Positions 1 to 32,007 of a stretch of 32,007 bases of DNA are shown here, piece after piece. Numbering within the stretch: the first letter of the stretch is position 1; each line of letters starts with the position of its first letter. The stretch comes from a virus, in the IMG/VR virus record IMGVR_UViG_3300049855_000380, positions 1 through 32,007 of that record; one strand, written 5' to 3'. The notes under the pieces were generated by a model. It was not told where the DNA came from, searched no databases, and was given only the letters and a program-made list of their open reading frames with translations. A program made the position numbers and the translations under genes.

Positions 1-53
1 GTTCAAGGGGAGGGATCTCAGTTTCCCCGATCATGAGGAGGAGGAATATAATC

Positions 54-112
54 CCCGGCGACGAGACTCCCGCTTCGACTCGCTTCGCTCGTCTCGGGGA
101 GTCGTCGCCGGG
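54..112 (+). other. long GC-rich hairpin in the leader
   Basis: The arms at 54-64 and 102-112 pair perfectly over 11 bp. After a two-base bulge at 65-66, 67-71 pairs with 97-101 for five more. The loop is about 25 bases. It lies in the 155 bases before the first gene. The preceding bases 1-53 hold no supported gene, only a TATAAT at 47-52 with no good -35. The structure may end an upstream transcript or shape a leader RNA; which of these cannot be told from sequence. Confidence 0.6.
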
Positions 113-113
113 A

Positions 114-128
114 GCGGGCTTCGCCCGC
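114..128 (+). terminator. small GC hairpin, possible terminator
   Basis: GCGGGC pairs with GCCCGC around a TTC loop. It follows directly on the larger hairpin and is followed by CCTTGTG rather than a run of T, so it would be a weak intrinsic terminator. It sits just upstream of a GCGTATAACTA promoter element, where insulating the downstream unit would make sense. Confidence 0.35.
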
Positions 129-141
129 CCTTGTGGGAGGA

Positions 142-152
142 GCGTATAACTA
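142..152 (+). promoter_or_regulatory. GCGTATAACTA promoter element, copy 1
   Basis: Exact copy of the 11-mer found eight times in the window. The ATG of the first gene lies three bases after it, so a transcript starting 5-7 bases past the TATAAC hexamer would begin at or next to the start codon. No -35 hexamer is present 16-18 bases upstream. Confidence 0.75.
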
Positions 153-155
153 GAC

Positions 156-560
156 ATGGCTCGCAAGACGGACAAATCCGCCGCGCTCAGAATCGCCGAA
201 TCCGGGAGAGCGCCAATCACTACCGCCGACATCGAACGCTATCGCGACGTTTGTGCCGCTTTCACAAAAGCCGACACCGCGAAGCGGGAAGAGCGAGCGG
301 TCCTTCTCGCGCGTCTTCAGGCCGGGGCGAAAGTCGAAGAGACTTCTCCGCTCACCGTGGAACTATCAAGCTACGGCGTTCTCGATTGGGAAACCCGCTT
401 CTACAATCTCCTCGCTAAATTTCCTCGGGAGGAACGGAAACGACTTTTGAAAACGGTTTCCGCCGTCACGCGCGAGCAGTACACCCTCAGGGTCAAGAAG
501 CGGACCGCGAAGAAGACCGTCGCGAAGCAGACCGCCGCAACGAAGGCCGTCGCCGCATGA
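156..560 (+). CDS. Unknown basic protein with Lys/Ala-rich tail
   Basis: A 134-residue protein that I do not recognise. The body (about 1-110) is charged and mainly helical in character. The last 25 residues are rich in Lys, Ala and Thr, like the tails of nucleic-acid-binding proteins. The start is the first ATG after the GCGTATAACTA element; GGAGGA lies 14 bases upstream, too far for an ordinary Shine-Dalgarno site, so translation may be leaderless. Its stop overlaps the next start (ATGA). It opens the replication operon, which suggests a DNA-related role, but no domain supports one. Confidence 0.75.
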   Translation: MARKTDKSAALRIAESGRAPITTADIERYRDVCAAFTKADTAKREERAVLLARLQAGAKVEETSPLTVELSSYGVLDWETRFYNLLAKFPREERKRLLKTVSAVTREQYTLRVKKRTAKKTVAKQTAATKAVAA

Positions 561-1111
561 GCGAGCTTTTCTCCGCCGCCGAGCGGAAGCGCCTCCTCCC
601 GTTCCGCTCTCGCGGTATGCAGGTCATGACCGCGTTCGAGGCTCACGTCTCCTTGAAACTCGGGAAAGAGTTTCGCCTTCACGCGGAGACGGACGCCGTC
701 CGCTTCGGTTTCTGGCAGCTTGGCGCGGTCTCGGAGCGGACGGCGGTTTCAATCCCGGCGCTCCTCGATCTTTTGTTTCAGCGGTACGCGGGTTCCTCCT
801 CAGGAGTCCGCCGGAAGCTCACCGCGAAGCAGGGGCCGCTAGGAATTCCGCTTCGTGTTCTCCTGTCGGCGAAGGCGCTCGAATGGCTCGAAGGGGAAGC
901 GCGGGCGATCTACCCCGACGCTCCGGCGAGCGCCAAAGTTCAACGCCGTTTGCTCGCGTCGCTCCCGCTCACGGGATCGCCGAAATTTTCCGATCCGCTT
1001 CGCCTCCGGCGTGAGTACCGCCGGACGCTCTCGACCGTGAAGCGGAAGGCTCGGACGCTCGAAGCCTCGGCTCGCATCCGCCCTTACCGGGGAAACCCGT
1101 GGAGTTCCTAG
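557..1111 (+). CDS. Unknown Arg-rich protein upstream of the helicase
   Basis: A 184-residue basic protein with no motif I can name. It starts in a four-base ATGA overlap with the preceding gene, so the two are probably translationally coupled. Arg and Lys are spread along the whole length and dense after residue 140. Position immediately before the helicase gene makes a helicase-loading or DNA-binding role possible, but this is context only. Confidence 0.75.
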   Translation: MSELFSAAERKRLLPFRSRGMQVMTAFEAHVSLKLGKEFRLHAETDAVRFGFWQLGAVSERTAVSIPALLDLLFQRYAGSSSGVRRKLTAKQGPLGIPLRVLLSAKALEWLEGEARAIYPDAPASAKVQRRLLASLPLTGSPKFSDPLRLRREYRRTLSTVKRKARTLEASARIRPYRGNPWSS

Positions 1112-1114
1112 ACA

Positions 1115-2512
1115 ATGCCCTCATACCTCGACGACGAGGACTTCCTCGACGCTCTTCTCGCCTACACCATCTCCGACGAAGTCTTCCTCAGGAAGAACGG
1201 GCATATCGTCAAGGCGGACGACTTCAAGCCGCAAGCCGGACAAACGGGCGGGCGTGACCGTTGGGTTATCGCGACGAAGGCGCTCGAACATTGGGAGACC
1301 TATCGGGAGCCGTCGCGGGATGTTATCCTCGCCGAGATTCGGGAGCATGCCCGGCTCTCGAAGCTCAACACGCGCCGGAAGCGTGACCTCCTCGACTACG
1401 GTCGAAAGCTCATCGAGCATCCGAAGCAGAGCGTCAAATCGGTAACGCAAAAGCTCCGCGATTGGAAGCTAGAAGTCATCGTCTCGAATCAAATCGAGAA
1501 GATCATGGACGAGCGCGGGGAGGGCAAGCTCTCGACGGCTCGCTTCATGGAACTCGCTCGTGAAGCCGTCTCCGCCGACGCCCGGCTCGATCCGAAGGAG
1601 GAGGACTTCCTCGTCTCCGCGTCGATTGACGACCGTTCGGAGCGCCGCCGTCTTCGGGCGAATACGCGCTTCCTTCCGCTTCTGATAGATCCGCTCGATG
1701 CGGCGGTTCGCGCTATCGCTCGCGGGCATCTCGGGCTTATCCTCGCGCCTTACAAGCGCGGCAAAAGCTTGATGCTCATTCATATCGCCATCGCTTACAC
1801 GATTCAGCGCTTGAAGGTTCTCTACATCACGCTCGAAGATCCGAAGGAAGACGTAGAAGACCGTTTCGATGCGGCGATCACGAGCATCCCACTGAAGGAC
1901 CTCGCGACGAAGCCGAACCGTTTGAAAAAGCGGATGACTCGCTTCGCCGCCGCCGTCTCCGGGCGCATGCGAATTCTTGACCGCGTCGAGGAAGGCGTGT
2001 CCGTCCCGGAGATCGAGCAGATATGGCTCAAGGAAGCCGAGAACGGTTTCCGCGCGGACGCCGTCATCGTCGATTACGACGATGAAATAACGCCACCGCG
2101 TAAGCGCTCCGAGCGCCGCCATGAGTTCGCCGACATCTACCGGGACCTTCGCCGCTTCGCCGCCCGCACGAACACGCTCGTATGGACCGCATGCCAAACG
2201 CAACGCGGGACGGGCGACATCGTCAAGCTCTCCGGCGACAAGATCGCCGAGGACATCTCCAAGATTCGCAAAGTCGCTTGCGCTATCGGCATCGGCGCGG
2301 GCGAGACGGAATGGATTCAGGAATGCGGAGAAGAAACGGTTCATCTCTTCGTCGCCGCGCACAAATACGACAAGCAGAACATCGGCATCTCCATTGCTAC
2401 CGACAAGGAAACGGCGCGGATCTACGACCGGGAGAAGACCTATCAAGTCATGAAGAAAATCGCCGTCACTCAGGCCGGAGCTACCGCGAATCAAGGCGGG
2501 CGCGTGCGATGA
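1115..2512 (+). CDS. DnaB-type replicative helicase
   Basis: A 465-residue RecA-fold ATPase that should unwind DNA ahead of the phage polymerase. The N-terminal 190 residues correspond to the primase-interacting and linker part of DnaB-like proteins. The C-terminal half has a P-loop APYKRGKS at about 211-218, with Lys217 and Ser218, departing from GxxxxGKS at its first glycine as in some phage helicases. Walker B is VIVDYDD at about 317-323. A TACQTQRG segment near 360 fits the glutamine-bearing H3/Q region. The length matches the family. A primase gene follows one gene later. RecA/RadA-like proteins are the main alternative, but the N-terminal extension and neighbours favour a helicase. Confidence 0.85.
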   Translation: MPSYLDDEDFLDALLAYTISDEVFLRKNGHIVKADDFKPQAGQTGGRDRWVIATKALEHWETYREPSRDVILAEIREHARLSKLNTRRKRDLLDYGRKLIEHPKQSVKSVTQKLRDWKLEVIVSNQIEKIMDERGEGKLSTARFMELAREAVSADARLDPKEEDFLVSASIDDRSERRRLRANTRFLPLLIDPLDAAVRAIARGHLGLILAPYKRGKSLMLIHIAIAYTIQRLKVLYITLEDPKEDVEDRFDAAITSIPLKDLATKPNRLKKRMTRFAAAVSGRMRILDRVEEGVSVPEIEQIWLKEAENGFRADAVIVDYDDEITPPRKRSERRHEFADIYRDLRRFAARTNTLVWTACQTQRGTGDIVKLSGDKIAEDISKIRKVACAIGIGAGETEWIQECGEETVHLFVAAHKYDKQNIGISIATDKETARIYDREKTYQVMKKIAVTQAGATANQGGRVR

Positions 2513-2835
2513 TTCTCCTCGCTCGTCAGGAGGAATTTTGGAAGCGTGTCAAGGTTTCCGAGAATTGTTGGTTATGGCTCGGCGAGCGCCAATCTCAGAA
2601 AGCCCTTCCCTACGGCTTGTTCGCCTACTTCGATGAGGAAGGCAAGCGCCGCCGGATCGTCGCGCACCGCGCCGCGTGGCTCATTCACTACCGCTTACCG
2701 ATTCCCTTCGACAAGGAACTCGGGCATACTTGCCATGAGTCCCTTTGTGTCCGCCCGTCGCATCTCGAACTTGTCGATCATAGCTTCAACGTGGCGATCA
2801 GTTTGTTAGAAGGCCGGAGGAAATCCTCCTCATGA
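2509..2835 (+). CDS. HNH endonuclease
   Basis: A 108-residue protein of the phage HNH_3 kind. It begins with the FW-x-V and CWLWLG segment typical of the family, followed by AHR (His53) and the core GHTCHESLC-VRPSHL (His73, Cys75, Cys80, His85). The usual Asn of the motif (NPxH) is Arg here, so cleavage activity is uncertain. It starts in an ATGA overlap with the helicase stop and ends in an ATGA overlap with the primase start. It is therefore fully built into the operon rather than sitting in a gap. Such genes usually spread as homing endonucleases between replication genes. Confidence 0.85.
   Translation: MILLARQEEFWKRVKVSENCWLWLGERQSQKALPYGLFAYFDEEGKRRRIVAHRAAWLIHYRLPIPFDKELGHTCHESLCVRPSHLELVDHSFNVAISLLEGRRKSSS
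2816..2829 (+). promoter_or_regulatory. SD-hiding dyad before the primase start
   Basis: GGAGGA is followed by AA and TCCTCC, a perfect 6-bp inverted repeat. In RNA, GGAGG and CCTCC can pair around a four-base loop. The left arm is the only Shine-Dalgarno-like sequence for the primase start at 2832, so the hairpin could limit primase translation unless ribosomes from the upstream HNH gene open it. Confidence 0.4.
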
Positions 2836-3764
2836 TGTTCCTTGAGTTCTTAACATTCCGGGGAATTCGTTGGAAGCGGGCGAGCGGACACGGGGAAGTT
2901 TGGATCGCGTGTCCATTCTGCAACGACGATCAGCTTCGCTTAGGACTCAACTATCAGAAGAACATCGGGCATTGTTTCCGGGGAACTTGCGGATGGAAGT
3001 CCCGCCGGGCCGTCCCGCAAATCTTGAAGCAACTCAAGACCGGGGAGATGGTCTTCTCCGATGTCGGACTCGTCGAGGGCGAGGACGAGCCGAAGGAGAA
3101 GATCGAACTTCCGCCCGGCTTCTTCCTCCTGAACGAAGTCTCTAAGTCCGACGGAAGCCTCCTATACACGCCGCGCCGCTATCTCCTCAAGCGGGGGGTC
3201 ACGAAGGAACAAATCGCCCGGCATTACGTCGGCGCGACGCTTCAGGGCCGAATGAGATATCGAATCGTGATCCCCGTCCACTTCAACCGGAAGCTTCTAG
3301 GGCTTGTATGTCGCGATTACACGGGCAACGCCGAGCCGAAGTATCTAAACTCGAAGGGCGACAAGTACGTCTATAACGTCCGCATGAGGAAGAAGAAAGA
3401 GACCGGGCCGATCATTCTTTCCGAGGGATGTATCAAGGCATGGGCAATCGAACGAGAATCCCCGCATCCGTCCGGCGCTCTCCTCGGGCATTCGGTGAGC
3501 GAGCTACAGATGGAACAACTCATTGAAGCGAACTATCGGGAAGTGATTCTTTTCTCCGATCCCGATACGGCGGGCATCCGAGGAACTCTCGCCGCCGCTC
3601 AGAAATTCGCCGACGACCGCTTCCGCGTTAGCGTCGTTTACCCGATCCCAACCAAGCAAGCCGACGACTTCACGCCGGAAGAACTTCGCGCGACACTCGC
3701 GAATGTTCGCCCGTGGTCGATCACGCTCGCGAACCGTCTTCAGAAAGAGGCAACCGATGAATAG
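2832..3764 (+). CDS. DnaG-type primase (zinc finger plus TOPRIM)
   Basis: A 310-residue primase that makes RNA primers for lagging-strand synthesis. The N-terminal zinc module has Cys27-x2-Cys30 and Cys48-x4-Cys53, with His47 a possible alternative ligand. The catalytic TOPRIM domain shows ILSEG with Glu198 and the metal-binding FSDPDTAG with Asp243 and Asp245. It ends soon after TOPRIM, so it lacks the helicase-binding domain of full bacterial DnaG, as many phage primases do. ATG 2832 or 2835 could be the start, and both overlap the HNH stop. It is coupled to the exonuclease gene by an eight-base overlap. Confidence 0.9.
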   Translation: MMFLEFLTFRGIRWKRASGHGEVWIACPFCNDDQLRLGLNYQKNIGHCFRGTCGWKSRRAVPQILKQLKTGEMVFSDVGLVEGEDEPKEKIELPPGFFLLNEVSKSDGSLLYTPRRYLLKRGVTKEQIARHYVGATLQGRMRYRIVIPVHFNRKLLGLVCRDYTGNAEPKYLNSKGDKYVYNVRMRKKKETGPIILSEGCIKAWAIERESPHPSGALLGHSVSELQMEQLIEANYREVILFSDPDTAGIRGTLAAAQKFADDRFRVSVVYPIPTKQADDFTPEELRATLANVRPWSITLANRLQKEATDE

Positions 3765-4749
3765 AATAGTACTCGTAGACGCGAAGAATCTCTTCTACCG
3801 CGCTCACTACGCGTTTAAGGATCTCCGCACGTCGCGCGGGAAGCGGACCTCCGTTCTTCACGGCTTCCCTAGTCTCCTCGCCGACGTGCAAGCGCACGTA
3901 GGCAAAGCCGACATCATAATCGCGTGGGACGGCTTACCGCCGTTTCCTCGGGAGGAATCTTATCGCCCGCCTCCGTATTGGCGCATCGGCTTATGGCCGC
4001 TCTACAAGCAGAATCGCAATCCGAAGAATCCCGAAGTCGAAGCCGCCGGGAAGCAGCTTCCGGCGCTCGGAGAGATGCTCTCGATTCTCGGCTTTCTACA
4101 AATCGGCGTTCCCACGCTGGAAGCCGACGACATTATCGGTCTCACCGCGACGGCGCTCGCGGCTCGGGAGAAGGTCGAGCGCGTATGGATATACTCCAAC
4201 GACCGCGATCTATGGCAGCTAGCGGGCGGGAAAATTCGGATCATCTCGCCGACAGGCTCGGGCAAGATCGGGGAACTCAACGCGAAGGGCGTCGAGACGA
4301 GCGTCGGCGTCGCGCCGGATCGCATCGCGCATATGAAGGCGCTCGCGGGCGACATCGGCGACAACTACAAACCGCTCAAGGGACTCGGCGACGTTGGCGC
4401 AATCAAGATGCTCCTCGCGGGCGTGAATCCCGCGCTCGATCTCTTCGACGATCACCCGCCGAAAGTTCAGGAGGAATTCCGCGCGAAGCTCGCCGACGCT
4501 TGGCCGCTCATCCGCCGATGCTACGATCTCGCACATATCCCGCGCGAGTCTCACGATCCCCGTATTGCAGGGCAACGCGTCGGCATCGAGGCCGCAATTC
4601 TCGACGCCCGCAAACGCCGGACCCGCCGGGCGTCGAAAATAGGCATTGACAAAATGACAAGGAAGTTTCTACAATTTTGCAATCGGTTCGAGTTGACTTC
4701 CGTCTTCCAACGCCGCCGGGCGTTTTTTGAATTCATCGAGCCGCTTTAA
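3757..4749 (+). CDS. 5'-3' exonuclease of the FEN/RNase H family
   Basis: A 330-residue PIN-like nuclease expected to remove RNA primers and flaps. Metal-binding acids are visible in order: VDAKN (Asp8), AWDG (Asp58), EADD (Glu122, Asp124, Asp125) and SNDRD (Asp149, Asp151). The helix-3-turn-helix DNA-binding element follows as AGDIGDNYKPLKGLGDVG at about 197-214. The chosen ATG gives a protein that begins directly with the first catalytic strand; in-frame sequence upstream lies inside the primase gene. Its 3' end carries a host-type promoter and an intrinsic terminator, so the coding sequence doubles as regulatory DNA for the sigma gene. Confidence 0.95.
   Translation: MNRIVLVDAKNLFYRAHYAFKDLRTSRGKRTSVLHGFPSLLADVQAHVGKADIIIAWDGLPPFPREESYRPPPYWRIGLWPLYKQNRNPKNPEVEAAGKQLPALGEMLSILGFLQIGVPTLEADDIIGLTATALAAREKVERVWIYSNDRDLWQLAGGKIRIISPTGSGKIGELNAKGVETSVGVAPDRIAHMKALAGDIGDNYKPLKGLGDVGAIKMLLAGVNPALDLFDDHPPKVQEEFRAKLADAWPLIRRCYDLAHIPRESHDPRIAGQRVGIEAAILDARKRRTRRASKIGIDKMTRKFLQFCNRFELTSVFQRRRAFFEFIEPL
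4646..4675 (+). promoter_or_regulatory. sigma70-type promoter for the sigma gene
   Basis: A perfect -35 TTGACA (4646-4651) is followed after 18 bases by TACAAT (4670-4675). The stretch is clearly more AT-rich than its surroundings. It lies inside the end of the exonuclease gene and would start RNA near 4682, about 84 bases before the sigma gene. It is one of only two strong host-type promoters I found in the window. Confidence 0.75.
4709..4728 (+). terminator. intrinsic terminator / attenuator before the sigma gene
   Basis: AACGCC pairs with GGCGTT around GCCG, and the right arm runs into six T residues. This is the most canonical intrinsic terminator in the window. It lies between the TTGACA promoter and the sigma gene and also overlaps the end of the exonuclease gene, so it can stop replication-operon read-through as well as attenuate transcription into the sigma gene. 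Confidence 0.75.
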
Positions 4750-4765
4750 CTCAGGAGCTATTCGC

Positions 4766-5275
4766 ATGATGTCTGACGCCGCCCTTCGCGAGGGCCGGAC
4801 CGCCGCCCGAACTCTCGCCAATAAATACTATCGCCTGTTTCCCGCCGAGACCCGCGCCTATCTCGAATTCGAGGATCTCGCTTCTATCGGGATCATGCAC
4901 TTCCTTCGCGTCGCGGGGAAGTTCGACGATACAAAATCCGCAAGGTACACTTTCGCCTACAACGTGATTGAAAGAAAGTTTATCGAGCTTCTTCGGCAAG
5001 CGCTCCGCCCGAAGTATCACGCCGCGCTCGTCCCGCTCGACGCCGCCTTCCTGAAGGCCGCGCCGTCCGCCGAGACTTGCGCCTTCGTTCAGAAGCGCCT
5101 GTCCCGTTTCTACGATCTTGCATCCATTGAACTCCGGGGAATCCTCGACACGCTTCGCGACGGTGGAGCGGTAACAATCAAGCCGAACCTTGCGCCGTTG
5201 CGGGCCGAAGTGGTTCGGCTTCGTCGTTTAACGGGCGTGACGGTCGAGGACTTCCGCGTTCTCGGCTTAGTGTGA
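4766..5275 (+). CDS. Small phage sigma factor, T4 gp55-like
   Basis: A 169-residue protein with a recognisable sigma region 2 at about 33-80: an EFEDLASIGIMHFLRVAGKF segment followed by DDTKSARYTFAYNVIERKF. T4 gp55, the late-promoter sigma, has a comparable DGIEASIKGLHNFDETK...HAYI segment and similar length (185 residues). Region 4 is weak or absent, as in gp55. The C-terminus ends in EDF plus hydrophobic residues; gp55 ends with a hydrophobic-acidic clamp-binding motif containing LDFL, so a clamp contact is conceivable. ATG 4766 (or 4769) follows AGGAG. The gene overlaps the next by GTGA. It is the obvious candidate to read the GCGTATAACTA promoters; that link is inference. Confidence 0.7.
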   Translation: MMSDAALREGRTAARTLANKYYRLFPAETRAYLEFEDLASIGIMHFLRVAGKFDDTKSARYTFAYNVIERKFIELLRQALRPKYHAALVPLDAAFLKAAPSAETCAFVQKRLSRFYDLASIELRGILDTLRDGGAVTIKPNLAPLRAEVVRLRRLTGVTVEDFRVLGLV

Positions 5276-5820
5276 AGCCGGAGTTTTCTTGCGTTGTTTG
5301 TCGCTATCCCATGACGCGCATCGACGCCGTCACCTTCCGTCTTTTTCCGACGGGCGTATGCCTCGGATGCTACAATCAACTGCAAGCTTCAACGACCTCA
5401 TGCTTCGGCAAGATGTATCATGAGGAGGAATGTCCGAAGGAATGCCCGGACCGGGAAATCTGTCCGCTCTTCCAATCGGGCGAGATCAAAAGCATGCTTG
5501 AATTGACGGAAGAGCGCCGCCTCGCGTTGTTGGCGCTTGTCATGGAACAAAGCAAGTCGAGACGGCGGCTCTCGCGCAAGGCGCGAATGTTGGGACATCC
5601 GTTCATGAAAGGCTCGATTCTCCGCCAAGTCTTCGACCTATGCGAGCGGGGGACGACTCTCGAAGAGATCCGGGAGTTCTGTTCAGCTATCGGCGTAGAC
5701 GCTCCCGATTACACGCGCGTCCTCTATCGAGGCTTCGCCAACGGCTACGAATGGGAGACGCTTCCGGGCATGGACGGGCTTTCCGGGCGTCCATGGAAGA
5801 TCAAGCTAAAGAGCGTATAA
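5272..5820 (+). CDS. Cys-rich protein coupled to the sigma gene
   Basis: A 182-residue protein starting at GTG within the sigma stop (GTGA). The first 65 residues hold Cys7-x2-Cys10, Cys30-x2-Cys33, Cys44, Cys54, Cys58 and Cys64, enough for one or two zinc sites. The second half (about 110-160) is helical, with an LRQVFDLCERGTTLEEIREF segment resembling a helix-turn-helix. No family is recognised. Tight coupling to the sigma factor makes a transcription partner possible, as T4 gp33 is for gp55, but there is no sequence proof. The last codons and stop are part of a GCGTATAACTA element. Confidence 0.75.
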   Translation: MKPEFSCVVCRYPMTRIDAVTFRLFPTGVCLGCYNQLQASTTSCFGKMYHEEECPKECPDREICPLFQSGEIKSMLELTEERRLALLALVMEQSKSRRRLSRKARMLGHPFMKGSILRQVFDLCERGTTLEEIREFCSAIGVDAPDYTRVLYRGFANGYEWETLPGMDGLSGRPWKIKLKSV

Positions 5821-5823
5821 CTA
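5813..5823 (+). promoter_or_regulatory. GCGTATAACTA promoter element, copy 2
   Basis: Exact 11-mer whose TAA is also the stop of the upstream gene. The sliding-clamp ATG lies five bases downstream, seven bases after the TATAAC hexamer, so the clamp mRNA from this site would be leaderless. Confidence 0.75.
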
Positions 5824-5828
5824 AGTAG

Positions 5829-6887
5829 ATGGATCTTGACGCTTCTTACTTTCTCTCCGCGATTGAATTCCTTGACACCGTTCCCTCGCGGAAGACGGAA
5901 AGCTCCGACTTCATCCGGCTCCGGGCCGGGCGCGGTAAGCTCCGGCTCGATCTTGCGTCCGAGGTTTCCGCGTCGGTAGACATCGCCGTCACGACGAACA
6001 AGGGCGACGAGTGGGAGACGCACGTTCCACGAAAGGCGCTCAAGGCGTTCATCGGGAAAGGGATCGAGGCGAAGCTCCGGCTTGTCCAGACGACCGGAGG
6101 GCTTACGCTTCAAACCGGACGCCGGAAGGCGACATTCGCGCCGCTCGCTACGCCTCGCTCCGGCTATGGCATCTTTCAGCAAGGGGCGAAGGAGAGCGCC
6201 CTCACCCTCGACGGGGAGCATGTCGAGGCGCTCAAGCTCGCGGCGAAGTATACCGTAGTGGACGAGATCGCGCCGGACCTTGACCGCCTTCACATTACGG
6301 AGGACACACTCACCGCGACGAACCGCGTTTCCGCATTCCGCGCCGTCTTCGCGTCGAGCTTCGCGGGCGCGGTTCCCTCCCTCTTCGCGAGCATCGCGGA
6401 GCCGGGCGGGAAGTTCTTCTTCTCGTCGGCGGGATGCCGTTACGTTCCGCCGGACTTAGACGGATGGATTCTTCACCCGCCGCCCTCGGCGACGGCGACG
6501 ATTCCGATGTCGAAGCTAGACGCGATCTTCGAGGACGCCGCGAAGTGGAAAGTCCGCCTTCGCGTTTCACTCTCGGAGTTCCTCGCATGCCTCGACCGCC
6601 TCGGGCGGCTCGACTCTCCCGACAAGACCTTCCGTATTGAACGGGCGAAGGGCGAGAAGATCCTCCGGCTCAAAACTTCCTCCTCCTCCGCCGCGTTCAC
6701 GGAGGAAATTGATTACGCCGGGCCGGACGAGCAACTCAACGAGGAGCTTCTCATCGGCTCGATTGTACCCTTCCTTACTAACACCGAAGGCGAAACGCTT
6801 ACGATTCGTTTTGAACCGGGGACGCCCTACTTCGCGCAAGTGAAAGGCTCGACGAATCGGCTCATCATTCCCCGGCGGCGAGCATGA
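5829..6887 (+). CDS. Sliding clamp (DnaN beta-type)
   Basis: A 352-residue protein of about the length of bacterial beta clamps (around 370). The middle part, TLDGEHVEALKLAAKY...LDRLHITEDTLTATNRVSAFRAV, fits the repeated clamp-domain pattern in which a helix is followed by strands ending in an ATD/ATN-like turn. The C-terminus, IGSIVPFL...ETLTIRFEPGTPYFAQV...LIIPRR, matches the end of DnaN domain 3. It should encircle DNA as a processivity factor. In T4 the clamp also activates late transcription through gp55. It has its own GCGTATAACTA promoter and overlaps the polymerase gene by ATGA. Similarity is at the level of pattern, not strong identity. Confidence 0.72.
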   Translation: MDLDASYFLSAIEFLDTVPSRKTESSDFIRLRAGRGKLRLDLASEVSASVDIAVTTNKGDEWETHVPRKALKAFIGKGIEAKLRLVQTTGGLTLQTGRRKATFAPLATPRSGYGIFQQGAKESALTLDGEHVEALKLAAKYTVVDEIAPDLDRLHITEDTLTATNRVSAFRAVFASSFAGAVPSLFASIAEPGGKFFFSSAGCRYVPPDLDGWILHPPPSATATIPMSKLDAIFEDAAKWKVRLRVSLSEFLACLDRLGRLDSPDKTFRIERAKGEKILRLKTSSSSAAFTEEIDYAGPDEQLNEELLIGSIVPFLTNTEGETLTIRFEPGTPYFAQVKGSTNRLIIPRRRA

Positions 6888-9748
6888 CGGGCGTCATCAA
6901 GTGGCAAGACATCATGGAGCCGTCGAAGTCCGTCGAAGCGGACAAGCGCGGCAAATTCAAGAGGAGGAAGAAAGGGAAGTATTCTCTTGGATGCGAAGGA
7001 TGCCCGCTTAACAAGACGGGCAACCGGAAGATTCTCGGGCATAAGCGGATCAAGCAACGCCGGGCGATGCTTTGGGCGCAAGCGCCCGGCAAAGAAGACG
7101 CCGAGCGAGGCCGCGAACTGAAGGGGAAAGTCGGGCGCTTCATATGGGACGCCCTCGCCGAGCATGGGCTTAGTCGCGCCGACTTCGACATTCAGAACGT
7201 CGTGAGATGCCGCCCGATCACGCGGAACGCGGGCTTCACCATCGAGCGAGATCCCACGAAGGAAGAAATCGTTCATTGCAGCGAACACACGGAGGAGGCT
7301 CTCCGGCTCAACGAGGGAAACGCCGAAGTACATATCGTATTCGGGAAGCTCACCGCCGAGACGTTGCTCGGGCGGGAGTACAAGAAAGACCGCCCGATAT
7401 TTTGGAGTGAGACGCTCGCCGCGAAGGTCTTCGTCCTCGATCATCCTTCCTACTTCCTCCGGGGACAGTCTCCCGAGTGGCGGCTCAAGGAGTGGAAGCA
7501 ACGGCTCGCGGCGGCTTGTTGGGCCGTGAAGAATCCGGGCCGTTTCGCATGGCTCGACCGCCTCAAGATCGTCCCCGTCTACACCGCCGACGCTTTCAGC
7601 GCTGCGATGACGAAGGCGCGGAACTCCGGCGAACGCATCGCCGTAGACATCGAAGACGCGACAGTCAACGGCGAGAACGCCGTCTTGTGTATCTCGTTCT
7701 CGTGGGGCAAGAATAGCGCCGTCGTCGCCGTCCTCGATCACCCGGAGAACATGACGCTCCGCTCGGAGAAGGAGAAGCTCCGCAAGGCGATTAAGCGGCT
7801 CCTCGAAGCGCCGACGCCGGAGAAAATTTTCCACTACGGAAGCTATGACACGATCAAGCTTCAGGACCTTCTCGGGATCGACGTTCAAGGCTATACGTTT
7901 GATACGACCTATGCCCACTATTTGAAATACACCTTCCTCCGGTCTCACGGTCTCGCGACGATTGGAACGCTTCGCTACCCGCACTATGCGGCTTATTGGG
8001 ACATCGTCGATGAGTACTGGAAGTCTGAAAACATGCTCGCCGACTGTCCGCTCGACAAGCTCATCAAGTATAACGGCGCGGACGCCGCGCTCACGAAGCG
8101 AATCGAGATGGACACGCGCGACGACGTTTCTCTTCCGCTCGTGCAAATTTATATCGGGGCCGGGCGTACCTTGTGGCGCATGGAGAAGCGCGGGCCGCGT
8201 CTCGACCGGACGCACTTCGCGGAAGCGCTTTCCGTGATTCCCGCGAAGGTAACGGAACTCACCGCGAAGATCCGTCAGATGGCGGACGATCCTGAACTCA
8301 ACCCGAACACGCCCGCCGAGATCGCCTATGTCATGTATCAGAAGCTCAAGCTTCCGACGCTCGCCGACATCTCCGACGACTTCGAGGGCGACGACGGCGA
8401 TCTCTACAACACGCGGGAAGCGACGCTCGCAATTATTCATGAGGCAACAAAACACCCGTTCCCTCAGATGGTCCTCGACTATCGACGCTTCGCGAAGATG
8501 CAATCGACGTATCTCTCCGGCTATGAGCGAAGCGCCGATCTCAACGACGGCGAGCTTAGAACGAAATGGTATCTCACGGGAGCCGTGACCGGGCGGCTCC
8601 GCTCCGGCGGGACGAAGGACGGCGTCGCGGGCGTCATCAACATGCAGAATCTTCACGGCTCGCCATACCTGAAGAATCTCCTCGTGTCTGATGACAATTG
8701 GCGCGAGATGAAGGAGATCGTCCCCGCCAAAGTTCGGGCGAAGCTTGCACTCGAACCGGGGCCGTTTGACGGGAAGAAATACGACGACGACAAGAAGCGC
8801 GAGCGCATGCTCGAACGGTGGAAGGCCGATTATCAGGAGTGGAAAGATAGCCTCTTCGCGCTCGCCGACAAGATCCGTATTCCCGATGACGTTCTTGACC
8901 TCGACGTATTTCTCGCGTTCGACTACTCGCAAATCGAGATTCGCATGCTTGCGGAATGCTCGGGAGATCCGCTTCTCATCAAGCAGTTCAAGGCCGGACT
9001 AGACATCCATTGCGCCGTTGGAAACACGCTTAACCCCGCGTGGTCCTTCGATTACATCAAGAAGGACAAGGAGACCCGCTCGTTCATCAAGAATTGTCAC
9101 TTCGGTCTAGTTTACGGTCTCTCGGAAGAGGGCCTATATTACTACTTGAAAGCGAAGGGCGTCGATACAACACCGGAGAAGGCCGCGCAATTTCACCGCG
9201 ACTACTTCGCGAAATACAAGGGCGTTGCGAAGTTCATCGAGAAGATGCAAAGCTTCGCCATGAATGAAGGCTATGTCGAGAACCTCTTCGGGTTTGTTCG
9301 CCGGATCGGGAGCGAATACGACGAAGAGCGGACGACGAACCCGATGAATCAGGCCGTGAACTCGCCGATCCAAGGGGCCGCGCATTGCCTCCTACTGGCA
9401 GCGATGGCGATGCTCGACGCCGAGCCGGGCCGCTTCAATCTCTTGCAAACGCCGATCATGGAAGTACACGACGCGCTCGTTTTCAAGGTCAAGCTTCGCA
9501 ATCTCCGGGCCGCGTTCGCGCAAGCGAAGAAACTTCTTGAGGAGGATGTTCTCGATTATCTCGAAGGCTTGTACGGGTTCCGCCTGAAAGTCCCGCTCGT
9601 ATCGGAAGGCTCCGTCGGGCTTCGCTACGGCGTCCTCGTCGATTACGACGGCGGGCCGATCACCCGGCTCCTCGTCGAGTGGTTCGGCGACAACGAGAAG
9701 ACCGACGCCAAAATGCGGAAGGAGTTCCCGCTCCCCGTCGCCGCGTGA
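6884..9748 (+). CDS. DNA polymerase: family-4 UDG domain fused to family A polymerase
   Basis: A 954-residue replicative polymerase. Residues about 30-215 form a family-4 uracil-DNA-glycosylase-like domain with four Cys (37, 40, 109, 132) spaced like the 4Fe-4S ligands of that family, APGKED near 67-72, VVRCRP and a late HPSYF. The usual GEAPG Glu is Gln, so glycosylase activity is doubtful. Next is a 3'-5' exonuclease: DIED (Asp255, Glu257), FHYGSYD and YNGAD (Tyr396, Asp400). The polymerase domain has motif A FDYSQIE (Asp680), the O-helix with Arg732, Lys736, Phe740 and Tyr744 at exact Klenow spacing, and motif C VHDA (Asp863). A similar UDG-like domain is described in the SPO1 DNA polymerase. 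It starts in an ATGA overlap with the clamp gene. Confidence 0.93.
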   Translation: MTGVIKWQDIMEPSKSVEADKRGKFKRRKKGKYSLGCEGCPLNKTGNRKILGHKRIKQRRAMLWAQAPGKEDAERGRELKGKVGRFIWDALAEHGLSRADFDIQNVVRCRPITRNAGFTIERDPTKEEIVHCSEHTEEALRLNEGNAEVHIVFGKLTAETLLGREYKKDRPIFWSETLAAKVFVLDHPSYFLRGQSPEWRLKEWKQRLAAACWAVKNPGRFAWLDRLKIVPVYTADAFSAAMTKARNSGERIAVDIEDATVNGENAVLCISFSWGKNSAVVAVLDHPENMTLRSEKEKLRKAIKRLLEAPTPEKIFHYGSYDTIKLQDLLGIDVQGYTFDTTYAHYLKYTFLRSHGLATIGTLRYPHYAAYWDIVDEYWKSENMLADCPLDKLIKYNGADAALTKRIEMDTRDDVSLPLVQIYIGAGRTLWRMEKRGPRLDRTHFAEALSVIPAKVTELTAKIRQMADDPELNPNTPAEIAYVMYQKLKLPTLADISDDFEGDDGDLYNTREATLAIIHEATKHPFPQMVLDYRRFAKMQSTYLSGYERSADLNDGELRTKWYLTGAVTGRLRSGGTKDGVAGVINMQNLHGSPYLKNLLVSDDNWREMKEIVPAKVRAKLALEPGPFDGKKYDDDKKRERMLERWKADYQEWKDSLFALADKIRIPDDVLDLDVFLAFDYSQIEIRMLAECSGDPLLIKQFKAGLDIHCAVGNTLNPAWSFDYIKKDKETRSFIKNCHFGLVYGLSEEGLYYYLKAKGVDTTPEKAAQFHRDYFAKYKGVAKFIEKMQSFAMNEGYVENLFGFVRRIGSEYDEERTTNPMNQAVNSPIQGAAHCLLLAAMAMLDAEPGRFNLLQTPIMEVHDALVFKVKLRNLRAAFAQAKKLLEEDVLDYLEGLYGFRLKVPLVSEGSVGLRYGVLVDYDGGPITRLLVEWFGDNEKTDAKMRKEFPLPVAA

Positions 9749-9756
9749 CCGGAGGA

Positions 9757-9767
9757 GCGTATAACTA
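9757..9767 (+). promoter_or_regulatory. GCGTATAACTA promoter element, copy 3
   Basis: Exact 11-mer in the 27-base gap after the polymerase gene, preceded by GGAG. The next ATG is eight bases downstream, which leaves at most a few bases of leader. Its end overlaps the 8-bp palindrome CTAATTAG. Confidence 0.75.
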
Positions 9768-9775
9768 ATTAGGGC

Positions 9776-10297
9776 ATGACGGAAATAGAACGAATTCTCT
9801 CGGCGGACGTGGATCTTCAGGCTCTCTTGAAGAAGCTCGACTTCGCCGACGACAACGTCGAGCAAGCGAGCTTGGAGCAAGCGAAGCTTTTCGTTGGCGT
9901 CTCTTCGATCCGCATTCAAAAGATGCGGGCGCGACAGAAGTACGCGTCTATGGTCGAAGTGAAGAAGGCGGCGCTCGGCTTGCGTTTTCGCAAGGAGGCG
10001 CGGGAGGAAGGGGAGAAGCTTACAGAAGCCCATATCTCGGCACGAATGGCACGCGACAAGAAACTTCGCGCTCTCGAAGACCGCCTCGCGCAAGCGGAAG
10101 CGGAAGAGGAATTCGCGAAGCTCCTCGTCGAAGCTTTTCGCATGCGCCGGGATGCTCTCCGAATCATCGGCGATCACCGTAACAATGAGGCGCTCGCGCT
10201 TCGGTCCGGCATCGGACGGACTAAGCTCATGGAGGACGTGACCAACGCACGGGAGCGCCTCCGCAAGAAGTACCCCGGAAGGAGAGTAACGAAATGA
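9776..10297 (+). CDS. Helical coiled-coil protein upstream of SSB
   Basis: A 173-residue, highly charged, almost wholly helical protein. The pattern ASLEQAKLFVGVSSIRIQKM, then LTEAHISARMARDKKLRALEDRLAQAEAEEEF, then LLVEAFRMRRDALRII, recurs in phage proteins coded beside SSB and RecA genes. These may mediate recombinase loading, as T4 UvsY does. I base that comparison on pattern and position, not on a recognised domain. The start lies just after a GCGTATAACTA element; the stop overlaps a small membrane-protein gene (ATGA). Confidence 0.75.
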   Translation: MTEIERILSADVDLQALLKKLDFADDNVEQASLEQAKLFVGVSSIRIQKMRARQKYASMVEVKKAALGLRFRKEAREEGEKLTEAHISARMARDKKLRALEDRLAQAEAEEEFAKLLVEAFRMRRDALRIIGDHRNNEALALRSGIGRTKLMEDVTNARERLRKKYPGRRVTK

Positions 10298-10443
10298 AAG
10301 ACTACCTCTTCGCGGCGTTTGTGATTGCGCTTTCGGGCGTCGTCCTCGCGGGACTCACCCGCTTTGCGATCTCCGCGTATTTTGAAACCAAGCAGAAAAT
10401 TCTAGGCTCCATTTTTGGGCCGGATCAAGTAAAGGAGAACTAA
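10294..10443 (+). CDS. Small single-span membrane protein
   Basis: A 49-residue reading frame beginning in an ATGA overlap with the preceding gene. Residues about 4-30 are hydrophobic (FAAFVIALSGVVLAGLTRFAI) and would make one membrane helix, followed by a short charged tail. The last codons contain the AAAGGAG that serves as ribosome-binding site for the SSB gene. No function can be assigned. Confidence 0.55.
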   Translation: MKDYLFAAFVIALSGVVLAGLTRFAISAYFETKQKILGSIFGPDQVKEN

Positions 10444-10447
10444 CAAT

Positions 10448-11731
10448 ATGGGCGATCCCCGCTCAGACTGGAAACAGAAGATGCAGGAACGGGCGAAGGA
10501 GAAAGCCTCGGGGAAGAGCTTCAAGCTTCCCGAGGGCGATACTACCTTCCGCGTTCTTCCGAACGCAAACGGGATGGACAAATCCCCGCTTTACGAGTTC
10601 ATGGTTCACCGTGAAGTCGGACCGAAAGGGCGGCTCGTCCGTTGCGGCAAATCGCTAACGGGCAAGGGCCGTTGCTGGCTTTGCGATGTCATGATCCCGA
10701 AGCTCCGCGACTCCGGCAATTCCATCAAACGGAAGAAAGCGGAAGAGATGGTCGCTAAGGAAAACATGGCCGCGCAAGTCGCCGTCATGAATACGAAGAC
10801 GGGCAAGCTCTCCGGTCCGCTTCTCTTCTATGTCCCGACGGGCGGCGCGAACGCCTTCGGAACGAAGCTGATGACGCTCCTCGCGCGTGATGGCCGGAGC
10901 TACGAGCATCCGAAGAAGGGAAAGAATCTCACGGTGAACCGTACCGGGACAGGAATGAAAGATACTCGTTACGGTCCTATCGAAATGGACGACGAGCCGA
11001 GCGTGGTTCCGTCGGAAATCATCGAGAAGCTCAAGCCCTTCAACGAACTCGTTAGCGCCTACGATGAGGAGTTCATGAAGAACACCTTCTTCGGCAAGGA
11101 AACCGCCCGCGATGACTCGCGCGGCAAAGCCTCGCGCGACGACGACGATGACGACGATGACCGTCCGAAGCGCGGCAAGCGTTCGCGCGACGACGACGAC
11201 GACGACGACGGCGATCCTGATGACGATGACGACCGTCCGAAGCGCGGCAAGCGCCGCGACGACGATGACGGCGACGACGACGACGACGACAAGCCGAAGC
11301 GTGGCAAGCGTCGCGACGACGACGATGACGATGACGACGATGATGACCGCCCCAAGCGCGGCAAGCGTTCGCGTCACGATGATGACGATGACGATGACGA
11401 CGGCGGCGGCGGCGACGACGACGACGATGACAACGGCGACGACGACGATGACGACGATGACCGTCCGAAGCGCGGCAAGCGTTCGCGCGACGACGACGAC
11501 GACGACGACGACGGCGATCCTGATGACGACGACGGCGACGGCGACGGCGATCCCGATGACGACGACGACGACCCGCCGAAGAAGCCGGGCAAGCCGGGCA
11601 AGTCGGGCAAGGCTCCCGCGAAGAAGGCGGAGCCTCCCAAGAAGCCGGGCAAGGCTTCCGCTCCTCCGAAGGGAGGCAAGCCGCCGGGAAAGTCCGGCAA
11701 GGCCGCGACGAAGAAGACGGGGAAGAAGTAG
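10448..11731 (+). CDS. gp32-type ssDNA-binding protein with long charged tail
   Basis: A 427-residue protein. The first 230 residues form the ssDNA-binding core, with zinc ligands His54-x11-Cys66-x9-Cys76-x2-Cys79, almost the spacing of T4 gp32 (His64-x12-Cys77-x9-Cys87-x2-Cys90). Residues about 231-427 are disordered and very unusual: runs of 4-11 Asp alternate with five RPKRGKR-like basic blocks, then a Lys/Pro/Gly/Ala tail. gp32 has a short acidic tail that recruits replication proteins, so this may be an enlarged version. The Shine-Dalgarno sequence AAAGGAG ends 10 bases before the start. A tetraloop hairpin follows the stop, and RecA comes next. Confidence 0.85.
   Translation: MGDPRSDWKQKMQERAKEKASGKSFKLPEGDTTFRVLPNANGMDKSPLYEFMVHREVGPKGRLVRCGKSLTGKGRCWLCDVMIPKLRDSGNSIKRKKAEEMVAKENMAAQVAVMNTKTGKLSGPLLFYVPTGGANAFGTKLMTLLARDGRSYEHPKKGKNLTVNRTGTGMKDTRYGPIEMDDEPSVVPSEIIEKLKPFNELVSAYDEEFMKNTFFGKETARDDSRGKASRDDDDDDDDRPKRGKRSRDDDDDDDGDPDDDDDRPKRGKRRDDDDGDDDDDDKPKRGKRRDDDDDDDDDDDRPKRGKRSRHDDDDDDDDGGGGDDDDDDNGDDDDDDDDRPKRGKRSRDDDDDDDDGDPDDDDGDGDGDPDDDDDDPPKKPGKPGKSGKAPAKKAEPPKKPGKASAPPKGGKPPGKSGKAATKKTGKK
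11136..11210 (+). repeat. 75-bp exact direct repeat, first copy
   Basis: Identical to 11436-11510, exactly 300 bases downstream, inside the SSB tail. It encodes an Asp run, one RPKRGKRSR block and the start of another Asp run. Beyond it, the copies differ by a three-base insertion and then stay similar. Confidence 0.9.
11436..11510 (+). repeat. 75-bp exact direct repeat, second copy
   Basis: Second copy of the in-frame repeat in the SSB tail. Both copies sit within a GAC/GAT-rich low-complexity tract running from about 11139 to 11570, which is prone to expansion, contraction and assembly error. Confidence 0.9.
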
Positions 11732-11748
11732 TTCCCTTTTAACCCGAA

Positions 11749-11773
11749 GGGGCGGGCGCAAGCTCGCCCCTTT
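11749..11773 (+). terminator. GCAA-tetraloop hairpin terminator after SSB
   Basis: GGGGCGGGC pairs with GCTCGCCCC (one G-T wobble) around a GCAA tetraloop and is followed by TTTCCTC. The stem is strong and the T run short. It lies in the gap between the SSB stop and the RecA start and may cut down read-through from the highly expressed SSB gene. Confidence 0.65.
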
Positions 11774-11787
11774 CCTCGTGAGGAATT

Positions 11788-12714
11788 ATGAAGAAAAAGC
11801 AGATCAAGACACCATCGGGGATCAACCCCGTCTCCTTCGTCGATCAGGTCCGCACTCGGCTCGGGCGGAAGGCGAACTCGCAACGAGAGCTAACCTACTT
11901 GAACCTCCGCGACGATCATCTAAATTCCGTTCTCGGCGATCCGAAGCTCGGTCTCTTCTATGGGCAGATAGTCGAAATCAGCGGCAAACAATCCAACGGG
12001 AAGAGCGCCCTCGCCTACGACATCGCGGCGCTCGCGCAATCGGAAGGGGCGTTTGCTCATTGGATAGACTTCGAGCGTTCTTATAACGAATCATGGGCCG
12101 CGCGTCGCGGTCTCGATTCCGAGAAGGTGAACCTCTTTCAGCCTTACGTTGGCAAGTTCAAGGGGGAAAAAGATTCCCGGCTATGCACCGCTCAGGAGCT
12201 TCTCGAAGAAGCCGAAGCCGTTCTTGTCGAGGTTCATCAGCGCTTTCCCGCCGCGAAACAAATCCTCATCCTCGACAGCGTCGGCGCGATGCTCGTCGAA
12301 GAAGAAGCCGAGGCCGGGCTTACAGGGCAGAACATGAGAACCAATGCCGCCCTTCCGGTTATGCTCGGGAAACTCCTCCGGCGATGGATCGGGATTCTCG
12401 GCGAAGTCAACTGTATCGGTATATTCCTGAACCAACTCCGCACTAAACCGGGGATGATGTTCGGCGATCCCGATTACACCATGGGCGGAAACGCCCTTCC
12501 CTTCTACGCTCACTCTCGCGCTCGCATGCGCCGCGTGAAGGGCGGGCGCGTTCTTCAGAAGGGGAAAGTCGTCGGGATTAAGGGAATCCTCCGCAACGAC
12601 AAGAACAAGGCGGGCGGCGTCGAGGGTCACGAGATCGGTTTCAAAATAATGTTCAATGGCGCGTCGAAGTTCTTCGATGCCGCCGAGTTTCGTGAGGAGG
12701 AGCCTAAGAAGTAG
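11788..12714 (+). CDS. RecA/UvsX-type recombinase
   Basis: A 308-residue strand-exchange ATPase. The Walker A motif is GKQSNGKS (66-73), the catalytic acid lies in WIDFE (Glu97), and Walker B is ILILDSVG (Asp164). The NQLR segment at 216-219 marks the end of the L2 region. After it comes a GNALPFYAHSRARMRR segment, as in RecA-family proteins. It is a little shorter than E. coli RecA (353) and lacks much of its C-terminal domain. It should drive homologous recombination and recombination-dependent replication together with the gp32-like SSB and the SbcCD fusion. GAGGA lies close before the ATG, inside a TTCCTC/GAGGAA dyad. Confidence 0.92.
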   Translation: MKKKQIKTPSGINPVSFVDQVRTRLGRKANSQRELTYLNLRDDHLNSVLGDPKLGLFYGQIVEISGKQSNGKSALAYDIAALAQSEGAFAHWIDFERSYNESWAARRGLDSEKVNLFQPYVGKFKGEKDSRLCTAQELLEEAEAVLVEVHQRFPAAKQILILDSVGAMLVEEEAEAGLTGQNMRTNAALPVMLGKLLRRWIGILGEVNCIGIFLNQLRTKPGMMFGDPDYTMGGNALPFYAHSRARMRRVKGGRVLQKGKVVGIKGILRNDKNKAGGVEGHEIGFKIMFNGASKFFDAAEFREEEPKK

Positions 12715-12731
12715 TAGAATCGGGAAAGCAT

Positions 12732-13046
12732 ATGCCGCGTACAAAACAAACCACCAACGACCAACAAAAGACGAACGAGCCGGACGCGCCGCCTTCGGTT
12801 CCTTCCCTTGCGGAATCGACCGCTACGGAGATGGATCTTCCGCCGCGTGGGTTCCTCCTCCTCGTGATGACACAACGGATTCAGGAGAACATCACGAACG
12901 AACAATTGAAGCGCAAGATCGAGGACTATATGACCGCGCTCGGAAACAATCGGAAAGCCGATGCCGCCGTCCGCGAGATGTCGCAATTCGTCGGGAGCCT
13001 CAACTCCGTCGCCTCGTTCGTCGCGCCGCTCCTGTACACACGGTAA
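12732..13046 (+). CDS. Unknown small protein between RecA and clamp loader
   Basis: A 104-residue protein. The first 35 residues are polar and probably disordered. Residues about 38-100 look like a small helical domain (RGFLLLVMTQRIQENITNEQLKRKI, then VREMSQFVGSLNSVASFVAPLL). It has a GGGAAAG ribosome-binding site. No family is recognised. A small clamp-loader subunit is a tempting idea from position only and is not supported by any motif. Confidence 0.7.
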   Translation: MPRTKQTTNDQQKTNEPDAPPSVPSLAESTATEMDLPPRGFLLLVMTQRIQENITNEQLKRKIEDYMTALGNNRKADAAVREMSQFVGSLNSVASFVAPLLYTR

Positions 13047-13050
13047 GCCT

Positions 13051-14022
13051 ATGGGGAGTACTCTCGCCGTTGCCATGCGTCCGCGCACCTTCGCCGACGT
13101 GATCGGGCAGGATGACACGATTAACGCGCTCCGGGCGCAATGGGCTTCGGGCCGCGTCCCTTCCGGCGTTCTCTTCTCCGGCGATCCGGGAACGGGGAAG
13201 ACGACACTCGCGAAGATCCTCGCGGCTAGCGTGCAAGCGCCGGACAAATTCGGCACGCCGCCGCCCGAGATATGGGATGAGTGGGGCGCGTATCCCATAC
13301 GCGAGACCAACGCCGCCAAGGAACGCGGGATCGACGAGATCCGGCGGCTCGTCGAAGAGGCGACGTATTCGCCGCCGCTCGGCATGACGCGCGTCTTCAT
13401 CCTGAACGAGGCTCAGAAGCTCACACCGGAAGCGCAAGAGGCTTTGCTCATCCCGGTCGAGGAAGGCGGGCCGGGCGTGTTGTGGATCATCGCAACATCC
13501 GCGCCGGGCAAGCTCTCCGCCGCTCTCCGCCGCCGCTTCATCGCCTATCAGCTACGACCGCTCGGGCCGGACGACATCGAGACACTCATCAAGCGGGCCG
13601 CGAAGCTTGTGAAGTTCAAGGCGGACCTTACTCCATTCTTCGGCGTCGTCGCCGAGCATAACGTCACGTCGCCGGGCGTTCTTCTGAATGCCTTCGAGAA
13701 GTTCGCCGTCGGCGTCCCGCCTCGTAAAGCGATCCTTGCGGGCGACACAACGCTCGACTACATCACCGGGGCGCGTGCATTCGTGGCGGGCGACTGGCGT
13801 ACCGTCCGGGGCTTTCTGCAAAGCGCCGACATTGAGACGACGAAGGGCTTCCGCTTGATGCTCCTCGCCTACTTGCGGACGATGCTCCTCGGCGGGACCA
13901 ACTCCGCCAAGTGTGCCGACGCTATCGCAATCCTCGGCGTAACGACGCCATACGACGACACCTTCGCCGCATGGTTCGCCGCCGCCGCTTATCAATCAAT
14001 CCAACTCTTCCGCGCGAAGTAG
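13051..14022 (+). CDS. AAA+ clamp loader ATPase
   Basis: A 323-residue protein of the DnaX/RFC/gp44 type that should open the sliding clamp and load it on DNA. The N-terminal RPRTFADVIGQ is the family's opening motif. Walker A is GDPGTGKT (44-51). Walker B reads VFILNEAQ, with Asn119-Glu120 in place of the usual Asp-Glu. Sensor 1 follows as WIIATS (145-150), then an LRRRFIAYQLRPL segment. A helical collar region fills the C-terminal third. Only this one loader subunit is visible. ATG 13051 is chosen because it follows the previous stop directly; 13075 is a possible alternative. Confidence 0.9.
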   Translation: MGSTLAVAMRPRTFADVIGQDDTINALRAQWASGRVPSGVLFSGDPGTGKTTLAKILAASVQAPDKFGTPPPEIWDEWGAYPIRETNAAKERGIDEIRRLVEEATYSPPLGMTRVFILNEAQKLTPEAQEALLIPVEEGGPGVLWIIATSAPGKLSAALRRRFIAYQLRPLGPDDIETLIKRAAKLVKFKADLTPFFGVVAEHNVTSPGVLLNAFEKFAVGVPPRKAILAGDTTLDYITGARAFVAGDWRTVRGFLQSADIETTKGFRLMLLAYLRTMLLGGTNSAKCADAIAILGVTTPYDDTFAAWFAAAAYQSIQLFRAK

Positions 14023-14041
14023 TCGTTCGCGAGACTCAGAC

Positions 14042-14054
14042 GTTCCCGAGGAAC
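14042..14054 (+). promoter_or_regulatory. Small hairpin over the SbcCD ribosome-binding site
   Basis: GTTCC pairs with GGAAC around CGA, covering the GAGGA that precedes the ATG at 14058. A second 6-bp hairpin (CGCGAA/TTCGCG, 14013-14031) spans the stop of the clamp loader gene. Together they may tune translation of the nuclease gene. Confidence 0.35.
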
Positions 14055-14057
14055 AAA

Positions 14058-16880
14058 ATGAAAATTCTATTCTCGTCCGATTGGCAAGTACAGGCGTCGA
14101 ACTTCCCGCAAATCGACGCCGTGACCGAAGAGATCGTCGAGGCGATCAAGACGCAAGGGATCGACGCGTTCGTTCATTGCGGCGACATCAAGCATACGAT
14201 CAACCCAATTGACGGGCGCGTCATCAACAAGACGCTTGCAGCGATCACCCGAATTCAGAAGGCCGGGGCGGAGGTATTCTTTAACCTCGGCAATCACGAC
14301 AAGCTCGCGATGTCGGAAGACGCCGCGAATTGGTTCGAGCCGTTCCGCCGTATTGGGGTTCACGGGATGGATACGCCGGGCTTCTTGCGGCTTTCCGGGC
14401 GCGGGCCGGAGTTCCGCCTCTTCTTCCTTCCCTACATGAGCGCCGGGCATACCCTCGCCGCCGCCGACGCGTTCCGCCGCGACAAGCCGACGCCGAAGGA
14501 TTCCGCGCTCGTGTTTCATACGAGCATCACAAAGGCGAAGATCAACACGCGCCGCGTCTATGAAGGGGAGGACGCGATCCCGCTCGCCGAGCTTCTCCCT
14601 ACTCGCTATATGGCCGTGATCGGCGGACACTTCCATATGCAACAGCAACTAGGGCCGAACGCTTACTATGTCGGGAGTCCGTTCCCTACCGATTGGGGCG
14701 AGGCAAATCAGGCGAAGGGTTATCTTATCCTCGACACGAAGACCGGGAAGGTTACGCCGCTCGCCTCGAACATTCCGCAATGGTTTGATCCCACTTGGCC
14801 GGGCTTCACCGCGCCGCAATCATGGGCGGGCGCGAGCGTTCGGATTCATGTCCCCATCGCGAAGGACGAGACCAACGTCGGAGCCGTCATCAAGGCCGCG
14901 ACGCTCAAGGCGGAGGCGAAGTATAAAGGGGCGCATATCGTCGCCGTTCCCGAAGTGAAGAGCCGCAAGGTGGAGGAGGAAGAACTCGGAATAGATGAAG
15001 ACTCCGACGACTCGGAAGTCATCCGCGCATGGCTCGCCGCCTCCCGCCCGGACGAACTCGCCGCCGATGAAGCGAAGCTCCTCGCCTACCTGAAGTATCA
15101 CCTTCAACAAGTCGCGGGAATCACCCGCTCGCGCTCGGGCTTTCAGCTTCACACGCTCACCGCCGCGAATATGCTTTCGTTCGAGAAGCTCTTCATCGAC
15201 TATCGAAAGCCGAAGGGCTTGCGGCTTATTTCCGGGGAAAACGAAGATTGGCCGGGCCGCTCGAACGGCTCCGGCAAGTCGAGCTACTTGCAACTTCTCG
15301 CCGTCATCTTGACCGGGCGGAGCCTCAAGGGGCAACGCGCGGACGCCCTACGGCGTCGCGGGATGCCGGACAAGGGGGAATCATGGGGGAAGCTCACCGG
15401 GAAGCTTGGCGACGGGCGTATGCTCGAAATCTACCGGGGCCGGAAGCCGAAGGGCGTCTTCCTCAAGCTCGATGGAAAGGACGCCTCGACCGGGATCGGG
15501 GAAGACGGTGTTAATGCGGAGATCGAACGGCTCACGGGGATCTCGGCGGACACCCTCGCGAACGCGATCTTCATGGATCAGCGGGACTTGAACGGGCTTC
15601 TCTCCGGCAAGGATGCCGACAGGAAGCGGATCTTCGCGAGCTTCGCAAACTTGGAACGATTCGAGAAGGCGCTCAAGACGCTCAAGGCGGAACGCGACAA
15701 GGCGAGCGACGCCGCCGAGATGATTGAGCGTGACATGGAAGTATTTGAAGGCAACGTCGAGCAACTCATGGGCTTCCTCGCGACGCTACGGAAGAAGTCG
15801 GAGTCCGACGCCGCCGCCGCGAAGGAGCAACTCGCCGCCGCCCGGAAAGAACTTGACGCCGCCAAGCGCGACGAACTCGGCAAAAGGGAAGCCGTCACTG
15901 TAGCGAAGAAGGAAGAGGAGCGCCTCGGCGCGAAAGTCGATAAGGCGTATGACGCCGCCGCCGCCATAGAAACGCAATGGGAGGAGCGCGAGCGGGAGCT
16001 TCAACGCTTCACGAGCCGGAACAAGGCCGGACAGGTTTGCTCATTCTGTCAGCAAAAGATTTCCGCGCAAACCGTTGAGCGCCACACGAAAGAGATTCGC
16101 GACGCGATGAAGAAGCTCGCCGCCGAACTGGTAGGGCCGAAGGCGAAGCTCCGCGCGTGCAAGAAGGACCTAGAGACGGCTACCGCCGCGCGGGAGAAAG
16201 CGGAGAAAGTTCATCGCGCGAGTTCGGACCGCCGAAGCCGCGCGTCGGCGACGGTGGAGCAAGCCGAGCGCCGCGTCGAAGAGGCAACCGCGCCAACGGA
16301 GGAGGAGGCGGAATATCGGAAGAAGCTCAAGAAAGCCGAGGCCGATCTCCGCGCCGAACGGAAGGCGCTCAAGGCCGCGAAGCATGAGCTACTCTTTACG
16401 ACCTTCGCCGTCCGCGCCTTCGCCAAGGACGGCGTCCCCGCCTACATTGCGGGCCTATTCTGTCCCCGCTTGAACGCCTCCGCCGCCTACTACTCGCAAC
16501 TCTTCGGAGACGGGGAGATCGCCGTCGAGTTCCGCATGGACGGGGAGGACATCGCTATCGACATTGTGAACCCCAACGGCGGGGAGCGTCTCGGCGATCA
16601 ATCCAACGGAGAGACGCGCATCGCGTCGCATATCGTGAGCTTTGCTCTATGCGATCTTCTGTCACCGTTGAATGTCCTCTTCGCCGACGAGCCGGGCGAA
16701 GGACTCGACGAAGTCAACGCCCGGCAATTCGCGAAGGGTCTTCGCGAAATGGTCTCCCGGTTCAGTACAGTATTAGTTACGACACACAACCCGTTCATTC
16801 TTGCGGAGCTTTCCGACGTTCCGCAAGTCGTCGTTACAAAACGGAACGGGATCAGTAGTGTTACGAGCAAATCCTCATGA
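14058..16880 (+). CDS. Fused SbcD-SbcC (Mre11-Rad50) nuclease-ATPase
   Basis: A 940-residue protein that joins two normally separate subunits, T4 gp47 and gp46. Residues 1 to about 340 are a metallophosphoesterase with CGDIKH (Asp43), LGNHD (79-81), FHTS and GGHFH motifs. The first motif is DWQ instead of the usual DxH, so one metal ligand is altered. From about 370 an SMC-like ATPase begins: Walker A NGSGKSS with Lys407, a coiled coil with a zinc hook CSFC (Cys661, Cys664) near its middle, signature QSNGE (848-852), Walker B LFADE (Asp877, Glu878) and a late TTHNPF. The start follows GAGGA. It should process DNA ends for recombination. Confidence 0.93.
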   Translation: MKILFSSDWQVQASNFPQIDAVTEEIVEAIKTQGIDAFVHCGDIKHTINPIDGRVINKTLAAITRIQKAGAEVFFNLGNHDKLAMSEDAANWFEPFRRIGVHGMDTPGFLRLSGRGPEFRLFFLPYMSAGHTLAAADAFRRDKPTPKDSALVFHTSITKAKINTRRVYEGEDAIPLAELLPTRYMAVIGGHFHMQQQLGPNAYYVGSPFPTDWGEANQAKGYLILDTKTGKVTPLASNIPQWFDPTWPGFTAPQSWAGASVRIHVPIAKDETNVGAVIKAATLKAEAKYKGAHIVAVPEVKSRKVEEEELGIDEDSDDSEVIRAWLAASRPDELAADEAKLLAYLKYHLQQVAGITRSRSGFQLHTLTAANMLSFEKLFIDYRKPKGLRLISGENEDWPGRSNGSGKSSYLQLLAVILTGRSLKGQRADALRRRGMPDKGESWGKLTGKLGDGRMLEIYRGRKPKGVFLKLDGKDASTGIGEDGVNAEIERLTGISADTLANAIFMDQRDLNGLLSGKDADRKRIFASFANLERFEKALKTLKAERDKASDAAEMIERDMEVFEGNVEQLMGFLATLRKKSESDAAAAKEQLAAARKELDAAKRDELGKREAVTVAKKEEERLGAKVDKAYDAAAAIETQWEERERELQRFTSRNKAGQVCSFCQQKISAQTVERHTKEIRDAMKKLAAELVGPKAKLRACKKDLETATAAREKAEKVHRASSDRRSRASATVEQAERRVEEATAPTEEEAEYRKKLKKAEADLRAERKALKAAKHELLFTTFAVRAFAKDGVPAYIAGLFCPRLNASAAYYSQLFGDGEIAVEFRMDGEDIAIDIVNPNGGERLGDQSNGETRIASHIVSFALCDLLSPLNVLFADEPGEGLDEVNARQFAKGLREMVSRFSTVLVTTHNPFILAELSDVPQVVVTKRNGISSVTSKSS

Positions 16881-17305
16881 AGAAAATTGTCATAGTAGGC
16901 GCGAGACATCTTGGATGGGAGGACGGCATCGAGGCGCGGGATCAAACCGGAAGCCCGGAAGCCGCCCGCATTGTCCAGCAAATCCTAGCGGGGATATGGG
17001 AAACGCATGGGCCTTACGCCTACGTCGTTTCCTTGAGCGCCGATCTCGGCTTCGGTCGAAGCGTCCGGGAAGCGACACTCCGCGCCGGACTCGGGTTCGC
17101 CGAAGTCACGATCCGCACTTCGGACCTCGTCCCGAAGGGAGAGCGTGAGCTTCTATGGCTCGCCCGGCACGCCGCCCTCGTTGAGATCGGCGACGAGTTC
17201 CATGTCTTCCTATCGTCCGGTCATTCGCAAATGAGCGATCTCATCGCGCGACTCGGGCAATCTAACAAACCTTGGAAATCGTATGCAATCAAAACAACGC
17301 GCTAG
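16877..17305 (+). CDS. Rossmann-like unknown protein, possible SLOG fold
   Basis: A 142-residue protein starting in an ATGA overlap with the SbcCD gene. It opens with KKIVIVGARHLGW, a strand-glycine-rich-turn pattern. SADLGFGRSVREATLRAGLGFAEV and SSGHSQMSDLIARLG follow, an order of elements like that of SLOG/YspA nucleotide-binding proteins. The match is loose and I would not name a ligand. There is no Shine-Dalgarno sequence; the start follows TCCTC and probably depends on translational coupling. Confidence 0.7.
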   Translation: MKKIVIVGARHLGWEDGIEARDQTGSPEAARIVQQILAGIWETHGPYAYVVSLSADLGFGRSVREATLRAGLGFAEVTIRTSDLVPKGERELLWLARHAALVEIGDEFHVFLSSGHSQMSDLIARLGQSNKPWKSYAIKTTR

Positions 17306-17516
17306 CCTCGGCGGGAAGGCCGTCGTCGCACGTTACGGGCGGGCCGGGATGTCTAACCTCGGCAAGATCGGCGGACTCGTTACCTCCCTCCGCTACGGTC
17401 AAGAGCATATGAGCGCCATTCGCACGAAGGCGCATCGAGACAACCCGAAGCCGCCGGAATACTACCGCGCAATTGCGAAGCTCCCGCGTCCCTCCCGAAG
17501 AAAGTCCTCCTCATGA
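17283..17516 (+). CDS. Small basic protein with GGK/KIGG repeats
   Basis: A 77-residue basic protein whose middle reads SLGGKAVVARYGRAGMSNLGKIGG. The two glycine-containing repeats recall the short KGG repeats of stress-associated proteins, but the match is weak. It overlaps the previous gene by 23 bases and the next by four (ATGA), and ends RRKSSS like the HNH protein. Function unknown. Confidence 0.6.
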   Translation: MQSKQRASLGGKAVVARYGRAGMSNLGKIGGLVTSLRYGQEHMSAIRTKAHRDNPKPPEYYRAIAKLPRPSRRKSSS

Positions 17517-18034
17517 ATAATCGAAGAATCGGCTCGACGTTCGAGCGCATCGTCTCGAAGGAAATTGTTAAGGCGTGCAAGGACATCGGCGCGACGCAGA
17601 AAGACTGCTACCGGACGCCGCTCTCCGGCGGGCATCCCTTCGGGGACCGGGGCGATCTCGTCGTTTCGCCGCTTCTCGCTCCCTTCCTTCCGTTCAGCGT
17701 CGAGTGTAAGACCTCGCGCCGATGGACGCCGGGAAACATGTTCACACCGGGCGAGATGGAGAAGAAATGGATCGCGCAAGTCCGCAAGTCCGCCGGGAAG
17801 ACGCTCTTCCCGATGCTCGTGATGCGAGGCTTTCGGACCGACATCTTCGTCGCTCTTCAGGAGCCGGACTTCAAACGCTATTTTGAGAACACCCGTCCGC
17901 GTATCGACCTACGCTTCATCGTCGGGGGGAGCACCGCCGACGTTTGGCGTATGGTTCCCTTCGATACCTTCCTCCGCGCGTTGCGGGATCGCGCCAAAGC
18001 CAACAACACCATCACCGTAAAAGGAAAGCCATGA
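17513..18034 (+). CDS. PD-(D/E)xK nuclease, Holliday-resolvase-like
   Basis: A 173-residue protein with the core of the restriction-endonuclease-like fold: GSTFER (Glu11), a SGG...GDRGDLVV segment with Asp48, and VECK with Glu64 and Lys66. This order and spacing fit archaeal-type Holliday junction resolvases and related phage nucleases. With RecA and SbcCD nearby, resolving recombination or replication branches before packaging is a reasonable role. Substrate specificity cannot be seen. It starts in an ATGA overlap, preceded by TCCTCCTC rather than a Shine-Dalgarno site. Confidence 0.75.
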   Translation: MNNRRIGSTFERIVSKEIVKACKDIGATQKDCYRTPLSGGHPFGDRGDLVVSPLLAPFLPFSVECKTSRRWTPGNMFTPGEMEKKWIAQVRKSAGKTLFPMLVMRGFRTDIFVALQEPDFKRYFENTRPRIDLRFIVGGSTADVWRMVPFDTFLRALRDRAKANNTITVKGKP

Positions 18035-18561
18035 TCCAGACTGAAAACTTCTTCCTCAAGAACCGCAACGCCTCGCACGCCGAGGAGTTCGCCGTTACCG
18101 TTACGCTCGACGGCAAGCCTTCGCCGCTCGGCTACGTTCTCACGCCGGAGCAAATGAAGGCGATCTTCGCCGTTGCTTTCGACTTCTTCACGAACACACC
18201 GAACGATGTCCTCCTCCGCGACGGGAACGCCTTCAACGTCCTCCGCTACATCATGAACTTGACGAGCCGCCTCGTCACCGGAGAGCCGATCTCCGGGCTT
18301 TCGATCTCGATTCAGGGCAAGGACAGCATCACCCGCTCGCTCGCGATCCCGCATCGTTTCGACGCCGCGCTCATCAACGGAGCCGATAATCTTTGGATGC
18401 CGATGAGCGAAGAAGAGGCCGTCGCGCGTCTCGGGGATCGCGTCGGCTACTATCACGACGCCGCCCGCAAGCTCTCCGAGATGCGCCGGGCCGTCACCGA
18501 AGAGATCAACAAGTTCCGCGCGTCGCACCGTGGGACCGGGGGAGCCGTCTCGCTCGGCTAA
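18031..18561 (+). CDS. Unknown protein upstream of the vWA gene
   Basis: A 176-residue protein that I do not recognise. The N-terminal half has alternating strand-like segments (EFAVTVTLDGK, YVLTPEQMKAIFAVAFDFF); the C-terminal 50 residues are helical and basic. It starts in an ATGA overlap with the nuclease gene after AAAGGA. It is the last gene before a 124-base regulatory gap, and read-through from it would enter the large hairpin before the vWA gene. Confidence 0.7.
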   Translation: MIQTENFFLKNRNASHAEEFAVTVTLDGKPSPLGYVLTPEQMKAIFAVAFDFFTNTPNDVLLRDGNAFNVLRYIMNLTSRLVTGEPISGLSISIQGKDSITRSLAIPHRFDAALINGADNLWMPMSEEEAVARLGDRVGYYHDAARKLSEMRRAVTEEINKFRASHRGTGGAVSLG

Positions 18562-18573
18562 CAAAAACACCTT

Positions 18574-18609
18574 AGTACTATTGCTTTCCTCCTCCTGATA
18601 GTTTACGCT
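18574..18609 (+). promoter_or_regulatory. AGTACTATTGC element, copy a
   Basis: AGTACTATTGC is followed by TTTCCTCCTCCTGA. Read as a promoter, TTGCTT (18582-18587) is followed after 16 bases by TACGCT (18604-18609), four bases before an ATG at 18614. That ATG is in frame with the vWA gene and would give a form 24 residues longer. Confidence 0.45.
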
Positions 18610-18683
18610 GAACATGTCGGCGGGAATGCCGTTCCCCGATTCCGGCTTCAAGCAGCGTATAACTATCAGGAGGAAACTTTTTT
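18590..18683 (+). promoter_or_regulatory. 19-bp hairpin with T6: SD sequestration or attenuator
   Basis: Bases 18590-18608 pair with 18655-18674 over 19 base pairs, with one bulged T at 18660. The loop is 46 bases. The right arm holds the GGAGG ribosome-binding site of the vWA gene and the whole GCGTATAACTA element. Three bases after the stem come six T (18678-18683). RNA reading through from upstream would hide the binding site and might terminate. RNA started at the internal promoter lacks the left arm. Confidence 0.75.
18655..18665 (+). promoter_or_regulatory. GCGTATAACTA promoter element, copy 4
   Basis: Exact 11-mer inside the right arm of the hairpin. Unlike most copies it is followed by a Shine-Dalgarno sequence (AGGAGG) and an ATG 20 bases downstream. 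Initiation would fall in or just before AGGAGG, so the leader would be short. Confidence 0.75.
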
Positions 18684-18685
18684 CT

Positions 18686-19690
18686 ATGATTGACTTGGAT
18701 AATCTCGGAGGCGCTCTCGTGCCGACGGGCAAGAAGGGCGGAGACATCGAATTTTCGGCTCCCTCCGCGATGGTCTTCCGCACGGTGGAGGACACCTATA
18801 GCGCCTTGACTAAGCGCGTTTACGTGGTCGATAAGTCCGGCTCGATGGACAATTATCTCCTCGGCATGGAAACGGTCGATGAATTCAATTGGCCGGACGA
18901 TGCCCTCGCCCGCGCTCGCGCTCGTATTCAGGAAGCGCTCGGGCGCATCGCCGCATTACAGGCGAACGGGCAAGCGTCGCCGGGGATCGACGAAGACTTC
19001 ATCGGGGCGCTTACGCTTGAGCAGACGGATGCTATCTGGAAATCCTTCGTCTCGCACAATGACGAACTTCTCAAGGCGGAGATTGTCGCCTATGGCTTGA
19101 CCGGGGAGATCGGCGTCATGCGTAAACCCGCGTACCGCTCTCACGCGATGTTCTCGAAGATGGAGGGCGTCAAGCGGTTCGCCGCCGACATGATCCGGGA
19201 ACGGCACGAAGCGCACCCGGACGCCGACACCCATCTCATCGCCTTCGATCTCTCCGCTTACTATGCGCCGCCGGGCGACGTGGAGCAACTCATCGGGCAA
19301 GTCGAAGAGCTTCACGCCGACGGCATCGACACCAACATCGGATGCGCCGTGGAAGCCGCTATCGACCTATGCGAGCGGGAAGCGAGTCCGGTCAACGTGC
19401 ATCACATTATCCTCGTGACCGACGCGCTCGACACGAAGGCCGGGGAAGCCGTCGCGCCGATGGTCCCGATCATGCAAGCGCGGAACATCGTCCTCGATTT
19501 CATCCACGTTATCAGCTTGAACGAGCTTGTCCATGCGGAGAACTCATGGAAGCGCCTCAAGGAGTATTGCATCATGACGGGCGGCTCCTACACGCGCGTA
19601 GATCGCGCCGCGTCTTTCCGGGCGCGGTTTGTCGAAGCCTCGCGGAAGGTCCTTCTCCTCGGAGCGCCGGACCCGAAGGGATTGAAATAA
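18686..19690 (+). CDS. vWA-domain protein
   Basis: A 334-residue protein with a von Willebrand factor A fold. The metal-ion-dependent adhesion site is visible as VVDKSGSM (Asp49, Ser51, Ser53), a Thr in DGIDTNIG and an Asp in LVTDALD. Such proteins make metal-dependent protein contacts and often work with an AAA+ partner; no MoxR-type partner lies nearby. The start at 18686 has AGGAGG 12 bases upstream. An in-frame ATG at 18614 would add 24 residues encoded by the promoter and Shine-Dalgarno DNA, which is less likely as the main form. Its role in infection is unknown. Confidence 0.8.
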   Translation: MIDLDNLGGALVPTGKKGGDIEFSAPSAMVFRTVEDTYSALTKRVYVVDKSGSMDNYLLGMETVDEFNWPDDALARARARIQEALGRIAALQANGQASPGIDEDFIGALTLEQTDAIWKSFVSHNDELLKAEIVAYGLTGEIGVMRKPAYRSHAMFSKMEGVKRFAADMIRERHEAHPDADTHLIAFDLSAYYAPPGDVEQLIGQVEELHADGIDTNIGCAVEAAIDLCEREASPVNVHHIILVTDALDTKAGEAVAPMVPIMQARNIVLDFIHVISLNELVHAENSWKRLKEYCIMTGGSYTRVDRAASFRARFVEASRKVLLLGAPDPKGLK

Positions 19691-19696
19691 TCGCAA

Positions 19697-19734
19697 AGCT
19701 GTATTGCGAAAATTTTCCTCCTGAGGAATACTAT
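19697..19734 (+). promoter_or_regulatory. AGCTGTATTGC element, copy b
   Basis: A variant of the AGTACTATTGC element followed by TTTTCCTCCTGAGGAA. TTGCGA (19705-19710) and TACTAT (19729-19734) are 18 bases apart, with the ATG four bases further on. The TTCCTC/GAGGAA dyad lies in the spacer. Confidence 0.45.
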
Positions 19735-19738
19735 CCCT

Positions 19739-20737
19739 ATGAATACTTCCGCCGGACGCCCTTCGATTAAGGAACTAGAGTCCAAGCTCGCCGCCTACAT
19801 CAACATTCACCGGAACGCCCGGCTCGCGGCGCTCGGCTCCATTCTCGAATGGTACGAGCGTTCTGTCCCAACGGCGCGGGCGAGGTTCGCCGCCGAGGAT
19901 GAGATGCGTTACCAGAAAGCGCTACGCGTTCGCTCCTCGGGACTTGGAGCGGGCCGGACCGACGAGGAGCGGGAGACCGCCTATCTGATGGTCATTCGCT
20001 TGTTCGAGCGCGTGATGGTTCGCTTCGGCGTTGACCGCCCGATAGACGAATACCTCACAAAGCTCGAAAGCCGCCGCCGGGAACTGGAAGAGCGGGAAGC
20101 CCGCGTCCGGGCGCGATACGCTCATCTCGTCAATGGGCTTCAATCGGTGTTCGCTCCCTTCGGCGTCAAGTTCGAGCTAGCGCCCGACGCCCGGCTCCCG
20201 CGCACCTTCGACGCCAACAAGACGATTCACTTCAGCGTGGATTATGCCGAGGAATTGATTCAGGCGCTCGCGGTGAACGGCGTCTTCGGCGTTGCTATCG
20301 GGGAGATCATGCCGCTTGTTTGTAAGGCGCTCTCTATCGAGACCGACTCGAACGGTAAGGCCGCGATCTCGGCTTCCCTGATGGGAGAGAATCTCTCGAA
20401 GCTCGCCGTCCACACGGTTCAGTTCGTCATGGCGAACGCCGCTCAGATTCAGAAGTCCGCTATACCGCTTCCTAATGTTCCTCCTCCTGATGAAGATGTT
20501 AAGATGAAGAACATATGGTATCGCGGCAAGATGGCGAAGGTCTTCGAGTTCCTTCTCGCTTGCGAAGGAACAACGCACGTCAACACCATTCGGGAGATCG
20601 TTCCCGAAGCCGCCGACATCACGCGCATGCTTGGACTCATCGCCGAACAGGGCGACAAGCTAGGCTTGTGGAAACTGAAAAAGTACCGTAACGGCTATGT
20701 CGAATTCACTTGGATCGGCGAGCCTAAGAAAGCATAA
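19739..20737 (+). CDS. Unknown 332-residue protein
   Basis: Not recognised. Residues about 40-130 are strongly helical and charged and may form a coiled coil (YLTKLESRRRELEEREARVRA). A hydrophobic helical middle follows. The last 65 residues, MAKVFEFLLACEGTTHVNTIREIV...DKLGLWKLKKYRNGYVEFTW, resemble a winged-helix domain. The start has GAGGA 11 bases upstream and a TACTAT hexamer between. It is followed at once by a histone-like gene whose C-terminus also resembles a winged helix, so the two may act together on DNA. Confidence 0.75.
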   Translation: MNTSAGRPSIKELESKLAAYINIHRNARLAALGSILEWYERSVPTARARFAAEDEMRYQKALRVRSSGLGAGRTDEERETAYLMVIRLFERVMVRFGVDRPIDEYLTKLESRRRELEEREARVRARYAHLVNGLQSVFAPFGVKFELAPDARLPRTFDANKTIHFSVDYAEELIQALAVNGVFGVAIGEIMPLVCKALSIETDSNGKAAISASLMGENLSKLAVHTVQFVMANAAQIQKSAIPLPNVPPPDEDVKMKNIWYRGKMAKVFEFLLACEGTTHVNTIREIVPEAADITRMLGLIAEQGDKLGLWKLKKYRNGYVEFTWIGEPKKA

Positions 20738-20751
20738 GGAGAACTAATACT

Positions 20752-21294
20752 ATGATCGAGACAACGAAAGCCGCGCCGTCCTCGACGCCGCCGCCCGAGC
20801 CAAAGGGGAAAGGAACCGGACCCGCCGAGAACAAGGGACCGACTCCGCCGCCCGCCAAGAAGGGCGAGGAACCGCCCAAGAAGGCCGCTCCCGCCGCCGA
20901 AGCCGCGCCGCCGAAGGCCGGGAAGGGGAAAGACAAGGGGACGCCGCCGAAAGCCGCTCAGAAGGCCGCTAAGAAGGCCGCGAAGAAGGCGGCTCCCGTG
21001 AAGAAGGCCGCTCCCGCGAAGAAGGCCGCGACGCCCTCGCCGTCGAAGCTCCCCGCGATCCCGCCGCCAAGTAAGCCGCTCTTCCGGTCCGGCTCCATGT
21101 TCGACGCCGTCTTCGTGCGTCTCCTCACCGGGAAAGAGTTCACCATCATGGAACTTTTCGCGGGCTTGAACGTCGCCGATCCGTCGCGCGTGTTCCAGCA
21201 TATCAAGCAACGGGGCGACATCTCCGGCGCGTACCGCGTGGATCGCACGGGGCCGGGCCGCGTTAAGATGACGGTGAAGCCCAAGAAGGCTTAG
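20752..21294 (+). CDS. Histone-H1-like tail plus possible winged-helix domain
   Basis: A 180-residue protein in two parts. Residues 1 to about 105 are a disordered Pro/Lys/Ala region with KKAAPVKKAAPAKKAA repeats, like linker histone or bacterial H1-like proteins. Residues about 112-178 look like a small winged-helix domain (MFDAVFVRLLTGKEFTIMELFAGL, then VFQHIKQRGDISGAYRV and a basic strand). Together these suggest a DNA-compacting or regulatory DNA-binding protein. The leader AAGGAGAACTAATACTATG is nearly the same as that of the SSB gene, suggesting strong translation. Confidence 0.75.
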   Translation: MIETTKAAPSSTPPPEPKGKGTGPAENKGPTPPPAKKGEEPPKKAAPAAEAAPPKAGKGKDKGTPPKAAQKAAKKAAKKAAPVKKAAPAKKAATPSPSKLPAIPPPSKPLFRSGSMFDAVFVRLLTGKEFTIMELFAGLNVADPSRVFQHIKQRGDISGAYRVDRTGPGRVKMTVKPKKA

Positions 21295-21310
21295 GATCGA
21301 ATCCCTCCGA

Positions 21311-21386
21311 TCCCGAGCGGGCGCTCCTCGAAGGTTATCCCGGCGGGCGATTGGCGCATCACCCGCCGAGACCCTTCGGGGCGCTC
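21311..21386 (+). other. Structured intergenic segment
   Basis: Within the 148-base gap after the histone-like gene, CGAAGG pairs with CCTTCG and flanking GCGC or CGAGCG bases pair with CGCTCG. Inside this lies CGGCGGG paired with CCCGCCG. It may be a terminator, an RNA leader or a processing signal. A tRNA was considered and rejected. Confidence 0.4.
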
Positions 21387-21400
21387 GAAAGAAATCGTAA

Positions 21401-21436
21401 AGTACTATTGCATTCTTCCTCCTGAAGGAGTAGGCT
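21401..21436 (+). promoter_or_regulatory. AGTACTATTGC element, copy c
   Basis: AGTACTATTGC, then TTCCTCCTGA. TTGCAT (21408-21413) and TAGGCT (21431-21436) are 17 bases apart, and the GTG start lies six bases further. AAGGAG (21425-21430) in the spacer could serve as a ribosome-binding site for RNA from upstream. Confidence 0.5.
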
Positions 21437-21442
21437 CAACTC

Positions 21443-21805
21443 GTGGACATCTCGAACTCAAAAGGTAAATACACCAACGCCGTTAATCAGTTCTCGAAGC
21501 TGAAAGACATGATCCGCCAATCGAGCGGGCCGGAGGCGCTCGCCGCCATCATGGACCCGACGAGCAAGCTACTTCATCACCGGAGCGAACTCGTTCGCGA
21601 CGTGGTTATCTGTGAAGTTCAAGCCGTCATCGAAGAGGAAGCCCTCCGCTTCATCAACATGACGAAGGAAGAACGGGAGAGCGCCGCCCGGTTCCTCGCC
21701 GATAACCCGGTCAAGTATTTGAACCGCCTATCGAAAACAATTTGTGAGCGGGCGAAGGTCATGCCTGTCGGGAACAAGCTCGGGGCGATCATAGACTCGC
21801 TATGA
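21443..21805 (+). CDS. Unknown 120-residue helical protein, GTG start
   Basis: Not recognised. It is largely helical, with a VRDVVICEVQAVIEEEALRFINMTKEERESAARF segment in the middle. The GTG start is supported by AAGGAG 12 bases upstream and by the AGTACTATTGC element placed as before other genes. It overlaps the next gene by ATGA. It opens the region of small unknown genes. Confidence 0.7.
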   Translation: MDISNSKGKYTNAVNQFSKLKDMIRQSSGPEALAAIMDPTSKLLHHRSELVRDVVICEVQAVIEEEALRFINMTKEERESAARFLADNPVKYLNRLSKTICERAKVMPVGNKLGAIIDSL

Positions 21806-22056
21806 GCGTCTACCGAGTCAAGGCCGGGACGCGCGTGAGCGTCGCCGTTCGCGATCAAGCCTCACGGGACGATATCACCGTTCCGAACGACCTTTACTTC
21901 GACGAGCGCGAACTTCGCGCCGGGCGGAAGGGGCTTCACACCTTCGAGTTCCTCCGCGCCGACATCAGTATCATCGTCCTCCGCCGCAACGTCGTCACCC
22001 TCACGCGGAAGCCGCCGCTTCCGTTCCTCGTTCGCAAGCCCGCCCGAGTGGACTAG
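21802..22056 (+). CDS. Unknown 84-residue beta-rich protein
   Basis: Not recognised. Short strand-like segments alternate along the chain (YRVKAGTRVSVAV, ISIIVLRRNVVTLT) and the ends are basic. It starts in an ATGA overlap with the previous gene. The normal codon pattern and overlap support it as a gene. Confidence 0.65.
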   Translation: MSVYRVKAGTRVSVAVRDQASRDDITVPNDLYFDERELRAGRKGLHTFEFLRADISIIVLRRNVVTLTRKPPLPFLVRKPARVD

Positions 22057-22068
22057 TACCCCGACGGC

Positions 22069-22097
22069 TTGATTTAGTTTGCTCGTCAGTTTACCCT
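22069..22097 (+). promoter_or_regulatory. Possible sigma70-type promoter
   Basis: TTGATT (22069-22074) and TACCCT (22092-22097) are 17 bases apart in the 64-base gap before the next gene. The -10 is poor. A Shine-Dalgarno AAGGAGA follows. This is the only promoter-like signal in this gap. Confidence 0.35.
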
Positions 22098-22120
22098 TAA
22101 CAAGGAGAGAACGCGTCTAC

Positions 22121-22669
22121 ATGCGTATCAATGTCATTGAGTGGCAGATTCTTCGATGGCTCCTCGATCCGATCAGGAGCTACACCGTATCGAAGGAAGG
22201 CCGGGCGTATTTCCTGAACACGGACGGACGCCGGGCGACGCGGGAAGCCGAACGCGCCGCGATCTCGCTCGTCAAGAAGCATTGCGTCGTCCCCGACAAG
22301 TTCGGGAACCACTACCTCACGCCCGCCGGGGCGAGGCTTGCAGCGGGCGAGGCTCCCGCCGCGAAGCCGACGCCGCTCCCGACGCTCGACAAGTATGAGC
22401 GCGACTTTCTGAGAGACATGCAGCGGGACGAGAAACGAGCGCCGTTGAAATGGTATACGCCGCTCATGCTTGGCGGCTCGAACTCCTCCGAGCATAGCTT
22501 CACGTTGCGGAAGCTCGTCCTCCTCGGCTTCGTGGAGACCAAGCAACGAGGCCGCGCCGACGCTACCGCCCGCACGGGCCGCGCCGCCTATCCTCCGCCG
22601 GGCTTGTGGCGCGTTGCGCGAGGGAGCCGGGCGTATCGACTCACGGAGGCCGGGCGTAATGCCAAGTAA
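22121..22669 (+). CDS. Possible winged-helix protein
   Basis: A 182-residue basic protein. The first 75 residues (VIEWQILRWLLD...GRAYFLNTDG...YLTPAGARLAAG) and the last 70 (PLMLGGSNSSEHSFTLRKLVLLGFVETK...YRLTEAGR) each resemble a winged-helix unit: a helical part, then a short wing ending in a LTxAG turn. It may be a transcription regulator with a duplicated DNA-binding fold. ATG 22121 is preceded by AAGGAGA. The identification is by pattern only. Confidence 0.65.
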   Translation: MRINVIEWQILRWLLDPIRSYTVSKEGRAYFLNTDGRRATREAERAAISLVKKHCVVPDKFGNHYLTPAGARLAAGEAPAAKPTPLPTLDKYERDFLRDMQRDEKRAPLKWYTPLMLGGSNSSEHSFTLRKLVLLGFVETKQRGRADATARTGRAAYPPPGLWRVARGSRAYRLTEAGRNAK

Positions 22670-23186
22670 GAAGCCGAAGAAAGCGCCGCTCCCGCGCCGC
22701 TCAGTGGACACAAGCGGACTCCGGGAAGTTCCGATCCGCGTACAGACTCCCTTTGTGCGTTTCATGTCCTCGAAGTATTGGCTCTCCCTTCCGCTTGAAG
22801 CAATCGCGACATGCCTCGGCTTGAACGAGATCCGCTTTCGCGAGGACTATGTCGATCTCAAGTTTTTCTACGATTCCAAGAGTAAACTTCTTGCATTCGT
22901 TCCGCGTCTCCGCCCGCTCACCGCCGTCCGGCACGCCCGCACGCGCGGATGGGTGAAGGGCTTCTATCGACCGTCGTCGCCGCAACGCGTTTACTTTCAA
23001 ACGGAGGCGCTCCGCGTCCGCTTGGGGATCGCGTTCCGTAGCACCGTTACGTTACCCCTTTTCTTCGACGCCGAGAAGGGGCATCTCGGGGCGTTCGTGA
23101 AACTCCCCAAACCGAAACCGCCATCGAACAAAAGAAAGCCCGGCAAGACGCCGGGGACATCGAAAGGGAAGTATGCCAGTAAATGA
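22659..23186 (+). CDS. Unknown basic protein with Lys/Pro ends
   Basis: A 175-residue basic protein that overlaps the preceding gene by 11 bases. Both ends are rich in Lys and Pro. The middle (about 28-145) has strand-like segments such as YVDLKFFYDSKSKLLAFVPRL and QRVYFQTEALRVRLGI. It is not recognised. The Lys-rich tail overlaps the next start. Confidence 0.65.
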   Translation: MPSKKPKKAPLPRRSVDTSGLREVPIRVQTPFVRFMSSKYWLSLPLEAIATCLGLNEIRFREDYVDLKFFYDSKSKLLAFVPRLRPLTAVRHARTRGWVKGFYRPSSPQRVYFQTEALRVRLGIAFRSTVTLPLFFDAEKGHLGAFVKLPKPKPPSNKRKPGKTPGTSKGKYASK

Positions 23187-23400
23187 AGTTCTTACACGCT
23201 GGAAGTCGGAAGGAATCCGGCTCGTCGCTCTCGGCTACGCCGGGGATAACATCCTTCAACCCACACTCACGCCATACCGACAGGAGCCGTCTGAAGCCGC
23301 TCTTCGGGACAAGACGGCGATCATGAGTCTCACCGAAGCGGAAGAAGTATTCGCCGACTTCGCCGACATCGTCTTCAAGGTGAACGCCGCCCATGCCTAA
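23173..23400 (+). CDS. Unknown 75-residue protein
   Basis: Not recognised. Mildly acidic, with no motif. The start has AAAGGGA a few bases upstream and lies within the end of the previous gene (14-base overlap); the stop overlaps the following gene by eight bases. Gene packing is its main support. Confidence 0.6.
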   Translation: MPVNEVLTRWKSEGIRLVALGYAGDNILQPTLTPYRQEPSEAALRDKTAIMSLTEAEEVFADFADIVFKVNAAHA

Positions 23401-23668
23401 AGTCAAACGCTTTCGCCTCGGGCCGTGGCTCCTCCTCGTCTCCACTACCGCGCCGCGATCCTTCGGCTTGTACAATACGCGGGGCATTTGTCGGCTCTCC
23501 CTCACGCCTCAAGAGTTCCGCATCGGGCGCAATGGGGATAACACCATCATGGAAGAGAAGCTCCTCTTCGACGCCGCGCGGATCGGCTTCGAGGCCGGGC
23601 GTCACGACGAAGAGGAGCGCCGCTTCATCGAGAACCTCTTCGCCCGCGTCAACGAGAAATTGAAATGA
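23393..23668 (+). CDS. Unknown 91-residue protein
   Basis: Not recognised. Strand-like first half (FRLGPWLLLVSTT, FGLYNTRGICRLSL) and a charged helical second half (HDEEERRFIENLFARVNEKL). It overlaps both neighbours, the downstream one by ATGA. Confidence 0.65.
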   Translation: MPKVKRFRLGPWLLLVSTTAPRSFGLYNTRGICRLSLTPQEFRIGRNGDNTIMEEKLLFDAARIGFEAGRHDEEERRFIENLFARVNEKLK

Positions 23669-23931
23669 AAGCCATCGCGCAAACTTGCACCGTCACGCTT
23701 GAGATCGACCGGGAAACGATGATCGTTTTCTTGACCGCGTTCGGTGACGCGTCGAGCTATCGCATGGAACTAGCAGACGAAACGAAGGGGACCAACGTCG
23801 CCAAGCTTCACGAGTATCAAGCGAGAGTGTACGATCAGTTCCTCATGAGGATGTCGAAGTATCGCGACAATGTCCCCATGCGTTTCGAGGACGCCGTCGC
23901 CGCTCTTCATAAGCGCGGGGAGATCCAATGA
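23665..23931 (+). CDS. Unknown 88-residue protein
   Basis: Not recognised. It begins with strand-like CTVTLEIDRETMIVFLTAFG and continues as a charged helix. ATGA overlap with the previous gene, and its stop overlaps the start of a possible micro-ORF. Confidence 0.65.
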   Translation: MKAIAQTCTVTLEIDRETMIVFLTAFGDASSYRMELADETKGTNVAKLHEYQARVYDQFLMRMSKYRDNVPMRFEDAVAALHKRGEIQ

Positions 23932-23978
23932 ACCGACGGCAATCTCGCGAACTTGAGGAGCCGCCCGAATGTCGCTAA
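23928..23978 (+). CDS. Possible 16-residue coupling micro-ORF
   Basis: A 16-codon frame beginning in an ATGA overlap. It carries within it the GAGGAG ribosome-binding site of the next gene and ends ten bases past that gene's ATG. It may only carry ribosomes across the gap and may not make a useful peptide. Confidence 0.25.
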   Translation: MNRRQSRELEEPPECR

Positions 23979-24463
23979 TCGAGGACCCTCGCGCGACTAC
24001 GCTCCTCGAAGCGCCGCCCGGCGTTCCCGTGTCCGTTGTCATCGACTTGACTCCCTTTATGTACCCCTTTGGGAAGCAGATGACCATAACGGAGCAAGTC
24101 GCCGCATTCCTCCGGGACCGGATGCCGAATCTATGTCGAATGGACATTGCTTTCATCTTGTGGCTTCCGAAGACGGACTCGCTTTTCTTTAGCCGTACCC
24201 GGTTCACGCTTCCGCTCATCTTCGTCCGCCGCCTTTCGCTTTCCGAGGACGTGATTGACATATTCCCTCAGGTCTCCGAATACTGGCTTCGGCTCCGGTT
24301 CCCGGTCGAAGAAGAGGAGGAGATACTCAAGGGATTCTTTCCGGGCGAGGAGCCGCCGCTCGAACGCCGTAAGTTCTCGCGGGCCGCGCTCGCCGGGGCC
24401 GTCACGGTCTTCCCTCCCTCGCACCCTACGCGAGCGCCGCCCTTGACTTGGATCGTCACCTAA
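23969..24463 (+). CDS. Unknown 164-residue protein
   Basis: Not recognised. It has hydrophobic strand-like parts (VSVVIDLTPFMYPFG, FTLPLIFVRRLSL) followed by an acidic stretch and a Pro-rich end. GAGGAG stands eight bases before the ATG. It is the last gene before a 76-base gap with a strong hairpin. Confidence 0.65.
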   Translation: MSLIEDPRATTLLEAPPGVPVSVVIDLTPFMYPFGKQMTITEQVAAFLRDRMPNLCRMDIAFILWLPKTDSLFFSRTRFTLPLIFVRRLSLSEDVIDIFPQVSEYWLRLRFPVEEEEEILKGFFPGEEPPLERRKFSRAALAGAVTVFPPSHPTRAPPLTWIVT

Positions 24464-24488
24464 CGAAACCACACCAAACAACCTACAT

Positions 24489-24518
24489 GAAGCCGGAGGC
24501 GTCAAACCCTCCGGCTTC
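24489..24518 (+). terminator. 11-bp perfect hairpin, probable terminator
   Basis: GAAGCCGGAGG pairs perfectly with CCTCCGGCTTC around an eight-base loop. It lies alone in the gap between two genes. There is no T run after it, so if it terminates transcription it does so inefficiently or by another route; it could instead stabilise the 3' end of the upstream mRNA. Confidence 0.5.
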
Positions 24519-24539
24519 GTCCTGAGGAAGAGGAAGATT

Positions 24540-24803
24540 ATGCGAACGAAATCGCAACTCTATGACCGCATCTTTCGCGTTCATCTCATGCTCTCGCTCG
24601 ACAACTCGATGCGGGACGTTCGGGAGGAAGTCGATTTCCTATTCTCGGAGATCCTCGACGACCGCAAGGAGGACGCCGCGAAAGCCCGGAAGCGGGCGAT
24701 CAAGGAAGCGCGGGCGCGTGTCCGCCGGGCAACGAAGGGGAAGCTCCGCGAGGACATGCGGAACATGATCGACGCCGCCATCGGAGGCGACGGCGGCGTA
24801 TAA
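24540..24803 (+). CDS. Small charged helical protein
   Basis: An 87-residue, highly charged helical protein, probably a coiled coil, with an Arg/Lys/Ala-rich middle (KARKRAIKEARARVRRATKGK). The ATG follows GAGGAAGAGGA. Its stop TAA is part of a GCGTATAACTA element. Nucleic-acid binding is possible from charge only. Confidence 0.65.
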   Translation: MRTKSQLYDRIFRVHLMLSLDNSMRDVREEVDFLFSEILDDRKEDAAKARKRAIKEARARVRRATKGKLREDMRNMIDAAIGGDGGV

Positions 24804-24806
24804 CTA
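24796..24806 (+). promoter_or_regulatory. GCGTATAACTA promoter element, copy 5
   Basis: Exact 11-mer overlapping the upstream stop codon. The next ATG lies four bases after it, six bases after the TATAAC hexamer, the best spacing in the window for a leaderless transcript. Confidence 0.75.
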
Positions 24807-24810
24807 AAGC

Positions 24811-25272
24811 ATGACCAATTTCTACCACGACAAGACCGCCGAGAAGGTCCTTCTTCAAGCGTTCGGGGCCGTCATGCACCGCGCCGGGATCAAACGAATA
24901 GACCTCACCTTCGATCAGGTCTTCGGAGAAGATCGGAAGGTAAGCGCCGAGATCCCGCGCTTCGCCGACACAACGAAGCACCACGCCCTTACCCCGGAGT
25001 TCAGCGTCAAGGGCGACGACACGATGACCGTCGAGATCGACGCCGAGGGTAAGCCGACGCAATACCCCGGATGGACGCCGGACACGATCAAGGCCGCGCT
25101 TATTGAAGTCTTCCAGAATGACGGGGATCGCGACACGATCTTCTCGCGCGACGGATGGACCTCGCTCGATCCTCAACACGCGGAGATGAAGATAGATGCG
25201 GAAGTTAAGCTCGACGCTCTCGCCGCCGCGCTCGTCAACGCAATGAAGCGGCTCGGGAGTATCGCGCCGTGA
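24811..25272 (+). CDS. Unknown 153-residue protein
   Basis: Not recognised. Acidic-to-neutral, with strand-like regions (TMTVEIDAEGK, MKIDAEVKLDALAAALVNAM) and many Asp residues. It has no Shine-Dalgarno sequence, and its start directly follows a GCGTATAACTA element, so it is a prime candidate for leaderless translation. The stop overlaps the next gene (GTGA). Confidence 0.7.
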   Translation: MTNFYHDKTAEKVLLQAFGAVMHRAGIKRIDLTFDQVFGEDRKVSAEIPRFADTTKHHALTPEFSVKGDDTMTVEIDAEGKPTQYPGWTPDTIKAALIEVFQNDGDRDTIFSRDGWTSLDPQHAEMKIDAEVKLDALAAALVNAMKRLGSIAP

Positions 25273-25676
25273 ACGCGAAGCCGTCGAAGAGCCGCTTCTC
25301 GAACCGCCCTTGGACCGCCTACCAGAACGCGCCGCTCGGCTTGTCCTACGGAATGAACGTCTCGACCCTCACCATGCAAATGCAAGCCGCCCTTCAACAG
25401 TTCGCGCAAGCCCTCTTTCACACGTCCGCGAGTATGCAGAGTTTCGCCAATGCGATGCAAGCCCTCGGCTTCGATCCCGCTATAGGACCGATCACCCTTG
25501 AGGAACTCGACTATTCCGAGGCGTTTTTAGCGGGGCGGAAAGAGCCGGAGATAAGAGTTTTGAAATGCGGAGATTCGGAAGTAAGGGAAGTAGTCGGCAC
25601 GGGCTTCGTAAAGCGTTTGGACCGCATAGAAAGCCTAGAAGAGCGCCTCGGCAAGCAAGGAACACGAGTACTATAG
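25269..25676 (+). CDS. Unknown 135-residue protein, GTG start
   Basis: Not recognised. A Met/Gln/Ala-rich helical centre (TLTMQMQAALQQFAQALFHTSASMQSFANAMQ is the core region) and a charged C-terminus. It starts at GTG in a GTGA overlap. Its stop codon lies inside an AGTACTATAGC element. Confidence 0.65.
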   Translation: MNAKPSKSRFSNRPWTAYQNAPLGLSYGMNVSTLTMQMQAALQQFAQALFHTSASMQSFANAMQALGFDPAIGPITLEELDYSEAFLAGRKEPEIRVLKCGDSEVREVVGTGFVKRLDRIESLEERLGKQGTRVL

Positions 25677-25692
25677 CTTTATTCCTCAGGAA
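25667..25692 (+). promoter_or_regulatory. AGTACTATAGC element, copy d
   Basis: A divergent copy: AGTACTATAGC followed by TTCCTCAGGAA. It has no TANNNT at 16-18 bases from the TAGC part, so it fits the promoter reading less well than the others. It precedes a 17-codon micro-ORF and the terminase-like gene. Confidence 0.35.
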
Positions 25693-25702
25693 AGCCGTTC
25701 GT

Positions 25703-25756
25703 ATGCTAGACGTTTTTACGGGGCCGGAATCGAGGAGAATGGATTCATCCGCATGA
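25703..25756 (+). CDS. Possible 17-residue leader peptide
   Basis: A 17-codon frame with CAGGAA 10 bases upstream. Its stop overlaps the ATG of the following gene (ATGA). It may couple translation to the long gene behind it. Peptide function is not claimed. Confidence 0.25.
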   Translation: MLDVFTGPESRRMDSSA

Positions 25757-26667
25757 AGAAAAAGACGAGTAAAGAATCGGTCCCGTTTGAGGACCGCCGG
25801 AAGTCCTCGGGAGGAGGAAGTTCCAAACCGTTACGGGGCAATCGGAAGAAATCGGAAAGCGTATCGAACAAAGGGAAGAAGGTTTCTCCGCCTCCTCAGG
25901 AGGAAACGAAAACGCCCCATAAACACGGGGCCGGAAAGAATACGCAAGCAGCGGCAACGGGGAATCAAGGGAAGCCGGGCAAGGGCAAGAGTACCAAGGG
26001 GACAGGCACGGGAAACGCCGGGAGAAATCCCGATCTCGACCGCGAGGCTCCCGCCCGAGCGCCTCGAAAGGGTTCAAAAGCCTATCAATTTCAGCAAGCC
26101 TTGATGAACGGAACCGTTGACCCGTTTGAGATCCCCGGCAACCTCCCGCTTAAAGTTCTTCATGATCCTCCTTCGCCCGCCTTGACGAAGGCGATCTCTC
26201 TCGCGGTGGAGATCGGCGTTCCGGTCGAGGACGCGTGTCGCGCCGTCGGCGTGCATGTTCAAGCCGCGCGAGCTTGGCTCTCTCAGGGCGTGCATGATCT
26301 CCTCGCCGAACTCTCGACGCCATACTCCGATTTCATCCGAACGCTCGACGCCGCCGAAGCGAAGAGCATGGTTAGTTTCTTGACGGCTATCAACATCGGC
26401 GTCCGGCACGCCGGGACGCTTCTCGATCTATTGGGCCGTCGCTTCCCCGAGAAGTTCGGGCCGAAGGCGACGCTCGCCGTCGGCTCCGTGATGGACAACG
26501 CTACGGCATCGCTACCGAAGGAAGCCGTCAAGCCGACGCCGGAATTCATGGGGAGCCATATCGCCATCATGCACGAGCTAGGGCTTCTTTCCCCGCCGAC
26601 TATAGATGTTCAGGCGGAAGAAGTAAGGGAGACGCCCGAGAGCGAAACCGTTTCGGGCGGCGTATAA
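25753..26667 (+). CDS. Probable terminase small subunit (HTH protein)
   Basis: A 304-residue protein. The first 110 residues are disordered and rich in Lys, Gly, Ser and Pro. Residues about 141-245 match the phage terminase-small-subunit-like pattern: LTKAISLAVEIGVPVEDACRA, then VHVQAARAWLSQG (helix-turn-helix), then FIRTLDAAEAKSMVSFLTAI and GRRFPEKFGPK. Terminase small subunits recognise the packaging site on phage DNA and stimulate the large subunit, which is not in this window. Other HTH proteins share this layout, so the call is probable, not certain. Its stop is part of a GCGTATAACTA element. Confidence 0.6.
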   Translation: MKKKTSKESVPFEDRRKSSGGGSSKPLRGNRKKSESVSNKGKKVSPPPQEETKTPHKHGAGKNTQAAATGNQGKPGKGKSTKGTGTGNAGRNPDLDREAPARAPRKGSKAYQFQQALMNGTVDPFEIPGNLPLKVLHDPPSPALTKAISLAVEIGVPVEDACRAVGVHVQAARAWLSQGVHDLLAELSTPYSDFIRTLDAAEAKSMVSFLTAINIGVRHAGTLLDLLGRRFPEKFGPKATLAVGSVMDNATASLPKEAVKPTPEFMGSHIAIMHELGLLSPPTIDVQAEEVRETPESETVSGGV

Positions 26668-26670
26668 CTA
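26660..26670 (+). promoter_or_regulatory. GCGTATAACTA promoter element, copy 6
   Basis: Exact 11-mer overlapping the stop of the terminase-like gene. It forms half of the perfect 12-bp palindrome ATAACTAGTTAT (26664-26675). The nearest ATG, three bases on, opens only a nine-codon frame; the real gene starts 23 bases downstream with AAAGGA before it. Confidence 0.75.
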
Positions 26671-26693
26671 GTTATGAAAGGAACGCGCCGACA

Positions 26694-27320
26694 ATGTTTG
26701 TAGACTTCGACGAAGACGAACCCAAGAAACCGGAGGAATCCGATACTCCTCCTCAAGAGGAGGCGGAGGAGGAAGATTCGCCGCGCGGGATGCCGGGCTT
26801 GCCTAAGGGCTTCCGTGTTCTCAAGTCCGGGGCCGGGAGTCTTCCGCCGCAACTCCGGGAGCTTCTCGGAATGATGGAGCCGCCCGAAGGGGCCGCGAAG
26901 ACGAAGGCCGGGGGATACATCACCGAAGCCCAACTCGCCGAGTTCATCGACTTTTTCAATCCCGATTGGAACGCCGTCAAGCAGAAGACCGCCGCGCTCG
27001 AATGGTTTCAGAATGCAGCATCGCCGAGCGCCAAGCATGACGCCCATTGCACCGCGCCGGGATGCAAGGCGCATGCGGGCGTCGTCGGCTTCATCACGGG
27101 GAAGAGCTTCCGTACATTCTTGAACCTCTACTTCGAGGACGACTTCCATCTCTTCCCTTCGGGGAAGGCCGTCGTCGATGAGTACATCCGCCTATGGGCG
27201 ATCAAGGACGACGCCATCGCCGAGGACGCCCGCTTCCGCGTGTACGCCTACGTCTACAACGCGCAACTTCTAATCGAGTCTTCCCGGCGGCGCGAGCTTC
27301 CAGAATTGCCGAGGGTGTAA
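26694..27320 (+). CDS. Unknown acidic-N-terminus protein
   Basis: A 208-residue protein that I do not recognise. The first 30 residues are very acidic (EDEPKKPEES, QEEAEEED). A helical globular part follows from about 75. One CTAPGCKAH segment (two Cys, two His nearby) might bind a metal. The start is ATG 26694 with AAAGGA 11 bases upstream. The PPQEE codons contain a 16-base perfect palindrome. TAATG overlap with the next gene. Confidence 0.7.
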   Translation: MFVDFDEDEPKKPEESDTPPQEEAEEEDSPRGMPGLPKGFRVLKSGAGSLPPQLRELLGMMEPPEGAAKTKAGGYITEAQLAEFIDFFNPDWNAVKQKTAALEWFQNAASPSAKHDAHCTAPGCKAHAGVVGFITGKSFRTFLNLYFEDDFHLFPSGKAVVDEYIRLWAIKDDAIAEDARFRVYAYVYNAQLLIESSRRRELPELPRV

Positions 27321-27688
27321 TGGAATGGAATACACTCCTCCTCATCCTCACGATCTTTCTTCTTTGGTGGCTCATCTCGGAAGTTCGGAGGCTCTCGCGG
27401 AATCTTCGCGACACGCTCCGCGCCTCGGAGAAGCTCTATCTCGCGGCTCGGGTTCTCGAACTGACGAAGGACCTCACGAGGCCGGGCGATCAGGCAGCGG
27501 ACAAGATCGTCGGACGCTTGGAGACGCTCGCGGACGCGCCGGGCAAGAAGACGCCCGTCTTCGTGGGGGACAAGATGAGTCGCATCGAGAGCCGCCCGCC
27601 TCACGAGGTTCCGCACTTGAAGCCGATCTACAGCAAAGGGAAGCTCGTCCGCTACGAAGTACTGAATCCGCCGGAGCAAAGCAGCTAA
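27320..27688 (+). CDS. Membrane-anchored small protein
   Basis: A 122-residue protein with one N-terminal membrane helix (about 4-20, NTLLLILTIFLLWWLI) followed by a basic helical region and a Pro-rich end. The topology fits an anchored cytoplasmic domain. It starts in a TAATG overlap with the previous gene. No function assigned; a coiled-coil spanin-like role is not supported. Confidence 0.7.
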   Translation: MEWNTLLLILTIFLLWWLISEVRRLSRNLRDTLRASEKLYLAARVLELTKDLTRPGDQAADKIVGRLETLADAPGKKTPVFVGDKMSRIESRPPHEVPHLKPIYSKGKLVRYEVLNPPEQSS

Positions 27689-27755
27689 GGGGAGAGCATT
27701 GTCGGACAACTGGAGAAGCTCCCATCGGGGCAATTGTTACAGGAGAAGAGGAACC

Positions 27756-28016
27756 ATGGATCGAGATGATTCGCAGACGGTAACGCCGTCAACTGAAACC
27801 GCGCCGCCCGCCGAGGATGCGCCGCGCGAGAAGGTTCGCCGGAAGGTGACGCTTACGCTTACGACCGAAGACGACTACGCTCCCGTGGGGACGGATGTCT
27901 CGCTCGACTTGAAGTATGAGTTCGACCCGCCGCTTCCTCCTCAAGAGGAGCTTCCCAAGAACGGGAGCATGACGCTCATGATCGCTCACACGTTTCTGAA
28001 GAGCGTTCAAGGATGA
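27756..28016 (+). CDS. Unknown 86-residue acidic protein
   Basis: Not recognised. A disordered acidic start, then strand-like VRRKVTLTLTTEDDY and VSLDLKYEFDP. ATG 27756 is chosen because AGGAGAAGAGGA lies just before it; a TTG at 27699 is possible but lacks a binding site. It shares a PPQEE segment, in the same codons, with the gene at 26694. ATGA overlap downstream. Confidence 0.65.
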   Translation: MDRDDSQTVTPSTETAPPAEDAPREKVRRKVTLTLTTEDDYAPVGTDVSLDLKYEFDPPLPPQEELPKNGSMTLMIAHTFLKSVQG

Positions 28017-28183
28017 AACCGAGATGGGAGTTCTATCTCGGACGCGCGGGCTTCCTCCTCAGGACGCCCGCCTTCACCGCCCGGCTCGACATCGGGCGAT
28101 GGTCTAACAAGTACGGGGAGAGCGGGCGAGCGTTCGCCGCCGCGTTCGCTTTCGGGCCGTGGGAATGGAGCCGGATCGTATGA
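28013..28183 (+). CDS. Unknown 56-residue aromatic/Arg-rich protein
   Basis: A short frame held between two ATGA overlaps. It is rich in Arg, Trp and Phe (LDIGRWSNKYGESGRAFAAA, FGPWEWSR). No family recognised. Exact overlaps at both ends and normal codon use make it a likely real gene. Confidence 0.65.
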   Translation: MKPRWEFYLGRAGFLLRTPAFTARLDIGRWSNKYGESGRAFAAAFAFGPWEWSRIV

Positions 28184-28464
28184 CACACTTTCGCGTTGAG
28201 TTCATTGAGTCTCCCATGCGGAGACGAGAAAACGGGGCGCATTTGGCGCGTGTTGAGCGCGTTCTCCACGAGAAGCCCTTCGACAGCGAAGCGGACGCCT
28301 TCCGTGAGATGGCCGGGATACGGGAGGCATTCGTCATTTGGCGCGTCGATACGACCGTTCCGAAGACGGACGGGCCTTCCGTGACGCTTACCGCGAAGAC
28401 GCCGGGCCGGGAGGAATGGACGTTCGTCATCGGTTACGACGCCTTTACGAGGGCAGCGGTATGA
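28180..28464 (+). CDS. Tandem paralogue 1, unknown family
   Basis: A 94-residue protein starting in an ATGA overlap. It shares a whole plan with the next gene: THFRVEFIE at the start, a FDSEADAFREMAGIREAFVIWRV-type centre and EEWTFVIGYDAF near the end. The centre looks like a helix followed by a strand. Unknown function; the pair probably arose by duplication. Confidence 0.7.
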   Translation: MTHFRVEFIESPMRRRENGAHLARVERVLHEKPFDSEADAFREMAGIREAFVIWRVDTTVPKTDGPSVTLTAKTPGREEWTFVIGYDAFTRAAV

Positions 28465-28715
28465 AGACACACTATCGCGTTGAACTCGTCACGCCCGCCA
28501 ACGCCGACCCGTTGCGCCTCGCGCGGAAGTACCTCCCCGAGAAGTTCGGCTCCGAGGACCTCGCCTTCCGCGCCATGGCGGAGATTCACAAGTCGTTCAT
28601 CATTTGGCTTGTCACGAGCGGGGACTTCCGCGATCAGGACGGCGACGCCTACCTAGCGGAGAAGTGGACGCTCGCCGCGAGCTACGAGGTACGCTCCGGG
28701 AAAGAGCGCTCCTAA
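28461..28715 (+). CDS. Tandem paralogue 2, unknown family
   Basis: An 84-residue protein in an ATGA overlap with its paralogue. Matching segments are THYRVELVT, FGSEDLAFRAMAEIHKSFII and EKWTLAASYEV. Divergence is large, so the duplication is old or selection differed. TAATG overlap with the DUF1653-like gene. Confidence 0.7.
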   Translation: MKTHYRVELVTPANADPLRLARKYLPEKFGSEDLAFRAMAEIHKSFIIWLVTSGDFRDQDGDAYLAEKWTLAASYEVRSGKERS

Positions 28716-28990
28716 TGAAGCCGGGCGTCTATCGACACTACAAGGGCGGGGTCTACTACCTCATCACGACAGCGCTCGCCGTCGAGACCGGGAAGGTAGT
28801 CGTCGTCTACTCCGCCCTCTACCCCGTCGTCGAAGGGCCGGAGAAGACCTTCACGAGGAATCTCAACGGGCCGGACGGCTTCATCACGCCCGCCGTCCTC
28901 GACGACGGGACCGTCGTTCCGCGCTTCGAGTACATCGGCGACATTCTACCGCCGGACCTTCATCCTCCTCCGGCGGCGAGCCGCGTATAA
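28715..28990 (+). CDS. DUF1653-like protein
   Basis: A 91-residue protein with the DUF1653 pattern: GVYRHYKGGVYYLI, then ETGKVVVVYSALYP, then a charged stretch with FTRNLNG and a late PRFEYI. Family members occur in bacteria and phages; no reaction is established that I can state. It starts in a TAATG overlap, and its stop TAA is part of a GCGTATAACTA element. Confidence 0.75.
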   Translation: MKPGVYRHYKGGVYYLITTALAVETGKVVVVYSALYPVVEGPEKTFTRNLNGPDGFITPAVLDDGTVVPRFEYIGDILPPDLHPPPAASRV

Positions 28991-28993
28991 CTA
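28983..28993 (+). promoter_or_regulatory. GCGTATAACTA promoter element, copy 7
   Basis: Exact 11-mer overlapping the upstream stop. The next ATG lies three bases on, again pointing to a leaderless transcript. GTATA-AC-TATAC forms a small dyad across it. Confidence 0.75.
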
Positions 28994-28996
28994 TAC

Positions 28997-29320
28997 ATGG
29001 ATCAAGCACAACACCGCGCCAACGTCGATCACGTCCGCCGGGCGCTCACCGAAGAGGGACTCACCCGGAGCGGGATTCAAGCCGCCGCCCTCGAACAAAT
29101 CGAGGCGCTCGTGAAGTCCGAAGTCGCTAAGGTCATTCCGGGACCGGACAAGATCGCCGCCATGGTCAACGCCGCCATCGACCGCGAACTCTCCCGCTAC
29201 GCCTCGAACCCTCAGACGATGAAGAACGTCATCGCGGAACAAGTCGGAAACAAAGTCCGGGCCGCGATCATGGAACGGATGTCCTTCACCATCGAAGCTC
29301 GCGGCTCCCTCAAGGCGTAG
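28997..29320 (+). CDS. Unknown 107-residue helical protein
   Basis: Not recognised. Almost wholly helical and balanced in charge (GIQAAALEQIEALVKSEVAK, DKIAAMVNAAIDREL). No Shine-Dalgarno sequence; the start directly follows a GCGTATAACTA element. After the TAG stop the same frame stays open for ten codons to a second TAG. The 94 bases that follow hold no other gene that I can support. Confidence 0.7.
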   Translation: MDQAQHRANVDHVRRALTEEGLTRSGIQAAALEQIEALVKSEVAKVIPGPDKIAAMVNAAIDRELSRYASNPQTMKNVIAEQVGNKVRAAIMERMSFTIEARGSLKA

Positions 29321-29414
29321 ATCCTCGCGGACCGCAAGCCGCCCAAGTTCTAGCAGTTCATTCCGGGCGCTCACCGCGTCCGGCGTATCAACCCAACAAT
29401 CAGGAGATAACACC

Positions 29415-29663
29415 ATGCCGAAGGGCAAGAAGAACAGTATCGACGCCGTGAGCGCCAAGTTTAAGGAAGCCTTGCAAAGCTTGACCCGGCTCCTCGACGA
29501 CTCGACCAACACGGCGGACATGATCCGCGAAACGCTGGAAGAAGCCGCCGACGAGATCGGAACCGCGCTCGACAAGGAGCGCCCGCCCGTCGCCGCGCGA
29601 ATGCTCGCCGCCGAGTCGCCCGCCGAGGACATGCCGAAGAAGAGCAAGAAGCCGAAGAAGTAG
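29415..29663 (+). CDS. Unknown 82-residue helical protein with Lys tail
   Basis: Not recognised. Helical body (VSAKFKEALQSLTRLLDDS, IRETLEEAADEIG) and a KKSKKPKK tail. CAGGAGA lies seven bases before the ATG, a clear ribosome-binding site. Confidence 0.7.
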   Translation: MPKGKKNSIDAVSAKFKEALQSLTRLLDDSTNTADMIRETLEEAADEIGTALDKERPPVAARMLAAESPAEDMPKKSKKPKK

Positions 29664-29669
29664 TTCTTC

Positions 29670-29855
29670 ATGAAGACGCGCCGCCCGGACGAACTCACAC
29701 AAGCGCAAAAGACCGCGCTATGCAGTACTGTGAAGAAGACCGGGCGGCGCTTCTTTCGTTCAACATGCTGCAAGTGTTTTCACCGGACGTTGCTCCTCGA
29801 ATGTCCGAAGTGTCATCACGGAATTTGTACCTCCTGTAAACCGTCATGGGATTAA
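29670..29855 (+). CDS. Small zinc-ribbon protein
   Basis: A 61-residue basic protein with Cys33, Cys34 and Cys36, then Cys45-x2-Cys48 and Cys53-x2-Cys56, a treble-clef or zinc-ribbon layout. The start has no good ribosome-binding site; it lies in the palindrome CTTCATGAAG six bases after the previous stop. Such small zinc proteins often bind nucleic acid or host proteins; the partner is unknown. Confidence 0.65.
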   Translation: MKTRRPDELTQAQKTALCSTVKKTGRRFFRSTCCKCFHRTLLLECPKCHHGICTSCKPSWD

Positions 29856-29856
29856 G

Positions 29857-30045
29857 ATGAAACGCCGCCGAGACGCCACAACGCCATATCAAGGGCCGAT
29901 GCAACAAGGCCGGGAAGCGTACCTCGCCGGGAAGCCGCTCTCGTGGAATCCTTACGACGTTTCCAGTACGAAGGGAAGCGATGGGCCGATGGATGGCGGA
30001 AGACGCATCTCGCTCGTCTACAAGGAAAGGTTTCTCTATGAGTAA
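29857..30045 (+). CDS. Small basic protein, weakly RMF-like
   Basis: A 62-residue protein with QQGREAYLAGKPLSWNPYD and a later GGRR. This recalls proteins resembling the ribosome modulation factor, where an aY-x2-G-x(n)-NPY part is followed by a W-x2-G-R part, but the Trp is missing. The resemblance is weak. It starts one base after the previous stop. Confidence 0.5.
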   Translation: MKRRRDATTPYQGPMQQGREAYLAGKPLSWNPYDVSSTKGSDGPMDGGRRISLVYKERFLYE

Positions 30046-30051
30046 GGTGAA

Positions 30052-30088
30052 AGCACTATTGCAATCTTCCTCCTGAGGAGAGTACACT
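30052..30088 (+). promoter_or_regulatory. AAGCACTATTGC element, copy e
   Basis: A variant of AGTACTATTGC followed by TTCCTCCTGAGGAG. TTGCAA (30059-30064) and TACACT (30083-30088) are 18 bases apart and the ATG lies six bases further, the same layout as copies b and c. Confidence 0.5.
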
Positions 30089-30094
30089 TCCCCT

Positions 30095-30442
30095 ATGACA
30101 CGTCAAGAAAGAATGCAAGTCCTCGGACTGATGGGAGCCGCCGCCGAGTCCGCCGTCTACATGAGCAACTCGCGGGAAGCGCAAGAGCAACACGAGATCC
30201 TCGGCGACGCCCTCAGGGATACCGCGAAGATGCTCGGCGGGATTCGCGTCCGGCAAACCCTCCGCCGTTACGACATCGAAGTCGCCGAAGAGGAGACGCC
30301 CGCGCCGAAGATCGACGAGACCGATCATGTTCTATGCGCTTGCGGGCATCCCCGTTACTCGCATATGCGGGCGGAGGATAATTGCATCGTCGTCGCGCAT
30401 GGAGCGCGTTGTCATTGCGTAAGGTTCCGCGCCGCGTCATGA
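30095..30442 (+). CDS. Protein with C-terminal zinc-binding CxCGH motif
   Basis: A 115-residue protein. Residues 1-60 are helical. The C-terminal part has Cys81-x-Cys83-x-His85, His90, Cys97 and Cys106-x-Cys108, a pattern (CxCGH...H...C...CxC) common in small actinophage and other phage proteins and likely to bind zinc. Function unknown. It follows the AAGCACTATTGC element and ends in an ATGA overlap with a membrane-protein gene. Confidence 0.7.
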   Translation: MTRQERMQVLGLMGAAAESAVYMSNSREAQEQHEILGDALRDTAKMLGGIRVRQTLRRYDIEVAEEETPAPKIDETDHVLCACGHPRYSHMRAEDNCIVVAHGARCHCVRFRAAS

Positions 30443-30885
30443 GGCGCGAGCCGCTACCGTTCGCCGCCGTCGCCGTCGGCGTGACGTTCTTCCTCGTCGC
30501 CGGGATCGCCCGCCGCGATTGGCACGCCGCGACGTTCTACGCGTCGCTCGTCTTCCTCGCGCTCATCGTGACGACGTTGCTATTATTTGTTCTACCGGAA
30601 AGGATTTCTCCCCATGCCTCGACACGCGAAGAAACAAAGCGCCGCATCTCGTCACCGTCATTTGCTGCAATACCTCGACCGTGGCATCGACTACGTCGGC
30701 TTGTTGCTCGCGGAAGGCGCATCCTCGGGGACCATCGAGAAAGCCCTTCGCCAATTGCGCCGGAGGATCGCCTCGGCGGGCCTAGTGTTTCCAGCGCCCA
30801 AGATGAGCGAAGTTCGCCGCATCGTCGAAGACATCACGCCGGGATGTACCGCGCACAATGCCGACACTCTCGCAAAAGCAGATGA
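30439..30885 (+). CDS. Two-span membrane protein with overlapping tail
   Basis: A 148-residue frame starting in an ATGA overlap. Residues about 6-23 and 30-52 are hydrophobic helices (FAAVAVGVTFFLVAGIA; FYASLVFLALIVTTLLLFVL). From about residue 58 the frame overlaps the next gene in another frame, and its sequence becomes Arg/Ser/Pro-rich, as expected of a shadow frame. The membrane part looks real; the long overlapping tail may be tolerated rather than functional, or a frameshift may be involved. Confidence 0.5.
   Translation: MRREPLPFAAVAVGVTFFLVAGIARRDWHAATFYASLVFLALIVTTLLLFVLPERISPHASTREETKRRISSPSFAAIPRPWHRLRRLVARGRRILGDHRESPSPIAPEDRLGGPSVSSAQDERSSPHRRRHHAGMYRAQCRHSRKSR
30578..30586 (+). 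promoter_or_regulatory. Possible extended -10 promoter
   Basis: TGC-TATTAT forms an extended -10 element (TGnTATTAT), about 28 bases before the next ATG. No clear -35 is seen. A normal AAAGGA ribosome-binding site lies between it and the gene. Confidence 0.35.
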
Positions 30886-31198
30886 GCGCCTCCGCATGAA
30901 GACCGGGGAGCCGACGACGACCGTCGAGCCGATCAAGCCCGCCGTTGCGCTCGCGCTCGCGGAAGAACTCGGAATCCTCCGCGACGGGGAGAGCGCCGTC
31001 ATCTCGTTCGGGGACGCCACCATCACCGACGCCGACGATGTCATCATTCCGCCCGTCACGGGGGACGGGATCTTCGCGATCCTCACGCCCGACGGAAGCA
31101 TGACCGCCGGGCATATCTGCGACGGATGTCCGAACATCCCGGACGACTGCTATCCTGATTCGCCTACCTCTTGCAGTATCAAACCGAAAGGGATATAA
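30614..31198 (+). CDS. Unknown 194-residue protein
   Basis: Not recognised. The N-terminal 65 residues are helical and basic (HLLQYLDRGIDYVGLLLAEG, KALRQLRRRIAS). The C-terminal half is acidic with strand-like parts and four Cys late on (CDGCPNIPDDC, SCS), which might bind a metal. The ATG has AAAGGA nine bases upstream. It begins inside the membrane-protein frame. Confidence 0.7.
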   Translation: MPRHAKKQSAASRHRHLLQYLDRGIDYVGLLLAEGASSGTIEKALRQLRRRIASAGLVFPAPKMSEVRRIVEDITPGCTAHNADTLAKADERLRMKTGEPTTTVEPIKPAVALALAEELGILRDGESAVISFGDATITDADDVIIPPVTGDGIFAILTPDGSMTAGHICDGCPNIPDDCYPDSPTSCSIKPKGI

Positions 31199-31199
31199 T
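31171..31199 (+). promoter_or_regulatory. Strong sigma70-type promoter TTGCAG-17-TATAAT
   Basis: TTGCAG and a perfect TATAAT lie 17 bases apart at the end of the preceding gene. ATG 31204 lies four bases after the -10 and ATG 31216 sixteen bases after. The perfect palindrome TCCTCATGAGGA (31199-31210) covers the expected start of transcription. Confidence 0.65.
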
Positions 31200-31215
31200 C
31201 CTCATGAGGAATATC

Positions 31216-31473
31216 ATGCTCGCTACCAAATCACCGCTTCCCGGAATCGTTGACGCCGCCGAAAGACAATGCGCCAAGTCCCACAATCACGCCCTCGGGC
31301 TTGCCATCGCCGGACGCCGGGACGTGTTGAGCGCCGCCGACGATCTCTATACCGCCGCCGCGCTCGCCGGGAAGGTCTTACAGGACGCCAAGCGCAAGAA
31401 AGCGGACCCGGTCGAGATCGACGCCGCCCTCAGGCATCTCCGCGCCGCGCTTCGTCACGCGAAGGGGCGCTAG
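31216..31473 (+). CDS. Unknown 85-residue helical protein
   Basis: Not recognised. Helical, Ala/Lys/Arg-rich (DDLYTAAALAGKVLQDAKRKK). ATG 31216 is chosen because GAGGA lies five bases upstream. In-frame ATG 31204 would add four residues and would suit a leaderless mRNA from the strong promoter just upstream; both are possible. Confidence 0.7.
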   Translation: MLATKSPLPGIVDAAERQCAKSHNHALGLAIAGRRDVLSAADDLYTAAALAGKVLQDAKRKKADPVEIDAALRHLRAALRHAKGR

Positions 31474-31683
31474 ATGGGATGGCCGTTAGGGATTCCCGAT
31501 CCGCCCGATCCTTGGGAGAGGCCGGAACCGCGCAAGGACGAATGCACTTGCACGGATCAAGCCGAGACATGCGCCGACTACGGCGACGGGCGGCTCGTGT
31601 GTTCGCGTTGCGGTTTCCCAATCATCTTGACCATTGCGCGTATAACTATTTCAGGAGAGATCATCATGAAGACACGACCTTAA
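31474..31683 (+). CDS. Small Cys-rich zinc-binding protein
   Basis: A 69-residue protein starting directly after the previous stop. A Pro-rich N-terminus precedes Cys24-x-Cys26, Cys33 and Cys43-x2-Cys46, a likely zinc site. Its last 15 codons run through a GCGTATAACTA element and a ribosome-binding site, so the protein's end is shared with the control region of the next gene. Confidence 0.6.
   Translation: MGWPLGIPDPPDPWERPEPRKDECTCTDQAETCADYGDGRLVCSRCGFPIILTIARITISGEIIMKTRP
31638..31648 (+). promoter_or_regulatory. GCGTATAACTA promoter element, copy 8
   Basis: Exact 11-mer inside the end of the Cys-rich gene. It is followed by CAGGAGA and an ATG 18 bases downstream, so transcripts from it would have a short leader with a ribosome-binding site. 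Confidence 0.75.
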
Positions 31684-32007
31684 CCATTGCGACATCAAGG
31701 GATGCACCGATACAAAAGTTTGGGGACTCACTCGCGCCGGGCGACTCTACCGGATCAGCTTTTCGCGGGCCGTCATCGAACACGTTAAGGCAAACATCCC
31801 CGACGGCAAGCAGTATGCAACGGTTCGCTTCCACGTCACGCGCGGAGCCGAACTCGAACCCAACGAGGCGAGCGTCACGGGGCTATATGGCATCGTGTCG
31901 CGCCGGAAGGATAAGCTCCTCCGCGTCTCACTCTGCAAGGAGACGGCTCAAGTCCTTTGCGACTTCGATACCCGGTTCCTTCAGACGATCTACCTCAATC
32001 CCGCGCC
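31666..32007 (+). CDS. Partial gene needing a +1 frameshift, or broken
   Basis: The ATG with CAGGAGA and a GCGTATAACTA promoter upstream meets TAA after five codons. From 31679 the +1 frame is open to the window edge and reads like a real protein (NHCDIKGCTDTKVWGLTRAG, then RLYRISFSRAVIEHVKANIP and beyond), but it has no ATG, GTG or TTG near its beginning. The junction CCT-TAA-C resembles +1 slippage sites such as CTT-TGA-C of prfB. A missed base or a true frameshift mutation would look the same. No family recognised; the 3' end lies outside the window. Confidence 0.45.

Follow-up and report, generated by a model that had tools for sequence, protein, structure and literature searches.

A 21-bp RNA hairpin, the arms of which carry two different promoter-like motifs (P1 and P2), was found directly upstream of the gene for a vWA-domain protein in a 32,007-nucleotide stretch of viral DNA (IMG/VR record IMGVR_UViG_3300049855_000380, positions 1 to 32,007; hereafter the window). 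The hairpin is real as a feature of the sequence and of its fold, and we give an even chance to the reading that it consists of two promoters and silences the vWA gene in read-through RNA. The features on which this reading is based are as follows, all on the + strand; G005 is a distant relative of the window.

18581-18586, + strand: -35 element of P1, TTGCTT, with AGTACTA just before it; matches the P1 family and has a counterpart at the same place before the vWA gene of G005
18587-18603, + strand: 17-nt spacer of P1 with the TCCTCCTGA box, which recurs in the P1 spacers of three phages
18590-18610, + strand: left arm of the hairpin, consisting of P1 spacer and P1 -10 (RNA fold, inverted repeat)
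18604-18609, + strand: -10 element of P1, TACGCT, placed by the alignment of P1 copies; predicted RNA start at about 18614-18616
18614-18685, + strand: short leader reading frame that begins at an ATG 4 nt downstream of the P1 -10, in frame with the vWA gene in the window
18653-18674, + strand: right arm of the hairpin, consisting of P2 and the Shine-Dalgarno sequence (RNA fold, inverted repeat), with a bulged U at 18660
18655-18665, + strand: promoter-like P2 motif GCGTATAACTA, with -10 TATAAC at 18658-18663; predicted RNA start at about 18669-18671
18668-18673, + strand: Shine-Dalgarno sequence AGGAGG of the vWA gene, read from the sequence; in read-through RNA its unpaired probability was computed as 0.00
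18678-18683, + strand: six consecutive T downstream of the stem, read from the sequence; possible intrinsic terminator tail
18686-19690, + strand: gene for the vWA-domain protein of 334 aa, starting MIDLDN, with weak Pfam VWA matches and a G005 homolog of 39% identity

Hairpin upstream of the vWA gene

Both by RNA folding and as an inverted repeat, 18590-18610 was paired with 18653-18674 over 21 pairs with the single bulged U, closing a loop of 42 nt that includes an inner hairpin. The preliminary description of this DNA had given the one bulge correctly and had understated the extent (19 pairs, 18590-18608 with 18655-18674). Folding of 18560-18700, which it had proposed as a check, yielded a strong structure of -48.5 kcal/mol (z -6.3; none of 200 shuffles equalled it), and in a sliding scan of structure significance over the whole window the hairpin was ranked first of 913 (z -6.8). 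Perfect 14-bp inverted repeats with arms at most 100 nt apart occurred once in the window, at the hairpin, vs a mean of 0.05 in 60 dinucleotide shuffles. The contents that had been assigned to the right arm, GCGTATAACTA and the Shine-Dalgarno sequence of the vWA gene, were both in place with the six T after them. Rfam and tRNA searches returned no matches. Next in significance within the window (z -5.5) was the fold at 29673-29755, an intergenic, terminator-like site with 27-nt arms of 78% complementarity followed by a T-rich stretch.

vWA gene, leader and neighbouring genes

The vWA protein was matched to Pfam VWA at E values of 2e-4 and 1e-3, which do not reach the curated cut-offs, and had no sequence match in the PDB and no NCBIfam or PHROG family. 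Its Shine-Dalgarno sequence lies 12 nt from the ATG at 18686, and recombination genes (SbcCD-like, RusA-like) are located upstream. In G005 the leader frame has 17 codons (MAGGFPAPLQSLEGAIC*), with its ATG at the same distance from P1, overlaps the vWA start, and is followed by AAGGAG and then by the vWA ATG; since the proteins begin with MIDLDN in the window and MLDLDN in G005, 18686 was taken as the conserved start. Among the other genes of the window, 6884-9748 encodes a family A DNA polymerase in which a uracil-DNA glycosylase-type domain at the N terminus is combined with a 3'-5' exonuclease domain, and 13911-16880 is one frame matching SbcD-like and SbcC-like families, an apparent fusion that is a single frame in G005 too. 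A long Asp-rich low-complexity repeat (GACGAC...) was seen at 11136-11600, within the 427-aa protein of 10448-11731.

Putative P1 promoter family and the left arm

P1 was discovered by a self-search in which 18574-18598 recurred at 21401, and the copy at 30050 was added by repeat analysis. The layout of the family is TTGCnT or TTGACA, a 17-nt spacer with TTCCTCC[T/G]GA or a close variant, and TAnnnT, after which the start codon follows at about 4-6 nt in the alignment of copies. About two dozen pattern matches were collected from three phages (the window, G002 and G005): those in the window are located at 18581, 21408 and 30059 (copy extents 18572-18613, 21399-21445 and 30050-30097), about a dozen precede genes in G002, and about seven are present in G005, several of them with a perfect TTGACA. 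With a -35 element, a 17-nt spacer, a -10 element and repetition before genes, P1 has the composition of a sigma-70-type promoter, and it is treated here as a putative promoter. It is common to phages between which no protein homology was detected (window and G005 vs G002) and is associated with near-leaderless starts.

Because the alignment of P1 copies puts the -35 element, spacer and -10 element at 18581-18586, 18587-18603 and 18604-18609, the left arm is the P1 spacer plus the P1 -10, and the 3' part of the TCCTCCTGA box forms the outer half of that arm. The left arm had been described as an inverted copy of the promoter and ribosome-binding site with one base deleted; it is better read as P1 spacer and -10, which recur in three phages. 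Nowhere else in the window than at 18581 and 18655 do P1 and P2 stand in tandem. Short repeats of the box plus AGGAG, at 21417 and 30068, were considered as local anti-Shine-Dalgarno hairpins and rejected; both lie within a P1 spacer, and this reading was dropped because the box and AGGAG precede the predicted RNA start.

Palindromes were also observed. A GTACTTTAGTAC / GTACTAAAGTAC palindrome upstream of the P1 -35 was seen in G002 copies (L012) and in G005 (L032:11045-11025, minus strand); we take it to resemble the cyanobacterial LexA box (RGTACnnnDGTWCB), and it could reflect control by a host DNA-damage regulator. TTCCTCnnGAGGAA-like palindromes stand just before other start codons of the window, at 11776-11790, 19711-19735 and 31200-31215, and may represent an operator of a related kind or what is left of a P1.

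P2 motif in the right arm

The P2 motif GCGTATAACTA is the commonest 11-mer of the window when low-complexity repeats are set aside, with 8 exact copies, all on the + strand and each 3-20 nt before a start codon; the number expected by chance is 2.6 even if 2 mismatches are tolerated. Its core, CGTATAAC, is present in 14 copies in G005, where permuted 8-mers average 1.9; 7 of its copies stand 3-14 nt before an ATG, vs 0.25 for the permuted 8-mers. P2 is kept at three orthologous junctions, namely 5813/G005 60968 before the clamp gene, 9757/G005 57201/G006 L036:12725 before the gene after the polymerase, and 26660/G005 38108. Position and repetition together suggest that P2 is a promoter, and the distance from TATAAC to ATG, usually 5-10 nt, fits leaderless or nearly leaderless RNA. 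In a second class of P2 sites (31638, G005 33762, G005 30965 and 18655) AGGAG is found at the expected RNA start, and the first three of these have no P1 nearby.

The "late" timing previously given to P2 was not supported. The structural genes of G005 (terminase, portal, protease, capsid and tape-measure) are encoded on the minus strand at 1-20 kb. On that strand the P2 core was found at 21.9-65.9 kb and nowhere within the structural region, so that the capsid, portal, terminase and tape-measure genes have no copy on their coding strand. G005 P2 sites precede the clamp gene, other nucleic-acid-metabolism genes and uncharacterised genes. The T4-type late promoter (TATAAATA, gp55) was not found at the hairpin, where the motif is GCGTATAACTA.

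Relatives of the window

Relatives were reached only via the P1 motif and via polymerase and UvsX alignments: G002 (IMGVR_UViG_3300049855_000139) by a pattern search of viral contigs and G005 (IMGVR_UViG_3300031922_000090) by a wider P1 pattern search. Neither blastn nor a search with the vWA protein gave a match among phages, and no match was obtained among viral contigs with vWA or polymerase as single queries; GGAGGAGCGTATAACTA gave none. The remaining pattern hits (L006, L008, L009, L013-L015 and L018) do not have the P1 layout and look like chance, as do the genome-contig hits L019-L028, from which the layout is likewise absent. G005 has more than 20 proteins in common with the window, in the same order and at 30-68% identity. 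In G002, P1 was present and no protein match to the window was found; G006 (L036) is syntenic, and a vWA match was not found on its contig. A second relative carrying the vWA gene was not found.

Upstream of the G005 vWA gene, P1 stands at the same place and aligns without gaps from AGTACTATTGC to the ATG; neither P2 nor a comparable hairpin (z -1.1) is present there, and the computed pairing of the Shine-Dalgarno sequence is about equal in read-through and P1 RNA. Absence of the arms from relatives had been named beforehand as evidence against a functional hairpin, and the hairpin is absent from G005, the single informative relative and a distant one (vWA 39%). Since P1 precedes the orthologous gene in G005, where P2 is lacking, P1 is probably older than the hairpin. 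In G005 a stretch of C and then one of T were seen just upstream of the vWA P1 (L032, about 11060-11081, minus strand), a possible terminator tail or sequencing artefact.

Complementarity of the arms and possible origin of the stem

The observed P1/P2 duplex was computed at -36 kcal/mol, whereas simulated pairs of P1 with P2 and Shine-Dalgarno sequence average about -19. When 20,000 P1/P2 pairs were simulated with the motifs held fixed, 0.05% reached -36 kcal/mol, and with the right arm fixed 0.02% did so (p 2e-4 to 5e-4 overall). The complementarity of the arms thus exceeds what the motifs impose, and the extra pairing is that of the P1 -10 region with P2. Among 816 pairings of P1 with gene starts the hairpin was the strongest, narrowly, with a runner-up at -35.7, in which the P1 pattern match is probably not a real promoter.

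A possible origin follows from the composition of the arms. The TCCTCCTGA box of P1 would by nature pair with a Shine-Dalgarno sequence, and the remaining stem may have arisen after P2 and the Shine-Dalgarno sequence came downstream, either through template-switch correction or through selection for pairing; stems in RNA can be generated when the template is switched between imperfect inverted repeats (PMC8794818). If the silencer reading is true, two tandem promoters are half-way towards becoming a silencer, because the pyrimidine-rich spacer of a promoter can already pair with a Shine-Dalgarno sequence, and template switching can complete it.

Proposed read-through silencing and alternative explanations

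Under the silencer reading, RNA arriving from the upstream recombination genes would fold 18590-18610 onto 18653-18674 and mask the AGGAGG of the vWA gene, and the six U past the stem may also halt some polymerases. RNA from P1 (about 18614) or P2 (about 18670) would start past the left arm, so that the stem could not form, and would be translatable; the vWA protein would therefore be made when P1 or P2 fires and not on every transcription of the upstream operon. The preliminary description had included one escaping promoter; two putative ones were seen, and both the P1 -10 (18604-18609) and the P2 motif (18655-18665) predict RNA starts past the left arm, so RNA of neither would contain it. 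Its claim that the Shine-Dalgarno sequence is hidden agrees with the computed unpaired probabilities, which were 0.00 in read-through RNA (fully paired), 0.18 in P1 RNA and 0.15-0.25 in P2 RNA, gaps that are modest in absolute terms; a function of this hiding in cells is plausible. P2 RNA may be poorly translated, since its predicted 5' end falls within the Shine-Dalgarno sequence or at its margin, and that sequence lies 12 nt from the ATG. We infer the promoter roles of P1 and P2, the RNA starts, read-through, silencing in cells and termination from the sequence and its computed folds.

A more elaborate form of the silencer reading was also considered, in which the hairpin acts as a filter of start sites: the two promoter classes would be the two arms, the P1 spacer box would double as an anti-Shine-Dalgarno element, upstream RNA would be silenced and perhaps terminated, RNA of either promoter would be expressed, and P1 RNA would also give a leaderless, N-terminally extended vWA protein from the ATG at 18614. 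We regard this full scheme as tentative, with perhaps one chance in four.

The alternative that survives best, although we think it improbable at about one chance in five, is an operator at the DNA level, with TCCTCCTGA in P1 spacers and an inverted second copy, TCAGGAGGA, downstream of P2, so that one regulator would control P1 and P2 together and the RNA pairing would be a by-product. The box is conserved in the P1 spacers of three phages, mostly with no downstream Shine-Dalgarno sequence to pair with, and is therefore likely to be read as DNA; in G005 it is the near-palindrome TTCCTCCGGAA. However, the complementarity extends beyond the box to take in the P1 -10 and the P2 motif, a property absent from the other P1 copies, and the AGGAGG after P2 is already accounted for as a Shine-Dalgarno sequence, AGGAG being found after P2 also at 31638, G005 33762 and G005 30965, where no P1 is nearby.

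Still less probable to us is a mainly intrinsic terminator that would end upstream transcripts before the vWA gene, with the hiding of the Shine-Dalgarno sequence incidental. The stem is strong, six T follow within 1-3 nt, and a scan of 14000-24000 showed no other + strand terminator-like site at 18561-18686; yet the 42-nt loop far exceeds that of typical terminators (the hairpin itself was unlisted by the scan, which was limited to short loops), and a Shine-Dalgarno sequence inside the stem is unneeded for termination. An equally unlikely explanation is that template switching between two motifs of natural complementarity left the inverted repeat behind as a neutral product that regulates nothing. 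For it, the average of about -19 kcal/mol already attained by random P1/P2 pairs, the known ability of template switching to make stems (PMC8794818) and the absence of the hairpin from G005 can be cited, but a 21-bp stem over a Shine-Dalgarno sequence is expected to cut read-through translation, as in T4 (PMC3014915).

Comparison with known systems

Several phage systems resemble parts of the arrangement described here. In cluster K mycobacteriophages, the short SAS/ESAS motif stands before many start codons and has a suggested role in translation initiation, and about half of the sites are accompanied by an imperfect inverted repeat (PMC3203893). P1 shares the placement before starts; its sequence differs and it has clear -35 and -10 elements with a spacer box, and no homology is claimed. 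Cluster O mycobacteriophages have leaderless SigA-type promoters, the RNA of which is predicted from the first base of the start codon (PMC4351075); they are sigma-70-type like P1, to which the conserved spacer box is an addition.

For mobE of Aeh1 and segB of T4 (PMC2988022), the ribosome-binding site is likewise sequestered in RNA initiated upstream and a local promoter escapes. Unlike these mobile homing endonucleases, the vWA protein is not one, and its gene is syntenically conserved in a relative.

The closest precedents are the translation-initiation hairpins of the T4 genes e (lysozyme), soc, 49 and I-TevI (PMC3014915, PMC2988022), and the appeal of the preliminary description to T4 logic was well founded, e, soc and I-TevI being real cases. 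For T4 gene e, the DNA that encodes the 5' strand of the structure includes a late promoter (PMC3014915). As in e, soc, 49 and I-TevI, the Shine-Dalgarno sequence lies in a stem of the read-through RNA, here by computation (-48.5 kcal/mol, unpaired 0.00 in the longer RNA). In T4 a promoter just upstream gives RNA that lacks the 5' strand, and RNA of P1 and P2 is predicted to start past that strand here; as in the e leaders, a putative escaping promoter is in the 5'-strand DNA, here P1. Conservation in relatives, a further mark of the gene e type, was not seen in the one distant relative, G005, and the searches made showed no T4-like relationship of this phage. Unlike the T4 cases, both arms here carry promoter motifs, of two types, P2 in the 3' strand being an addition, and the gene encodes a vWA-domain protein in a recombination/replication module. 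P1 and P2 have thereby been brought to light as repeated promoter-like families of uncultured phages, with near-leaderless starts. If the silencer reading is true, T4-style silencing of read-through RNA arose in a phage group not linked to T4 by the searches made here, and a simple route to such hairpins is suggested.
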